Source: Pseudophaeobacter leonis (GTDB lineage Bacteria > Pseudomonadota > Alphaproteobacteria > Rhodobacterales > Rhodobacteraceae). Taken from it: DNA of 64,000 bases. Position numbers and translations under genes: made by a program. Below are positions 1 through 64,000 of this stretch, piece after piece. The stretch covers positions 1 to 64,000 of the forward strand of contig NZ_MWVJ01000105.1 in the NCBI RefSeq assembly GCF_002087335.1. The letters are read 5' to 3'. The notes beneath the pieces were generated by a model. It saw nothing but the letters and a program-made list of their open reading frames with translations, was not told the DNA's origin and ran no database searches. The stretch's first letter is position 1, and every line of letters starts with the position of its first letter.

Positions 1-210
1 ATCAAGAAGAGTTTTTCAACAAAATTCGCCCATTTTGCCTGAGTTCCGGCCAATGATTCGCTAGGCACGAATGTCGTGAATGGGTTACGAGAAGCCCTTT
101 GAGGGCCCGGACCGGACCGTTCCGGCACCTTCGCTCAAGAGCCCTGATCACAAAACCCACTTGACGCTTAACTCAGCTATATGCGATCAGATATATATCA
201 TCACGAAATG

Positions 211-238
211 CGCCCACGGGAAACCGGCGGGCGTTTTT
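211..238 (+). terminator. Terminator-like hairpin
   Basis: An arm CGCCC with inner CGG, a GAAA tetraloop, then CCG and GGGCG, is followed directly by TTTTT. The stem has a small internal bulge. It lies just upstream of a truncated HNH-type reading frame and has no convincing gene in front of it, so it may be left over from a lost gene. Confidence 0.4.
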
Positions 239-274
239 GCGTTGTATTCTCTGACATTGGTAAAGGGGCGCGGG

Positions 275-415
275 ATGCCGAAGAAGCCCTGCGCGCATCC
301 GGGTTGTTTTCGACTGATTGAGGTCGGAACGGGGTATTGCGATGCGCATGCTCAATCGGAAAAGCAGGACCGGGAGAACAGTTCGTCACCATCTGCCTTA
401 AGGCCGTGTGAGTAG
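275..415 (+). pseudogene. Truncated HNH endonuclease N-terminus (phage type)
   Basis: A 46-residue frame opens MPKKPCAHPGC and continues to GYCDAHA. The CxHPGC...C..H arrangement is the Cys/His cluster that opens many small phage and prophage HNH endonucleases; the HNH catalytic core that should follow (another 50-80 residues) is absent and the frame stops at TAG. An aggggcg stretch lies just upstream of the ATG. I infer a prophage or gene-transfer-agent remnant. A short free-standing zinc-binding protein is the alternative. No other phage genes are visible in the window, so support is limited to the motif. Confidence 0.4.
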
Positions 416-599
416 AGGTCTCCCCAAGCGCCGTGAACGCTTTGGGAAGGCCCAGAGAACGCGCCAAGAAAAGCGTCGCTCAGTCTAATGTGCTGCCCAC
501 AGCTCAAAGCTGTTGAGAACAGGGCGCACCCGGCTTCTATCCGACACATCGTAAGATGTTTGATCGCCGCCAAGGGCTCAGGCCGAACGAGCGAGCAGT

Positions 600-2433
600 T
601 CATCCCCGGAGCACATTGCATCGGCGATCGAAATCGTCATCAGCCCTTGCATAATGCGCCTCAGACGCGGTGTCCTGCCAATCGGCTTCTTCTGCGGCCT
701 GATCCTGCCCTTCCCGCAACACAAACTGACCAACCAGCTGATTAAGCCCAAGTGTTTCGGCGTTCAAAGACTGGATAGCAGAGTTCGACTGGTCAACCAT
801 GGTCGCATTTTTCTGGGTAACCTCGTCCAGTTGAGACATGCCGATATTGACCTCGTTGATACCCGTCGCCTGATTGGCAGAGACCGCAGAGATACCGGAC
901 ACCAGCTCTGATATCTGGGCAACTTGCTGGACAACGGCTTCCAGCGCCTTACCGGCTCCGTCAACCTGCTGCACACCATCCTGAACATGGGCCGAGCTGG
1001 TCCCGATCAGGATTTTGATCTCCATTGCTGCTTCAGAAGAGCGTTGCGCCAGGCCACGAACCTCGGAGGCAACAACAGCAAAGCCCCGTCCGACCTCGCC
1101 TGCCCGTGCCGCTTCGACCCCGGCATTCAAGGCCAGGAGATTGGTCTGGAAGGCGATGTCATCAATCACACCGATGATCTGCGAAATGCGACTGGAAGAG
1201 GACTCGATTTCATTCATCGCCGCCAATAGCCCCCTCAACAACACGCCCGCTGTGCTCGACATCACTGCGCGCTATCGCCATAGCGTCCTCGACTTCTTTG
1301 GTGTTTTGCGCTGCTGTAGTCACGCTGGTGGCCATCTGTTCCAGCGCGGCCGCAGTCTCCTCGAGCGTTGCCGCCTGGCTGGCGGTGCGCGTCGACAGAT
1401 CCTCCGACGCATCCTGGATTTCGCTGGACCGGCCCTGAATACCCTTGCTGGCCAAAACAACCTTGGAAATCAATTCATTCAGGTTATCTACGGTTCCATT
1501 ATAATCAACGCGTAGGGGCTCGTATTCATCGTCAAAAACTTCGGCAATACGATCACTGAAGTTTCCTTTCGACAGGTTTTGCAACCCGCTCCCAAGGCGC
1601 GCAATAACGCCTTCACCTACGGCACGTCTGGCATCTTGTTCGGCGAGGGTTTCCACGACACGTGCAGTAACCAAATCAATATCATGGGCAATTTCACCAA
1701 AATCATCTTGGCGCATCCGGTCCGAGATTCTTATCTCAAAATTCCCTTCGGCAACATCTCTGAGGGCTATGCGCAAACGTTCAATAGGTCTGGTGATCGT
1801 CAGCGTTGTTTTACGCGCATTATGAAGCACCACCAAAATGGTCAGGGCAGAGATACCCAGCAGGCTATAAAGCAAATTCATATCATGTGCCCGCGCGGCC
1901 AGAGCGGACGTGCGGGCGAATTCTGCGATGTCTACTTGAAGAGTATGAAGATCCTTCTTCAAGAGGGCACGCTCCTCAAAAAAGGCGGGCAGAGCCGCAA
2001 GAGCGGCCCCATTATCCTGGAACCCCAAGGTCTGAATAGCTTGGCTGGAGACAATGAACTCCTCTGCCAGAGGTATGGTTATCTCGGCCAGGGCCGAGAT
2101 TTCAGGTGAGGTTGGCACAGCTTGCAGCGCCTTGAGCGAGGTCATGAAGACCTGTGATTCCTGTACGAGCTGCTCCGCCAGCGCCGCCTGATCCGCAGCG
2201 GATAACTGTTCGCCCTGTAGCAGGCTGTAAACGACAACCCCTTCCATTCTTTCACTTTCCAGGCCTGCATTTAATTCTTGGCGCACCGCCTCAGTTACTG
2301 AAATTTGCCGTTCCAGTTCCAGCTCACTCTGCCAAAGACTATAGATTGACAGACTGGCTAGAAATACGATAGACGACACTGCCGTAATACCAGAAATGAG
2401 CAATCTTGTATTTATAGGCATATTCCTGAACAT
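600..2433 (-). pseudogene. Methyl-accepting chemotaxis protein, frameshifted
   Basis: Inner-membrane chemoreceptor that would signal through CheW/CheA. The N-terminal part (2433 down to about 1225) has a first transmembrane helix at residues 9-31, a periplasmic four-helix sensor, a second membrane segment near residue 190, HAMP-type sequence and the start of the signalling helices. In another frame (from about 1240 down to 600) comes the conserved hairpin tip, with [20 protein letters not shown] and [12 protein letters not shown]. The break falls near a run of five C at about 1228-1234, so one indel would restore a protein of roughly 610 residues. The sensed ligand cannot be read from the sequence. 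Family assignment is secure; whether the break is real is not. Confidence 0.88.
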
Positions 2434-2596
2434 TTAAACGCTCCACTAAGTTGCAATAGGCATTCTTTTTTTAGGGCGCACTCCTTAAGAATTCAGAAAA
2501 AAACCCAAAGAGATACGGCTTTGATGATGTATCCCCCCCCGACGGAATCGATGTGCCAAGGTGGGGCTGCAATGATCCACAGAAAGGCGAGCGGCC

Positions 2597-2933
2597 ATGT
2601 CGGATATTATTACAGTCGGACTCGATTTGGCGAAAAATGTATTCCAAGAGCATGGAGCTGACAGCGCAGGTCAAGCGCCAGAAGAATGATGCTGCTGAAG
2701 CGATTTGCGAGGCAGCGCTACGCTCCTCGATGCGCTTTGTGCCGGTGAAGAGCAAAGATGTGCAGGGTGCACCATGGTCTTCCGGGTCCGGCAGCAGCTC
2801 AGACATCTGGACCGCAAAAATGCTCGCGGAGAAGCCGTTCCGGCTGGCAACCGTTGCCATGGCCAACAAATCCGCCCGGATTATCTGGGCCATGCGAACC
2901 AAACGAAAGGAATACCGGCAGCCGATTGTCTGA
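2597..2933 (+). mobile_element. IS110-family transposase remnant, internally deleted
   Basis: The ATG at 2597 starts MSDIITVGLDLAKNVFQ, the DEDD-nuclease N-terminus of IS110/IS1111 transposases, but the frame stops after 30 codons. In a second frame follows VKRQKNDAAEAICEAA with MRFVPVKS, the next conserved block. A third frame shows MVFRVRQQL, and the C-terminal tail (KMLAEKP...MANKSARIIWAM) ends at TGA 2933. About 340 bp remain of a gene that is normally near 1 kb, so large internal deletions and frame changes have killed it. IS110 elements usually lack terminal inverted repeats and I could not define the ends. It marks the region as a site of past insertion. Confidence 0.85.
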
Positions 2934-3484
2934 TCGGGTCAACCTGCCCAGGGCTGCAAGGCGCTTGATGTGATGATGCGAAATGAAGTCAACCAAAAGT
3001 CAGGACGCTCCGACCAATGTCGCGGCCCACAGAGGTCGTTGAGCCGAGAGGAACCTTGCTTGCGGAACTCATCCACTGCCCGGCAGGCGATGCTTGCATC
3101 GCTGAGAGGGAGGGCCAGTGGCAATCGCCTCGTAAACAGGCCCCTCTCGGCAGATTGCTCCGCAATCGCCTGCCGGGCAGCGAGACACACGACTGTACTG
3201 ACGGATGATCGCAATCACAAAAATCGCTTGAAATGGAGGAGCCATCCACACACGACATTGAGCGGATTGCCGAATGTTGCGCTGCGGCTTCGCCAAACCT
3301 GCCGTTAGACATATCGTGCAGCATTTTTCGGGTCTTGGGGCCACAATGCGGGCTTCGTTGCCATCTGGTTCTGGGCCTCACTTGGCAGCGCCCAAAGCAT
3401 TGGAAACGCAAAATAGCATTGGACAATCAATACCCGTTCCATGATCCTTGGATTGAAATCGATGGCGCAGAATGGGAGAGAAAT
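2934..3484. other. Non-coding stretch after the IS110 remnant
   Basis: No gene could be supported here. The first part may be the right flank of the IS110 element. The middle (3076-3180) carries a strong nested inverted repeat, listed separately. Short frames are present on both strands but none resembles a known family. The last bases form the leader of the exported amidase; GAATGGGAGAG shortly before its ATG is the likely ribosome binding site. Confidence 0.5.
3076..3180. repeat. Nested inverted repeat, 16-bp perfect outer arms
   Basis: Outer arms CTGCCCGGCAGGCGAT (3076-3091) and ATCGCCTGCCGGGCAG (3165-3180) are perfect reverse complements. Inside them are smaller hairpins: GATGC-TT-GCATC beside the left arm and GATTGC-GGA-GCAATC beside the right arm. 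GAGAGGG...GGCC pairs with GGCCCCTCTC further in. The unit is about 105 bp with no open frame of its own. It could be a miniature transposable element or a mobile-element end; its position between an IS remnant and two broken genes fits that. Confidence 0.7.
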
Positions 3485-5005
3485 ATGCTGACACGACGAG
3501 CCCTTCTCAAAGCTTCCGCCGGAGCACTGGTCGGTGCTGTATTTGTTCCTGCTCAGATTAAACGAGCCGCTGCCGCACCAAAATATCTCGACGAGCTTAT
3601 TGGTTACGACGCTCTTGGAATGGCCGAACTGATAAAAACGGGTGATATCTCGGCGCGTGAAGCGGTTGAGATCACGATCCGTCGCATTGAGGCTCTTGAA
3701 CCGATCGTGAATGCGGTCACCACGCGAACCTTTGAACGCGCGTTTGACAAGGCCGAGACGATATCAAAGGATACGGTATTTGCCGGAATGCCCATTATGG
3801 TCAAGGACATGGTCGACGTGGGCGGCGTTCGCAGAACTGACGGATCGCGTATGATGCTTACGAATACGCCTGCCGAAAACGTCATGTATGTCGATGGGGT
3901 CGAAGCATCTGGCCTGAATATCATTGCCATGACCAATGTGCCTGAGTTTGCGCAGCTTGGCCTTGTTACCAATAATATGGCTTTTGGACTGTCGCGCAAT
4001 CCATGGGATCTGTCCAAGTCGACGCTGGGGTCCAGCGGCGGTTCGGGCGGCGGCGGTTGCGTCGGGTATGGTGCCAATGGCGCATGGCACCGATGGCGGC
4101 GGCCCGAACCGACTGCCTGCCTGCGCCCAGGGGTTATTTGGCTTTAAGCCAAGTCGGGCGCGGATGCTGCCGGGCGAGGCCGGCGGGGTACACGGTGCGA
4201 CGAAAACCAACCAAGCGATCAGCAGGACGGTACGCGACAGCGCAGCTCTGCTTGTCCACACTGAAGACCCGAATGGACCGTTTCCGGCAATTGGCCTGGT
4301 CACGGGGCCTGCCAATAGGCGTCTTAAAATTGGCTATGCGCCGATGATACGTGGTGGCATTGCTGTTGATCCGGCCGTGGCAGCAGCGCAGGAAAACACG
4401 GTTCAGCTGCTGCGCGACCTCGGTCATGACGTTGTCGATGCAATAATTCCAGTGGACCAGGAAGAATTCTTTCGCAATTTCAACGGCGCGTTCCTGCGCC
4501 AGTTTGGTGTCGTGGCAGAACAGGCAAGATCCATCTCTGGGGCTTCGGCAGGTGAGTCAGGCCTGCTTGATCCTTTTACGGCCTCGCTGATCGAGTGGGG
4601 AAGCAGCTTTTCTGCTGAAGATCAGGCCGCCGGAGCGGCCTATCTGCAGAAAGTTCCCGGACTGTTCGACGCGCTGTTCAAGAACATTGACGTATTGCTC
4701 AGCCCTTGATGCCATTTGTCTCTATTGATACCAACGCGTTGTCACCAGGATATCTCGTAAACGATCATCTGCTCAATTTCCTGCAGTCGGGGCTCGCCTA
4801 TACTGCTGCCGCCAACGTTTCGGGCCACGCCGCGATGTCGGTGCCGCTGAACTGGGACACCAAAAGCGGCATGCCAATCGGATCACAGTTCCAGGCAGCA
4901 GCCGGAAATGACGCAATGCTCTATGAGCTGGCCTTTGAACTGGAGCAAGCACGGCCATGGAAGGATCGTTGGGCGCCATACTCCGTGAAATTTATCCCGG
5001 TCTGA
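3485..5005 (+). pseudogene. Amidase-signature hydrolase with Tat signal, broken
   Basis: Exported amidase-signature enzyme (GatA/AmiE-like amide hydrolase). The start at 3485 gives a Tat signal (TRRALLK, hydrophobic stretch, cut after about residue 31). The catalytic Lys sits in MVKDMVD and the cis-Ser loop in GSSGGSGGG. The frame breaks near 4055 and again near 4707, and the three pieces together cover a normal length of about 505 residues. The expected nucleophile motif GGSIR reads GGGPNRLP, so the catalytic serine is replaced by proline. With two frameshifts this points to a dead gene more strongly than the frameshifts alone. Substrate unknown. It is followed after 55 bp by another exported hydrolase. 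Confidence 0.85.
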
Positions 5006-5060
5006 CACTGCGAATGCAATACCCGCTCAAATTATAGAACTTCAAAGGAAGCTGTTTCTC

Positions 5061-6790
5061 ATGAAGGCATCCATATTGTTCAAACCTTTGATGCTCATGT
5101 CTGGGCTGGTTTTTCTAGGGCTGTCTGCGGCAGCGGCGCAAGACACGACTGCTTTGTCGGACCAGCGCATGGCAGACAGTCCTGAGGCATTGATAAAAAG
5201 CCTTGGCGCTGTCTCGTTTTTGACCCCTGAGGAAATGGCACGACAAGCGGGCGCAGGAGTTGTCCGGCCTGCTTCACCCATTTGATATTCCACAGTCCCC
5301 CCAGCTTTTGGATCCCCGCTTTGATCCCCGAGCCCCGATCCTGGCTGCTGACATCTCAGAATATCTGGACCATCTAACCGGGATTTCGATTAAATCGAAG
5401 AACGACGGAAACCTGATTTGGGGCCGTGTTCAGGGGACCAAATATGAGCGCGAGGCGTCAGACTATGTTGAGGAGCAGCTGAAGGCCTTTGGCTTTGCTG
5501 ATGTCCGCAAGGATCTGGTGCCAGCCCGGCGTCCCCTTTGGCATCTGGAGCACTTGGAATTGACTGTCACGGCGGCTTCCGGCTTTAAAGATGGTCAGAC
5601 CTACAGTTTTTCCAACGCGCTTACGGCCTATCAATCTGCGACGACACCAAAAGGCGGGGTTGAGGCCGAGGTTATTTTTGTTGGTGAAGGCACCGCAGCA
5701 GAACTAAATGGGCGAGACCTGACCAATAAGATCGTTTTGCTGCGGACACGTGGCCTACCGGGAGGGTTGTTCCACAGCGCCCGGACCGCCTATTCCCGTA
5801 TCGCAATTGGTGAGTATGGCCTCCCAGTTGGCGTCGTCGTTTGGTCAGATGTGCCCAATGCCTCTGTTGTTGCGACCCGCGTCGGGGCCATCGGCGGGGG
5901 GAAACCTTTGACTGGCCTTGCCCTGGACGGTTATCAATAATCAGGACGGATACTACCTCCGCAAACTGCTGGACCGCGCAACTCCAGAGCAACCAGTTCG
6001 GATGCGCCTGGATGTTCAAGGCGAAGAACAAGGCCCAGACAAACGATATTCTTACAACGTCTATGGGGTGTTACCCGGACAAAGCGGCAAATACATTCTA
6101 CACATCACCCACATTGATGGTTTTCTGTATGCGCAGCACTGCAACGGAGGCGGTGTTGCAATGCAGATGGCAATGGCCAAGCACTATGCTGCACTCCCGG
6201 CTGACGCGCGACGGCACGGCCTGATCTTTTTGTTTGTCGGAGATCACGAAAACCCAGGGGTCGGAGCCACTGACAAGTTTGTTGAGGCGAACAGGGATCT
6301 TATGGAAAATGATCTTCTCGTCGTATTGCGCCCGGAAAAGCCAGGCATGGTCCAGGAACTGGACGAAGGGTGGATCTCAAGTATCCCCACGAATGTGATG
6401 ACGCCGCAGATGCTTATGGTGACAAACCGAAGCCCACTTCTGACCGATTTGTTTCAGCAGGCTGCGACGCTCTACAACATTACCACCATGGAGTTTGTCT
6501 ACCCTGACCCTGCCAGTGACGAGACCAATTTTCATCCCCCATACTTCGATGCGGCGGTGATTTCGGCAGGATGGGCGACGGGCACCCGATACTATCATAC
6601 AACCGCCGACTACGAGAACAATCTCGTGCGACCGGCAGTTCTAGAAAAACAAGGCCGGGCCTATGCATATGTCATTGATGAACTGATGAAGTACAACAAG
6701 GCGGACTTAGAGCAAGGTGGCACAGCTTACACGGCCGAAAAATCTATCTATCAGTCGGATATTTTGAAGTTACTGCTTGGAAATCACTAG
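5061..6790 (+). pseudogene. M28-type exported peptidase-like protein, frameshifted
   Basis: The first 27 residues form a Sec signal ending in SAAAAQD. The middle resembles the protease-associated insert of M28 zinc aminopeptidases, and the C-terminal part contains HITHIDGF, NGGGVA and FLFVGDHENPG, matching the metal-binding order of M28 enzymes. Frames change near 5250 and 5920; corrected length is about 575 residues. The bridging ligand normally written D-N-G-x-G reads C-N-G-G-G, so one metal ligand seems lost. A degraded carboxypeptidase or aminopeptidase is the best reading. It probably formed a unit with the upstream amidase, both exported. Confidence 0.7.
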
Positions 6791-7261
6791 TACACCGGGG
6801 CAAATCCTCAAGGAGGCTGCATGCCCACCTTGGACAGTGCCAAGAGGAAGGTCTCCATAAAAGGAATAGTTGGAAAGCCTAGAGCACGCTGCAACCAAAG
6901 TGTTGTGCACTGTTCGTGGTCTGCTTCGGGCGATATGCACAGCTTTGCAAACTACGCAATCTGCACTCATTTAAACATGGAATTGATTGTAGCAGGGACA
7001 ACAGTTCCTCCAGCCCAAAATGACCGTTTCCATCAATCGACGGGAAGTTGCGAGCGCCTGCGGCGAATGACTGGTTTCCGCCCTTGGTGTCGTTTGCTGC
7101 GCTTGCACACATCGCATCGATGACCGGCTGTAAGGGGCTGGCAACCGTCATTGACCGCCCAATGCAGTGCTTCAGCGCGACGGTTCTGGTGCTGCTAGCG
7201 CCGCAAGTCCGCTTGAAGCCGATTTGCTTCTCTTGGACGTAACGGCGCATAGCGGTTTATT
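6791..7261. other. Intergenic stretch without a supported gene
   Basis: Only short frames occur here. The longest, on the minus strand at 6879-7250, has no recognisable domain. No clear terminator or promoter is visible. The sequence between 7040 and 7230 has the look of worn, once-coding DNA, but I cannot name a source. Confidence 0.4.
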
Positions 7262-8653
7262 TCACGTGACTGAGCCAGAGCGACGCAAGGGCAATACATG
7301 ATGGAACTTGCCGCTGGCGGTGAATTCGGGCGATGCCTCGCTTTCCCGTACCGTCACTTCGTCCAAGCCGTTTTCGCGAAACACCTGCTTCACCGACGCG
7401 ATGACCTCTCGAAAGACAGGCTCTGCCGCCGCCTCATCGGCTAGCTGTATGCGCACTTCGAATTCCTTGTCACTGGTCTGGACCAACTGGATACGTCGGG
7501 CGCGCTCGTGCTCCAGATCAAAAACAAGCGGCGACAGCGCCACCTCGCCTATACGAACGAGCGTCGCTTGGCGTCCCTGCACCTGAAAACTGCGAAATGG
7601 TGATCCGCAGGGGCAGGGCTCTTCATGGAAGCGCACACAGTCGCCGAGATCGTATCGGATGAAAGGCTGAACCTCGTTGGCGAGCACCGTCAGCAACACT
7701 GTCGCCGACAAAGTGCCATCGGGAACGGGCTGCATCGCCTCGTCTACCGCCTCCAGGATGACCCAGTCTTCGTTCACATGCTTGCGCCCATGGCTGCACT
7801 CGAACGAAAGCGCCAGACACTCTGTGCTGCCATAGGGGTCGCTAATTCCGTATTTTAGCGAGGGGAAAGCCCGCCCGACCCGCACGCGAAGATCGTCCGT
7901 GAGCGTTTCTCCCCCTGTGGTGAAGAGCGCAGGCGCAATCTGCAGCCGTCCGGCTTCTTTTTCCTTGGTGAGGATGCTCAGCATGCTGGGGTAGGTCACG
8001 ACCCAGGCGACGTTCGAGATCGCATTGAGCCTCGCAACGATGCGATCAATCGGCTGCTCGGCCTCGATGACCGTTAAACCCAATCCCTTTGCCAGAACCG
8101 GATACAGCCGCTGTACCAATTTGTTGAACCCGTTTCCAGCGAAGTGACCGTGTCCGCCAGTGATCGTCACCCTCACCCCGAGCTTGCGGACATCCCGGAT
8201 GAGCTTCCAATGATAAGGTTCGAAGCGTGCCATCATAATTCCATAGGCATATTCCACGAAGGATGAGGACAAGACGATGACTGCAGGTTCGCCCGATGTC
8301 CCCGAGGTTTGGAAAACGGCGACATCGTCGATCGGCACGCCAACCTTCCGGATATCGCGAAGATGTCCGCGAGCCCGCTCCAGTGGCAGAGACCGGATCG
8401 TCAGCCAGCTGGCAAATTCCCTCATGAGATCGGGTTTGCGGGTCACCGGCAGGTCACGCAGTTTAATCTCTCTTGATCGTGGCAAATCCGCGTAGAGCAT
8501 TCGAAACAAGGGAGAATCGCGACGCGCCTTTTCCACGAGACGCCGCAGATTCCGGAGTTGCTTGGCTTCAATGCGCTTGCGTCCGCCCCAGCCTGTCCAC
8601 AGCCCGCCGACCAAATATCCCAATGATCTAGTAAGGCTGAAACGCATATCCAC
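7262..8653 (-). CDS. PaaK-like adenylate-forming enzyme
   Basis: 463-residue member of the phenylacetate-CoA ligase/CapK branch of the ANL superfamily. Visible motifs are the phosphate loop TSGTSGEPAV near residue 115, YGSTE near 275, RYDLGD near 340, then a CPCG cysteine pair typical of PaaK-like proteins, and a C-terminal lid domain. Such enzymes activate a carboxylate with ATP; true PaaK makes phenylacetyl-CoA, whereas CapK-like members act in surface polysaccharide or unknown pathways. No phenylacetate genes are near, so the substrate is open. It stands alone on the minus strand, with a TTGAC-N4-GTCAA palindrome 75 bp before its start. It follows the efflux operon at a 270-bp distance and seems separately transcribed. 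Confidence 0.85.
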   Translation of the reverse strand: MDMRFSLTRSLGYLVGGLWTGWGGRKRIEAKQLRNLRRLVEKARRDSPLFRMLYADLPRSREIKLRDLPVTRKPDLMREFASWLTIRSLPLERARGHLRDIRKVGVPIDDVAVFQTSGTSGEPAVIVLSSSFVEYAYGIMMARFEPYHWKLIRDVRKLGVRVTITGGHGHFAGNGFNKLVQRLYPVLAKGLGLTVIEAEQPIDRIVARLNAISNVAWVVTYPSMLSILTKEKEAGRLQIAPALFTTGGETLTDDLRVRVGRAFPSLKYGISDPYGSTECLALSFECSHGRKHVNEDWVILEAVDEAMQPVPDGTLSATVLLTVLANEVQPFIRYDLGDCVRFHEEPCPCGSPFRSFQVQGRQATLVRIGEVALSPLVFDLEHERARRIQLVQTSDKEFEVRIQLADEAAAEPVFREVIASVKQVFRENGLDEVTVRESEASPEFTASGKFHHVLPLRRSGSVT

Positions 8654-8727
8654 TCGCGATGCTTGTTCTTAGTATCCGACGTCAAGACATCGTTGATTGG
8701 AGATTACTCTAGGGAGCCACACGTGCA

Positions 8728-8741
8728 TTGACCTCAGTCAA
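8728..8741. promoter_or_regulatory. FNR/CRP-type palindrome TTGAC-N4-GTCAA
   Basis: A perfect 5-4-5 palindrome located 75 bp upstream of the PaaK-like gene start. FNR-family regulators bind TTGAT-N4-ATCAA and close variants of this form. The match is by eye only, and a single site could be chance. Confidence 0.4.
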
Positions 8742-8921
8742 ACTAAGCAACTGCGCAAGTTTACCTGTTCGAGCCGTCCCCGTCTGAGTGCGGTCTGCGG
8801 ATCTCTTTCAGCCCAAACTGTGAATTCGCCGCGCTCATGTCGAACGACCGCCTTGCTGAAATCGTGCTTACAATGTCATTTCGCCCTTTGTGGCAAACAA
8901 CCTCGGTCAGCTCGCGGCTGT

Positions 8922-10085
8922 TTACGCGCCGCCGGGTCTCGACCCCGACTTAACAATGCATCTTAATTCTCTTGCGCGACCGTGCCTGAAGAGCAGGATA
9001 CTCGTAGTCAAGAGGGTGGTGCCCAGTAGAGCCATCCATAAAAATTCCGGCCAGACGGTCTCGATCCCGGCGCCCTTGAAGACGACGGCCTGGCTGGCTG
9101 ACATGTAGTGACGAGACGGAAGGATCAGAGTTCCGATCTGCAGCCAGGCAGGCTGGCCTTCGATTGGTGTCTCACCTCCCGACAGCATCAGCATTGGGAG
9201 GACCGTCAGCATCACCAGGAGCGCAAACTGCGCCATTGAGCGGGCCAGGGTTGCAAGGAAGACCCCCAATGCCGTCGCAGTAAAAAGAAACAGAGCCGTG
9301 CCGAGAAGAAACAGAGTTTTCGACCCCGAGATGCTTATCCCCAGTGAGCCCTGCAGCACAAATGTCAGTGAGAGTGCCGTCGCGACCAGGACCACTGCGG
9401 CGTTGGCCCAGATCTTGGCCATCGCAATGTCAAAAGGCGTGAGCGGCATTGCCAGCAGGTGCTCGATCGTGCCGTGCTCGCGCTCGCGGATCATGGCGGC
9501 ACCCGTGAGAATAGTGGTCAGCTACATAATCTGGCCGATCAGCGCGACGATGCCGGCAAAACGTACGGTGTCGCGGTTTGGATTAAAGGCGCTTCGCAGG
9601 ATAACCTCGACCGGGGACGCGGGTAATAGATCTGCTCCGATCGCAAAGCGGCTGATCTCGGCGTTCAAAATGTTGCTGATATAGCTTGCACCGATCCCGG
9701 CCTGTTCCATCGCGGTTGCGTCGATCAGAACCTGAATTTCCGGAGTACGACCGGCGCGAACATCCTTCTCAAATCCGGGGGGCACGGCGACGACGAACAG
9801 GAACCGCCCCGCATCCATCTGTGTGGCTCCCGACCCCGGTGTGATCTGGACGACAGGCTGGAACTCTGGCCGAAAGAAAGCCGCAGCAAGCGTCCGCGAA
9901 AGGGGTGATTTATCCTCATCCGCAAATGCAATCGATGCGTTGTTGACCGAGGTCGCGACCCCGGTCGCCTCCATAACCGGCGAAAAGGTAAAGGACCAGG
10001 CCAGCAGGGCCATCATCACCCAGTCCCGGCGCAGGCTCATCATCTCTTTCAGACCAAGCCAGAAAATGCTGTGCAATCGTCGCAT
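8922..10085 (-). pseudogene. ABC-2 type permease (YhhJ-like), in-frame TAG
   Basis: Inner-membrane permease of the ABC-2 family, about 387 residues. The N-terminal half (to 9522) has one membrane helix near residue 30 and a large periplasmic domain; the C-terminal half (from 9494) carries IREREHGTIEHLLAMP and the remaining membrane helices. The two halves are in the same frame and are separated by one TAG after GLIGQIM, where family members continue with hydrophobic residues. It starts immediately after the RbbA-like gene, the order seen in the E. coli yhiI-rbbA-yhhJ cluster. A single substitution or base-call error explains the break, unless the protein really works as two pieces. Confidence 0.85.
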
Positions 10086-12782
10086 TCACGTCTCCTGCGC
10101 GCGCAGTAACAGGGCTGCGATCCCGGTAAACACCGGGCCGAAGCAGGCGAGCGCGAGAATGTCGGGAGCGAGCGCCTCCCAGCCCAGTCCTTTGGTGAAG
10201 GCACCGACGTTCAAGTGCAAAAAGTAGGACGACGGCCAAAGTGAACCGATAACCTGAGCGCCTCCTTCAAGCGTTGAGACTGGCTGCAACAGACCGGAGA
10301 ACTGAATGGTCGGCACAACCGAGGCGATGGCCGTTGCAAAGGTTGCAGCCACCTGGCTTGACGTCATGGTCGCTATCAGCAGCCCATAGGATGTGGTCGC
10401 CCAAACATACAAGAAGGCGCCGATCAAAAGCGGGAACGGATCTCCTTTCAGCGGTACGCCAAAGATCACAATGGTCATCCAGACCAACAGCAGGAAATTC
10501 GCAAAAGCGATGGCGATATAGGGGATCTGTTTGCCGATCAGGAATTCAAGCCGTGTTGTCGGGGTCACATAGAAATTGGTGATCGAGCCCAACTCCTTTT
10601 CCCGCGCGACGCTGACCGCCATAAGAACGGCCGGCAACATGATGAGCAGGATCGCGGGCATAGCGGGAGCCATCGCGGCGATGCTCTCGAAGCTTTGGTT
10701 GTAGCGAAACCGCGGCTCGACCCGGGCAATCGCGGTTTGTTGGCTGCCGCTGCTGTCGGCAAGCACGCCCAGAAACGTTTGATGCAACCCTGTGACATAT
10801 CCCTCCACCGTCTCTCCCTTAAAGGGGATCGCACCATCTACAATCGCGAGCACCTCAGTCTGCTCGCCCGCACTCAACTTGCGCCCGAAATCGGGTGGCA
10901 GCTCAACGACCAGCGAGACGTCGCCCGCAGCCAATCTGCTGCGGCCTTCCGCAGCGCTGGCCAAGGGCTGTGTGGGCTTGAAGTAGCGCGACCCCGAGAT
11001 CTCAGCGATATATGCGCGGCTCTCGGGGCTCTGCGAGAGGTCGAGAACCGCGAAATCCAGCTCATCGATATCCATGGAAATGCCAAAGCAGAAGACCAGC
11101 ATCAAGATTGCCGACCCCAGGAACGCAAAGGCGAGGCGCACTGGGTCGCGCAGCACCTCGACCGTCTCGCGCCGTGCGTAGGCCAAGGTGCGCCCGAGGC
11201 TGCCACCGGTCCCGGCCTTCGTGGCGTCAACCGTGATTTTGGGGGCGATAACGCGCGCCGGTGGCTCTGCAGCTTCCAATACTGCGATAAAGGCGCCTTC
11301 CAGACTGTCCGCCTCATGTGCTGCGATCAAATCGCCGGGCGTCCCCTCAGCCAGAACCCGGCCTGCGTGCATGAACGACACCCGGTCGCATCGTTCAGCC
11401 TCTGCCATGAAATGGGTCGAGGCAAAGATGGTCACGCCCTCCTTGCGCGAAAGCTCGACCAGGAGGGCCCAGAACGAGTCGCGCGCCTCAGGGTCCACGC
11501 CCGAAGTCGGTTCGTCCAGGATGAGCACGCGCGGTTGGTGGATCACCGCGACGGCCAGCGACAGGCGCTGCTTGATGCCAAGCGGCAGCGTCGCGGCCAG
11601 CGAATTGCTATGCGAGTCCAAGCCAAAGCGCCCCATCAGTTCGTTGATGCGCGCTGTCCGGTCTGGGATTGCGAAAATGCGGGCGTGGAGCTGCAGGTTC
11701 TGATGAACGGTCAACTCGCCGTAGAGCGAAAATGCTTGGCTCATGTAGCCGATCTCGCGGCGCATATCGAGGTCGCGCGCATCAACCGGTCTGCCGAATA
11801 GCAACGCCTCACCCGAGCTTGCGGGTAGCAGGCCCGTCAGCATCTTCATGATCGTCGACTTACCGCAGCCGTTCGATCCGAGAAAGCCGAAGATCTCTCC
11901 ACGGTGGATAGAGAAATCGACGCCGTCGACCGCAGTGAAATCGCCGAAGCGCCGTGTCAATCTGCGGGCGGTGATCACAGGGTCTGCATTGACCTGGCCT
12001 AGGGGCACTTCATCGGGCAGGGGGTGCGGCTCTCCACGCGCCTGAAGCTGCCGGTAAGCCGCTTCGAGATCTTTGGCCTCGCCTTTCAAATCCTCCGGGC
12101 TGCCCTGAAAGAGTACGTGTCCTGCATCCATCGCAACGATCCAGTCGAAGCTTTGTGCCTCTTCCATATAGGCCGTCGAGACAAGGACTGTGAGCTCCGG
12201 GCTGTCTTTTCGGATGGCGGCAATCAGGGCCCAGAACTGACGACGTGACAGCGGGTCGACACCGGTCGTCGGTTCGTCCAGTACCAGCAGCTTTGGGTCA
12301 TGGATCAGTGCACAGCAGAGCCCAAGCTTCTGCTTCATGCCGCCTGACAATTTGCCCATCAACCGGTCTGCAAAGGGCTCAAGCGCTGTTGCCGACAACA
12401 GCGCCGTAATCCGGATGTCGCGCTCCTCCTCGCTCTGCCCGAAGAGGCGTGAGAAGAACTCCAGATTTTCGCGCACCGACAGTTCCGAATAGAGATTGCG
12501 GCCCAGCCCCTGTGGCATGAAGGCAATGGCCGAGCATATACGGCGCCGGTGCACCGGGTCGTCGATTGCTCCCGCAAGAACGTCGATCGTCCCAGTTTGC
12601 AATTTCTTTGCGCCGGTGATCAGGCTCAGCAGCGTTGACTTGCCGACCCCATCCGGTCCGATGAGCCCGATGAGACGACCGGCAGGCAGGGCCAGCGACA
12701 ACGCATCCAACGCGGTATGCTTACGATAGCAATGCGTGACCCCTTCAACGCGAATTCCGGATGCAGCACGCTCGGTACTCAT
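10086..12782 (-). CDS. rbbA: RbbA-like fused ABC transporter (ATPase-ATPase-permease)
   Basis: 898 residues; E. coli RbbA/YhiH is of similar length. Domain 1 has Walker A GPDGVGKST near residue 42, signature LSGGMKQKLGL and Walker B LLVLDEPTTG. Domain 2 has Walker A GSNGCGKST near 300, a weaker signature (LPLGIKQRLSL) and LILDEPTSG. From about residue 545 comes an ABC-2 permease with six predicted membrane helices and a large extracytoplasmic domain. Members of this group export drugs or unknown compounds with an HlyD-type adaptor; the E. coli protein is also reported to associate with ribosomes. The 4-bp overlap with the upstream adaptor gene and direct abutment with the downstream permease mark a single operon. 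Intact. Confidence 0.9.
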   Translation of the reverse strand: MSTERAASGIRVEGVTHCYRKHTALDALSLALPAGRLIGLIGPDGVGKSTLLSLITGAKKLQTGTIDVLAGAIDDPVHRRRICSAIAFMPQGLGRNLYSELSVRENLEFFSRLFGQSEEERDIRITALLSATALEPFADRLMGKLSGGMKQKLGLCCALIHDPKLLVLDEPTTGVDPLSRRQFWALIAAIRKDSPELTVLVSTAYMEEAQSFDWIVAMDAGHVLFQGSPEDLKGEAKDLEAAYRQLQARGEPHPLPDEVPLGQVNADPVITARRLTRRFGDFTAVDGVDFSIHRGEIFGFLGSNGCGKSTIMKMLTGLLPASSGEALLFGRPVDARDLDMRREIGYMSQAFSLYGELTVHQNLQLHARIFAIPDRTARINELMGRFGLDSHSNSLAATLPLGIKQRLSLAVAVIHQPRVLILDEPTSGVDPEARDSFWALLVELSRKEGVTIFASTHFMAEAERCDRVSFMHAGRVLAEGTPGDLIAAHEADSLEGAFIAVLEAAEPPARVIAPKITVDATKAGTGGSLGRTLAYARRETVEVLRDPVRLAFAFLGSAILMLVFCFGISMDIDELDFAVLDLSQSPESRAYIAEISGSRYFKPTQPLASAAEGRSRLAAGDVSLVVELPPDFGRKLSAGEQTEVLAIVDGAIPFKGETVEGYVTGLHQTFLGVLADSSGSQQTAIARVEPRFRYNQSFESIAAMAPAMPAILLIMLPAVLMAVSVAREKELGSITNFYVTPTTRLEFLIGKQIPYIAIAFANFLLLVWMTIVIFGVPLKGDPFPLLIGAFLYVWATTSYGLLIATMTSSQVAATFATAIASVVPTIQFSGLLQPVSTLEGGAQVIGSLWPSSYFLHLNVGAFTKGLGWEALAPDILALACFGPVFTGIAALLLRAQET

Positions 12783-13774
12783 TGGAATAACTCAGGCGGA
12801 ATGCGCCTCTGCAACGCTTCTGGCCATATGCTCCCCGGAGAGAGCCGGATCACGGCGATGCCACGAAGCCCGGTCTTAACATGGGCAATCCGATCCTCCA
12901 CAAGATCCTCAGGGATACGAACGCGGACGCGAAAGACCAATTGCTCGCGTTCGCTTAGGGTCTCGACCTGTTTGGGTGTGAACTGGGCCTCTGGGGAGAC
13001 AAAAGTGACGGTTGCGGCAATGGCGAAATCCGGCAGGGCATCAAGCACGATGCGGGCCTCGGCTCCAATCGGCAACAGTCCCGCCTCGCGGGCCGGGAGG
13101 AATACTTCCATATAGACGTTTTCGAGACTGAGGAGCGTCAGGATTGGCGCGCCCGCGCCGACGACTTCTCCCGGCTCCGCCAGCCGGTAAAGCACACGCC
13201 CCGACACCGGCGCGAAAAGTGAGCTATCCTCGATCTGAGCGAAAATGCGGCGCACCTCAGCCTCGGCAGCCGCGATCTGACTGTCGGAGGTTGCAACTCG
13301 GGCCCTGGCTGCAGTCAACACTGCTTCGGCAACCTGGTGTGCGGTTTCGCGGTCCTCAAAGACAGTCTCGGAGATGTTCTGCCCTGCCAGCAACGCCGTG
13401 GCACGGTCGAGTTCATGGGCTGCCCGGCGCTGTTCACTCTGACGCTGGGCGACCAGGGCTTCAGCTTCAGCTTTCATCTGGCGTGCCAGTGCAACCTCAG
13501 CTTTGGCACGATCATGTGACGCGGACAGCTCATCCGTGTCCATCTGGACCAGGATGGCCCCGGCGGAGACCAAACTGCCCTCAGCCGCCATGACCCGCGA
13601 CACCCGTCCGGCTCTGGCGGGGGCGATTTTCACTTGTTCCGCTTCAATCCGCCCATTGCCCTGCACAAAGCCAGCTGGCCACTCCGCGCCGTTCTCAGAA
13701 ACGAACATATACACCGCAGCACCCACAAGCAGGATCGCTGCGGCGGTGAACATTAGGCTAGTCTTTTTTCTCAT
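12779..13774 (-). CDS. HlyD-family membrane fusion protein (YhiI-like)
   Basis: Periplasmic adaptor of the tripartite ABC exporter, about 331 residues from the MRKKTSLMF start, which I prefer because a membrane anchor follows at once; the frame itself extends 37 codons further upstream without recognisable sequence. After the anchor comes a biotinyl-lipoyl half (IAPARAGRVSRVMAAEGSLV), a long alpha-helical hairpin rich in Ala, Glu and Arg (residues 85-175), then the second lipoyl half with FAPVSGRVLYR and beta-barrel sequence. It overlaps the RbbA-like gene by 4 bp and is first in the operon. An outer-membrane partner is not in the window. Confidence 0.9.
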   Translation of the reverse strand: MRKKTSLMFTAAAILLVGAAVYMFVSENGAEWPAGFVQGNGRIEAEQVKIAPARAGRVSRVMAAEGSLVSAGAILVQMDTDELSASHDRAKAEVALARQMKAEAEALVAQRQSEQRRAAHELDRATALLAGQNISETVFEDRETAHQVAEAVLTAARARVATSDSQIAAAEAEVRRIFAQIEDSSLFAPVSGRVLYRLAEPGEVVGAGAPILTLLSLENVYMEVFLPAREAGLLPIGAEARIVLDALPDFAIAATVTFVSPEAQFTPKQVETLSEREQLVFRVRVRIPEDLVEDRIAHVKTGLRGIAVIRLSPGSIWPEALQRRIPPELFQ

Positions 13775-14386
13775 GGTCAAGCGCCCCGAAATCGACAACG
13801 TCAGTGGAGCATATTCTAGGCCATGGCGACATACCTTGCTTTGAATCAAACCAGTGCATTCAAAAGGCAGCGGACATTGTGTCAAGAAAACCGAGCGCTT
13901 GTCGAAGGCGGAAGGCGGTCGCCACTGGAATTGCTTAGTGTACGACGGCGTATCTTTTTAAAAGTGATGATGCGGGGCGTTGGCGATGACAAATTGTTTG
14001 GGGGAGAGCCTGGGCGATCTGCGGTGGCGGTTGAGATTGGTGCGTAAATCGCAGGCCGGGAGCTGTCGGCCAGGGAGCGGTGCGTTTCTGCTGGAGCAGT
14101 CAGCCGACCAAAGCCTGCGCTAAAAGCTATGAGGAGAACTTCAAGCTGTAGAATTTGAATATTTTTGCGGTCCGCCGGATAAAAACGAACTCTGAGGCAT
14201 TACATTTTCCAACCAAGGCATGTTGTCGCACACTGCCAACAGAGCCCCAAAAGACACATGCGGTGGTGGATATGTTTTAAAAGCTGGCATTTGTTGACAT
14301 ATATCAAAATATGAATGCATTGTTCGTTCTAACTGAGCTCTTCAAAACCATCCGTTTTGACAAAAGAAAACAAGGGACTGCTTGAA
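13775..14386. other. Divergent intergenic region, no supported gene
   Basis: About 600 bp between the leftward efflux operon and the rightward autotransporter gene, so it should hold both promoters. A frame at 13823-14047 on the plus strand has no recognisable domain. From about 14140 the sequence becomes AT-rich, and a TTGACA hexamer at 14293-14298 could be a -35 box, but I see no good -10 at the right distance. Confidence 0.35.
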
Positions 14387-16650
14387 ATGAACTCACATTG
14401 CAAAAAATGGATGCTAGGCACAGTTACACCTGCGGCTCTTTTGGTTCTCACGGCCAGCCTGGCTTCGGCTGATTTGTTGGCCGACGACGTTTTGATCGGG
14501 ACGAGCGGAGACGGGCTGGTCTTCTCTGACCCGGCCGAAGGAGTTTTGGAGCCCGGAGGCAAGGCGGTTACGTTTACCCGCACCCGCGTTCCGGACGGCT
14601 CTGGCGGATTTATCTACGTAGATCCTTTTGAAGAGATCATTACTGACTTTACTGCCCTCTCATCGCGAGGAGATGTTACGAACTGCTTTATGGCCAGCAA
14701 GCCGGATGTGTATTGCGATTCAGAGGGCGGCTCAGGAAAGCGGGTCAAGACGCAGCTTACGGGGCGAGGGGCGTTTGATATGCGTCTGCGCACCGTTTCG
14801 AGCGCAACGCATCCATCGGTTGACTACTTCACCTTTGGGAAGACCTCGAACCTTACAGGTGCCAGGATTACAAGCCTGTCCCTGCAACTACTTGACGTAG
14901 ACGGCAATCTGATGGGAGCCCTGGATCCCGCCGATGCAGTCCTGTTCAATCAGAGTGCCACCGGTATCGGGCTGGGGGCCCGACTGCCCGATGGCCTTTT
15001 TGGAGCTGGCGGTCAGGAAGGCGAGATCGGATTTTTCTCCAGCGGCCGGGCTCCGCTGGCTCTGACGTCCAATGTTGACACACTTGAGTTTGGCGCCTTG
15101 AGCAATGCCGAATATGTCGCAAACTTCGGGACTGCTTTTCTCGACGACACCATGACGCCTGACGGTCTTTTCTGGGACGACAACGCGGATCCAACTGACG
15201 AGGCCTCTCTTGTTGCCTGGAACAACCATGCAAACGGCGGCTGGACCTACGGAACACTGGATACTGCGGCAAACCTCAATGCGCGCCTGACCGAATTGGC
15301 GACAACCTTGGGCGTTGATGTCGCTGATCTGGGCTATGTTGACGGTGGCCTGGTGCCGGACGAGATCGTGGCCGCTGCAAATGCAAACGGTTTGTTCGCC
15401 GTTGATGCTGTCGAGGATCTCAGAAACGCGAACCTGAACTTTACCATGACTGTAGGAGATGTCGACGGTGGCGAATTCACCGTGCGCTTGGTGCCTAGTT
15501 TTGCTCCGATCGTAAGCAGCGCGGGATCGCTGTATGAATTCAAACTCGCGGGCTACCTGGATGCGGCAGCAAATGTGCCATATTACGATCTCGGCAATGC
15601 GGCTGGGTATCAGACGGCGATCTCTGATCTGATGGCCATGAGCGCGGCTGACCGGAGTGTCGCACTGACCAGCACTGGCTATAGCTTTGCCCCCGCATTC
15701 TCAAACCTCGGCTTTGAAATGTCTCGGGACAGGTTGAAACCGTATTCAACCTCCCGTCTCAATCAGAAGGCGGCAGCGAAAGCGTGAGTAGAAATCAGGG
15801 TGTTGATCGCTGGAAGATGGGAGATGGCTGGACTGGTCTCATGTCGCTTAGCGTCAGTCAGGCCAGCTATGACGCGACCGCAGGTTCTGTTGGCTATGAT
15901 GTTGACGTTTCTTCCCTCTCTATCGGTGTTGAGAAGAGCGTGAATCCAGACGCATCATGGGGCGTGATGCTCGGTGTTATGGACGGCAGTGCTGACGTGC
16001 CAAACGGTCTCGGTGATATCGATGCATCCGGTGTATCGCTGACAGCATTTGGTCGACTTCGCTTTGGTGACGGGGGCTTGGTCAAGGCCGCGTTTGGCTA
16101 TCAGGACACGTCCTACGACTCGACCAGAAATGTTCTTGGCCAGCGCGCAATTGGCAGCACTGACGGCTCTCAGGTCTTCGGTGCTCTGCAGGCGGAATAC
16201 ATGCAGAACCTGGGCGCGATGCGTTGGGGCCCCACCGCATCTGTCGAATATTATGATGTGTCGGTCGATGGTTTCACCGAAACCGGAGCGGGCATCTGGA
16301 ATTTGGACGTAGATGGTTTGTCCGGTGACCTTTTCCTTGGGTCAGTTGGGGTGCGCGGAGAGTATCAACTTGCGAGCCAAGGCGGCGGAACAACTCTTAC
16401 AGGTGGGGTGGAATACACCTTTGCCTCGGGCAGTGACTTGGCCATTCAAAGCGGGTTTACCGGCCTGCCCGGTGCAGTCTTGCCTGTTCAGGGTGTGGAC
16501 GACGAATGGGTCGATATTAAGCTCGGGTTTGAAACTCAGCTGGCCGCCGGTGGCAACGGGGAATCTGTTCTTTACGGCGGTTATGCCGGCTCGCTTGGCA
16601 GCAACTACGAAAGCCATCGTTTACAGGTAGGGTTAAACTACCTCTTCTAA
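14387..16650 (+). pseudogene. Autotransporter beta-barrel protein, frameshifted
   Basis: Secreted surface protein of about 754 residues. Residues 1-28 form a Sec signal ending in ASLASAD. The passenger is acidic and Asp/Gly-rich, as expected for calcium-rich marine secreted proteins. The C-terminal 290 residues alternate like barrel strands, starting at GDGWTGLMSLSVSQASYD and ending in QVGLNYLF with the terminal Phe needed by the Bam machinery. The two frames overlap near 15720: the second frame reads back as VETVFNLPSQSEGG before the barrel, so a single missing or extra base there accounts for the split. The ATG at 14387 is preceded by AAGGGA. A terminator hairpin follows. Passenger function is unknown. 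Confidence 0.8.
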
Positions 16651-16675
16651 GGTTTCTGTCTGTTTACGGAGACTT

Positions 16676-16707
16676 GGCCTGGCACTCACAAGAGCGTCAG
16701 GCCTTTT
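16676..16707 (+). terminator. Rho-independent terminator after the autotransporter
   Basis: GGCCTGGC and GTCAGGCC form a stem with one mismatch around a loop of about 12 bases, followed by TTTT. It lies 26 bp after the stop codon of the autotransporter. Confidence 0.65.
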
Positions 16708-16881
16708 CGTTTGATAAACTGAGCTCATATCAAGGCCCGTTACTAGGCTCTGGTCTCATAGCCAGAATATGACGGTTACCGAAGTCCTGAGCCTGGGAAA
16801 CCAGGGGCTATGCCCATCTTTGATCCTCCGTTTTCCAATTATGGCGCCGGTCCATTTCAGTGGGAGGGCATCACATCAGCA

Positions 16882-17406
16882 TCAGGTTTTCGGGGGGAGC
16901 TCACAGCAATCGCTCTCAGGATTTAGGTCGCGTTCCAAGATGTTCGCTTTCAACGCCACAGGGATTGCAGATTTGGCATTGTCATTATCAAGAAAGACCA
17001 GCACGGCGGCCCCGGTCGCACATAACCCATTGCTCCAGACAGCATATTCCATCACGCAGCTGCTCGTGCCTACGCGGGTCGTGCGCCCCGTCACTATGAT
17101 GTCTTGTGAGAGATTGATCACCTTGAGATAGTCGACCTCGTTGCGACGCAGCACCATGGGGGTGCCATCGCGCGTCGCGTATTCCGGCCAACCGTAGTCA
17201 CGTAAATATTGCATACGCAACGCCTCGAACCACCTGAGATACACCACGTTGGAGACATGCCCCTGCGCGTCCAGCTCTCCAAAGGTCGTGCGATATCTGA
17301 CGCCATAGGTCCAGGGCTTGGGGATGCCTTCACCGCGCAACTCGTCAACGGTCAATGGAACGTGAAACTTTAACGTCTGCTCATTAGGAGATTTCAGTTC
17401 AGACAT
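16882..17406 (-). CDS. Hotdog-fold acyl-CoA thioesterase
   Basis: 174 residues of the 4-hydroxybenzoyl-CoA/YbgC-type thioesterase family. The signature TTFGELDAQGHVSNVVYLRWFE lies at residues 40-61, with the catalytic Asp in ELDAQGH. It would hydrolyse an acyl-CoA to the free acid and CoA in the cytoplasm. It is the last gene of a leftward unit containing Fe-dependent alcohol dehydrogenase, MaoC hydratase and quinone oxidoreductase, with a 40-bp gap to the dehydrogenase. Substrate cannot be read from the sequence; an overflow role, releasing CoA from stalled intermediates, would fit. The C-terminal 20 residues are not conserved in the fold. Confidence 0.85.
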   Translation of the reverse strand: MSELKSPNEQTLKFHVPLTVDELRGEGIPKPWTYGVRYRTTFGELDAQGHVSNVVYLRWFEALRMQYLRDYGWPEYATRDGTPMVLRRNEVDYLKVINLSQDIIVTGRTTRVGTSSCVMEYAVWSNGLCATGAAVLVFLDNDNAKSAIPVALKANILERDLNPESDCCELPPKT

Positions 17407-17446
17407 ATGCAGCCTTGTGTTGAGGGTGGGTTTCGCGCGCGCCGCA

Positions 17447-18619
17447 TCACAATGAAACTTCGTAAATTTGGCGCGCGTCTTGCAGCGTTACCTCACGGGG
17501 GTTGTTCACCAGAAGGCGTGTCTGGTTCATGGCATTTGAGGCAAGGCGGTCCAGATCGCTTTCGGAAATTCCGACCTGACGCAGGCCTTTTTCGAGGCCA
17601 AGATCCACGTTGAGTTGAATAAGCTGTTCGATGAAATCATCGCAGATCTCCTCGGGCGATCTATTGGTGGCAATGTCGGGGAAAACAAGCGGCGCTAGCT
17701 CGGCATAGGCTGTCGCGCACGCGGGGGCATTGAAGCGCATCACTTGGGCGAGGACCAGGGCGTTGGAAAGCCCGTGGGGCACATGAAAAAGGCTGCCGAT
17801 GGGATAGGCGAGGGCATGCACCGCCGCGACAGGAGAATTTGCAAAGGCTTGCCCTGCCAGCATCGACCCAAGCAGCATGTTCTCACGCGCCGTAATGTTT
17901 GACCCATCGCGGACTGCGGTGCGAATGTTCGCACCAAGCAGATCAAGCGCCTGCAATGCAAGGGCCTTTGAGATCGGGTTATTGTTGGGGCTTTTGGAGG
18001 TATAGGCCTCGATCGCGTGCACCATGGCATCAACGCCGGTTGCGGCCGTGATATGCGGTGGCAGTCCAAGTGTCAGCTCTGCATCGAGCAGGGCAATGTC
18101 CGGCAGGATAATCGGCGAGACGATGCCCTTTTTCTCTTCTGTCCCTGTTGTGAGGATCGAAACCGCAGTGACCTCTGAGCCGGTGCCAGCCGTGGTTGGA
18201 ACCAGGACCAGTGGAAGGCGGGTGCCTGTCGCCTGATTGACGCCATATGCTGCCTCGATGGGCTGGTCGGAGGCCGCAAGCAGCGCGATGACCTTGGCCA
18301 CATCCATCGAGCTGCCGCCGCCAAAACCGACGACACAAGCCACGTTGTTTGCTTTGGCTATCTCAACAGCCGCAAGCACGGTTGTTGCCTTTGGGTCCGG
18401 CTCAACGGCATCAAAAACGGTCACGTTAAACCCGCGGTCCCGAAGGCTGTTTAAGGCAGGCGCGCAAAGGCCAAGCTTCACAATTCCCGGGTCTGTCACA
18501 AACAGGGCGTCACGACTCTCCTGCGCAAAGGGCAGATTTTCGAGCACCTCCCCCAGCCGGGCAGCACCGCCAAAGCTCTGGCGGATGGATGGCGTCGTGT
18601 TAAATGTAAAATCTGTCAT
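17447..18619 (-). CDS. Iron-containing alcohol dehydrogenase
   Basis: 390 residues, the usual family length. The nucleotide-binding motif GGGSSMDVAK is near residue 98 and GTGSEVT near 146. The metal site is visible as D(V/A)MVHAIEAYTS near residue 200 and as HALAYPIGSLFHVPHG near 265-280. It oxidises an alcohol with NAD+ (or reduces the aldehyde), and related enzymes include maleylacetate reductases and 4-hydroxybutyrate dehydrogenases. It belongs to the leftward unit with MaoC, quinone oxidoreductase and thioesterase, so it probably handles an alcohol or semialdehyde arising in the same catabolic route. Intact. Confidence 0.9.
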   Translation of the reverse strand: MTDFTFNTTPSIRQSFGGAARLGEVLENLPFAQESRDALFVTDPGIVKLGLCAPALNSLRDRGFNVTVFDAVEPDPKATTVLAAVEIAKANNVACVVGFGGGSSMDVAKVIALLAASDQPIEAAYGVNQATGTRLPLVLVPTTAGTGSEVTAVSILTTGTEEKKGIVSPIILPDIALLDAELTLGLPPHITAATGVDAMVHAIEAYTSKSPNNNPISKALALQALDLLGANIRTAVRDGSNITARENMLLGSMLAGQAFANSPVAAVHALAYPIGSLFHVPHGLSNALVLAQVMRFNAPACATAYAELAPLVFPDIATNRSPEEICDDFIEQLIQLNVDLGLEKGLRQVGISESDLDRLASNAMNQTRLLVNNPREVTLQDARQIYEVSL

Positions 18620-18655
18620 TTCTTGTCCCTTAGATTTGTAAGCCCTCTATGCTGG

Positions 18656-19126
18656 TCACTTTTTGAAAATGGCAAGGCCAAGCCATTCTGCAACAAGCGC
18701 TGGCGTTTCCTGACCTTCTATTTCGACCGTAAGAATGTTGGTGCGCAACAGTTCGGTTTCGCTGCGGGCCCTGACGTCCTGCAAGGTAAAGCGGCCACGC
18801 AGGCGTGAGCCGGCGCGAACCGGCATCAAAAAGCGCAGCTTGTTCATGCCATAATTGATGCCCATTTCTTGCCCCGGCAGCATGGCAAAGCAATCATAGG
18901 CAAACCGACTGGCAAGCGACAATGTCAGAAACCCATGGGCGATGGTGCCGCCAAAGGGCGTTTCTTTAGCCGCGCGTTCTGGATCAATGTGAATCCATTG
19001 ATCATCCCGCGTTGTCTTGGCGAAATCATTGATCATAGCCTGGTCGACAGTGATCCAATTTGAGACGCCGACCTCTGTTCCAATAAGGGCTTCGCTTTGT
19101 TGCAGAGCGTCTTGTAGCGGGGACAT
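18656..19126 (-). CDS. MaoC-family enoyl-CoA hydratase
   Basis: The ATG at 19126 has a strong ribosome binding site (GGAAGGAACGG) and gives a 156-residue single-hotdog protein; the upstream extension of the frame is not family-like. The hydratase-2 motif is seen as DQWIHIDPERA with the catalytic Asp and His, followed by FGGTIAHGFLTLSL. The enzyme adds water to a trans-2-enoyl-CoA to give the (R)-3-hydroxyacyl-CoA. That stereochemistry pairs with the HSD17B4-like SDR encoded divergently at 20584, in contrast to the (S)-specific hydratase/dehydrogenase pair at 32-34 kb. Confidence 0.9.
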   Translation of the reverse strand: MSPLQDALQQSEALIGTEVGVSNWITVDQAMINDFAKTTRDDQWIHIDPERAAKETPFGGTIAHGFLTLSLASRFAYDCFAMLPGQEMGINYGMNKLRFLMPVRAGSRLRGRFTLQDVRARSETELLRTNILTVEIEGQETPALVAEWLGLAIFKK

Positions 19127-19282
19127 TGTTCCGTTCCTTCCAGGTGATGCAGCAACGTGCAGGATCTGCGCGTTCTTTACTGGGTCCTTAATGCACTCGG
19201 TCTTTAAGGGACGTGGCGGGCGCGAGTGCCGCGCATGGCTGGGCATTCGGTTTGCGCCACAGGGGCAGTCGCGTTTGCCTGC

Positions 19283-20281
19283 CTAGTCCATTGTCACCAC
19301 TACTTTGCCCAAAACCTTGCGATCCTGCAGCAGTTGCAAGGCCTCCCCGGCTTGCGCCAGCGGATAGGTTGCGGAGATCCTCGGTTTGATTTTGCCCTCG
19401 CCATAAAGACCAAAGAGGTCCCCCATGTTTTCAATATGGTTCTGCGGTTCCTGCACGGTATGAGCCCCCCAGAAGACACCGACAATTTGACTGCCCTTCA
19501 GCAGTGTCAGATTGAGTGGAATGCTGGGAATGCCTGCGGGAAACCCAACCACAAGATATCGACCTTTCCAGGCCAGCGCCCGCAGGGCAGGTTCGGCGTA
19601 ATCACCACCAACCGCATCATAGACAACATCAACGCCGCCGCGGCCAGACAGGGCCTTGATCTGGTTGGAGAACTCTTTTTGTGCCGCACGATCTGCCATC
19701 TCACGCGAGTATATCAGCGTTTCATCTGCCCCCAGATCGCGGCAGAACTGCGCCTTTTCTTCTGATGAAACAGCCGCGATAACCCGCGCCCCGGCGGCTT
19801 TGCCAAGCTCGATGGCTGCAACACCCACGCCGCCAGCGGCGCCAAGAATAAGCAATGTTTCCCTGGGCTTGATTGCGGCGCGGTCTTTCAGCGCGTGATG
19901 CGAGGTGCCGTAGGTCAGAATAAAACACGCGGCTTCATCATAGGGCATGCTGTCCGGAATTTGCACCACTCGGCTGGCATCGGCGACGACTTCTGTTGCA
20001 AAGCCACCAAAGCCCACAAGGGCGATCACCCGATCACCGGTCTTTAGGTGTGTGACACCGGCGCCGACCGCGTCAATTTCACCGGCGATTTCACCTCCGG
20101 GAGCAAAGGGGCGAGGGGGTTTCACCTGATACAGATCGCGAATGATTAGTGTGTCGGGGAAATTGACACCCGCAGCATGGACCCGGATGCGGACCTGATT
20201 TTTGCCGGGCTCTGGTGAGGGCATCTCTTGCAGGGTCAAGGTCTCTGGTCCGCCGACCTCTTGGCTTAGCATGGCTTTCAT
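19283..20281 (-). CDS. NADPH:quinone oxidoreductase (zinc-independent MDR)
   Basis: 332 residues of the medium-chain dehydrogenase/reductase superfamily, quinone-reductase branch. The N-terminal GroES-like domain has VHAAGVNFPDTLI, and the Rossmann motif AAGGVGVAAIELGKA lies near residue 150. The structural zinc cysteines of alcohol dehydrogenases are absent. Such enzymes reduce quinones or the double bond of enones and enoyl-CoAs with NADPH. First gene of the leftward unit ending in the thioesterase. It is divergent from an SDR-thiolase pair across a 300-bp region that holds a palindromic operator candidate. Confidence 0.88.
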   Translation of the reverse strand: MKAMLSQEVGGPETLTLQEMPSPEPGKNQVRIRVHAAGVNFPDTLIIRDLYQVKPPRPFAPGGEIAGEIDAVGAGVTHLKTGDRVIALVGFGGFATEVVADASRVVQIPDSMPYDEAACFILTYGTSHHALKDRAAIKPRETLLILGAAGGVGVAAIELGKAAGARVIAAVSSEEKAQFCRDLGADETLIYSREMADRAAQKEFSNQIKALSGRGGVDVVYDAVGGDYAEPALRALAWKGRYLVVGFPAGIPSIPLNLTLLKGSQIVGVFWGAHTVQEPQNHIENMGDLFGLYGEGKIKPRISATYPLAQAGEALQLLQDRKVLGKVVVTMD

Positions 20282-20358
20282 CGTGATAATTCCTCGTCCC
20301 TTTTTTCGTAAAACTGGGACGTGGCGTCGCCTGATGTCAATCGCAATTCGTCAATTCA

Positions 20359-20386
20359 TTCTGCATAGCGGAACGTAAGTCCGCAT
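20359..20386. promoter_or_regulatory. Operator candidate 1: TTCTGCA-T-AGCGGAA plus TCCGCAT
   Basis: A 7-1-7 palindrome close to TTCCGCA-N-TGCGGAA, followed seven bases on by a third half-site, TCCGCAT. It lies between the divergent quinone oxidoreductase and SDR genes. Nearly the same three-half-site arrangement occurs at 36232-36258, and a perfect single palindrome at 23863-23877. I infer an IclR-type operator. Confidence 0.55.
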
Positions 20387-20583
20387 TTTGGTCGCGATTG
20401 TGGGGTGCGTTTGTGGGGGAGGGGGCGCTTGCCGCCGGGATTGCAGCGCTGTTTGCTGGGGCTTTCGGGAGGACTGATGAATTTGATATGGGATTTAAAA
20501 TGAAACGTGCGCTGGTCTGGGCCAAATGGCTGGCTAGACTGTAGCGATCAAGCACAGAAGGTTGCAGCCAACAGGGGATTTTA

Positions 20584-21510
20584 ATGGATAACATTCGATT
20601 TGACGGACGCGTCGCGATTGTGACGGGCGCAGGGACCGGCCTTGGGCGCAGTCATGCGCTTGGGCTGGCGGCGCGCGGTGCCAGGGTTGTCGTGAACGAT
20701 CTGGGGGTGTCGCAGGACGGCACCGGCGCTACGTCTGAGGCATCAGAGGCCGTTGTGGCCGAGATCAGGGCGATGGGCGGCTGGGCCATGGCGCATGGCT
20801 GTGATGTTTCCGACGAAGCAGGCGTCAACGACATGGTGGCGCAGGCAATGGATCTGTGGGGGCGCATCGATATCTGCGTCAACAACGCGGGCATCCTGAT
20901 GGACAAAACATTTGCCAAAATGGAGATGTCGGCCTTTCGCAAGGTGGTGGATGTGCATTTGATTGGCTCAGCCAACGTTGCACATGCCTGCTGGCCCATC
21001 ATGCGCGCCCAGCAATATGGGCGGGTGGTCTTCACCTCTTCTGCCTCTGGTCTCTATGGCAATTTTGGTCAGTCCAATTATGGGGCGGCTAAGGCGGCGA
21101 TGATGGGGCTGATGAATGTGCTGCATCTGGAAGGCGCGCGCGACAACATTCGCGTCAATACGCTGGCGCCGACTGCGGCCACCCGTATGACAGAAAACCT
21201 GTTGCCCCCGGAAGCCGCCGCATTGCTCGCCCCTGAAACCATCACGCCGGGATTGCTGTATCTCGTGTCAGAGGATGCCCCCAGTCATGTTATCCTGGGC
21301 GCAGGTGCCGGAAGCTATACCCAGACCCGGATCTACGAGACCCCGGGGATTACGCTTTTGGACGAGGCCAACACGCCGGAAACCGTTGCGGCACAATTTG
21401 CACAGATCACCGATCCAGAAAACCAGACAGAGATGGCTGACGCCTTCAGCCAAACCAAAAAATACGCCCTCAATGCAGCCCAGGCCCGCGGCCTTAAGCT
21501 GGATTGGTAA
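20584..21510 (+). CDS. SDR, HSD17B4-like 3-hydroxyacyl-CoA dehydrogenase
   Basis: 308 residues. The N-terminal Rossmann motif TGAGTGLGRSHALGLA and VVVNDLG are those of the dehydrogenase domain of peroxisomal multifunctional enzyme type 2. NNAG is near residue 100, and the catalytic Ser and YGAAK lie in [18 protein letters not shown]. The role inferred is NAD-dependent oxidation of an (R)-3-hydroxyacyl-CoA. The gene is 24 bp before a thiolase, giving the last two steps of a beta-oxidation spiral, and faces the unit that encodes a MaoC hydratase. A clear paralogue with the same thiolase neighbour is at 53707-54630. Confidence 0.88.
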   Translation: MDNIRFDGRVAIVTGAGTGLGRSHALGLAARGARVVVNDLGVSQDGTGATSEASEAVVAEIRAMGGWAMAHGCDVSDEAGVNDMVAQAMDLWGRIDICVNNAGILMDKTFAKMEMSAFRKVVDVHLIGSANVAHACWPIMRAQQYGRVVFTSSASGLYGNFGQSNYGAAKAAMMGLMNVLHLEGARDNIRVNTLAPTAATRMTENLLPPEAAALLAPETITPGLLYLVSEDAPSHVILGAGAGSYTQTRIYETPGITLLDEANTPETVAAQFAQITDPENQTEMADAFSQTKKYALNAAQARGLKLDW

Positions 21511-21534
21511 CTTACACAAAAAAGGGATATTCAC

Positions 21535-22732
21535 ATGCGTGACGCAGTTATCGTATCTACCGCCCGCACGCCGATTGGCAAAGCCTATCGGGGCGCCTTC
21601 AACAACACCACGCCACAGCAGTTGGCGGGCCATGCCATTGAGCACGCCGTTGCGCGGGCGGGCGTTGATCCCGCCCTGGTGCAGGATGTGATCCTGGGTG
21701 CTGCGCTGCAACAGGGGCACGCTGGCGGCAATATCGCGCGACAGGCAGCGATGCGCGCCGGTTTGCCCGTCAGTGCTGCGGGCATGTCGCTGGATCGTCA
21801 GTGTGCCTCTGGTATGATGGCGATTGCGACCGCCGCCAAACAGGTTGTGATGGATGGTATGGACATCGTGGTCGGCGGCGGTGTCGACAGTATCTCGATG
21901 GTGCAGACAAAAGAGCTGCGGATGAAGGCCGACCCCTGGCTGATGCAGCATAAGCCTGACATCTATATGTCGATGCTTGAAACGGCAGAAACCGTTGCCG
22001 CGCGCTATGGCGTGAGCCGTGAAGAGCAGGATGCTTATTCAGCCCGCTCGCAGGCGCGCACCCATCAGGCGCAGGAAGCAGGGCGTTTCGATGCGGAAAT
22101 TGTGCCGCTGACCTCAACCATGATGGTGCAGGACCGCGAAACCAAAGAGATTTCAGAACGCGAAGTCAGGCTTGAAAAAGACGAAGGCAACCGCCCCGGC
22201 ACATCAGCCGAAAGCCTTGCTGGCCTCAACCCGGTGTTCAAGGACGGCATGACCCTGAAAGAGGGTAAATTCATCACCGCTGGCAACGCATCCCAGCTAA
22301 GCGACGGCGCCTCGGCCTGCGTGATCATGGAGGCGAAAGCTGCGGAAAAAGCAGGGCTTGAACCGCTGGGTCGCTATGTCGGCGTGATGGCTGCGGGATG
22401 CGAGCCTGACGAAATGGGCATTGGTCCGATCTATGCCGTGCCGCCCCTGTTGCAGGCGCATGGGCTTAAGATGGATGATATCGGCCTTTGGGAGCTGAAC
22501 GAGGCCTTTGCGGTACAGGTGCTTTATTGCCGCGGCAAACTGGGCATTCCTGACGAGTTGCTGAACGTCGATGCGGGGCGCGATTTCCATTGGCCACCCC
22601 TATGGCATGTCTGGCGCGCGGATGGTGGGACATGCGTTGATCGAAGGCAAACGCCGCGGTGCCAGATACGTTGTGTGTACCATGTGTGTTGGCGGTGGCA
22701 TGGGGGCTGCCGGTCTGTTTGAAGTCTTGTAG
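21535..22732 (+). pseudogene. Acetyl-CoA acyltransferase (thiolase), frameshift near C-terminus
   Basis: Thiolase that cleaves a 3-ketoacyl-CoA with CoA. The active-site cysteine is in DRQCASGMMA near residue 88. The frame goes wrong at about 22575, within GCGGGGCGCG. In the neighbouring frame the sequence resumes as [20 protein letters not shown] and ends with [15 protein letters not shown] at TAG 22732, supplying the catalytic His and second Cys. Corrected length is about 398 residues, normal for the family. The uncorrected frame would give 395 residues with a nonsense tail lacking both residues. The paralogue at 52533-53705 is intact. Confidence 0.88.
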
Positions 22733-22777
22733 CTATATGTACAGGGGGGCAACACGCGCCGCTTTCGGGTCTACTGC

Positions 22778-22805
22778 CAACCAGGCTGGCAACCAGGCTG
22801 GCAAC
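22778..22805. repeat. Tandem 12-bp repeat CAACCAGGCTGG
   Basis: Two exact copies of CAACCAGGCTGG followed by CAAC, in the leader of the IclR-family gene about 250 bp upstream of its start. Each copy contains the near-palindrome CCAGGCTGG. It may be a regulator site or a simple slippage repeat. Confidence 0.6.
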
Positions 22806-22983
22806 GAGCCACGAGTGTGAGGTGAAATCCTGCGAACGCCAGTGTCTTTTGGCTGTCGCCCCTTTCGGCTACTATCTTGTGTTCGGAGTCTTCCCTATGG
22901 CAGGGAGCATTAAGGCGTCTTGAAGCGTGGGTTGGAAAGAGTTCTGTCCAATCCCGTGCGGACGCTGAAAAGGATGGGGTTTT

Positions 22984-23008
22984 GTGCTGGTCTGTTTGTG
23001 CTGGTCTT
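22984..23008. repeat. Direct repeat TGTGCTGGTCT, 14-bp spacing
   Basis: TGTGCTGGTCT occurs at 22984-22994 and again at 22998-23008, with starts 14 bp apart and about 50 bp before the IclR-family start. Its position suits autoregulation, but nothing else supports it. Confidence 0.5.
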
Positions 23009-23060
23009 GCAGAACAGGGCCGTGATGCGTTGACGCAGGGATAGTCGGGTGGTGGTTGGA

Positions 23061-23858
23061 ATGGCAAACGACGATACGGACAAAGACAGAAACTTTGTCA
23101 CCGCATTGGCGCGCGGCTTAGAGCTTTTGAGCTGTTTTCGCGACGGTGAAGTCAGCCTGACAAATGCTGAGTTCTCTGAGCGGACCAACCTGCCCAAGGC
23201 GACGATTTCCAGATTAACCTACACGCTTTGCGAATTGGGCTACCTCGTTGCCGATCCTGCTGCCGGGACCTACCGGCTGGGGGCTGGTGCCTTGAACCTG
23301 GGGTTCAGCGTTCTGTCGGGGATCGATATTCAAGACCTGGCACAACAAGAGATGCTGCGGCTTCGCGATGGGCCAAACTCGTATATTTCCGTCGCTTTGG
23401 GCGAAGTGCATCAGCTTGAAGTCGTCTATATCGCATACGTCAGATCACGTGAACGCGTGGCACTGGTCGCCAGCGTCGGCATCCGTCTGCCGCTCTTCAC
23501 CTCGGCAATCGGGCGCGCCATTCTGATCGGCCAGGACGGCGACGCCCGCGAAGCCGTGTTTGAGTTGGCTGGCCGCAAAAGCCCGGAGTTCGAAGCCGAA
23601 GCTCGCCTGCAATATGCCGAGGCCAAATCGTTTTATGAGGTCAAAGGCTTTTGCACGAGTTATGGCCAATGGCGCAAAGACGTGAATGGTATCGCTGTTC
23701 CGGTGTTCTCGATGAATGGCAGCCGGGTTTATGGCCTGAATGTTGGCGGTCCCTCGTTTCTTGTGAAGCCCAAAGGGCTTGAAGCTGTCTATGCGTCACG
23801 TCTGATTCAGGCGGCGAAACAGATCAGCATTCAATCCCCCAACCGGAAGTTGCGGTAA
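23061..23858 (+). CDS. IclR-family transcriptional regulator
   Basis: 265 residues from the ATG at 23061; a GTG four codons upstream (23049) is equally possible. The N-terminal winged helix-turn-helix runs through LTNAEFSERTNLPKATISRLTYTL, and the C-terminal effector domain includes YGQWRKDVNGIAVPVF. IclR proteins bind aromatic or organic acids and repress or activate catabolic genes. It sits between the SDR-thiolase pair and the first livKHMGF importer. A perfect palindrome lies immediately after its stop, and two related sites stand before neighbouring catabolic units. I infer that it controls this block. Intact. Confidence 0.9.
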   Translation: MANDDTDKDRNFVTALARGLELLSCFRDGEVSLTNAEFSERTNLPKATISRLTYTLCELGYLVADPAAGTYRLGAGALNLGFSVLSGIDIQDLAQQEMLRLRDGPNSYISVALGEVHQLEVVYIAYVRSRERVALVASVGIRLPLFTSAIGRAILIGQDGDAREAVFELAGRKSPEFEAEARLQYAEAKSFYEVKGFCTSYGQWRKDVNGIAVPVFSMNGSRVYGLNVGGPSFLVKPKGLEAVYASRLIQAAKQISIQSPNRKLR

Positions 23859-23862
23859 CCGG

Positions 23863-23877
23863 TTCCGCAGTGCGGAA
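23863..23877. promoter_or_regulatory. Operator candidate 3: TTCCGCA-G-TGCGGAA
   Basis: A perfect 7-1-7 palindrome starting 5 bp after the IclR stop codon and 355 bp upstream of livK. It lacks a T-tract, so it is not an obvious terminator. The same motif in weaker form stands before two other units of the block (20359 and 36232). Confidence 0.55.
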
Positions 23878-24231
23878 TCATGTGGCGCGGGATGGCGAAG
23901 AATCGGGTGATTCTACCAAAACCCCCTTTCGAAAATACGGAGCGTAACTTTGTGCGGCGGGGCATTGACTTTCGGGTTGCGGACCTTTTTTCCTCTGACA
24001 GTTAATTTCAAAAAACAACATGAAAACAATAGGTAAAATGGATCGTGCAGGTGATTTTTTCGCGCAGTCCAGGTAAATGAACGTGCTTACGGAAATCGCC
24101 AAAATGATTTGCGAGACGAAACGTCGAGTCCAGAGACTTGACTTAAACCGACACTGTGCAAGTCTTTCTTCACTATTGATGCGGGCTTCACAGGGTGGAT
24201 GAGGCACGAGATCGTTTTTTGGGAGGAAAAC

Positions 24232-25476
24232 ATGAAGAAAATGGTTAAGCTTGGCGTTGTTTCAACGCTTTCTTTGGTGATCGGTGCATCTGCTGCCTTT
24301 GCCGAAAATATCAAAATTGCCTTTATCGATCCTTTGTCCGGCCCCTTCGCGAGCACAGGTACAAACGGGTTGCACCAGTTTGAATTTGCGGCCGACCATA
24401 TGGTCAACGAAAAGGGTGGTGTCCTTGGCGGCACAAATTTCGAAATCGTTGCGTTTGACAACAAGATCAGCCCGAAAGAGTCATTGATCCAATTGCAGGT
24501 CGCGATTGATCAGGGCATTCGCTACATCGCCCAGGGTAACTCTTCTGGCGTTGCCAACGCGCTGACCGAAGCAATTGCAAAGCATAACCGCCGCAACCCG
24601 GATAGCCGGGTTCTTTTTCTGAACTATGCGGCCGTTGATCCGGCTTTGACCAATGACAAATGCAACTTTTGGCATTTCCGTTTTGACGCCAATGCAGACA
24701 TCAAAATGGATGCGCTCACGGATGTGATGTCTGCTGATGAAAGCTTGAAAAAAGTTTATATTATCGGCCAGGACTATTCCTTTGGTAAAGCGGTTGCGGC
24801 TGCAGCTGTCTCCAATCTGACCGACAAACGGCCTGATGTTGAGATCGTTGGCAATGAGCTGCATCCGATCGGTAAGGTGAAAGATTTCACCCCCTATTCG
24901 CGCAAAATCGTTGCATCCGAAGCAGATGCTGTCATCACGGGCAACTGGGGCGCGGATATGCTGGGTCTGGGTAAGTCGCTGATCGAAAATGGCTATGATG
25001 GCCCCATCTTCACCTATTACGCAGCCGGTTCAGGTATCACAGCTGCCTTTGGCGATACCGCAAAGGGGCGTATTCGCTTGATTTCTCAGGGTGCCATCAA
25101 CCCGATTGGGTCGGATACAGCACGCGAAACCTACAATGCGTTCAAGGTGAAGTACCCGGAGGGCAACATCGACCAGAGCCGTATCTTTAACGTGATCGGC
25201 ATGTTGTCGACCGCCATCGAAGCCGCAGGCACAGCCGATGATGTTGTGGCGGTTGCGAGCCAGCTGGAGGGCATGGAATACGATTCCATGTGGGGCACGA
25301 AACTGTTCATGCGGCCACAAGATCACCAGATCATCCAAAATCTGAACGTCGGCGTTCACACGAATGACGACGTTGAGTTCGATTACGACAATTCCGGCTA
25401 TGGCATTGTGACAGAATCGACGGTTGAAATGGCGTCCATGGACAGCCCGACAACCTGTAAAATGAAGCGCCCATAA
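24232..25476 (+). CDS. livK: Branched-chain amino acid-type ABC substrate-binding protein (copy 1)
   Basis: Periplasmic type I binding protein of about 414 residues. The start at 24232 follows GGGAGG at ideal distance. Residues 1-23 form a Sec signal ending in ASAAFAE. Mature sequence shows IKIAFIDPLSGPFASTG and the cysteine pair of a longer subgroup (one Cys in TNDKCNFWHF, another in TTCKM near the C-terminus). Liv-type systems in catabolic clusters often carry aromatic or other organic acids rather than amino acids. First gene of livKHMGF; about 370 bp lie between it and the regulator. A close paralogue is at 47419. Confidence 0.92.
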   Translation: MKKMVKLGVVSTLSLVIGASAAFAENIKIAFIDPLSGPFASTGTNGLHQFEFAADHMVNEKGGVLGGTNFEIVAFDNKISPKESLIQLQVAIDQGIRYIAQGNSSGVANALTEAIAKHNRRNPDSRVLFLNYAAVDPALTNDKCNFWHFRFDANADIKMDALTDVMSADESLKKVYIIGQDYSFGKAVAAAAVSNLTDKRPDVEIVGNELHPIGKVKDFTPYSRKIVASEADAVITGNWGADMLGLGKSLIENGYDGPIFTYYAAGSGITAAFGDTAKGRIRLISQGAINPIGSDTARETYNAFKVKYPEGNIDQSRIFNVIGMLSTAIEAAGTADDVVAVASQLEGMEYDSMWGTKLFMRPQDHQIIQNLNVGVHTNDDVEFDYDNSGYGIVTESTVEMASMDSPTTCKMKRP

Positions 25477-25552
25477 GGGCAGCTTCATCGCCGCTCTGCA
25501 ATTGCAGGGCGGCTCCTTCATCTCAGATCAATACCAACCCTTTGGGGGACCG

Positions 25553-26508
25553 ATGGAACTCATCCTCGTCAACTTAATCGACGGGCTTGTCACCGGATTG
25601 CTTTTGTTCATGCTTTCGGCTGGCCTAACGCTCATTTTCTCAATGATGGGCGTTCTTAATTTTGCCCATGCGAGTTTCTATATGTTGGGCGCGTATTTTG
25701 CCTATCAAATCAGTATTGCGCTTGGATTTTGGGTGGGTTTGCTTGTTGCCCCGCTCATTGTCGGCGTTCTTGGCGCAGGCGTTGAAAGATACGGGCTGCG
25801 GCGTGTTCACCAATATGGGCATGTGCCAGAACTGATTTTCACATTCGGTCTGGCGCTTTTGATCGAGGAATTGGTGCAATTCGTCTGGGGCAAAAACCAG
25901 ATGCCTTACAACATTCCCGAAGTTCTGAATTTCACCGCCTTTTCCATCGCTGGAAACTCGATCCCGGCGTACAAGATTTTTATGATTTTCACCTCCGTCG
26001 CGATCTTCATTGGCTTGCTGTATATTCTGACGAAGACGCGTATTGGAATGATCATTCAGGCGGCTCTGAGCTATCCGCGCACGGTCGAGTCTCTGGGCCA
26101 CAACGTGCCATTGATCTTTATGGGCGTGTTTGGCGTGGGCACCGCATTGGCGGGCGTGGGTGGCGGGATCGCAGGGCCGGTGTTGGGAACCTTTCCCGGT
26201 ATGGCATTTGTTCTTGGCTCCATCGTTTTTTTGACCATTGTGATTGGCGGGCTGGGCTCCCTTTGGGGCGCACTTGTGGCCTCTTTGCTGATCGGCTGGA
26301 TTACCACCTTTGCCAAGTCCTACAATCTCGCCATGTCCGACATTCTAATGCGATTGGCATATCGACCCCCGAAAATCTGAGCGAGCACGCTCTGCGTGAT
26401 CTGTGGACCGTTACCAGCCCGCAGATTGCAGATATTTTGCCCTACGTCTTGATGGTCTTGATCCTGATCTTCCGACCTGCAGGCCTCTTCGGAAAGCGTG
26501 AATCATGA
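25553..26508 (+). pseudogene. livH: LivH-type ABC permease (copy 1), frameshifted
   Basis: Inner-membrane permease, about 318 residues when corrected. The start at 25553 follows GGGGGAC. The sequence FMLSAGLTLIFSMMGVLNFAHA is characteristic of LivH, and IGGLGSLWGA near residue 240 is the cytoplasmic loop that contacts the ATPases. One base appears to be missing at about 26346 (GACATTCTAATGCG); after that the other frame continues as NAIGISTPENLSEHAL to FRPAGLFGKRES at TGA 26508. The stop overlaps the livM start by four bases, as expected in a tight operon. Confidence 0.9.
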
Positions 26509-27801
26509 CCCAAGACCTGACAACAGACCCAAGCAAGCCCGCGCAGCGGATGCGCGCAGGCTCCATGACGCTTACCTTTGGGCCCTGGCTTCTGGCGGCT
26601 GTCTCGCGCTGATGATCATGCCCTATATATTCACGTCCAACTCCGCGCTGACCATTATGAACCAGATGTGGATCACCGTGATATTTGCGCTTGCCTACAA
26701 TATGTTGCTCGGGCAGGGTGGCATGCTGTCTTTTGGCCATGCGGTCTATGCCGGCGTCGGTGGCTTTGCCTGCATGCATATCATGAATGCGACTGACTTT
26801 TTCGCGAGCTTCCCGCTGCCTGTGCTGCCTGTCTTTGGGGGGCTTTTTGGCGCCGGGCTTGCGATGATCGTCGGGTCCTTCTCGACCCGGAGCGCCGGAA
26901 CCGTATTTGCAATGATCTCTTTGGGAGTGGGCGAGCTGATCGCTGCCAGTTCAGTGATTATTGTTGCGTTTTATGGCGGCGAAGAGGGTATCTCGGGTGA
27001 CCGGACATATGCGATGCCGCTTTTTGGTAACGAGTTTTTGCAGCAGATCAATGTCTACTACCTGACATCCTTTTGGGTGCTGCTGTCGGCCGCATTGATG
27101 TACCTTTGGTCGCGCACCCCGGTCGGGCGCATGGCGAACGCTGTGCGAGACAATCCGGAACGCGCCGAGTTCCTGGGCTATTCGGCCCGTTGGGTGCGCT
27201 TTTACAGCTTTGTGGCGTCAGGCTTCTTTGCCGGTATTGCGGGGGGGCTTTTCGCGATCAACTATGAAATCCTGACCGAGGAAAACCTGAATACAACGCG
27301 TCAGGTGTCATCCTTCTGGTGACGTTTTTGGGCGGGGTTGGCTTCTTTTTCGGGCCGATCATCGGGGCGATTGTCTTTACGCTGGTCCAGACGGTTCTCA
27401 GCCTTCAGACCGAGCTGTGGGCGTTTTACGCAGGGTCGCTCTTCCTTGCGACTGTGATGTACTTTCCAGGCGGTCTGGCCGGGTTGATGATGATGCATGT
27501 GCCGGTATTTAAGCTAGGGAAGGCCAGGTTATTGGTCATGCCCTACATCAAAACATTAATCCCCGCAGCGATCGGAATATTGGGTTTTTGCGCGCTGGTT
27601 GAAATGACGTTTCACTTTCGTCATGCCGCACGGGGAGACAATGAAATGACGTTGTTCTGGACAACCTTTGACAGCCATACCCTGCTGCCATGGCTCATCG
27701 CCATCGCGGTTACGGGCGTTGGTATTGGTATCGCCAAGCGGACTGCACCTGCGTTGAAAGACGCCTGGGGCGAAGCGAACTCGGCAGGAGATGTATCATG
27801 A
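26505..27801 (+). pseudogene. livM: LivM-type ABC permease (copy 1), two frameshifts
   Basis: Inner-membrane permease. The ATG at 26505 overlaps the livH stop, but that frame ends after about 35 codons. One missing base near 26608 connects it to LALMIMPYIF and the main body, which has ALAYNMLLGQGGMLSFGHA and RTPVGRMANAVRDNPERAEFLGY. A second break near 27300 leads to SGVILLVTFLGGVGFFFGPI. Corrected length is about 432 residues. After the normal end there is an extra C-terminal part of about 100 residues with two more hydrophobic segments; the paralogue at 49677 has a similar tail. Confidence 0.9.
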
Positions 27802-28559
27802 GCGTACCTGCGCTAGAGCTTACGGGTCTGAAGAAGAGTTTTGGACAGGCCGAGATCATTCGCGGCATTGATCTGTCGATTGGCAAATCGGAACGTCATG
27901 CGATCATTGGACCAAACGGGGCGGGGAAATCCACGCTGTTTAATTTGATCACAGCGCGCTTTGCGCCAACAGCGGGCACCGTCAAACTGCACGGCCAGGA
28001 TCTGCTTGGATTGCAACCTTTCCAGATCAATCGCATGGGCCTGTCGCGCTCGTTTCAGATCACAAATATCTTTCCGGCGATGACAGTGTTCGAAAATGTT
28101 CGTTGCGCGCTGCTATGGGCGCAGGGGTACAAATATTCCTTCTGGAATCTGGTCAATAGCTCGCGCCAGCTGACCGAGGGGGCGGATGCTATTCTTGAAC
28201 AGATCAACCTGTTGGAGCGCCGCAACCTTCCTGCCGGCACGCTAAGCTATGCTGAACAACGGGCGCTTGAAATCGGCATAACGATCGCTGGCGGTGCCGA
28301 GGTCATCATGTTGGATGAACCAACCGCCGGCATGAGCCATTCGGAAACCGACTATATCACAGATCTGATCATGAAGGTGACCGAGGGAAAAACGCTGATC
28401 ATGGTTGAGCATGATATGGGCGTTGTGTTCGGCCTTGCTGATCGCATTTCGGTGCTTGTCTACGGAGAAATCATTGCAACAGGAAAACCAGCAGACGTGC
28501 GGGCCGATCCGAAAGTTCAGGAAGCCTATCTTGGTGCAGCTCTGGAGGCAGAACATTGA
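27798..28559 (+). CDS. livG: LivG-type ABC ATPase (copy 1)
   Basis: 253 residues. The ATG overlaps the livM stop by four bases. Walker A is GPNGAGKST near residue 36, and the Q-loop region is LSRSFQITNIFP. The signature position reads LSYAEQRALEIG rather than LSGGQ, a usual LivG form, followed by Walker B VIMLDEPTAGM and the switch His in VEHDMGVVF. It powers import together with LivF. Intact, and closely similar to the copy at 50940. Confidence 0.93.
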   Translation: MSVPALELTGLKKSFGQAEIIRGIDLSIGKSERHAIIGPNGAGKSTLFNLITARFAPTAGTVKLHGQDLLGLQPFQINRMGLSRSFQITNIFPAMTVFENVRCALLWAQGYKYSFWNLVNSSRQLTEGADAILEQINLLERRNLPAGTLSYAEQRALEIGITIAGGAEVIMLDEPTAGMSHSETDYITDLIMKVTEGKTLIMVEHDMGVVFGLADRISVLVYGEIIATGKPADVRADPKVQEAYLGAALEAEH

Positions 28560-29257
28560 TCGAAGTCACTGACATGCACGCCTATTATGGCAAATCACAT
28601 ATCCTTCAGGGTGTTACACTGAAGGAGCAAGAAGGCGAGATTGTTGCGCTGCTGGGCCGCAATGGCGTTGGGCGCTCGACCACCTGCAAGGCAATCATGG
28701 GCGAGGTAGAGCCGAAAGGCTCGGTCAAATTCAAAGGGCAGGAGATCGCCGGGCGCAAGGCTTTTGAAATTGCCAATATGGGCATTGGCTATGTTCCGGA
28801 AAACAGGGATATCTTTCCCGGCCTGACCACCCGGCAGAACCTGACCTTGGGGTTGAAGCCAGGTCAAAAGGACGGTGCTGGCCGCTGGTCTATGCAGATG
28901 ATGTTCGACATGTTTTCCAACCTGAACGAGCGGGCGGATGTTGAGGCTTCGGTTCTGTCAGGCGGCGAGCAGCAAATGCTGACAATGTGCCGCACGCTGA
29001 TGGGGGACCCTGATTTTGTGATGATTGATGAGCCGACCGAAGGTCTTTCGCCGCAGATGGTGCAAAAGGTCGCGGATGTTCTGAAAGGGATTGCAGACCG
29101 GGGTATTTCCACCTTGTTGGTCGAGCAAAAGCTCTCGATTGCCATGGACATCGCGCACCGGGTTTATGTCATGGGGCATGGTCAGGTTGTGTTTGAGGGC
29201 ACGCCTGCAGAACTGAAAGAGCGCGAGGATGTGCGCAAGGAGTGGCTGGAGGTATAG
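28556..29257 (+). CDS. livF: LivF-type ABC ATPase (copy 1)
   Basis: 233 residues. The start is TTG, overlapping the livG stop (TTGA); no better start exists because conserved sequence begins at once with IEVTDMHAYYGKSHILQGV. The signature LSGGEQQMLTMCRTL, Walker B FVMIDEPTEGLSP and switch loop LLVEQKLSIA are standard. Walker A reads GRNGVGRSTT, with arginine where the nucleotide-binding lysine is expected; the second LivF in the window shows the same change. Last gene of the importer. Confidence 0.92.
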   Translation: MIEVTDMHAYYGKSHILQGVTLKEQEGEIVALLGRNGVGRSTTCKAIMGEVEPKGSVKFKGQEIAGRKAFEIANMGIGYVPENRDIFPGLTTRQNLTLGLKPGQKDGAGRWSMQMMFDMFSNLNERADVEASVLSGGEQQMLTMCRTLMGDPDFVMIDEPTEGLSPQMVQKVADVLKGIADRGISTLLVEQKLSIAMDIAHRVYVMGHGQVVFEGTPAELKEREDVRKEWLEV

Positions 29258-29418
29258 CGCCTGCTATCTGCAAGGTCGGGCTGCTCTATCCGACCGTGCG
29301 ATCCATGAATTTCGATGAGAATTCAAATGGATCGCCCGAGCGGCCGGTGGTGCCACCTAGGCACAAGAGCGCTGCGGACGCGATTTCTCATCGCAGCTGG
29401 TGATGGAACTCGCGCGCG

Positions 29419-29451
29419 AAAAAACCGATCTTGTTGCGCTCAAGATCGGTT
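29419..29451 (-). terminator. Terminator of the leftward beta-oxidation operon
   Basis: A perfect 11-bp stem, AACCGATCTTG (29423-29433) with CAAGATCGGTT (29441-29451), ends in a run of T on the minus strand. It lies 14 bp after the stop of the last SDR gene, between convergent units. Confidence 0.8.
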
Positions 29452-29464
29452 CAATAAGACCCGT

Positions 29465-30236
29465 TCAAAGCTCGTGATCTCCAAAACGGCGGTTCAGTTT
29501 GCGCATGCCACCAATCCACCGGTCATAATCGGCGGTCTTGTTTGCCATGTAGTCGCGCACCTCTTCATGGGGCAGGATCAGGAAGGTTTCATTGCGGATG
29601 GCGTCTACGCAGATTTGCGCCACCGGTTCGGGCTCCATCATGCCATTGATCGCCGCCACGTGATCAATGGCCGCGGGTCATTTCTGTGCGCACCGCTTGC
29701 GGGCACAAGACAGAAACTTTGATGCCGTCATCGCCATGACTGATTGCGATCCACTCCGCCAGCCCGACGGCGGAATGTTTGGTGACCCCATAGGAGGCTG
29801 AGCCAATTTGGTTCAGCAACCCTGCCGCCGAAGATGTGTTCAACAGGTATCCGCCGCCACGGGTGGCCATAAGGGGCGCAAGTTTGCGCGCCGCCCAAAC
29901 ATGGGCCATCACATTGATATCCCAAGAGCGTTGCCAGTCGCCGTTCGGGGTTTCCATGCCGCCACCCACAGCGATGCCTGCGTTGGAAAAGAACAGATCA
30001 ATCGGGCCGATGTCTTGCTCGACCGCGTCTACCATCGCGCTGATCTGCGCTTCATCTGACACATCGACGCGAAAGGCATGGCCGCCGATGTCTTTGGCCG
30101 TTTGCGCAGCCCCCTCGCCATTGATGTCTACACAGACAACATGGCGGGCGCCTTCGGCGGCAAAAGCCCGGCACAGAGCCCGGCCAATGCCGCTTGCGGC
30201 GCCTGTGACGACGCAGATTTTGTCTTTCAGCTCCAT
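29465..30236 (-). pseudogene. Short-chain dehydrogenase/reductase, frameshifted
   Basis: Classical SDR of about 257 residues starting [10 protein letters not shown]. The cofactor motif is [10 protein letters not shown], with an Asp (VDINGEG) at the end of the second strand, which favours NAD(H). NAGIAVGGG and the catalytic [11 protein letters not shown] are present. The frame breaks near 29665 after RTEMTRG; the remaining 60 residues follow in another frame from MAAINGMMEPEPVAQ. It is the last gene of a minus-strand operon with ligase, hydratase and dehydrogenases, one base after the stop of another SDR. Substrate unknown. Confidence 0.85.
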
Positions 30237-30237
30237 A

Positions 30238-31006
30238 TCAAGACCCCATGCTGGATCCGCCACAGACGGTAAGCGCCTGTCCGGTCATGTATTTGCTTGC
30301 GTCTGATGCGAGAAAGACGGCGATACCGGCAAAGTCTTCGGGTTCACCTAAACGGCGCAGCGGGATTTCACTTTGGTATTTTTCGGCCACTTCGGGATTG
30401 TCCCATAGCTCCCGCGCGAATTCGGTTTTCACAAGGCCCGGACAAATCGCATTAAAACGGATGCCCTTTGGCCCGAACTCGGCCGCGAGGTTGCGTACCA
30501 ATCCGATCAACGCAAGCTTTTAGACGCCATAGGTGCCAAGCATGACCGAGGGCTTAAAGGCGCCGATTGACGAGGTGAACGCCATCGAGCCTGCCCCTTT
30601 TGCAATCATGTCAGGCGCCACCATTTGGGCAAGCCAGAGATTGGACAGGACATTGGCGTCCATTGTTTTGCGATAGGCCTCATCGTCGATTTTTGAGGTT
30701 TTCCCGTAGTAGGGATTGACCCCCGGCATTGCCGATCACAATGTCGATTGGCCCTGCGAGCGCATGGGTCTTGTCCACGAGCGCCTGCAGCTGATCCTTG
30801 TCACCGACATTGCAGGACACTGCATATGCGGTGCCTTTGCCGCGGGCATTGATGCCCGCCGCTGCTGTGTCCAGCGCCTCTTGCTTGCGTGCAGAGATCA
30901 CCACCGTGGCACCGTGATCGGCGAGGGCTGTTGCCATCGCCAATCCCATACCTTTGGACGCGCCTGTAAGCAGTGCGACCTTTCCCGTCAGATCAAACAG
31001 GCTCAT
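30238..31006 (-). pseudogene. Short-chain dehydrogenase/reductase, frameshift plus stop
   Basis: Classical SDR, about 255 residues. The start MSLFDLTGKVALLTGASKGMGLA at 31006 overlaps the acyl-CoA dehydrogenase stop by four bases. The frame slips near 30720 at GNAG(V)NPYYG. A TAA then falls inside the catalytic motif: GTYGV-stop-KLALIGLVRN, where the family has YxxxK and a Ser would be expected at the stop. TCA to TAA is one substitution. The end, [20 protein letters not shown], is normal. The two lesions are independent, so either the gene is dead or base quality is poor here. Confidence 0.85.
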
Positions 31007-32320
31007 CCCATGAACCCTCCTGAACCGCGGGCTTGGGTGTCGCCCTTGATGGCGTCCTGACGGGAATTGCTGTCTTGGTAGGTCTTTACCTCGTGACGGG
31101 CGATGACGTGGTGGTGCACCTCGTCTGGCCCATCCGCATAGCGCAACGTGCGCTGTTGCGCGTACATGCCGGACAGCGGCGACCACTGGCTGATGCCCGT
31201 TGCCCCATGCACCTGCATCGCCTGATCGATGATGTCACAGACCTGCTCTGGCACCTTGGCTTTGATCATGGACACCCAGATGCGGGCTTCTTTGTTGCCA
31301 AGGACATCCATCGCCTTGGCCGCTTTCAAAACCAGAAGACGCATCGATTTCAATTTCGATCTTGGCACGGGAAATCGTCTCCATGTTTTTGCCCAGGTCG
31401 ATGATCTTCTTTTTGAACGCGACCCGGTTCAGGCCGCGGTCAATCATCAGATCAAGCGCGCGTTCCGCCTGTCCAATCGAGCGCATGCAGTGATGAATGC
31501 GGCCGGGTCCAAGGCGCACCTGCGAGATTTCAAAGCCGCGGCCTTCTCCCCACAGAATGTTTTCTTCCGGCACGCGCACGTCCGTGAACCTGCTGTGCAT
31601 ATGGCCGTGTGGCGCATCGTCATGGCCAAAGACATGCATGGGGCCAAGGATTTCGACGCCCGGATGATCCATCGGCACCAGGATCTGGGATTGCTGCCGG
31701 AAGGCTTCGGCATCGGGCGAGGTTTTGACCATAACGATCATGATCTTGCAGCGCGGATCACCCGCGCCGGAAATGTAGTATTTCTCGCCGTTGATAACCC
31801 ATTCGCCGTTCTCCAGAACCGCCGAGGTCGAGATGTTGCGGGCGTCCGAGGATGCCATATCGGGTTCGGTCATGGCAAAAGCCGAGCGAATTTCCCCCGC
31901 CAGCAGCGGCTTGAGCCATTGCTCTTTTTGCTGCGCGGTGCCGATGCGCTCCAGCACTTCCATATTGCCCGTATCCGGTGCCGAGCAGTTTAGTGTTTCA
32001 GAGGCCAGTGGGTTTTTGCCAAGCTCTGCCGCGATATAGGCGTAATCGAGGTTGGACAGGCCTTCGCCGGTTTCAGCATTGGGCAGAAAGAAGTTCCAAA
32101 GACCGGCGTCACGGGCCTTTTGTTTGGCGGCTTCCATCAATTCCAATTGCCCCGGCGCATAGGACCAGCGATCTTTGCGTCCTTCGCCAAGGCGGTGATA
32201 TTCTTCGGTCATCGGATCCACGTTCTCGCGGATGTGTTTGATCACGGCGTCCAAAAGCGGCTTGGCCTTCTCGGACATTTCCAGATTGTTCAGACTGGTT
32301 GGAGCGGAGGTGTCGGACAT
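31003..32320 (-). pseudogene. Acyl-CoA dehydrogenase (ACAD11-like), frameshifted
   Basis: FAD-dependent acyl-CoA dehydrogenase, about 439 residues after correction. I chose the ATG at 32320 because AAAAGGAGA is well spaced; an ATG two codons upstream is also possible. FAD/substrate motifs are visible as FAMTEPDMASSDARN and WVINGEKYYISGAG. The C-terminal part has QVHGATGISQ and LRYADGPDEVHH, as in long acyl-CoA dehydrogenases of the ACAD11 type. The frame breaks near 31345. It would introduce the 2,3-double bond in an acyl-CoA formed by the ligase of the same operon. Confidence 0.9.
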
Positions 32321-32343
32321 TTGCATGTCTCCTTTTGGCAGAA

Positions 32344-33123
32344 TTACTCGTTCACCCACTTGGGCGCACGAGTCTCGACGAAAGCATTGACGCCTTCTTT
32401 TAAATCTTCGGTTTTGGCCAGATCGGCGATGACCTCGCGGGAATAGGCGATGCTGCCGGCCATGCCGTCCCGCAGGGCCATGTCGTTCAGCACCCGTTTG
32501 GTGGCTTTGACCGCCGAGGGGGACACCGTGCAAAGCTGCTCGGCCTTTTCCATCGCTTTTTCCATCAGCTGAGCATGCGGATGTATTTCGTTGATACAGC
32601 CCAAAGCCAGCGCCTCAGTGGCAGTGATGGTGCGACCGGTGAACATCACTGCCTGCGCCGCCAGCCGGCCAATGTAGCGCGACAGGCGCTGAACGCCCGA
32701 TGCGGCGGCAAAGAAGCCGACCTTGACCTCGGGCAGGGCAAATTTGGCGTTTTCCGAGGCCAGGATAATGTCACAGGACAGCGCCGTTTCAAATCCGCCG
32801 CCCATCGCAAACCCATTGACGGCAGCGATAATGGGCTTTTCCAGATCAAAGCGGGACGACAGCCCGGCAAAACCGGTTTCGGTCATTTTGGCCTTGCTGC
32901 CACCTGTTGCCGTGGCCTTTAGATCGTTGCCTGCCGTGAAGGCCTTGTCTCCGGCGCCCGTCAGCACAGCAACCCAAAGGTCTGGATCGGCGGCAAATTT
33001 ATCCCAGCAGTCAGCCATTTCGTTGTGCATATCGACATGCACGGCATTGTAGACTTCGGGTCGGTTCATGGTGACCACAAGGATATGCCCCTTGGTTTCG
33101 GTTTTGATGAAATCATAGCTCAT
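32344..33123 (-). CDS. Enoyl-CoA hydratase/isomerase
   Basis: 259-residue crotonase-fold protein. The CoA-binding and oxyanion-hole segments are AGNDLKAT and AAVNGFAMGGGFE near residues 65 and 100. The position of the first catalytic Glu (often E-x-A in this family) is less clear, and LPEVKVGFFAAASG supplies the second. It hydrates an enoyl-CoA to the (S)-3-hydroxyacyl-CoA. The start overlaps the stop of the upstream 3-hydroxyacyl-CoA dehydrogenase by four bases, so the two steps are made from one message. Intact. Confidence 0.9.
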   Translation of the reverse strand: MSYDFIKTETKGHILVVTMNRPEVYNAVHVDMHNEMADCWDKFAADPDLWVAVLTGAGDKAFTAGNDLKATATGGSKAKMTETGFAGLSSRFDLEKPIIAAVNGFAMGGGFETALSCDIILASENAKFALPEVKVGFFAAASGVQRLSRYIGRLAAQAVMFTGRTITATEALALGCINEIHPHAQLMEKAMEKAEQLCTVSPSAVKATKRVLNDMALRDGMAGSIAYSREVIADLAKTEDLKEGVNAFVETRAPKWVNE

Positions 33124-34413
33124 ACGATCAAACCTCCGGTGTCGATCTGGGTGAAGGCGCCACCCTCAGCCGCCAGTTTGCGCAGTGTCTGCGCAGGCGC
33201 AAAGGCGTCATCCTCGGTGCCAAGCTTTTCCATCCGGGCCAGAACCGCTTTGGCTCCAACCATGTCGCCGTAAAACATCGGTCCCCCCTTGTCGGCCGGC
33301 CAGCCATAGCCGTTTAGCCACACCACATCGATATCAGAGGGGCGCTGCGCCTTGTTCTCCTCCATGATTTTCACGGCTTCGTTGATCATGGGGTAAATGC
33401 AGGTTTCAACGATCTCGTCGGGGCCCATCGTTGCGGGCTTTGCACCGGTGATGTCGCGGATGATCCCGGCGGTGATCTCCGAGGGTACTGGGCGGCGTGC
33501 CTCGTCATAGTCGTAAAACCCTGCCTTGGTCTTTTGGCCGCGCCGGTCCAGCTCACACAATGCATCGCGGATTGGGTTGTCGGTTTTGGCGCCCTTTGAC
33601 CAGCCGATATCCAGCCCCGCAAGATCGCTCATCTGGAACGGGCCCATCTTAAAGCCAAACGCGTTCAGTGCGGCATCAACATCCCAGGGCATCACCCCCT
33701 GATAGACCAGTTTGTTGGCTTGAATTTGACGCGCAAACAGGATGCGGTTGCCGACAAAACCTGGGCACACACCAACAAGCGTTGCGATTTTGTTGATATC
33801 TTTCGCCAGCGCCATGCAGGTCGCAACCACATCATCCGCTGTATGTTTGGCGCGCACGATTTCCAGCAGTTTCATCACGTTCGCAGGCGAGAAGAAATGC
33901 AGCCCGATCACGTCTTGGGGCCGCTGCGTCATCGAGGCAATTTCGTTGATATCCAGTGCCGAGGTGTTCGTGGCCAGAATGGCTCCCGGTTTCATAACGC
34001 GATCCAGTTCGGTGAAGATCTGGCGCTTTAGGTCCATGTTTTCGAACACAGCCTCAATCACAAGGTCACACTCCGCAAGATCAGCAAGCGCGAGGCGGCC
34101 ATCAAACCGTGCCATGCGGGCCTCGACTTCGTCCTGTGGGAAACGACCCTTGTCTGACGAGCGCTGGTAGTTGCCACGCACAACGTTCAGGCCGCGATCC
34201 AGCGCCTCTTGTGTGGTCTCGACAATGCGCACCGAAATGCCTGCGGTGGCAAAATTCATCGCAATGCCACCGCCCATGGTGCCGGCACCAATGATGCCAA
34301 CGGTCTTGATCGGGCGTTTTTGGAGTGGTCTCGTCCAATCCGGGCACTTGCCAGGCAGCGGTGCCAGCCTCGGCGATATAGCTGCCGATTTCTGTTTCGG
34401 TTGGGGTATTCAT
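33120..34413 (-). pseudogene. 3-Hydroxyacyl-CoA dehydrogenase, frameshift near N-terminus
   Basis: NAD-dependent (S)-3-hydroxyacyl-CoA dehydrogenase of about 431 residues. The start [12 protein letters not shown] is at 34413. Near 34318, in GTTTTTGG, the frame shifts; the corrected reading is [20 protein letters not shown], the Rossmann motif. Further motifs are ATNTSALDINEIA, IGLHFFSPANVMKLLEIV with the catalytic His and Glu pair, and VGVCPGFVGNRI. A second C-terminal dimerisation domain with WLNGYGWPADKGGPM is present, like the dehydrogenase half of FadJ/PaaH-type proteins. It is two bases downstream of the ligase stop. Confidence 0.9.
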
Positions 34414-34415
34414 TT

Positions 34416-36116
34416 TTAGGCCTCTTTATTGTTCAGACAGGCTGTACGGATCGCACGGCGGTCTATTTTGTCGGTTGCACCGCGCAGCAATATGTCGTGC
34501 TGGGTCCACAGGTGGGTGGGCATTTTGTATGTCGCGAGATGCCCATCAAGAAAGGCGACCATGTCTTCCAGGCTAAGCTGGGCCCCGGCTTTGAGCTGCA
34601 CAGCCGCGCCCACCGCTTCTCCCAGCCGCTCGTCAGGCACAGAAAATGCCGCTGCTTCCAGAACGTCGGGATGGTGGTGTAGGGCGCCTTCAACATCCAG
34701 GCAGGCGATGTTTTCGCCGCCACGGATAATGATGTTCTTCTTACGGTCCAGGATGGTCACAAAGCCATCCGCGTCGAGCACACCCAGATCGCCAGTGCGC
34801 AGCCAGCCATCTTGCAGAACCTCATCCGTTGCCTCTGGTTTATTCAGATAACACCGCATGTTTGCGGCACTTTTGACAGTGATCTCGCCCAATGCGCCCA
34901 GGGGGACGTCATTGCCTGCGTCATCCAGCATGCGGAGCTCTTGCAGGGGGGGATGCAGTTTGCCGGCACTATCGGGGCGGGCCTTGTAGTCGTCGCCGAT
35001 CATGCCAATGCCCAGGGCGTTGGTTTCCGTCATGCCCCAGCCCGTTGCGACCCCGGCATTGGGAAAGGCTTCGGCCAGTTTTGCGACCTGTGCGCCGGGC
35101 CGTTTGGCGCCGCCGGCCCCAAGATAATCTATCGACGGAAGCGTCTCGCCCATCTTGAGAGCAGCAGTCATCAGTTCGGCGGATTGCGTCGGAACCCCCA
35201 AAAAACGCGTGATATTATTGTCCCGTATCAGGCGGACTGCCTCTTCCGGATCCCACTTGTACATCAGTGTGATCTTGGCCCCGGCCGGCAGGCTGAGCAA
35301 AAATAGCGGGTGGGTTGCCGTCACATGAAAAAGCGGTGTCACCACAAGCGCTGACGGGCGCAACGGCTCTGGGGCCTCGGGTTCCGGCGGGGTGATCAGC
35401 GGCGCGGTCACCGATTGCATCAACCAGCTGAACACTGCGTTGAGCGCGCCTCGATGGGTTTGCACCACGCCTTTTGGCTGGCCCGTCGTCCCCGACGAAT
35501 ACATGATGGCAAAATCATCATCGGTGTCGATATCAACCACCGGGGCGGTCTCGGCACGCGCATTGCGTTTGAGAGCGCTGAGGTCATGTGCGGTTTGCCC
35601 CTCTGCGTCGCGCACACCAATCAGGGTCAGATCCCGTGTGTCGCAAAGTGGCAGCAACCGTTCCATGCGCAGCCCGTCTGCAAAAATCACATGGGCTTCG
35701 CTGTCTTGTAAAGCATAGTCCAGCTCTTCGCTTGTCCACCACGCGTTTACAAAAACCACGACCCCTCCGATCGAGGAAATCGCCAGAACGAGCATCAAGA
35801 GTTCGGGATAATTCCGCATGGCAATGGCGACCCGGTCACCTTGACCCAACCCCAGCTCATCCCGCATTGCATGCGCCAACTGGTTCACCGATTTGGTGAA
35901 TTCGGCGTAGGTATAGCTTTCGCTCTCATAGGCCAGATACTCAAGCGCGCCATCGCCGTGCTGTGCCCAACCGGCCGCCAGTAGCCCGGGAACCGAGCCA
36001 GGGATGGCCTTGAATGCCTTTACGGTCACACCACGCACATCGACGTCATGCACTGCAAACGTTGGGATGGTGGTCATCACATGCTGTACGGCTTCTTCAG
36101 GTGTCATCGCTGTCAT
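34416..36116 (-). CDS. Acyl-CoA ligase (AMP-forming)
   Basis: ANL-superfamily ligase that would activate a carboxylic acid to its CoA thioester. ATP motif [13 protein letters not shown] is near residue 215, [11 protein letters not shown] near 370, WLRTGDLG near 445 and [13 protein letters not shown] near 465; the C-terminal lysine lies in TDKIDRRAI. The start is uncertain. ATG 36116 is the first in frame, but the strong GGGAGGGG at 36141-36149 is placed for an ATG at 36139 that is in another frame, so a base may be missing in the first 20 bp. Leads a leftward operon for beta-oxidation. Substrate unknown; a short or cyclic carboxylate is as likely as a fatty acid. Confidence 0.88.
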
Positions 36117-36231
36117 TGCAGCTCTGGAAATAGATACATGTTCCCCTCCCAAGGAAAATGCCGACTGCGCCTTCTCAGAGTGTAGCCGACGTTCTCGTTG
36201 CCAGACTAGGGAGTCGATTGCTATCTTCCAA

Positions 36232-36258
36232 TACCGCAGAACGGAACGTCATTCCGCA
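36232..36258. promoter_or_regulatory. Operator candidate 2: TACCGCA-G-AACGGAA plus TTCCGCA
   Basis: A weaker 7-1-7 palindrome followed at the same spacing as at 20359 by a third half-site, TTCCGCA; the linker CGTCA/CGTAA is also shared. It lies about 115 bp upstream of the acyl-CoA ligase start, a normal operator position. Confidence 0.5.
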
Positions 36259-36525
36259 TATTTCGCGGATGCGGGGCCAAAGTCACAGTGGTTGAGCCGC
36301 GAATCTTGCTGGGGTCGGCCAGCTCACAATGCCCTCCTGGCAAAATGTTGACTCGACGTTGGGGCGGCCGCTCGGTGTAGGCCTGCCTGACAATAGACCT
36401 CGCCTTAGACGGTTTGTCCCAACAGGTGGAAGGTCATGGGGCCGCATGTGTTGGGATTCCTCATGGCCCAATCCTCTGAGCCCGAGAAGATGCGTAAGAC
36501 TAATTATTGTCTTCCATCAGTTGGC
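36259..36525. other. Intergenic stretch between ligase and ligA, no gene
   Basis: Separates the upstream end of the beta-oxidation operon from the 3' end of the dioxygenase operon, both leftward. A minus-strand frame at 36283-36471 has no recognisable domain. I saw no strong terminator for the ligAB unit. Confidence 0.4.
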
Positions 36526-36891
36526 TCATGTCGCGACAGATGGGTAGTCCTTGCCAACCCAGTGCTGCAATTTGGCTGCAAACTCCTTTTGGAACGCCAG
36601 GGGGCCGCTTTTCTCCATGTAAGGCTCATCATAGATGCCGATGAAAAGTGTCAGGTTCAGGAAGAAATGCGCGCCCATCTCAAAAAGCGCGACGTAGTCG
36701 TGATTGATCAGCGCGTTGCGCTCTTGTGGAGTGAAGCCGTTTACGGTCGACATTTCTGCATCGCTCAGGCGTGGCCCGATGGATTGTTCCCATATGGCGA
36801 CGAAAGTGTGCGGATCTTCAGTGTAGCGCTTGAGGTATTCGGGGTCGCGATCCACTGTGAACAGGAATTTATTGACGTAATACTTGCTCAT
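36526..36891 (-). CDS. ligA: LigA-type small subunit of extradiol dioxygenase
   Basis: 121 residues, all helical by appearance, resembling the alpha subunit of protocatechuate 4,5-dioxygenase and the C-terminal domain of gallate dioxygenase. The conserved stretch ERNALINHDYVALFEMGAHF lies near residues 57-76; this subunit forms the lid of the active site. Its start overlaps the ligB stop by four bases, the usual partner arrangement. It differs enough from classical LigA that the ring substrate could be something other than protocatechuate. Last gene of a leftward operon with IclR regulator and amidohydrolase. Confidence 0.8.
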   Translation of the reverse strand: MSKYYVNKFLFTVDRDPEYLKRYTEDPHTFVAIWEQSIGPRLSDAEMSTVNGFTPQERNALINHDYVALFEMGAHFFLNLTLFIGIYDEPYMEKSGPLAFQKEFAAKLQHWVGKDYPSVAT

Positions 36892-37748
36892 GCTGCGGTC
36901 TCCTTTGGATACCAGGTAAAGTAGGCTTCCATGGTGTGAAACAAATCAAGGTTGTCTACGTAATCCGCGCCTTCGGGGCCGGCCACACCCAACATCAGGA
37001 TGAAGTTGAGGAAGCCGTGGGTGGCGTTGCCGCTTTTGGCCATGCTTTCATGATCGACATTGGCAAGGATCGCATCGATATCACCGTTGCGCAGCCACTC
37101 GATCGCCTGACGGTCAAACTCAGGGTCCGGCCCGGTTTCCATGAATTGACGCGGCCCGCCCAATTCTAACGACAGGTGGCCTGTGCCGATGGCTGCAACA
37201 CGCTTGTCCGACGGGTAGGCGTCAATCGCTTTGCGGATTGCGCGGCCCAGATTGTAGAACCGCTTTGGCGAGGGCAGGGGCGGCGCAAATATGTTTGTAT
37301 AGATTGGCACGACGGGCAAATCATTGTCCGGGCGCACGGTGATGATGGGGCAGATGATCGAATGGTCGATCTTCAACTCGTTGGAAAAGGCAAAATCAAA
37401 GTCCTGGTCCATCAGGTTCTGGTGCATAAAGCCAGACATGTCTTCGTCGCCTTCCAGCACGTATTTCGGAATGCCGAATTCTCGTTCTTCATTGTAGAAT
37501 GTCGCGTCATAGCGCGGCGCCTTGCCGATCAGGAACTGGGGGCAGTTGTCCAAAAATATCTGGTGAAAGTGATCGGAGCCGATCATCACCAGAATATCCG
37601 GTTTGGTGCGCGCCAGTGTTTCACGATAGGCTTCAATCTTGCGTTTCCACTCTGCCGCCTGCGGCATTTGCTGTTCCGGCGGCATCGTCGTCGCTTTGAG
37701 GTAAAACGGGTGGTGGGTCGAGGCCAAGGTAGCAACTAGCTGAGCCAA
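36888..37748 (-). CDS. ligB: LigB-type catalytic subunit of class III extradiol dioxygenase
   Basis: 286 residues. Class III ring-cleavage dioxygenases use Fe(II) held by two His and one Glu. His12/His13 in ASTHHPFY and His60/His62 in GSDHFHQ are the two His ligand regions, and the catalytic His is in AIGTGHLSLELGG near residue 200. The late motif reads SGNATHGFLNFI, where many relatives have a Glu after the His, so the third ligand is not obvious. In LigAB the enzyme opens protocatechuate between C4 and C5. A QuiC-type dehydratase 22 kb away could supply protocatechuate. It follows a Tat-exported amidohydrolase in the same operon. Confidence 0.82.
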   Translation of the reverse strand: MAQLVATLASTHHPFYLKATTMPPEQQMPQAAEWKRKIEAYRETLARTKPDILVMIGSDHFHQIFLDNCPQFLIGKAPRYDATFYNEEREFGIPKYVLEGDEDMSGFMHQNLMDQDFDFAFSNELKIDHSIICPIITVRPDNDLPVVPIYTNIFAPPLPSPKRFYNLGRAIRKAIDAYPSDKRVAAIGTGHLSLELGGPRQFMETGPDPEFDRQAIEWLRNGDIDAILANVDHESMAKSGNATHGFLNFILMLGVAGPEGADYVDNLDLFHTMEAYFTWYPKETAA

Positions 37749-37834
37749 ATTCTCACTCCTTCATCAATGGGCTGCCCCAGGCGGGGCCTGTTCATAAGGC
37801 GCCCCCGCAGCACGCGGCCGGGGGCAGTTGTGCT

Positions 37835-39346
37835 TCAGGCGAAAAGGTCGCGCTCAACACCCGCGGCTTCAAACAGATAGTCCCGGCTTGTTTCCAGCTC
37901 CCCCCGCAGGCGTTCGATGTCAAAGCCCAGCATCTGGCCTTGCCATTTCTTCACCTGGCCGGCGACCATGACTGTATCGACATTGCTGCGCTCCATCAGG
38001 GTCACAACGGCACCGGGGACATTGTTCAGCGGCGCCACGTTGAGGGCTTCGGCGTCCAGCAGAAGGATGTCCGCCTCTTTGCCCGGCGTCAGAGACCCGA
38101 TCTTGTGATCCAGTTTCAGACCTTCAGCACCGCCCATCGTGGCGTGGCGGATGGCCTGCATGCAGTGCATGAGGTCGGGATAGTCCTGACCCGACAGCGC
38201 CTTTTCGTTGGCGAACATGCGTTGCAGCGTGATCAAACTGCGCATCTGGGTGAAGAAATCCGCCGTCATGGTGCATTCGACGTCTGTCGACAAAGAGGTA
38301 GACAGACCCATGTCGATGGCTTTTTGGATGGGGGGCGTGCCGTGACGCATGTGCATCTCGATGGGGACCGAAAGCGAGATATGCGCCCCGGCGTCCTGGG
38401 CGTATTTCCAGCCATCCTCAGACATGCCTGTCATGTGGATGAAAATATTGTCGTCGCCGAACATGCCTGCAGCGCCCAGTTCGTCAAAGGTTGGCTGCAT
38501 ACCAAAGGTGCCAACCACGTGCAGCGCAATTGGCAAGTCCAGTTCGCGACCGACCTTCCATGCGGCTTCATAGCCGGGCAGATAAATTTCGCCGCCCATG
38601 ACCATGGTGGTCAGCTGGTCATCAGACGAGAAATACTGCTGTTTGATGCGCGCGGCATCTGCCGGGTATTTAGCGCGCTCGCCCCAGCCTTCGAAGTAGC
38701 CAAATACGCCACGACGGCCCGCATCACGAAGACCTTCAATGGCGGCGTCTGAATGTTTCGGGGAGTGGTGGATCTGGCTGACGTCCATTACAGTTGTCAC
38801 ACCGGCATCCAGCTGGGCGATACCGCCGAACAGCTCGTTAATATAGACGTCCTCGGGGCGGTAGTGCATCGAGAAGCCCTGCAAGATGGTCTCATAGTAG
38901 TTGGAGGCAGTTGCCGGGCGGCCATCATTCACCAGAATGCCGTTGGACAGTTGGCTGCGCAGGGCGGTTTCAAACTGGTGGTGATGTGTGTCGACAAATC
39001 CGGGCATGACGATCTTGCCTTTGGCATCAATCACCGCCGCGTCGGGCGCGTCAATGTTGGCGCCGACGGCGACGATGGTCTTGCCATCAATCAGCACGTC
39101 GCCAGTGGCAAAGTTGCCGACCGCATCGTCCATCGACATAACTGAGCCGCCTTTGATCAGCACGCGCCGACCGGGTGCGCCGACACCGTCAGGCAGTGTG
39201 GCGGCGGCCGCTTGTTGCGCCTGCGCTGTGCCTGCAATTGAAATGCCGGCTGTGCCAGCAACACCGGCCGCAGCACTTGCCTTAAGAAAGTCGCGCCGCG
39301 TGGGGCAGGGCAACTGGGGTTTGTTCGGATCGCACAGTCTACACAT
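37835..39346 (-). CDS. Tat-exported amidohydrolase (TrzA/AtzA-like)
   Basis: 503 residues from ATG 39346, preceded by GAGGGGAAACC. A Tat signal with TRRDFLKASAAAG is placed unusually after a short Cys-containing leader (MCRLCDP), and the cleavage region is GTAQAQQ. The amidohydrolase metal ligands are visible as the H-x-H in VDTHHHQF, His in ALHVVG, His in IFIHMTG and Asp in STDVEC. Family members hydrolyse or deaminate ring or amide substrates. Located between its IclR regulator and the ligBA genes, it may release the acid that is then taken in and ring-cleaved. Export means it acts in the periplasm, before the TRAP importer encoded divergently. Intact. Confidence 0.85.
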   Translation of the reverse strand: MCRLCDPNKPQLPCPTRRDFLKASAAAGVAGTAGISIAGTAQAQQAAAATLPDGVGAPGRRVLIKGGSVMSMDDAVGNFATGDVLIDGKTIVAVGANIDAPDAAVIDAKGKIVMPGFVDTHHHQFETALRSQLSNGILVNDGRPATASNYYETILQGFSMHYRPEDVYINELFGGIAQLDAGVTTVMDVSQIHHSPKHSDAAIEGLRDAGRRGVFGYFEGWGERAKYPADAARIKQQYFSSDDQLTTMVMGGEIYLPGYEAAWKVGRELDLPIALHVVGTFGMQPTFDELGAAGMFGDDNIFIHMTGMSEDGWKYAQDAGAHISLSVPIEMHMRHGTPPIQKAIDMGLSTSLSTDVECTMTADFFTQMRSLITLQRMFANEKALSGQDYPDLMHCMQAIRHATMGGAEGLKLDHKIGSLTPGKEADILLLDAEALNVAPLNNVPGAVVTLMERSNVDTVMVAGQVKKWQGQMLGFDIERLRGELETSRDYLFEAAGVERDLFA

Positions 39347-39374
39347 CTTGGTTTCCCCTCCTGAAGTACCTTTT

Positions 39375-40247
39375 CTATTGCCCGATAACTGACGCCAGCG
39401 CGGGATAGCGCGTGAGGGTCTGAGCAATGCTGGATGCAACGGTTCGCAGTTGCGAAAGCCGTTCGTTGATCAAATAGTCGGCATCAATCATGCCGCTGTA
39501 GCCTGATGTATTCAGGGCTGCGATTGTCCGGCCATCCACAGCGCGGATTGGGACAGCCAGGGCGGTGATGCCATAATCAAGCTGATCTACGGTTGTTGAA
39601 TAATGCGCTGCGCGGACCGCCTCTATTTCTGCACGCAATGCCACGGGATCGGTGATTGTCTTTGAAGTGAGCGGCTCAATCACGAGATCGTCAAAATAGG
39701 CGTCAAGTTCGGCGGCTGGAAGACCGGCAAGCAAGACGCGGGCAAGCGAGGTAGCATAGGCCGGATAGCGGGCCCCAACAACCGCAGCTGCACGGCGCGC
39801 ACGTTGCACAGAGCTATGGGCAATGTAGATCACATCCTTGCCATCAAGGGTGCCAACAGATGAGGCGTCACCAAATTTTGCCACCAAATCGCGCAGGAAC
39901 GGCTGCAGCACCTCATCGATTCGGGCCGAGTAGTAGAACGCAGACCCCAGGGTCATGATTTTGGGGCGCAGGTGAAAGCTTTTGTTGTTCTGCCCGACAT
40001 AGCCCAGTGTCTTGAGCGTTATCAGGCTGCGTCGGGCCGCCGCCGGGCTGAGCCCAACCTTGCGCGCGACTTCGCTCAGGGTCATTTCGGGACTGGAGAC
40101 ATCAAAACTTTCGATAATTGCGAGACCTTTGGCCAGCGCCTCGACAAATTCGGCTGGTTTTTCAAGCGCGCTTTTGCTGTTCTTTACCGTCGCTTTAGAC
40201 GCTGCTTCGCCGTGATCTTTGCAGCGTTCTTTTTCGGGCTCATGCAT
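39375..40247 (-). CDS. IclR-family regulator (PcaR/PobR-like)
   Basis: 290 residues, with a basic, low-complexity N-terminus of about 30 residues. The winged helix-turn-helix is MTLSEVARKVGLSPAAARRSL, and the effector domain includes YPAYATSLARVLLAGLP and LDYGITALAVPIR. The branch resembles PcaU/PcaR/PobR, which respond to protocatechuate pathway compounds. First gene of the leftward operon with amidohydrolase and ligBA, and divergent from the CoA-transferase/TRAP operon, so it is well placed to control both. The 160-bp gap contains TTCGC (40350-40354) and GCGAA (40392-40396), possible half-sites. Confidence 0.9.
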   Translation of the reverse strand: MHEPEKERCKDHGEAASKATVKNSKSALEKPAEFVEALAKGLAIIESFDVSSPEMTLSEVARKVGLSPAAARRSLITLKTLGYVGQNNKSFHLRPKIMTLGSAFYYSARIDEVLQPFLRDLVAKFGDASSVGTLDGKDVIYIAHSSVQRARRAAAVVGARYPAYATSLARVLLAGLPAAELDAYFDDLVIEPLTSKTITDPVALRAEIEAVRAAHYSTTVDQLDYGITALAVPIRAVDGRTIAALNTSGYSGMIDADYLINERLSQLRTVASSIAQTLTRYPALASVIGQ

Positions 40248-40410
40248 GCTGCACCCTGTTCAAATTCCGTGTCATCTGCGGCTCCCTTTTCCATCTCCAC
40301 TGATCTGCCGTGACAATGGCAAAAAACACCGAGCTTGACGAAACCATAATTCGCTGCAATTCTTTCGGCAAGAGAAATTATTTTCGGTATGCGAAAAAAG
40401 AGGAAGCGAA

Positions 40411-41220
40411 ATGCGAATAGGCAAGCAAAATCAGGCTTTAACGGCAATCGCGACATCGGACGCCGACACGATCACGGTGCGGGGCTATGACCTGTGCAGT
40501 GATTTGATTGGTCAGATTGATTTCAGTGACTACTTCTGGCTGCTGGTGATTGGTCAGAAACCAACACCTGCCCAACGCAAGATGCTTGATGCGTGTCTTG
40601 TCGCAATTGCGGAACACGGGTTGGTGCCCAGCGTTCAGGCCGCGCGCATGACATTGGCGGCAGGCCCCGAGGCATGGCAGGGCGCGATGGCCGCAGGTCT
40701 GCTGGGCATGGGCTCTGTTGTGGCGGGCAGCACCGAGGTGTCCGGGCAATATCTTGCGCAGGGGATGGCAAAGGCAAAGAGCGAAGGTTGCGACCTTGAG
40801 ACCGCAGTCATTGCAAGCCTGAACGAGCTGAAGGCGGCGCGCAAGAAAATCCCGGGTCTGGGCCATCCACAACACAGCGAGGGTGACCCGCGGGCAATCA
40901 AATTGCTGGATCTTGCAGACGAGCAGGGGGTGTCGGGGCGCTATGTGGAAACACTCCGCATGCTGGCCAAACACGCGCCGGGGATTATCAACAGACCGCT
41001 GCCAATCAACGTGTCCGGTGCAATACCGGCAGTGATCCTTGATGCAGGCTGGCCGTTGGAGGCCCTGAAGGCCGTCCCGCTTCTGGCGCGCACAGCCGGT
41101 CTTGCGGCGCATCTGTACGAAGAATCACTGCGCTCCATCGGGTTCATCATGTCGCATCAGGCCGATGTGGCGATTTCATACGATGGCGCGGCATCGAAAC
41201 CCTCCAGTTCAAACTCCTGA
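40411..41220 (+). CDS. Citryl-CoA lyase-like (citrate synthase family)
   Basis: 269 residues, the length of the short citrate-synthase-fold proteins called citryl-CoA lyase. The motif LGHPQHSEGDPRAIKLLDLA holds the His equivalent to citrate synthase His320, and ARTAGLAAHLYEE is the C-terminal segment shared by the subgroup. A residue matching citrate synthase His274 is not evident. Such proteins can split a citryl-CoA-like 3-hydroxy-3-carboxyacyl-CoA to acetyl-CoA and a 2-oxo acid. It is first in a rightward operon and is followed after 10 bp by a family III CoA transferase, which could make its thioester substrate. Good ribosome site AGAGGAAG before the ATG. Confidence 0.82.
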   Translation: MRIGKQNQALTAIATSDADTITVRGYDLCSDLIGQIDFSDYFWLLVIGQKPTPAQRKMLDACLVAIAEHGLVPSVQAARMTLAAGPEAWQGAMAAGLLGMGSVVAGSTEVSGQYLAQGMAKAKSEGCDLETAVIASLNELKAARKKIPGLGHPQHSEGDPRAIKLLDLADEQGVSGRYVETLRMLAKHAPGIINRPLPINVSGAIPAVILDAGWPLEALKAVPLLARTAGLAAHLYEESLRSIGFIMSHQADVAISYDGAASKPSSSNS

Positions 41221-41230
41221 GGCGGGCATT

Positions 41231-42379
41231 ATGGTCAAAATTCTGAACAATATCCGTGTGATCGAGATGGGGACATACATCACCGGCCCAGCTGCTTCGA
41301 TGCATTTGGCCGACCTTGGTGCGGATGTCATCAAGGTTGAACGCCCCGGTCAGGGGGATCCGTTCCGTGCCTTCAAGGGCGGGCTCTATTCGCCGCACTA
41401 TCAGACATACAACCGCAACAAGCGGTCAATTGCGCTGGATACAAAGCAGTCCGGTGATGGCGCGACGTTTCGCGACCTGATCGCCTCGGCGGATGTGTTT
41501 ATCCAGAACTTCCGCCCCGGTGTTGCAGAAAAACTGGGGGCTGGCGATGAGGAGCTGCGCAAGATCAATCCCTCTTTGATCTATTGCGCGATTTCCGGCT
41601 TTGGCAAATCCGGTCCCTATCGCGACCGCCCTGCCTATGACACGGTTGCACAGGCCGCGAGCGGATATCTGCGACTGCTGACGCCGCCAACCAATCCGCG
41701 GGTTATCGGCCCTGCGATTGCGGATTCCGTGACCGGCCAATACGCCGCGATGGGGATCATGGCGGCCTTGATTGAGCGCGGCAGTTCCGGCAAAGGGCGC
41801 AGGCTGGATATCTCGATGCTGGAAGCGATGACGCATTTCAATCTCGATAGCTTTTCGCACCATTATTCCGCAGGCGAGGTGATGGGCCCGCTGTCGCGTC
41901 CGGTTGTCTCGCAAAGTTACACATTCGAGTGCAGCGATGGGAAATGGATTGCGATCCATTTGTCGTCGCCAGCCAAATTCTGGGAAGGCTTCCTTTCTGC
42001 CACAGGGCAGCAGGCGCTGAAGGATGATCCGCGATTTTCGGAGCGTTTGGAGCGGATCAAGCACCAGGACGAGATAATCGAGATCATGACGCCAGTCTTA
42101 AAGTCTGCAACGCGCGACATCTGGTGCGCGCGTCTGGAGGCGGCAGAGGTTCCGCATTCGCCGGCCTATGATGCGGATGAGGCGCTGGAAGATCCCCAGG
42201 CAAAGCATCTGCGGATTGCGGTCACGTCAGAGCATCCCGAGATGGGCCGCTTTACCACAGTGCGCCCGCCCTACAGCTTTGATGACATGCCCGAATATGA
42301 GGTTCTGCCGCCCCCGACGCTTGATGAGCATGGCGATGAAATCCGGGCTGAACTGCAGCGTGAGAACAAAGCCAGCTGA
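41231..42379 (+). CDS. Family III CoA transferase (CaiB/BaiF)
   Basis: 382 residues. ATG 41231 begins MVKILNNIRVIEMGTYITGPAA, the usual start of this family. VIKVERPGQGDPFR follows near residue 38. The catalytic Asp is in DRPAYDTVAQAASGYL near residue 140. These enzymes pass CoA between carboxylates through a mixed anhydride and are used to activate organic acids without ATP. Placed between the citryl-CoA-lyase-like gene and a YciI-like gene, it probably activates the product of ring opening, or the substrate of the lyase. Intact. Confidence 0.92.
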   Translation: MVKILNNIRVIEMGTYITGPAASMHLADLGADVIKVERPGQGDPFRAFKGGLYSPHYQTYNRNKRSIALDTKQSGDGATFRDLIASADVFIQNFRPGVAEKLGAGDEELRKINPSLIYCAISGFGKSGPYRDRPAYDTVAQAASGYLRLLTPPTNPRVIGPAIADSVTGQYAAMGIMAALIERGSSGKGRRLDISMLEAMTHFNLDSFSHHYSAGEVMGPLSRPVVSQSYTFECSDGKWIAIHLSSPAKFWEGFLSATGQQALKDDPRFSERLERIKHQDEIIEIMTPVLKSATRDIWCARLEAAEVPHSPAYDADEALEDPQAKHLRIAVTSEHPEMGRFTTVRPPYSFDDMPEYEVLPPPTLDEHGDEIRAELQRENKAS

Positions 42380-42410
42380 ACACAAATCGCGACAAGGGAG
42401 GAGCGACAAA

Positions 42411-42815
42411 ATGAGAGAGGTGGATAACCCCAAATCGGTGCCTGCTGCGGATGTGCGCGAAGCCAGCAGTGGGATGCTGCAACAGCAGCTCTACGCGGTC
42501 TTTACCACGCCGACTGATGGGCTGGGTGCGGTCTTTGCCAATCTTGTGGCGCACCTGGAATTTCAGGTCGGGCTTGAAAAAGAAGGCATCTTGTTCGCGG
42601 CCGGGCCTTTGTGGACCGACGACGAAGACCATTGGGAGGGCGAAGGCATGGTTGTCATCCGGGCCAGTTCACGCGCCGAGGCCATTGCCATCGCAGAACG
42701 CGACCCAATGCACCAAAGCGGCGCCCGTAGTTTCACGGTGCGACCGTGGATGATCAACGAAGGCTCAGTGAGCGTGCGTCTGAACTACTCAACGCAAACT
42801 TTTGAAATCAACTGA
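42411..42815 (+). CDS. YciI-like protein
   Basis: 134 residues starting at 42411 after GGGAGGAG. The C-terminal 95 residues have the ferredoxin-like YciI/muconolactone-isomerase fold pattern: a His in LVAHLEFQVGLEKEGILFAAGP and an Asp in AERDPMHQSGARSFTV. Some family members are lactonases, isomerases or dehalogenases for ring-fission products; others have no known activity. In a ring-cleavage cluster it is a candidate for isomerising or hydrolysing a lactone or pyrone intermediate. It lies between the CoA transferase and the TRAP binding protein. Confidence 0.75.
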   Translation: MREVDNPKSVPAADVREASSGMLQQQLYAVFTTPTDGLGAVFANLVAHLEFQVGLEKEGILFAAGPLWTDDEDHWEGEGMVVIRASSRAEAIAIAERDPMHQSGARSFTVRPWMINEGSVSVRLNYSTQTFEIN

Positions 42816-42834
42816 ACATCGAGGGAGGAATACG

Positions 42835-43905
42835 ATGAGAACTTTTCTGGGAACAATGACGGCGGCGATAGCCTTTCCTGCGGCGTTGCTGGCGCAGGAG
42901 ACAATTAATCTGACGGTGGCCTCGAGCCACCCGACCGTTGTGCCATGGGTCGGCATGATCCAGACGCATTTCATGGCGCGTACGGATGAAATTCTTGCCG
43001 AAAGCGGCGACTACGAAATCGCATGGAACGAAGCCTTTGGTGGCACGCTCTACAAAGCGAATGCAACGCTGAGCTCGGTCGAAGAGGGCATCACCGATAT
43101 CGGTTGGGTTTTCTCATTTCTGGAAGCCGCGCAGCTGCCGCTGAGCCAGGTCTCGACGAATACACCCTTTGCCACGGCGAATCCCCCGGTTTTGCTGGAC
43201 GTCATGGAAAAGCTGTTGGAAACAAACGACGGCTTTCGCTCCGAATGGGAAGATCATAACCTTAAGGTCCTTGGGCTGACGGCGACAGATCTGTACGACA
43301 TCTACACCAAGGAGCCGCTGACAGGCATTGCGGACATCAACGGGATGAAGCTTTCAGCTCCCGGTGTTTTGGGCAGCTGGCTGCGCGGCACAGGGGCCAA
43401 TGCTGTTGATGGGGCTTTGACCACATTCTACACAGATGTTCAGACGGGTGTATCTGACGGCGCTTTGACGCTGGCGCTAGGTGCCATGCCGATCAAGCTG
43501 TACGAGGTGGCCCCCTACATCAACCGTTTTGATGCCGGTGCGGCGTTTTCGGGGGCTGTGGCAATCAACCGCGACACATGGGACAGCCTGCCTGAGCCCG
43601 TGCAGAACGCCATGATTGAGGCCGGTGCCTATTACCCCGAAAGCCTCGGTCAGGATATGGTCGACCGCCACGAGCTGATGATGAACATCATGGTGTCGAA
43701 AGGCGCGGAGCAGTCGCCTCCCGTGACGATCGTCTCAATGCCTGCTGGCGAACGTCAGGCCTGGGTCGACATGCTGCCTGATCTGGCTGGCGAGTGGGCG
43801 GCGGCTGTGGATAAGCAGGGCGCTGCGGGAACAGAGTTCCTGGCGGAATACATGAACGGGTTGCGTGCTGCGGGTGAAACCCCTGCGCGTGACTGGGACA
43901 AGTAA
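42835..43905 (+). CDS. dctP: TRAP transporter substrate-binding protein (DctP family)
   Basis: 356 residues from ATG 42835, preceded by GGGAGGAA. The first 20 residues are a Sec signal ending in ALLAQE. DctP-type sequence includes WNEAFGGTLYKANATLSSVEEG and the region GMKLSAPGVLGSWLRGTGAN near residue 175; the usual conserved arginine that salt-bridges the substrate carboxylate is likely the one in WLRG. The periplasmic receptor delivers an organic acid to the DctQM membrane unit encoded next. The context points to an aromatic or ring-derived acid. Confidence 0.9.
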   Translation: MRTFLGTMTAAIAFPAALLAQETINLTVASSHPTVVPWVGMIQTHFMARTDEILAESGDYEIAWNEAFGGTLYKANATLSSVEEGITDIGWVFSFLEAAQLPLSQVSTNTPFATANPPVLLDVMEKLLETNDGFRSEWEDHNLKVLGLTATDLYDIYTKEPLTGIADINGMKLSAPGVLGSWLRGTGANAVDGALTTFYTDVQTGVSDGALTLALGAMPIKLYEVAPYINRFDAGAAFSGAVAINRDTWDSLPEPVQNAMIEAGAYYPESLGQDMVDRHELMMNIMVSKGAEQSPPVTIVSMPAGERQAWVDMLPDLAGEWAAAVDKQGAAGTEFLAEYMNGLRAAGETPARDWDK

Positions 43906-43917
43906 CGGTCCGGACCT

Positions 43918-44487
43918 GTGAAAACTGAAAACAACCTGAACAGTGCCCGCGGATCGCGCGGGCACGGCAGCCACGGTATTATGCGCATCTGGTCACGTGT
44001 CGTGGAGGGGCTTGCAGTTATCGGAACACTGATGATTGGCGTTCTGATGATCATCATTTGCGCAGATATCGTGTTCCGGAACCTGCTTGGCGCCTCTTTG
44101 CCCCTGGTGTCTGAGCTTGGGGCATTGGTGCTGGTCATGATCGTCTATCTGCAACTTGCAACGACAGTGCGGGCCGACCGGCTGGCGCGGACCGAAATTT
44201 TCTTACCGGCTTTCAGACGGCGCTTTCCGAAACTGGGAGGTCTGCTGGCAGCCCTGTTTGATCTGGTCGGAGCTTTCATGCTGGGCCTAATCGCGTGGTC
44301 AACGCTGCGGATTTTTGAAAAAGACTTCAGCTCTGGCGAATTTATCGGTGTCACCGGTATCGCGACACTGCCGACATGGCCCTTTCGCGCAATGATCCTG
44401 CTGGGTGTGACTGTTGCTGCGGTTGAATTCATCATGCGTGCCGCAAGCAATCTGCGGACGCGTGATACAGGAGAGGCGCCCAAATGA
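43918..44487 (+). CDS. dctQ: TRAP transporter small permease (DctQ)
   Basis: 189 residues with four predicted membrane helices. The frame begins with GTG at 43918; an ATG at 43981 (MRIWSRVVEG) would give a protein of 168 residues beginning just before the first helix and is a reasonable alternative. DctQ helps position the large permease and is needed for transport, but carries little sequence signature: ADIVFRNLLGASLPLVSELG is typical. Stop and dctM start overlap by four bases. Confidence 0.88.
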   Translation: MKTENNLNSARGSRGHGSHGIMRIWSRVVEGLAVIGTLMIGVLMIIICADIVFRNLLGASLPLVSELGALVLVMIVYLQLATTVRADRLARTEIFLPAFRRRFPKLGGLLAALFDLVGAFMLGLIAWSTLRIFEKDFSSGEFIGVTGIATLPTWPFRAMILLGVTVAAVEFIMRAASNLRTRDTGEAPK

Positions 44488-45797
44488 CCCCTATTGAAAT
44501 TGGCACGTATGCCATCGGCGCATTGGTCCTGTTGATCTATATCGGACTACCCATCGGCATCGGGATGCTACTGGTGTCTTTTGCAGGCGTGGCCTTGATC
44601 CGCAATGAGGCCGTTGCGACCCGCATGATCGGTGCTGTGGCCAACGATGCGCTGCAGGAATACCTCTTTGCGGTGGTGCCTCTCTTTGTCCTCATGGGGC
44701 TGCTGGTGACAGTGTCAGGCGTGGGCAAGGATACCTTTGATGTCTTTGAGCGATTGCTGAAACGCGTCACTGCCGGGCTTGGTATTGCCACCGTTTTTGC
44801 CAATGCTGTGTTTGCCTCGATCACGGGAATTTCCATCGCATCCGCGACCGTTTTCAGCCGTGTGGCCGTGCCTGAAATGACACGACATGGCTACACAAAG
44901 AAGTTTGCGACAGGTGTGGTGGCCGGCTCGTCCGTGCTGGGTATGATGATCCCGCCATCGTTGTTGATGATTGTGTATGCCGTATTGGCCGAAGAATCCG
45001 TCGGGCGCATGTTCTTGGCGGGCATTGGGCCCGGGCTTTTGCTGGCAGTTTTGTTTTCAGCGACGATACTTTTGCTGGCAAAGACGCAAAAGGATTTTGT
45101 CTTTGCCGATACCAATGACAGCAGCGAATTTCACGACATTACCGCAGGCGAGATCGTCCGAAAGTCCGTCCCAATCGTCAGCTTGATGCTGTTGGTATTG
45201 GGCGGGCTGTATGGCGGGTTCCTCAACCCAACGGAGGCCGGAGCTGCCGGCGCGTTTGGCGCACTTGTCATTGCGGTGTTGCGCAGGTCTCTGGGGGGTG
45301 GAACGTTTTGGAAACTGTTGGTCGAGACGGGGCAAATCACTGTGTCTGTGCTGCTATTGATCATGGCTGCCACGTTCTTTAGCCGCATGCTGGCCTTGTC
45401 TGGGGTGCCACGTGAGCTGGCAGAGTTCTTTCTGTCTGGTCCTGTCGGCCCCTTTGGCTTTTTGCTTTTGTATCTGCTGATCATCATCGCGCTGGGGTGC
45501 CTGATCGATTCTATTTCGATCATGCTGATCATGCTGCCGATTGCTTTGCCGGTGGCCAATGCGGCTGGGTTTGATCTGATCTGGTTTGGTGTTCTGACCG
45601 TTGTGGCCGTTGAAATCGGACTGCTGACACCGCCTTTCGGACTGTCGGTTTATACGATCAAATCCGCTATGGATGACCCTGACCTTAAAGTAGGCGAAAT
45701 CTTTCGCGGCGCTTTTCCGTTCATTCTTGCAATGCTCGTCTCGCTGGCGCTGATCATCGCCTTCCCTTCAATCGCGACCTGGCTCGCACGTCTGTAA
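44484..45797 (+). CDS. dctM: TRAP transporter large permease (DctM)
   Basis: 437 residues with about twelve membrane helices; the ion-coupled channel of the TRAP system. Typical segments are FANAVFASITGISIASATVFS, GYTKKFATGVVAGSSVLGMMIPPS and GGLYGGFLNPTEAGAAGAFGA. Transport uses the sodium gradient in characterised members, suitable for a marine bacterium. The operon order P-Q-M is standard. Intact. Confidence 0.93.
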   Translation: MTPIEIGTYAIGALVLLIYIGLPIGIGMLLVSFAGVALIRNEAVATRMIGAVANDALQEYLFAVVPLFVLMGLLVTVSGVGKDTFDVFERLLKRVTAGLGIATVFANAVFASITGISIASATVFSRVAVPEMTRHGYTKKFATGVVAGSSVLGMMIPPSLLMIVYAVLAEESVGRMFLAGIGPGLLLAVLFSATILLLAKTQKDFVFADTNDSSEFHDITAGEIVRKSVPIVSLMLLVLGGLYGGFLNPTEAGAAGAFGALVIAVLRRSLGGGTFWKLLVETGQITVSVLLLIMAATFFSRMLALSGVPRELAEFFLSGPVGPFGFLLLYLLIIIALGCLIDSISIMLIMLPIALPVANAAGFDLIWFGVLTVVAVEIGLLTPPFGLSVYTIKSAMDDPDLKVGEIFRGAFPFILAMLVSLALIIAFPSIATWLARL

Positions 45798-45817
45798 CAA
45801 AATAGAGAACAAATCGA

Positions 45818-46342
45818 ATGACCAATCTCCTTTTCGTAATCGGAAGCCTGCGCGCGGCCTCTGCCTCTATGGCGACGGCGCGCGCGATTGTTGACCAGCT
45901 TGGGGCTGAGGTGTCGTGCAGCTTTGCCGACATTGGCGGCTTGCCGCACTATAATGCCGATCTGGGCGAGGTGCCCGAGGTGACACATCTGATCAAGCAA
46001 CTGCACGAGGCCGATGGTCTGGTGTTTGTGACGCCTGAATACAATTACAGCATTCCCGGGGTTCTGAAGAACGCGATCGACTGGGCGTCGCGGCCTGCGT
46101 TTGACTCTGTCTTCAAGGACAAGAAATGCATTGTCATCTCTGTGTCTGGTGGATCCCTCGGGGGCGTGCGTGCGCAATCGCATCTGAAATACATTCTCAA
46201 TGGCATGCTTGCGCAAACCTATACCTGCAAAGAAATCGTGATCCCGATGGCCAGTGCCAAGATCGAAGAGGGCAAACTGAACAACACTGCTGCGGTTGAT
46301 TTTATCACAGAGAATATGCGCGGCTTTATTGCCAGTTTCTGA
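45818..46342 (+). CDS. NADPH-dependent FMN reductase
   Basis: 174 residues of the flavodoxin-like NAD(P)H:FMN reductase family (ChrR/SsuE-like). The FMN phosphate loop is GSLRAASASMATARA near residue 8, and PEYNYSIPGVLKNAIDW near 70 is the family hallmark, followed by VSGGSLGG. It supplies reduced flavin to a monooxygenase or reduces quinones. No flavin-dependent monooxygenase is seen in the operon, so a partner elsewhere, or a quinone-reducing role for catechol-derived quinones, is likely. Last gene of the rightward operon. A 9-bp bulged stem (46343-46366) follows without a T-tract. Confidence 0.9.
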   Translation: MTNLLFVIGSLRAASASMATARAIVDQLGAEVSCSFADIGGLPHYNADLGEVPEVTHLIKQLHEADGLVFVTPEYNYSIPGVLKNAIDWASRPAFDSVFKDKKCIVISVSGGSLGGVRAQSHLKYILNGMLAQTYTCKEIVIPMASAKIEEGKLNNTAAVDFITENMRGFIASF

Positions 46343-47418
46343 CCCATGCGGGTCACGCCCGCTGGGTATAGACGTGGAAAACTGACACAAGCAGCTCGCG
46401 TAACTTTATAAAAAACCGCGTGCTGTCGTGAGGCTCTGACAGATGCAGGACTCGTCTCTGTTGCACATGTTGCGGGACTGAAAGCTATCGCCGAGTTGCG
46501 GTTTATCTGCACCGGCGATGGTGAGGCAAAGCTGTGTTTGGGTCTGCTTTGTTGTCTTAACGCTCATCCCTCGGGCCCGCTCTTTTGAGAATGGCATATA
46601 GCACTTCAGGTTGGGGAAATCGCTTCACGAGATGTCTGTCTTCCGGCCTCAGGAAATCCCCAAGAACCATCGTCCCGGCGGCATAGCCCGAGATGAAGAT
46701 AAAAGAGGTTCTTGCCTCTCAGGTTTCCATTGACCTTCGAGTCTGCCAGTGACTTTAGGGCGATGCGGCGTCCGGTGCGCGCTTTGTGTGCAAGGTCCAT
46801 GTTTTAATTCCTCAGTTTTGATTCCTGTTTTAAACATGGAGGCTTTCGCGGTTTGGCGTCAGGCTGACATCGGGATAGGTTGGCCCGAAATGGTGCAGGC
46901 ACATATCCAAAAGGGTAGGCTTGCGGCGAGCAAGTGGCCTCAGGCTTACGAGCTCGTCCTTTGCGCCACACTGCCCGCAGCGCAGCCTTCGGGCCTGGCT
47001 GCTGCGGCACTTGGGTGCCGAGGCTGCGGCGAGGTTCACGCTCAACTGGTCTGTTGCGTATTTCAAAAAATCATCGATGGCAGCGTGATCACCGGGGCAG
47101 ATGTGAGCCACGCGGTGTGGAGTGTTTGCGCGCAGGGTTCCTGCGCGGTTCTGCGCGAGGGCAGCGGGCAGCTGTGAGGGCGGCCAGATGCCTGATTGGG
47201 ATGCGAAACGCTCATAATATTCCATTTGTGCATCATTTCATCGTCAAATCTTTCTGTTTAAATTCATAATTTTACGTGTATCACTCACATATATCTCTAA
47301 ATTTTCTAGACATATGTACTAAAAAATTGCTACGTACCAAGGCCTGACCACCAGGATACAATTGCCGGTCAGGCCTGCCGCCGAATGGGAGGGCGTGCCA
47401 CATATGGGAGGAAAGAAT
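46343..47418. other. Long region without a supported gene, before livK copy 2
   Basis: About 1.07 kb. A minus-strand frame at 46830-47225 (131 codons) contains a RCGQCG pair of cysteines but resembles no family I can name, and a second minus frame lies at 46606-46800; both may be worn remnants of lost genes. The last 180 bp are very AT-rich, including a possible promoter for livK and two GTAC half-sites like those before the other genes of this block. Confidence 0.4.
47315..47337. promoter_or_regulatory. GTAC half-sites upstream of livK copy 2
   Basis: TGTACT (47315-47320) and GTAC (47334-47337) in an AT-rich leader about 85 bp before the gene. They resemble halves of the TGTAC-N4-GTACT palindrome seen at 54876 and 58102 but at a wider spacing, so this is a weak member of the set. 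Confidence 0.3.
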
Positions 47419-48668
47419 ATGAAACGTTTTACAACCGCAATTTTAGCCGCAACCATCGCGGCGGCCGCACTGCCGGCGTTTGCGAGTGATAACCTGCGGA
47501 TCGCCTACATCGACCCACTTTCGGGCACCTTTGGGGCCACCGGGAATCATGGTCTGAAGCAGGTGTTGTTCGCAGCGGATGAGATCAACAAGGCCGGTGG
47601 TATCAACGGAGAAACGGTCGAAATCGTTTCATTCGACAACAAGATCAACCCCAAGGAGTCGCTGGTTCAGCTGCAAAAAGCTATTGATCGCGGCATTCGC
47701 TATGTCATGCAGGGGAACGGCTCCTCTGTTGCCTCCGCGCTGATTGATGCGGTGGACAAGCACAACGAACGCAACCCCGGCGATGAAGTCCTGTTCATCA
47801 ACTATTCGGCCGTTGATCCTGCGCTGACCAATGAAGCCTGCTCGTTCTGGCATTTCCGCTTTGACTCTCACGCGGGGATGAAATGGAAGCGGTCACGGAC
47901 TGGATTGTCGCCAAGGGTGACATCAATAGCGTCTATGTTCTCGGCCAGGACTATTCCCACGGTCAGGCGGTTGCAGCCGCAGCGGTTAGCCAGCTTGCCG
48001 TAAAGGCGCCCGCGATTGCGATCGCCGGCAATGAGCTGCACCCGCTGGGCAAAGTGAAAGACTTCACGCCCTATGTGCAAAAGATCATCAGCTCTGGCGC
48101 CGATGCCATCATTACCGGCAACTGGGGGTCCGACCTTGTGCTGCTGGTAAAGGCTGCGACAGATTCCGGCTGGGATAAGCCCATTCTTACCTATTATGGC
48201 TCTTCGCTTGGCTCGGCGACCGCCATGGGCGAAAATGCTGTCGGAAAAGTCCGTCAGGTCTCTGAAATTGACGTCAACTTTGCGTCTGGTGATGCCGCAC
48301 AAGAAGCCCGTATCGACGCGTTTGACGCGCAGTATGGTCCCGATGAGTTCTATGCCTACCACCGGATTTTCAACGCTTTGACATTCCTGGATCTGGCCGC
48401 TGAAAAAGCAGACTCGCTTGATCCAAAGGACGTTGCATTTGCGCTGGAAGGCCTCGTGTATGAGGGCCCTTACGGTCCTGTTACGATGCGGGCCGAGGAT
48501 CACCAGGTCCTGCAGGATTTGTTCATCACAACCTTCGCAAAAGATCCCGCGCGTGGCGTTGAAGGGCTTCCTTTGGGCTGGGCGATGGAAGACGAAAAAG
48601 TCGATCGCGTTGCCGCAAGCAACACTGCAAGCGCGACAACCTGTGAGATGACGCGCCCTGCCAACTAA
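47419..48668 (+). pseudogene. livK: ABC substrate-binding protein (livK copy 2), frameshifted
   Basis: Second Liv-type binding protein of about 416 residues. The start at 47419 follows GGGAGGAAAG. Signal peptide to about residue 22 (ALPAFAS), then LRIAYIDPLSGTFGATGNHG. The frame breaks at about 47885 (GGGGATGAAATGGAAG) with FDSHAGMK on one side and MEAVTDWIVAKGD on the other; one lost base explains it. The C-terminal Cys-containing tail SATTCEMTRP matches copy 1. Its pattern of conserved residues is close to copy 1, so the ligands are probably related. Confidence 0.9.
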
Positions 48669-48747
48669 GCGCCGCTAATCCGGACAATTCAAAAAAGGGC
48701 GCTGCGCCTCATTTGCGCATCGCCTTTGTCTACTTGATGGGGTATCC

Positions 48748-49680
48748 ATGGAAACGATAATCTTTTCCCTGATAAACGGAACGATCTACCGGGCTGCTGC
48801 TGTTCATGCTTTCAAGCGGGCTGACCCTGATCTTCTCGATGATGGGGGTGCTCAACTTTGCGCACGCGAGTTTTTACATGTTGGGCGCGTATTTTGCCTA
48901 CACAATTTCAGAGGTTTCAAACTTTTGGCTGGCCTTGATTTTTGCCCCGATCCTGGTGGGGCTGATCGGCGCACTGGTTGAGAAATACGGCCTGCGCCGG
49001 GGGCATGTGAACGGACATGTGGCCGAATTGCTTTTCACCTTTGGACTGGCCTATCTCATTGATGAAACAGTCAAAATCATCTGGGGTCGCAGCGCTGTTG
49101 ATTACCGCGTCCCAGAGGCGATGGATTTTCCGTTGTTCATGTTGTTTGGCCCGCAATATCCAGCCTATCGCATATTCTTTTTTGTGGTCGCGATCGCGAT
49201 GCTCGCCGCGCTTTGGTTCATCCTGAAACGCACGCGGGCCGGTCTGATCATTCAGGCGGCCCTTTCGCATCCACATATGGTTGGCCAGCTCGGCCAAAAC
49301 GTGCCGCGGATTTTTATGACCGTCTTTGGCGTCGGCTGCGCGCTTGCGGGCCTGGCGGGGGTGATCGGTGGCAACTATCTCGTGGCGGATCCTGCGATGG
49401 CCGCGCAAATGGGACCAATTGCTTTGTTGTGGTTGTTGTCGGCGGGCTTGGCTCGCTTGAGGGCGCCTTTCTTGCAGCCATGATCCTTGGGCTGCTGCAG
49501 ACCTTTGCGGTCTCAATCAACGCAAACTTTGCGGATATATTCGGCTTTATCGGGCTCGATGCCACCTCAGAGGTGGGACGTATAACGATCGCCTCTCTGG
49601 CACCGCTGATACCTTTCTTGATGCTTGTTCTAATTCTGATGGTTCGCCCGTCAGGTCTCATGGGGGATCGTGAAGTATGA
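48748..49680 (+). pseudogene. livH: LivH-type permease (copy 2), two frameshifts
   Basis: Corrected length is about 310 residues. From ATG 48748 (METIIFSLINGTIY) the frame slips near 48795 and continues as LLLFMLSSGLTLIFSMMGV, nearly identical to copy 1. A second break near 49425 leads from AAQMGPI to VVVVVGGLGSLEGAFLAAM and the end MVRPSGLMGDREV at TGA 49680. The stop overlaps the livM start by four bases. Membrane component of the second importer. Confidence 0.9.
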
Positions 49681-50939
49681 GGAATACTATCGATCAAAAT
49701 TTCCGCTCGCTGGCGCCAACCGCGTCTGAAAAGTTTCGCATCAGGGTGCTGCCGTTTATCGTCTTTGCGGTTTTCCTGCTGGGTGTTCCGCTTCTGGGGC
49801 CATCGCGCACGGCGCTGTCACTGATGAACCAAATCGGTATTTTTGTCGTCTTTGCGCTTAGCTATAATATGTTGTTGGGTCGCGGCGGGCTGCTGTCTTT
49901 TGGCCATGCGGTATACTTTGGCCTGGGTGGCTATGCGGCGGTGCATATGATGCGCGCCGTTGAAGGTGCCGAGACGGGCATTCTTGCGGGCTTTCCGGTG
50001 TTCTTTGTGCCGATTGCAGGCTTTGCTGTGGGCGCCCTTGCCGGGGCTATTATTGGCTGGCCTTCGTGCCGCAGGGCTGGCACGCCCTTTGCGATGATCT
50101 CGCTTGGGATTGCCGAACTGATCGCCGCCTCTGGCTTTATGTTTGCCTCTATATTTGGCGGTGAAACCGGTATTTCCGGGGATCGCACCAAGGGGCCGGA
50201 TTTCCTCTATCTTTCGCTCAAATCCACCTCGGATGTTTATGTGTTTATCGCCTTTTGGTGCTTTGTTGCCATGATCGCGATGTATGCCTTTACGCGCACG
50301 CCGCTTGGCAAGATGTCTGAGGCGACACGCGACAATCCTGAGCGCGTGCAATTTGTCGGCTATGATCCGCAACGGGTGCGCTATCTGGTGTTCATTTTTG
50401 CCGGTGGGTTTGCCGGTCTTGCAGGCGGCATGTCTGCGGTGAACTATGAAATTTTCACCCCCGAAGCCCTGTCGCTGGCGCCCTCCGGGATGGTGCTGTT
50501 GATGGCCTATATCGGCGGTACCCGCCACTTTGCCGGGCCGATCCTTGGAGCCGTGGTTCTGACCTATATGCAGTCCAACCTGTCGGATTACTCCGAGGCA
50601 TGGCTGCTGTATCTTGGCTTGCTCTTTGTCGCCATCGTCATGTTTGCCCCGGACGGCATTGTCGGCGTGATCGACAAGGTTGTCGCCGGGCTTCCTGACG
50701 CGGGCAGCACCTATCTGGGGAACAAGCTGACATCTGCCGTGGGCTGCCTTCTCATGCTTGCGGGCCTGATTGTGATTGTTGAGGCGGCTGTGCGCTACAG
50801 CAACGGCTATGGCGAGGTGTTTGAGCCGTTTGGTCTGCATCTCGGGATGGGAAATTTCCTGACCTACGTGCTGGCCTTTGGGCCGATGGCGCTTGGGGTT
50901 GCTATGTTGCGCTGGGTGTCAAAAAGGGAGGAGCTGTAG
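49677..50939 (+). CDS. livM: LivM-type permease (copy 2)
   Basis: 420 residues, intact. ALSYNMLLGRGGLLSFGHAV and RTPLGKMSEATRDNPERVQF mark the family. The last 100 residues, after IVGVIDKVVAGL, form an additional part with two hydrophobic segments that ordinary LivM proteins of about 320 residues lack. Copy 1 has a comparable tail, so this is a feature of the subgroup and not a fusion unique to one gene. It overlaps livH by four bases and abuts livG directly. Confidence 0.93.
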   Translation: MRNTIDQNFRSLAPTASEKFRIRVLPFIVFAVFLLGVPLLGPSRTALSLMNQIGIFVVFALSYNMLLGRGGLLSFGHAVYFGLGGYAAVHMMRAVEGAETGILAGFPVFFVPIAGFAVGALAGAIIGWPSCRRAGTPFAMISLGIAELIAASGFMFASIFGGETGISGDRTKGPDFLYLSLKSTSDVYVFIAFWCFVAMIAMYAFTRTPLGKMSEATRDNPERVQFVGYDPQRVRYLVFIFAGGFAGLAGGMSAVNYEIFTPEALSLAPSGMVLLMAYIGGTRHFAGPILGAVVLTYMQSNLSDYSEAWLLYLGLLFVAIVMFAPDGIVGVIDKVVAGLPDAGSTYLGNKLTSAVGCLLMLAGLIVIVEAAVRYSNGYGEVFEPFGLHLGMGNFLTYVLAFGPMALGVAMLRWVSKREEL

Positions 50940-51713
50940 ATGAGTGTTTCAGCAGTTGAACTGACCAATGTTCGGAAAAATTTCGGCCCGGCCAAGATCA
51001 TTCAGGGCGTAAACCTCTCGATCAAAAAGGGCGAGCGGCACGCAATTATCGGCCCAAATGGCGCAGGAAAATCCACGCTGTTTAACCTGATATCCGGTAT
51101 GTACACCTTGTCGGATGGATCTGTGGCTCTGAACGGCGCGGTGATTTCCGGGCGCAAACCGTTTGAGATCAACCGGATGGGCCTTTCGCGCTCGTTTCAG
51201 GTCTCAAACATCTTTGCCAATATGACCGTGCGTGAAAATGTGCGCTGTGGCGTGCTCTATTCCATGGGCTATGGCTATTCTTTCTGGCGCAATATTGGCC
51301 GTCTGAAAGAATTGCAGGAAAAGACGCTTGAGATCCTCGAGATGGTCGGCCTGGCCGACAAGGCAAACCTCTCTGCGGCCCTTTTGCCCTATGCCGACCA
51401 ACGCACCCTGGAGGTGGCAATCACGATTGCGGGTGGCGCAGAGGTGATCCTGCTGGATGAGCCGACAGCGGGCATGAGCCATTCAGAAACAGATCGCGCC
51501 GTTGAGCTGATCGAGAAGGCAACCAAAGGCAAAACGCTGCTGATTGTCGAACACGACATGGGCGTGGTCTTTGGCCTTGCCGACCGTATCTCGGTTCTTG
51601 TCTACGGCGAGATCATCGCCACAGGAAAGCCATCCGAAATACGCGGCAACGCCAAGGTACGCGAAGCCTATCTGGGCGATGAGGCCGACGCACTTGAAGA
51701 GGGGGCTGTTTAA
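50940..51713 (+). CDS. livG: LivG-type ABC ATPase (copy 2)
   Basis: 257 residues. Walker A GPNGAGKST, signature region LPYADQRTLEVA, Walker B VILLDEPTAGM and VEHDMGVVF with the switch His. Begins directly after the livM stop with no gap, so translation is probably coupled. Very similar to copy 1 through the whole length, which supports duplication of the importer. Confidence 0.93.
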   Translation: MSVSAVELTNVRKNFGPAKIIQGVNLSIKKGERHAIIGPNGAGKSTLFNLISGMYTLSDGSVALNGAVISGRKPFEINRMGLSRSFQVSNIFANMTVRENVRCGVLYSMGYGYSFWRNIGRLKELQEKTLEILEMVGLADKANLSAALLPYADQRTLEVAITIAGGAEVILLDEPTAGMSHSETDRAVELIEKATKGKTLLIVEHDMGVVFGLADRISVLVYGEIIATGKPSEIRGNAKVREAYLGDEADALEEGAV

Positions 51714-52448
51714 TGAACGCCACACCCAAGCAAACAACAGCTGCCACCCCGATGCTCGAGGTGACTGATCTGCACGCCTATTATGGCAAGAGCCACGTGC
51801 TGAACGGCGTCAACATGAAGATCATGCAGGGCGAAGTGATTGCCCTGTTGGGGCGCAATGGTGTTGGGCGCTCGACCACGGCCACAGCGATTGTTGGCGA
51901 GGTGCCTCCTGTCGGGGTCGATCAGGTTCCAAAATCAGGAAATCGCTGGCCTTGAAAGCCATCAAATCGCCAATCTCGGCCTGGGCTATGTCCCTGAAAG
52001 CCGTGATATTTTCCCAACAATGACGGTGCGCCAAAACCTGATGCTGGGCATCAAGGACATGAAGCGTCCGGGGAAATGGTCGATCGAGCAGATGCTGGAT
52101 ATGTTTCCCAACCTGCGGGCGCGTGCCGATAATGCGGCTGGTGTTCTGTCGGGCGGCGAAAAGCAGATGCTGACCATGTGTCGCACGCTTTTGGGCGACC
52201 CTCAGCTCATCATTATTGATGAGCCGACCGAGGGGCTGGCGCCAAAAATCGTGCAGCAGGTTGGTGATGTGATTGCAGAGATCGCAAAGTCAGGCGTGTC
52301 GATTCTGCTGATTGAGCAAAAGCTTTCAATCGCCCTGAGGATCGCTGACCGTGTCTATGTGATGGGGCATGGCGACATCGTATATGAGGGCACACCGGCC
52401 GAGTTCGTAAAGCGAAGTGATGTGCGTTCGGAGTGGCTTGAAGTCTAG
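51713..52448 (+). pseudogene. livF: LivF-type ABC ATPase (copy 2), frameshifted
   Basis: About 245 residues when corrected, with a 13-residue N-terminal extension (MNATPKQTTAATP) before the conserved start LEVTDLHAYYGKSHVLNGV. Walker A again reads GRNGVGRSTT with Arg for Lys. The frame slips near 51910 (GCCTCCTGTCGGGG), after AIVGEV, and continues as GSIRFQNQEIAGLE. LSGGEKQMLTMCRTLL, IIIDEPTEGLAP and EQKLSIA are in the second part. The ATG overlaps the livG TAA by one base. Followed by a strong terminator. Confidence 0.9.
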
Positions 52449-52466
52449 GGTTTGATCTGATCTGAA

Positions 52467-52512
52467 TAAAAAAGCCCCGCGCCGGTGAAAACCAGCGCGG
52501 GGCCTTTTTTTT
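52467..52512. terminator. Bidirectional terminator between livF and thiolase
   Basis: A perfect 9-bp GC stem, GCCCCGCGC (52474-52482) with GCGCGGGGC (52495-52503), is flanked by A7 on the left and T8 on the right. The convergent genes livF (plus) and thiolase (minus) end 18 and 20 bp away on either side, so it serves both. Confidence 0.92.
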
Positions 52513-52532
52513 GGGGTCTGCCAGGGCGGGGT

Positions 52533-53705
52533 CTAGAAGATTTCAAACAGACCAGCTGCGCCCATGCCGCCGCCAACACACATGGTGACAACGCCATATT
52601 TGGCGCCCTGGCGCTTGCCTTCGATCAGCAAGTGGCCGGTCATCCGCGCGCCGGACATACCGTAAGGGTGGCCGATTGAAATCGAGCCGCCATTTACATT
52701 CAGGCGCTCGTCCGGGATGCCAAGGATGTCCTGACAATGCAGCACCTGCACCGCAAAGGCTTCGTTCAGCTCCCAAATTCCAATGTCAGAAACCGTAAGC
52801 CCGAACCGTTTGAGCAATTTGGGCACCGCAAATATCGGGCCGATGCCCATTTCATCGGGCTTGGTGCCGGCAACGGCCATGCCAAGGTAGCGCCCCAAAG
52901 GCTGCAAGCCGCGTTTTTCTGCCAGTGACGCCTCCATCACAACGCAGGCCGAGGCGCCGTCAGACAGCTGGCTGGCATTGCCGGCTGTGATAACACCGTT
53001 GTCGCGCACGGCTCCCAATCCGTTGAGGCCCGCAAGTGTGGTTGACGGCCGGTTGCCCTCGTCTTTTTCCAGTGTCACATCTGCCCAGGAGATCTCGCCG
53101 GATGCCTTGTCTTTTAACTGCATTGTGGTTGTGATCGGCACGATTTCGTCGGCAAATTTACCCGCGTCCTGGGCGGCAGCTGTCCGCTGTTGTGACTGGA
53201 GCGAATAGGCATCCTGCCGGTCGCGGCGAATGTCGTAGCGCTGCGCCACCATCTCGGCTGTGTCGAGCATGGGCATGTAAACATCATCGTGCATCTGAAC
53301 CAGCGCGGGATCTTCGTCAACACGCAGCTGGTTGGTCTGCACCATCGAGATGCTTTCCACGCCGCCGGCAACGACGACGTCCATGCGATCAACCACCACT
53401 TGCTTTGCTGCGGTGGCAATCGCCATCAAGCCTGATGCGCATTGGCGATCCATGGTCATGCCAGAGATTTCGACGGGCAATCCGGCGCGCAATGCGGCGG
53501 TGCGACCGATGGTGTGCTGGATGCCCTGGGGCAGGGCACTGCCGAACACACAGTCGTCGATTTCCTTTGGGTCAATCTGGCTGCGTGTGACAGCGGCCTT
53601 GATCGCATGGGCGGCAAGGGCGGTGCTGGGGGTCGCATTGAAGGCGCCGCGATAGGCTTTGCCAATGGGGGTACGGGCGGTGGATACAATGACTGCGTCG
53701 CGCAT
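52533..53705 (-). CDS. Acetyl-CoA acyltransferase (thiolase), copy 2
   Basis: 390 residues from ATG 53705, chosen because it aligns with copy 1 ([20 protein letters not shown] in both). The active-site Cys is in [10 protein letters not shown], catalytic His in [11 protein letters not shown] and second Cys in [13 protein letters not shown]. It cleaves a 3-ketoacyl-CoA to acetyl-CoA (or propionyl-CoA) and a shortened acyl-CoA. Its start nearly touches the stop of the SDR gene upstream, the same partner as in copy 1. Intact. Confidence 0.92.
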
Positions 53706-53706
53706 T

Positions 53707-54630
53707 TTATACGGTCTCATTTCTGTGTTGCATGGCTTTGTTCAACTCGCGTTCGATCTGGGCCTGGCCGGTCTCGGGAACAACCTGTCCGGTTTGATCG
53801 GAAATTTGGTCCCATTGGCTCATGATCATTTCGGCGGCGGTTTCGGTGTCTGTTGTGAAAATGCCCTGGCTCAGCGTGATGTCGGCTTGCTCAAAGCCGC
53901 CGGCACCGGCGCAGATGATCTTACGGGTTGGGGCGTCTTCGCTGACCAGAGCAAGAACCGCAGGGCTGACTTTGCTTGGTTCCAGAGCTTGCAGGATGTC
54001 GTCGGGGAACAGGCCGTCAAGCATACGTGTCGCGGCAGCGGGGGCCAGGCAATTGACACGAATGTTGCGAGATATCCCCTCAAGCGCCAGGGTTTGCATC
54101 AGGCCAACCAGCGCCATCTTTGCCGCGCCGTAGTTGGATTGGCCAAAGTTGCCGTAAAGGCCAGAGGACGATGTCGTAAACACAATGCGGCCGTACTGGC
54201 GTTCGCGCATCCCTTCCCAGGCGGCCTTGGCGCAGTGCACAGCCCCCATCAAATTGACGTCAAGAACGGTGCGAAAATCTTCGAGCGACATTTTGGCAAA
54301 CGTCTTGTCGCGCAGGATGCCCGCATTGGCCACCACGATATCAACGCCGCCCCATGCGGCCTCGACCTCGGAAAACATCTGTTCGACCTCGGCGGTTTCC
54401 GTCACCGAAGCCGTGCTCGCCATTGCTTCACCGCCTAGGTCGCGAATTTCCTGCGCCACAGCTTCCGCAACCGAGCCTTCCCTGCCCTGGCCCTTTATAC
54501 TGCCGCCAATATCATTCACCACAACCTTTGCGCCATGGCTTGCCAGCAACAAGGCATGCTCCCGGCCGAGGCCGCGCCCGGCGCCTGTTATCAACGCAAC
54601 CCTACCCGCAAGATCAGTTGGTTTCTTCAT
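53707..54630 (-). CDS. SDR, HSD17B4-like 3-hydroxyacyl-CoA dehydrogenase, copy 2
   Basis: 307 residues. [16 protein letters not shown] with [21 protein letters not shown], and the catalytic [18 protein letters not shown] match the protein at 20584 block for block. Inferred role: oxidation of a (R)-3-hydroxyacyl-CoA before the thiolase step, in the cytoplasm. The C-terminus is of the same length but diverged. It is transcribed leftward with the thiolase. A palindrome TGTAC-N4-GTACT stands about 250 bp upstream, next to the end of the TetR gene. Confidence 0.9.
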
Positions 54631-54875
54631 GCTTTTTCCTTTGAAACTAGATCACAGCTCTTCGAAATCTGCCTGTCCGAACGCGGAGTGCAGATGGAAG
54701 GCATTCATATTTTGGTGCTTTGTACTATTTTATCCGCAGATGATCGGCGTGCTCTGAGGGTGCGTCTGTCTGGAATTTGAGTGCCGAATGTCCCAGATTA
54801 GCCTCCAAGTGCAAAGTGTGCGTTCGGAAACGCTGCTTGGACCCTAAAACCCAGGCTTTTGATAGTCAACTTTTT

Positions 54876-54889
54876 TGTACAAAAGTACT
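54876..54889. promoter_or_regulatory. TetR-type operator candidate TGTAC-AAAA-GTACT
   Basis: A GTAC-N4-GTAC site in the leader of the SDR-thiolase unit, just downstream of the tandem TetR gene. The reverse complement of a site at 58102-58115 fits the same pattern, TGTAC-N4-GTACT. A half-site TGTACT also occurs at 54721-54726, closer to the SDR start. Confidence 0.5.
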
Positions 54890-54892
54890 AAT

Positions 54893-56179
54893 TTAAATGT
54901 TGAGATCGTTTTTGATAAGGCCTCTGACAAAGAAGGCTATTTCTTTGCGCGCCAAAACGAGGTCAGAATTCCGTGCTCCAGTGGAGAGAAGGCGGATAAG
55001 CTTGCCCGTATAGGCCGCCTGAAGCAGCAGGGCATCAATGGGGCGAGGTGCGGGCGTGATGGCCTGAAGCAGTTGGCTCCAACCCCGCATCTGGTCAGAA
55101 ATTCCGCTCCAAACCATGGGTCGCAGCTCTGGCCGGCGGGCGGCTTCCACCCAAATGGCCAGCGAAGCAAGGTTGTTTGCACCGTTCTCGGTTGCTTCGC
55201 GTTGCAGTATCATGGGGGTAATGTCGATCAGCTGGTCGGCATCAAGCGCCGTGAGATCAACATCTGCAATGACATCATGCATGCTCTGTTTTGAGCTCTC
55301 GAACAGTTGTTCTTGTGCGGCCCGAAGCAGCAGGTCGATACTCTTAAAATGATAAGACGGGGCGGCAGGGGTAAGGCCGGCAAGCTGTGCGATTTTCCGG
55401 TGCGTAATGGAGGCTGTGCCTTCGTGATTGAGGAGCTCAATCGCGGCATCAAGGATCACCTGGCGGGTTTGGTCAGATTTCTTTCCGCGGCTCGGGGTGC
55501 CCGATTTCGGACTGCTGGTCTGCCCCGGTGGCACCTCAACCGCCCAGGCGACCAGCGGGTCAGCCTTGCGCGCAAAGACATCATCCACCTGCTCGGCCGA
55601 TAGGCCAAGGGCGCGGCTGATGAACAAAAAGCCAACCGTAAGATCAATGCCGGATCGTGCCGTTTCGGCTGGATGGGCTGTTCCAAGCGCTTTGGTAATA
55701 TCAGTCCAAAGCTCCATGAGCCGGTCGTGCCACTTTTTGGAAAGCGTCAGGCTGTCTTGGTTGCGCGCCGCATCAAGGGTGATTTCAGCCCAAGCCAATG
55801 TGCCGAGGCTGTGTTTGCCGGTCGAGGCCTGGACGATGCGGGCGATCAGCTCACCCACGCCTTGATTGGTGTTCTGGTCTCTTAAATAGCGCTTGGCGAC
55901 GGCGGCAAAGGCATCGGAATAGCCCTGCAGGATCTGGTTTGATGCGATGCCAACAATGTCGGATTTTTGGTTGAAGTAATAGGTTGTCGAAGACAGCGAC
56001 ACGCCGGCTAACTTTGCAACCAGCCGGTGATTGAGGTCGGCGATGCCTTTTGTTGCGAGCAATTGGATCGACGCCTCCGTGATTTTATCACGTGTTTCCT
56101 GGGATCGCTTTTGCTTTGGCTTGCGCCCAGCAACGGCCATCTCTATCGCGTCGGTCTTATTTGCATTCGTCAAGGGCAT
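54893..56179 (-). CDS. Tandem TetR-family regulator (two TetR units in one chain)
   Basis: 428 residues, about twice a normal TetR protein. Unit 1 has its helix-turn-helix at roughly residues 30-75 (ETRDKITEASIQLLATKG to STTYYFNQKSDI). A linker with SPKSGTPSRGKKSDQ lies near 230. Unit 2 follows with QTRQVILDAAIELLNHEG to APSYHFKSIDLLLRAA. Each helix-turn-helix is followed by a helical ligand domain. The frame is open throughout, so this is a true fusion and not a frameshift artefact. GTG 56182 is an alternative start. It lies between the SDR-thiolase unit and an acyl-CoA ligase, both leftward, and probably regulates them. Confidence 0.88.
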   Translation of the reverse strand: MPLTNANKTDAIEMAVAGRKPKQKRSQETRDKITEASIQLLATKGIADLNHRLVAKLAGVSLSSTTYYFNQKSDIVGIASNQILQGYSDAFAAVAKRYLRDQNTNQGVGELIARIVQASTGKHSLGTLAWAEITLDAARNQDSLTLSKKWHDRLMELWTDITKALGTAHPAETARSGIDLTVGFLFISRALGLSAEQVDDVFARKADPLVAWAVEVPPGQTSSPKSGTPSRGKKSDQTRQVILDAAIELLNHEGTASITHRKIAQLAGLTPAAPSYHFKSIDLLLRAAQEQLFESSKQSMHDVIADVDLTALDADQLIDITPMILQREATENGANNLASLAIWVEAARRPELRPMVWSGISDQMRGWSQLLQAITPAPRPIDALLLQAAYTGKLIRLLSTGARNSDLVLARKEIAFFVRGLIKNDLNI

Positions 56180-56199
56180 CACATCTTGGGTTGTTTCCT

Positions 56200-57946
56200 C
56201 TAGCCGTTATATTCGCAACGGGGATAGGCCGCCACCCCCGTTGGGTTTTGCTGATCTGCACCGGCAACAGGGACCAGCCCCAGTCCCCGCATTTGGCCAC
56301 AGCTACGGGGCAGGGGAGCTGCCTCTGATTTGCGCAGGACGTAGAAATATGTGTCGCGCAGGTCTGTCTTCAGGACCTTGCCGGTGGATCCGAGCGGCAG
56401 TTGGTCGACAAAAATGACCTTATCCGGGATTTGCCACCGCGCGACTTTGCCCTCGTAGTGCTGCAAAAGCTCTTGCTCTGAAACCGCGGCATTTTGTGCC
56501 TTTACGGCGATAATGATTGGCCGTTCGTCCCATTTTTCGTGATGGGCAGCGATGGCCGCTGCAGCCTGTACGCCCGGATGGGACACCGCAACGCCCTCCA
56601 GTTCTCCGGTCGAAATCCATTCGCCGCCCGATTTGATGATGTCCTTGGCACGATCCCGGATCGTCAGGTAGCCATCGGGGTCGATCGAGGCGATATCGCC
56701 GGTATCCAGCCAGCCACCGGGGGCTGCAGACTCCTGATGGCCGTAGTAGTGGTCAATCACCCAATGGCCGCAAATCTGCAGATGCCCAGCTGTTTCGCCG
56801 TCCTCGGGCAGGACCATGCCGTCATCGTCGATGAGACGCCTCTCAAGCCCAAAGGGCGCGCGGCCTTGTTTTAGCTTGATCGCGTTGAGATCTGGCTCGG
56901 ACAGCTCGTCATGTTTTGGCAACAGGTGGTTTATCGCGCCCATTGGGCTTGCTTCTGTCATGCCCCAGGAGTGAATCATGTCTACGCTGAACAGCCGTTT
57001 GTACGCATTCCTCATCACTTCGGTCATCGCGGCACCGCCAACAATCGCTTTTTTAAGCGAGCTGAGCTTGTCCGGGGCGTCCTGTGCTGCTTTGAGGATG
57101 CCGGCCCAGATTGTCGGGACGCCAAGGCCAACGGTCACCTTGAACTGATCAATCAGGTTGGTGAGGGTTTCCCCATCAAGGTTCGGCCCTGGCAGGACCA
57201 GATCGCAGCCGCATAGTGCGGCGTTATAGGGCACGCCCCAGGCGTTGACGTGAAACAGCGGCACAACCGGTAAAACGCAATCTGTCGCGTCAAATCCCAT
57301 AAGATCAGGCTGATTGCTGCAAAGCGTATGCAGAATTGTAGAGCGATGCGAGTATAGCACCCCCTTTGGTCGCCCGGTTGTGCCAGAGGTATAGCACAGG
57401 CTCGCGGCGCTGTTTTCATCAAGGTCTGGCCAGTCAAAGCTGCCGTCCTGCGCGGCGATCAGGTCGTCATAGAATAAAAGGCCTTCAATCTGCGCTGCGG
57501 CTTGCGCGCTGCGTTCGCCCATCAGGACCCCGCCCATCAGGACAATGGCGCGCACGCAAGGGATTTGGTCGCGAATTTCGGCAACAAGCGGCAGGAAGGT
57601 CTCGTCGATGAAAAGCACTTCGTCTTTTGCATGGTTGATGATGTAGCTGACGTGCTCTGGGCTCAGGCGTGGATTGACCGTGTGGCACACAAAACCAGCG
57701 CCAGAGAGCGCGAAGTACAGCTCCAAATGGCGCAGGTTGTTCCAGGCCAGGGTGCCGCAGCGTGATCCCGGTGTCGCCCCAAGGGCTTGAGTTGCCTGCG
57801 CCAGGTTTTTTGGCCCGCTCCTCGACCATCGGCCAGTTTGACGTTGTGATCTGTCCGTCTGTCTCAACCGACACAATGCGGGCGTTTTGGTGGTAGCGCG
57901 CCGCGTGCGTTAATAGCGCGTGGGTGGTGAGTTGGCAGGTCATCAT
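56200..57946 (-). pseudogene. Acyl-CoA ligase (AMP-forming), frameshifted
   Basis: ANL ligase of the medium-chain/3-methylmercaptopropionate-CoA-ligase-like type, about 580 residues when corrected. From MMTCQLTTHALL (57946) the frame breaks near 57810, at a run of six T, then continues as LAQATQALGATPGSR. Motifs: [45 protein letters not shown] and the catalytic Lys in STGKVLKTDLR. After the usual C-terminal end (VLRKSEAAPLP) the frame runs on for about 35 residues of unrelated sequence, perhaps because a stop was lost. Some relatives act on dimethylsulphoniopropionate-derived acids, but the substrate here is open. Confidence 0.88.
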
Positions 57947-58101
57947 GTTTCCGAGCCCTGGGTATTCCCTTTTGTTATTCCCCCGTTGCGGTGGGGCGAA
58001 TTTATCCGATGAGGTCGCTGAAAACGTAAGGGTGTGTCGCCAGATCTGTTGCCAGGCGCCCTATCCTCTGGGGTCTTGTTGCAATCTCGCCCGTCATTAT
58101 C

Positions 58102-58115
58102 AGTACGAATGTACA
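58102..58115. promoter_or_regulatory. TetR-type operator candidate AGTAC-GAAT-GTACA
   Basis: Reverse complement TGTAC-ATTC-GTACT, the same pattern as at 54876-54889. It lies about 155 bp upstream of the acyl-CoA ligase start, in AT-rich sequence. Confidence 0.5.
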
Positions 58116-58443
58116 AAATAAAGATGGAAAATATTCACCATCCATATGTGGTGTGAAAAATTCGCTGAATTTTAGAATTTTAGGGGGAGTTTCGCGGCGC
58201 TTCTTAGTAGTACAAAAAAATAAATATTGTTTTCTCTGCGTGAAAGTCGGCCAGGCTCGGTGAGCTCCAGCTCGGAAGCTCGGAAGCTCTGATGCAAAGA
58301 ATGGCGCGTGAAGGAGGGAGGAAGAGGGGGTGTGAACGGGGACGTGAAGGGAGCGCGCGGCCTTGGCTGCCCCCCCCCGACGTCACTTTAAGATGGCACA
58401 AGCAGTCAAGCCTCGGCCCTGTGCTCGCCAATCACCTGTGCTC

Positions 58444-58482
58444 GCCAGCCGCCAGCCGCCAGCCAGCCGCCAGTCGACTGGC
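58444..58482. repeat. GCCGCCA short repeats ending in a 14-bp palindrome
   Basis: GCCAGCC and GCCGCCA units recur four times, followed by the perfect palindrome GCCAGTCGACTGGC at 58469-58482. It lies about 90 bp downstream of the quiC-type stop codon. It looks like simple-sequence expansion; a role as a terminator is possible but there is no T-tract. Confidence 0.5.
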
Positions 58483-58570
58483 AGCTGTCAGGTCAGCCCT
58501 GGATGGATCAAAACCCGCAAACTGCGGGTCTCTTATGGGCAATCTCTGCAGGCCGCGCAGCCCCATCGGG

Positions 58571-60463
58571 TCACTGCCTGGGCATCCCTTTCGGGCGCAT
58601 CAGTCGTTTTTGGGCCGCTATTCGGAAGGGCGCATTTGGCGCGCCATAGCCTTTATAGCCGCCACGCCGCTCTACAATCTCAAAAAACATTCCGCCTGTG
58701 TAGGGGCGGGAATAGAGCTGAAAGAACGCGCCATCTGCGTCTTCGTCATAGAGAATATTGGCAGCTTTCAGCTCCGCCAGCATGGTCGCAGACAGATCAA
58801 AACGCGCGTCCAGGTCGGCGTAGTAATTTTCCGACATCGGCAGGGGTTCAAACCCTGTCTTTGCCATCGCGGCTGAGGTCGTAAAGATATCGTTTGTCGA
58901 AAGGGCGATGTGCTGCACGGACGCCCCAACGCTGTCGGCCAGGAAATTCCCGGCCATGGTGCGATGGGTTTCTGCGCCATTTAGGGTGATGCGGAACGAG
59001 CCATCGGCCGTTTCCAGCGCCTGACTGCGCACCAGGCCGTCCGGGTCGACAAAATCCCCCATGGTGGATGTCTGCATCTGGAAAAGCGTCGTATAAAACA
59101 GCGACCAGCTGAGCATTTCATCATAGCTCATGGTCTGGGCCAGGTGATCAATCCGAGACAGGCCTGCGCCTGTCTCGGCATCCTCAGGGGTGGTCGCGAC
59201 AAATTCTACCGACCACACGTCGTTCAAACCGCTGGTTGGGTCTATGAAATGCAGAACACTGCCGCTTTGGCCGCGGATCGCCGGAATGTTCAGCTCGCCC
59301 GGGTCGGTCGCCTGCTCAAACGGGGCGGCCCCCAGAAATTTCGCCCGTGAAACCGCCTCGGCCGCCGCATCCACAGAAAGCCCGATATCGCAGACGGTCG
59401 TGCCATGCATGGTGTAGGCGCTGCTGGCATAGCCAGAGGTTTCGCGGTTTATGATGATCCGGATGTCTCCCTGCGTCCAAAGCGAGAGCTTTTTTGCGAT
59501 GTGGGTGCCGGAGTGTTGAAAGCCAAGCGTTTCCAGAAGCGCTTCGAGCGTTTCTGCTTCTGCGCCGCGGCTGGCGAATTCAACAAAGGCCACGCCTTCA
59601 ACCTGGGCGCGCTGCGGGATTGCAACCAGACCTTCGGCTGCTATCGGCTCTTGCCGCCGCACGTCGTCCATCAGGGCGACAAGAGAGCGATGCCCGTCTT
59701 TGGCAATGGTCTTGGGGTGGCCGCCCCGGAACTGGTCGTTGAAAATTTCCAAAGACACAGGCCCGCTGTAGCCCGTCGCCATCACTGCTTTCATAAAGTC
59801 GACCACGGGCAGATCGCCTTCGGCCGGCATGTTGCGAAAGTGGCGCGACCAGTACAGCAGGTCCATGTCAATCAAAGGCGCATCCGCCAGCTGGACAAAG
59901 AATATCTTGTCGCCGGGAATTCTGCGGATCGTTTCGGGATCAATCTTGCGGGCGAGGGTGTGGAAGCTGTCCAGGATCAGGCCAACGTTTTTATGGTCGG
60001 GGCGGCGCACAATTTCCCAGGCATCGCGGTGATCATTGACGTGACGCCCCCAGGCCAGCGCCTCGAAGCCGACGCGCAGATTCCGTTTGGCGGCGCGCTC
60101 GCCCAATTCATAAAAATCTGCCGCAGCACGGTCGATACCGCCAAGCGCCTGCGGGTGACAGGACGAGCACACCAGTACCAGATCCGTGCCCAGCTCCTGC
60201 ATGAGATCGAATTTGCGCTCGGCGCGGTCAAATGCCTTTGCGCGCAACGGCTCGGGCAGGCCTTCAAAGTCCCGGAACGGCTGGAACAGGGTGATCTCAA
60301 GCCCCATGGAGCGGATCGGATCGCCAACCTCGCGGGGGTTGCCGTCATGGGCGATGAAATCCTGTTCAAATATTTCGATCCCATCAAAACCTGCAGCCGC
60401 AATCGCTGCGAGCTTTTCTGGCAGGTTGCCTGAGATCGACACCGTGGCGATGGAGGTCTTAAT
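58571..60463 (-). CDS. quiC: 3-Dehydroshikimate dehydratase (QuiC1 type), start codon altered
   Basis: About 630 residues in two parts. The N-terminal TIM barrel (residues 1-285; GFDGIEIFEQDFIAHDG, and metal-type residues in LEIFNDQFRGG) converts 3-dehydroshikimate to protocatechuate. The C-terminal part resembles 4-hydroxyphenylpyruvate dioxygenase (SRIDHLAQTMSYDEML, VQHIALSTNDIF, GGMFFEIVERRGGY), as in the Pseudomonas QuiC1 two-domain enzymes. Upstream of the first GTG (60442) the frame reads KTSIATVSISG, the normal family start, preceded by ATT at 60463-60461 where ATG is expected after GGAGAAGAGG. One base differs. Part of a leftward operon with aroE and tctABC. Confidence 0.88.
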   Translation of the reverse strand: MKTSIATVSISGNLPEKLAAIAAAGFDGIEIFEQDFIAHDGNPREVGDPIRSMGLEITLFQPFRDFEGLPEPLRAKAFDRAERKFDLMQELGTDLVLVCSSCHPQALGGIDRAAADFYELGERAAKRNLRVGFEALAWGRHVNDHRDAWEIVRRPDHKNVGLILDSFHTLARKIDPETIRRIPGDKIFFVQLADAPLIDMDLLYWSRHFRNMPAEGDLPVVDFMKAVMATGYSGPVSLEIFNDQFRGGHPKTIAKDGHRSLVALMDDVRRQEPIAAEGLVAIPQRAQVEGVAFVEFASRGAEAETLEALLETLGFQHSGTHIAKKLSLWTQGDIRIIINRETSGYASSAYTMHGTTVCDIGLSVDAAAEAVSRAKFLGAAPFEQATDPGELNIPAIRGQSGSVLHFIDPTSGLNDVWSVEFVATTPEDAETGAGLSRIDHLAQTMSYDEMLSWSLFYTTLFQMQTSTMGDFVDPDGLVRSQALETADGSFRITLNGAETHRTMAGNFLADSVGASVQHIALSTNDIFTTSAAMAKTGFEPLPMSENYYADLDARFDLSATMLAELKAANILYDEDADGAFFQLYSRPYTGGMFFEIVERRGGYKGYGAPNAPFRIAAQKRLMRPKGMPRQ

Positions 60464-61317
60464 GCCTCTTCTCCCTGAATGGCCTGGCGCAGCTGGTCTG
60501 GGTCCAGATCAGTCGAGGTAAAGATCTTCCAGGCATCCATCCCCTGGCCAAAGAACAGCTCGTAGCCGGAAATGATTGTCAGATTAGCCTGGGCTGCATC
60601 CTGCAAAAACTGCGTATCAACAGGGGTGTAGACCGCATCAAAGGCCCAGCTTGCCCCCTGCATCGATGCCGCAGGCAACGGGGTGCCGCCAATTCCGACC
60701 ATGCCCAGCGGGGTGCAGTTGATGATCCCGTCCGCACCAATTGCAGCGCTGGTCGCGTTGTCGGATGTCTCAATCACGGTCTCGGTCTCGGTCTCAAGGT
60801 CGCGCAGCGCCTGTGCCAGCGCCTCTGCCTTGGCGGGATCCAGATCAACGCAGCGGATGGTTTTTGCCCCCAGCGCCACCAGCCCAAAGGCCACCGCCTT
60901 GCCGACGCCGCCAGTGCCAATCAGGCAGACCGTGCCCGGGCTTTGGGCGCCGCGCAGCCTGCGGTACGCATGCATGAAGCCGGTATAATCCGTGTTGAAC
61001 CCCTTTGGCCCCTCAGCGTCCAAAACGACAGTATTCACAGCCCCTATGGCGCGCACCAGCGGATCGGGAACGGTCACTTTGGACGTGACCAGATCCTTAT
61101 AGGGGTAGGTGACATTGATGCCGCGAAACCCACCGTGTTGTGCCTGCTGAAATACCTCGTCAAAGGTGAGGTCCATGTCTTTGGGGATGACCCTGTCATA
61201 GGTGACCTGCAGCCCCGCCAGCTGGCCGGCCGTGCGATGCAGCCGCGGAGACTGGGACCGGTTGATGTTGTCGCCAATCAGGCCAAGCTTGATCAGTTCT
61301 GAAGGGGGGAATGTCAT
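60460..61317 (-). CDS. aroE: Shikimate/quinate dehydrogenase (AroE family), stop lost
   Basis: About 285 residues. Substrate motif is SQSPRLHRTAG and the catalytic Lys is in NVTYPYKDLV. The Rossmann motif is GTGGVGKAVA, and the second strand ends VDLDPAKAEA; an Asp there instead of the NRT...R of NADP enzymes suggests NAD+ and a catabolic role. The natural end is GEEA followed by a stop that has become TTA, so the present frame runs on to 59977 with unrelated residues. The same single base also changes the quiC start. ATG 61317 overlaps the tctA stop. It would oxidise shikimate to 3-dehydroshikimate (or quinate to 3-dehydroquinate). Confidence 0.87.
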
Positions 61318-62821
61318 CACAGTGCCTTTCCAAACAGGCGGGTTTGTATGCCGGTCCAGACCGGCGTCTGGCTGACAAAAATCAGGATCACTGCCGCGAA
61401 CAGAACCAAAGAGAGGGGGCTTGTGAGGATGCCCTCAAAAAAGCGACCCAGGTCTTCGCGTTCTGAAATGATGGCGCGACGCCAATTGTCATCAAGCAGA
61501 CGCGACAGGATGACGCCCAGGATCACCGGGCCCAAGGGGTAGCCATAGTGACGCATGAAGTAGCCAAAAACGCCAAAGCCAAGCATCCAGTAGATGTCTG
61601 TGATGGAATTGTTCACGGCATAGGCCCCAACAACCGACAACAACAGGATCAGAGGAATAATCACGGACCGGGGCATCTCGACGATCTTGGTGAAGATCTT
61701 GATGCCGGTAAGACCAAAGATCAGCATAAAGATATTGGCCGTGAACAAGGCGCCAACAATGAACCAGAACATGTCGGGCTGATCAATCATTAGCATCGGG
61801 CCTGGATTAAGTCCGTGGATGAAGAGCGCACCAATCATGATGGCGGTTACCGCATCACCAGGGATGCCCAGGGTCATCATCGGAATAAAGGCGCCGCCGA
61901 CGGCCGCATTATTGGCCGTTTCAGGCGCGACCAGGCCTTCCATCGCGCCGTCGCCAAAGGCGGGGCTGGGCTCTTTTGTGACCCGTTTTGCGTGATCAAT
62001 AGGCCATCAGGGCCGCGATATCGCCGCCGGTTCCGGGCAGGGCGCCAATCACCACGCCGATAGAGGAGGTTTGCAGCGACAGCGGCAGGTATTTTTTGAT
62101 GGTGCCAAAGGAGGGAATGATCCTGTCGATCTTCTGGCGGACTGCTGCGCGGTTGACGTTCTGCAGCTGCATCAGCGCTTCGGAGACGCCAAACATGCCG
62201 ATCATCACCGCAATAAAGGAAATCCCGCCTTCCATGATCTGAAAGTCAAAGGTGAACCGCTCTGTAAAGGTGAGCGGGTCGCGCCCGACAGCCCCGATGG
62301 CGATGCCAAAGGCGCCGGCAAATATCCCTTTGATCATCGATCCGCTGGACAATGAGCCGACCAGTAAAATCCCGAGAACCGCCAGCAGCATATATCGCCG
62401 GCTGAAATTTGATCGCAAACTCGGACACAAACGGCGCCGCTAGGGCCAGAACCAGAATGCCGACCAGGCCGCCAAAGAAAGACATGACCGTGGTGACGCC
62501 GATGGCCTGGCCCGCTTCGCCGCGCTGGGCCATGGGGTAGCCGTCTAACGCTGTGGCAATCGCCGAAGGTGCTCCGGGAATGTTCAGCAAAATGGCCGTG
62601 CGCGAGCCGCCATAGACGCCGCCCATGTAGATGCCCACCATCAACGAAATTGCGGGGTAGACCTCCCAGGAGAAGGTAAAGGAAATCAGGATGGAGACCG
62701 CCATAGTGACCGAAAGGCCTGGGATCGCTCCAATGTAGATCCCAACAAAGGTGCCCAGTCCGACAAGGAAGAGCAGCTCTGGCTGGGTGAAGACAGTTAA
62801 AATCGCGAGAAATGTATCCAT
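61317..62821 (-). pseudogene. tctA: TctA-type TTT transporter large permease, two frameshifts
   Basis: About 501 residues with roughly twelve membrane helices. Hallmarks are GAIPGLSVTMAVSILISFTF and YGGSRTAILLNIPGAPSA in the first part, GALPGTGGDIAALMAY in the second, and NNAAVGGAFIPMMTLGIPGD in the third. Breaks lie near 62400 and 61997; at the second, AY-DHAKRVTKEPSPAFGDGAMEG restores the usual sequence. It forms the membrane channel of a tripartite tricarboxylate-type importer with TctB and TctC. In this operon its cargo is probably shikimate, quinate or a related acid. Confidence 0.9.
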
Positions 62822-62834
62822 CGGAAAGCTCCTC

Positions 62835-63395
62835 CTAGATCAGGTTGCGGAAATACTGGATGAATTCGGCCTCGGGCAGGATCCCGGCAGGCAACAGCAC
62901 GGTAAAGACGACCCGGAAAACCACCCAGATCACCAATAAGGAACCAAACGCGACCGCGAGGGTGTAGCCCCAGCCCCGCCGGGCCAGCACCTTGATCGTA
63001 ACAGTCAGAAACAGGGCGGCCGTGAGGACAAATCCGAGCGGCTGCAACAGCAGGCCAAACACAATCAGAAACCCGATAAACAGGATCACTGTTCCCGGCA
63101 GGATGTCTTTGGAAACAGTTTCACTCGTTACTATTGGCAAGCGGGCGGTGCGCAGAACCACGCCTAAACCCGCTATTGCCATCACAAAGGTCGTGGCCAT
63201 GGGAATAGCCCCCGGCGCGGACAGGGCTTCAAAGCCGGAAATGCCATAGGCGCTGTACAGCAGAAACAGGCTGGCCGCTGTCAGGAACAGGGCAAAGGCC
63301 AGCTCGCCGGGCCGCCGCATTTCAACATATCCGCCTGGCGTCGCGTCGGATGTGCCGTCGTGATGATCTGTATCACCTCTAAATTCGGGATCCAT
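62835..63395 (-). CDS. tctB: TctB-type TTT transporter small permease
   Basis: 186 residues from ATG 63395, which has GGGAGGTGAGG in front; the frame also allows a start three codons earlier. Four hydrophobic segments follow a polar N-terminal 30 residues, with RPGELAFALFLTAASLFLLY as the first. TctB is the poorly conserved helper subunit. It lies 13 bp before tctA and after a hairpin that separates it from tctC. Intact. Confidence 0.88.
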   Translation of the reverse strand: MDPEFRGDTDHHDGTSDATPGGYVEMRRPGELAFALFLTAASLFLLYSAYGISGFEALSAPGAIPMATTFVMAIAGLGVVLRTARLPIVTSETVSKDILPGTVILFIGFLIVFGLLLQPLGFVLTAALFLTVTIKVLARRGWGYTLAVAFGSLLVIWVVFRVVFTVLLPAGILPEAEFIQYFRNLI

Positions 63396-63443
63396 GATCC
63401 TCACCTCCCTGGAGTAAAATCCGGGTTTCTCCCCCCGGAACAG

Positions 63444-63479
63444 AAAATGCCGCCCAGCATCGTTTCACTCTGGGCGGCA
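63444..63479 (-). terminator. Hairpin with T-tract between tctC and tctB
   Basis: On the minus strand TGCCGCCCAG and CTGGGCGGCA form a perfect 10-bp stem with a 12-base loop, followed by TTTTC. It lies after the tctC stop and before the tctB start, where a partial terminator commonly lowers expression of the membrane subunits relative to the binding protein. Confidence 0.75.
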
Positions 63480-63530
63480 CCATGTTTGGCAGTCCCGAAG
63501 GCCCACCATCCGACAAGGTCGGGCTATGGT

Positions 63531-64000
63531 TTATGGACGGGCGATGCCGAACTCTTCAGGCGAGGCCTTGGCCAGGCCCGCGTCCTGAAGCAACCAGGCT
63601 GTGCCCTGCTGCCATTTGGACAGGAAGGCCGTGGCTTCGTCGCCGCTGATTCCCATCATTGTAAAGCCGCGGTTGTCCATCAGCTCTACGAAATCGGGAT
63701 GGGCTGCGCCCTCGGAATAGGCAGCGCTCAGTTTCGCCACAACATCGTCTGGTGTGCCGTTTGGTGCGAAGACGCCAAAGAACGGGCCCCAGGGGAGATA
63801 TGTGCTGTAGCCCTCATTGTAGGAAGTCACGAGCGGCACGTCTGGCAGTTTTGCGTTTTGCTCAACGTCAAAGATCGCAATCGGCTTCATCGCACCGGCA
63901 CGGATGCTTTCGATTGCCGCGCCCAAAACCGCCGGCATCACGTCAATTGCTCCGCCCTGCAGCGCGGTCAGTGCGGGGCCGTCGCCATCATAGGGCACAG
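63531..64000 (-). CDS. tctC: TctC-type TTT binding protein, C-terminal part (cut by window edge)
   Basis: The last 156 residues of a periplasmic binding protein of the Bug/TctC family; the N-terminus lies beyond the window. Visible are YDGDGPALTALQGGAIDVMPA, KPIAIFDVEQNAKLPDVPLV and the segment GPFFGVFAPNGTPDDVVAKL. It captures an organic acid for TctAB. First of the leftward tctCBA-aroE-quiC operon as far as can be seen. Confidence 0.92.
   Translation of the reverse strand, partial: VPYDGDGPALTALQGGAIDVMPAVLGAAIESIRAGAMKPIAIFDVEQNAKLPDVPLVTSYNEGYSTYLPWGPFFGVFAPNGTPDDVVAKLSAAYSEGAAHPDFVELMDNRGFTMMGISGDEATAFLSKWQQGTAWLLQDAGLAKASPEEFGIARP

Follow-up and report, generated by a model that had tools for sequence, protein, structure and literature searches.

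Which pathway is encoded where genes for a LigAB-type ring-cleavage dioxygenase face genes for CoA-dependent enzymes? The locus lies in a 64,000-nt stretch of Pseudophaeobacter leonis (GCF_002087335.1, contig NZ_MWVJ01000105.1, positions 1-64,000 of the forward strand), which as a whole is called the window here; the island under study covers 36526..46342. An earlier note on this DNA had described two operons, and profile searches together with the ORF list found every gene that it named, with content and orientation as claimed in coordinates and family matches (Table 1). The island seems to open plant-type aromatic rings by means of a rebuilt iron site and then to split the product in a CoA-dependent manner. 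Its parts are in place, it is widely conserved, and the active sites of its LigB and of its lyase are altered.

Table 1. Genes of the island, with window coordinates and the basis of each assignment
Feature	Coordinates	Strand	Basis
LigA-like small subunit, 121 aa	36526..36891	-	PF07746 sub-threshold; LigB neighbour
LigB-like protein, altered active site	36888..37748	-	PF02900 E 8.9e-30
TRZ/ATZ-type amidohydrolase with Tat signal	37835..39346	-	PF01979 E 1.7e-26; Pfam TAT_signal; probable Met at 39346 (from translation), ORF opens at 39439
IclR-family regulator, PcaR/PcaU/PobR-like	39375..40247	-	TIGR02431 241.7 bits, cut-off 284.75
Citrate-synthase-fold "citryl-CoA lyase-like" protein (CCL)	40411..41220	+	NCBIfam NF004868
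Family III CoA transferase	41231..42379	+	PF02515 E 6e-104; probable Met at 41231, ORF opens at 41102
YciI-like protein	42411..42815	+	PF03795 (YCII) E 7.3e-10; probable Met at 42411, ORF opens at 42168
TRAP solute-binding protein DctP	42835..43905	+	PF03480; probable Met at 42835, ORF opens at 42802
TRAP small permease DctQ	43918..44487	+	61% identity to annotated TRAP small permease in L032
TRAP large permease DctM	44484..45797	+	79% identity to annotated TRAP large permease in L032
NAD(P)H-dependent FMN/quinone reductase	45818..46342	+	PF03358 E 1.6e-33

The island is one unit: a second genome (G158) resembles it at the DNA level over window positions 36526-45745, in three pieces, while three genomes of the same genus match it only in short, scattered stretches. 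The check that had been proposed for it, co-occurrence across genomes, was run on the loci of the LigB clade (n = 90, the window and 89 others): the CCL and CoA transferase genes share the locus of LigB in 73, and the two gene sets thus adjoin in most relatives. Ring opening next to CoA-dependent enzymes is a recurring theme, Actinobacteria and Burkholderiales included. LigAB and CCL are not obligatory partners, since LigAB occurs without this lyase in several genomes; among 13 genomes tested that have a LigB locus without a nearby lyase, one has this lyase type elsewhere. A malonyl-CoA decarboxylase gene adjoins the island in L094 and is absent from the 45 neighbour clusters listed; the malonate route that it would imply was treated as chance.

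The large subunit has the LigB fold, its closest solved relative is gallate dioxygenase, and it is about 25% identical to the class III extradiol dioxygenases DesB and LigAB (gallate and protocatechuate 4,5-dioxygenase). We compared residues in 50 rows of its clade and 28 comparison rows. The two histidine iron ligands (His12 and His61 of LigB) are present in every row of both sets, but the third ligand, Glu242, is Glu in 28/28 comparison rows and Gly245 in 50/50 clade rows. The second-sphere His195 likewise is His in 28/28 comparison rows and Leu194 in 50/50 clade rows, while the equivalent of second-sphere His127 is H129 throughout the clade, where H12, D59, H60, D128 and H129 are all invariant (50/50). 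The window protein thus keeps H12, H60 and H129, has L194 for the His and G245 for the Glu, and differs from DesB and LigAB also by a new His191 and a C-terminal HTxE motif, of which H271, T272 and E274 are invariant in the 50 rows. The family label "LigAB-type dioxygenase" is sound, but the mechanism that it implies is not, the iron-ligand Glu and the catalytic His being absent.

His191 is the best candidate for the missing ligand. It was seen only in rows that have lost the Glu, and strands 3-11, 52-58 and 183-190 of the predicted model stop just ahead of H12, H60 and H191, although residues 191-200, the loop past H191, are poorly modelled (mean pLDDT 51). Three-histidine iron sites are described in the LigB superfamily for BvDOD and YgiD, a precedent for such a site in this fold, and for BvDOD both second-sphere histidines are described near the metal (PMC11926856). 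The third His of these enzymes stands at the position of Glu242, however, where all 50 clade rows have Gly and neither Glu nor this type of His, whereas His191 lies on the loop that bears His195 in LigB. H244 is less likely than H191 as a substitute ligand, being His in 45/50 rows and Pro in L180 and L181. An inactive twin of an active enzyme has a precedent in the alpha subunit of 2-aminophenol dioxygenase; that the window LigB is the twin of a second LigB is not supported, as a search of its own genome with the protein gave a single LigB match.

The small subunit falls below the cut-off of the LigA model PF07746 (E 0.0067, 17.0 bits against 25.3), as do three clade orthologues; of the two outgroups tested, L180 is above it and L181 below. 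A LigA-like gene nevertheless follows LigB on the same strand, at most 120 bp away, in 89/90 loci.

The lyase is altered in a similar way. CCL exceeds the cut-off of NCBIfam NF004868 "citryl-CoA lyase" (305.2 bits against 193), and it aligns over most of its chain with the citryl-CoA lyase of PDB 6hxp, which bears the same label. The catalytic His/His/Asp positions of the citrate-synthase type, which we take to be His274, His320 and Asp375 in citrate-synthase numbering and roles, are V104, H152 and S202 in CCL; the substrate His is thus retained, but unlike in 6hxp the catalytic His and Asp are replaced, and two of the three residues are lost. First and last residue are changed in 64/79 CCL rows, and both are kept in the other 15 and in 6hxp. 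"Citryl-CoA lyase" is therefore apt as a family name, whereas a classical citryl-CoA lyase mechanism is not supported, the equivalents of His274 and Asp375 being missing. Among the papers listed by literature searches, none stood out that links proteins like citryl-CoA lyase to ring-cleavage dioxygenases; the Cupriavidus metallidurans genome is reported to encode no citryl-CoA lyase of the reductive TCA cycle (PMC2864759).

In otherwise matching islands LigAB is replaced by an intradiol enzyme like hydroxyquinol 1,2-dioxygenase. In all seven sister islands, L150-L156, an intradiol gene stands where LigAB would be, with IclR on one side and CCL on the other, the remaining proteins share about 50-81% identity with those of the window, and a LigB of the window's clade was found in 0/7 of the genomes. 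A pattern search found the intradiol iron-ligand motifs in 7/7 of the replacing proteins. When the L150 protein was compared with the PDB, its top five matches were three enzymes that bear the name hydroxyquinol or chlorohydroxyquinol 1,2-dioxygenase, PnpC, and an unnamed intradiol enzyme. Conversely, none of the 90 LigB loci has an intradiol gene, and a hydroxyquinol 1,2-dioxygenase had no match in the window locus. Elsewhere the window's genome has intradiol-like genes, whose products are 35% and 37% identical to the L150 protein, and ring openers other than LigAB are therefore possible in it. In a careful CCL tree the LigAB-linked proteins fall into three clades, all of them supported (A 99/92, B 96/90, C 100/99) and also recovered by a quick tree, and each contains intradiol-linked members; of the latter L164 and L166 are on long branches, and 18/70 inner branches are open.

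This replacement, together with the missing residues, speaks against classical LigAB chemistry. A reading in which the LigB-like protein, its Glu and catalytic His gone, has ceased to be a dioxygenase and serves as a metal hydrolase or a structural protein, with islands that do and do not have the intradiol enzyme degrading different compounds, is decidedly unlikely: the replacing gene stands at the same place in otherwise similar islands, the LigA-like partner is conserved, and H12, D59, H60, D128 and H129 are invariant.

Our best explanation, at a probability of roughly 0.45, is that the island encodes a CoA-dependent pathway, spread horizontally and probably under IclR control, whose substrate is a polyhydroxylated aromatic compound, either hydroxyquinol-like (benzenetriol) or pyrogallol-like. 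Uptake would be through the TRAP transporter (in relatives, through an ABC transporter of the Liv type), and varying upstream enzymes (amidohydrolase, LigM-type O-demethylase, FAD hydroxylase) may prepare the substrate. The YciI-like protein and the FMN/quinone reductase would remove a ring substituent and reduce a quinone, as modelled on TftG and its partner reductase in 2,4,5-trichlorophenol breakdown, for which the order YciI, quinone reductase, benzenetriol dioxygenase is described (PMC3975901, PMC7641849). LigAB, with iron on the rearranged set H12, H60 and H191, would then open the ring, and its product would be of the kind that the intradiol enzyme forms (maleylacetate or an analogue). 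After activation of this product by the CoA transferase, the citrate-synthase-fold protein would cleave the resulting CoA ester, through a mechanism that is not the standard one, into acetyl-CoA and a diacid of the C4 or 2-oxo type. The C4 acid may then be hydrated, in some relatives, by an enzyme of the LeuCD type that resembles maleate hydratase. Maleate hydratases of the LeuCD type are known. In Burkholderia glumae and Cupriavidus plasmid clusters CCL is accompanied by LeuCD, a CoA transferase and an intradiol dioxygenase, which favours this explanation, and in four Actinobacterial loci the gene after LigAB is LeuD-like; the window island has no LeuCD genes, and its genome has more than one LeuC-like gene.

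As described in the same two papers, the hydroxyquinol pathway with the YciI dehydrochlorinase TftG has the YciI-like protein and quinone/FMN reductase in common with the island, and its hydroxyquinol-dioxygenase-like enzyme with the sister islands. The island differs in adding the CoA transferase and the citrate-synthase-fold protein, and the window in having LigAB for the intradiol enzyme. In the naringenin fde pathway of Herbaspirillum (PMC8552027, PMC11303751) the FdeE hydroxylase precedes A-ring fission, much as a gene for an MhpA-like FAD hydroxylase adjoins the Rhodococcus island; the accounts of that pathway in these sources, as far as they go, mention neither a CoA transferase nor a citrate-synthase-fold protein.

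Only from a vicinal triol would a standard extradiol enzyme form the product of an intradiol one, and the dioxygenase is the sole maleylacetate-pathway enzyme identified; both points weigh against our explanation. A His-to-Phe change is known to make an extradiol enzyme partly intradiol. We consider it unlikely that the LigAB-fold enzyme, with three His in place of 2-His-1-Glu and the catalytic His, does the intradiol job on a hydroxyquinol-type ring and gives a maleylacetate-type product, whose CoA ester is then split by a citrate-synthase-fold protein lacking the classical His and Asp (for example, maleylacetyl-CoA + water to maleate + acetyl-CoA). If true, aromatic breakdown would end here with neither a thiolase nor a reductase, in a manner that is widespread in Alphaproteobacteria and Actinobacteria.

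A possible, though rather less probable, alternative to our best explanation is a vicinal triol ring of the pyrogallol, gallate or tetrahydroxybenzene type, on which an ordinary extradiol LigAB and a catechol-1,2-dioxygenase-type enzyme yield one product (oxalomesaconate or 2-hydroxymuconate type), because the C-C bond that is intradiol to one OH pair is extradiol to the next. Hydration, CoA transfer and cleavage would follow, giving acetyl-CoA and a 2,4-dioxo acid that the FAH-family protein of some islands would hydrolyse. The exchange of dioxygenases and the kinship with gallate dioxygenase suit this, as does a homologue of LigM (vanillate/3-O-methylgallate O-demethylase) adjoining one sister island (E 8.3e-117), with LigM-like genes in three LigB loci; the window's own genome, however, has no LigM match at E 1e-20. 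Also in favour are an FAH protein in three sister islands, which fits a 2,4-diketo acid hydrolase model best (below cut-off), and the LeuCD hydratase of some relatives. The vicinal triol leaves the loss of the LigB Glu and His unexplained, residues needed for a citryl-type split are missing from the lyase, and the best matches with a name that the intradiol replacement has are to enzymes for hydroxyquinol and not for pyrogallol.

The scheme of the earlier note, in which periplasmic hydrolysis is followed by protocatechuate-type 4,5-cleavage by LigAB, a YciI step, CoA transfer and a classical citryl-CoA-lyase split, agrees with the gene content and neighbourhood, but is very improbable given the residues missing in both key enzymes and the intradiol replacement. 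Its amidohydrolase with a Tat signal is borne out in the window (TAT_signal at 25.7 bits against a cut-off of 22.7; NCBIfam PRK08204 at 416.4 bits against 391). As a general first step periplasmic hydrolysis was rejected, because a Tat-type segment is clear in just about 17/50 close amidohydrolases when N-termini are read by eye; a strict Tat pattern gives 22/50, including matches inside the mature domain. A LigK model had one match in the window's genome (92% complete), at 73.8 bits against a cut-off of 304.5, with sub-cut-off matches also in 7/14 control genomes.

Extradiol and intradiol enzymes are regarded as separate solutions with different products. Here they appear to be exchanged within one pathway in three lineages, and the partner with the extradiol fold has lost some residues by which extradiol chemistry is defined, which makes the long-standing question of what governs intradiol or extradiol cleavage testable on natural enzyme pairs. 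The routine database names "extradiol ring-cleavage dioxygenase" and "citryl-CoA lyase" are put on proteins in which catalytic residues of those enzymes are missing.

Among the accessory proteins, the CoA transferase covers positions 1-365 of 366 of PF02515 and is below the cut-off of all NCBIfam CoA-transferase models, and H50, D73, D100 and H103 of the YciI-like protein (numbered in the aligned stretch) are invariant in 37 rows. At least 517 stretches in public genomes encode relatives of the window LigB, among them stretches from the cultured environmental strains Hoeflea alexandrii DSM 16655 and Pseudooceanicola spongiae HQ09, and many soil and sea bacteria carry the gene block.

Window gene calls and family searches divide the block at 36526-46342 into two facing operons (Table). 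The LigA assignment comes from a sub-threshold Pfam match and from gene order, since in 89 of 90 loci this gene follows LigB. DNA similarity to genome G158 extends from 36526 to 45745 in three pieces (LigB at 96%), whereas three same-genus genomes gave only short, scattered DNA matches; the block is therefore an island by behaviour.

Features in the window and at two other loci
Feature	Position	Strand	Content
Minus-strand operon	within 36526-46342	-	IclR, Tat-signal amidohydrolase, LigB-like (36888-37748), LigA-like
Plus-strand operon	within 36526-46342	+	citrate-synthase-fold, citryl-CoA lyase-like protein (CCL, 40411-41220), family III CoA transferase, YciI-like, TRAP transporter, FMN reductase
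Beta-oxidation type genes, both sides of island	31235-36152; 52533-57876	-	acyl-CoA dehydrogenase, enoyl-CoA hydratase, 3-hydroxyacyl-CoA dehydrogenase, thiolase, two acyl-CoA ligases
Gene ahead of Liv-type ABC permeases	47362-48668	+	two overlapping frames, 47362-48003 and 47883-48668
Fusion gene	58571-60442	-	xylose-isomerase-like TIM barrel, HPPD-type glyoxalase domain
Second LeuC-like gene, own genome	G000:C109:4341-5716		two overlapping pieces, in-frame TGA
Short MetE-like protein	L033:8959-9984		cobalamin-independent methionine synthase family

The LigB clade (window LigB and its relatives) was found in two genomes, the own genome and G158, of 295 sampled evenly from the family, where the remaining LigB matches are at most 36% identical. 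By plasmid and genome record names, relatives at least 65% identical occur in Rhodobacterales, Rhizobiales and Actinobacteria. Our locus set holds 90 members (the window, 9 plasmid loci and 80 genome loci), and 73 carry both CCL and CoA transferase genes, a co-occurrence that the earlier note had proposed looking for. An IclR-type regulator is present at 72, an amidohydrolase at 59, YciI at 34 and an FMN/quinone reductase of the queried types at 39, with a further such reductase in four Actinobacterial loci. The 13 Actinobacterial loci have the gene order CoA transferase-CCL-LigB-LigA; their CoA transferase and CCL are about 29-42% identical to the window's and their LigB 65-78%.

A search of 196 genomes of the order with the window CCL found seven besides the own genome with a CCL at 72-78% identity. 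None has a LigB of the window clade: at E 1e-5 six of the genomes give no LigB match at all, and G418 gives three, of 32-33% identity. These seven sister islands all keep IclR, CCL and CoA transferase; the amidohydrolase is kept in five, the DctM-type TRAP permease in six, the FMN reductase in five and YciI in three, with protein identities to the window of about 50 to 81%. The position of LigAB, between IclR and CCL, is occupied by a protein of 285-287 residues. Pfam makes it an intradiol dioxygenase (PF00775 and PF04444) in the two islands tested, and by tblastn the remaining five proteins show 74-90% identity or similarity to it. Among PDB entries, the top five hits of the protein from sister island L150 (E 4.5e-64 to 2.6e-55) are three that carry the name hydroxyquinol or chlorohydroxyquinol 1,2-dioxygenase, PnpC and an unnamed intradiol enzyme. 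Pattern matching placed Tyr/Tyr/His/His motifs, which we take to be the intradiol metal ligands, in all seven. No intradiol gene of this kind is present at any of the 90 LigB loci; elsewhere in the own genome (92% complete), two intradiol-like genes on other contigs match more weakly.

CCL-like genes also adjoin intradiol dioxygenases on plasmids of Burkholderia glumae, Cupriavidus necator and Rhodococcus rhodochrous. Their neighbours include a CoA transferase or a CoA ligase; those of B. glumae and C. necator also include LeuCD genes. In the careful CCL tree the LigAB-linked CCLs split into clades A (99/92), B (96/90) and C (100/99), all three supported, and each has intradiol-linked members: seven in A, L163 of B. 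glumae in B and L166 of R. rhodochrous in C. This is one tree of a subset of rows, in which L166 and L164 sit on long branches, long branches meet between clade C and the rest, and of the 70 inner branches 18 are open, so the count of exchanges is not fixed exactly.

The earlier note had proposed a LigAB-type dioxygenase and a citryl-CoA-lyase-like protein. In fold the LigB-like protein belongs with the class III extradiol enzymes, but it lacks two residues that define their active site and is therefore not filed as a canonical extradiol dioxygenase; it may still act as a ring-cleaving dioxygenase. Aligned with 6hxp, the window CCL retains the His of the GxGH motif and has Val at the His of HGG and Ser at the Asp of NVD, all three being positions of catalytic residues in citrate synthase. 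Judged by these alignments, it is not a normal citryl-CoA lyase. In counts covering subsets of rows, 15 of a 79-row set keep all three residues and 64 have lost both His and Asp, among them every LigAB-linked (35) and intradiol-linked (10) row. At L157-L161, CCL-like proteins with the same losses share a locus with a family of CoA ligases, PaaK-like in the one member that was scanned, and the queries used matched neither LigB nor an intradiol gene there; the altered lyase family thus has further uses.

Because two non-homologous ring-openers exchange inside one conserved context, a common substrate type and product type is suggested. The ring could be a vicinal triol, one bond of which would be intradiol to one hydroxyl pair and extradiol to the next; otherwise a rebuilt LigAB would cleave hydroxyquinol in intradiol fashion. 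The identity of the replacing enzymes favours hydroxyquinol, and the DesB (gallate dioxygenase) fold together with a homologue of LigM, which matches vanillate/3-O-methylgallate O-demethylase at E 8.3e-117, favours a gallate-type ring. In the island, the YciI-like protein and the FMN/quinone reductase correspond to the order TftG, hydroxybenzoquinone reductase, benzenetriol dioxygenase in 2,4,5-trichlorophenol breakdown (PMC3975901); PMC7641849 describes TftG as a dehydrochlorinase of the YciI family that carries a His-Asp dyad. In the YciI-like protein H50, D73, D100 and H103 (numbered on the stretch analysed) are invariant in 37 rows. We conjecture that the CoA transferase would activate the ring-opened acid and the CCL-like protein would split it; were this maleylacetyl-CoA, hydrolytic splitting would give acetyl-CoA and maleate, which LeuCD, whose family has maleate hydratases among its members, would turn into malate. 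Among the papers that our literature searches listed, none stood out as pairing citryl-CoA-lyase-like proteins with ring-cleavage dioxygenases.

CCL is absent from 16 of the 90 LigB loci. All ten loci with P450 genes are among these, nine LigB loci have a VirA-like sensor, and alpha/beta hydrolase and FAH-family genes often accompany them. A CCL search in 13 of the 16 genomes gave matches in four, one a window-type CCL (G435, 50%) and three with canonical residues. LigAB of this clade therefore also feeds other downstream routes. At L031, L037, L053, L072-L074, L083, L084, L096 and L109 the clade's LigAB occurs without CCL or CoA transferase, so this ring enzyme is used in a second way; its neighbours there are P450, GMC oxidoreductase, alpha/beta hydrolase, FAH-family protein, cytochrome c peroxidase and VirA-like sensor kinase, in combinations that differ between loci.

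Around the island, one flanking acyl-CoA ligase has a below-cut-off match to the steroid-24-oyl-CoA synthetase model. The split gene ahead of the permeases has no family match at E 1e-20, and its frames suggest a frameshift or assembly error in a solute-binding protein. The fusion gene has the layout of 3-dehydroshikimate dehydratases, enzymes that make protocatechuate. A full-length LeuC lies on another own-genome contig (C63). The MetE-like protein recurs at seven other LigB loci and in four of the seven sister islands, where it perhaps serves to use methyl groups from O-demethylation.
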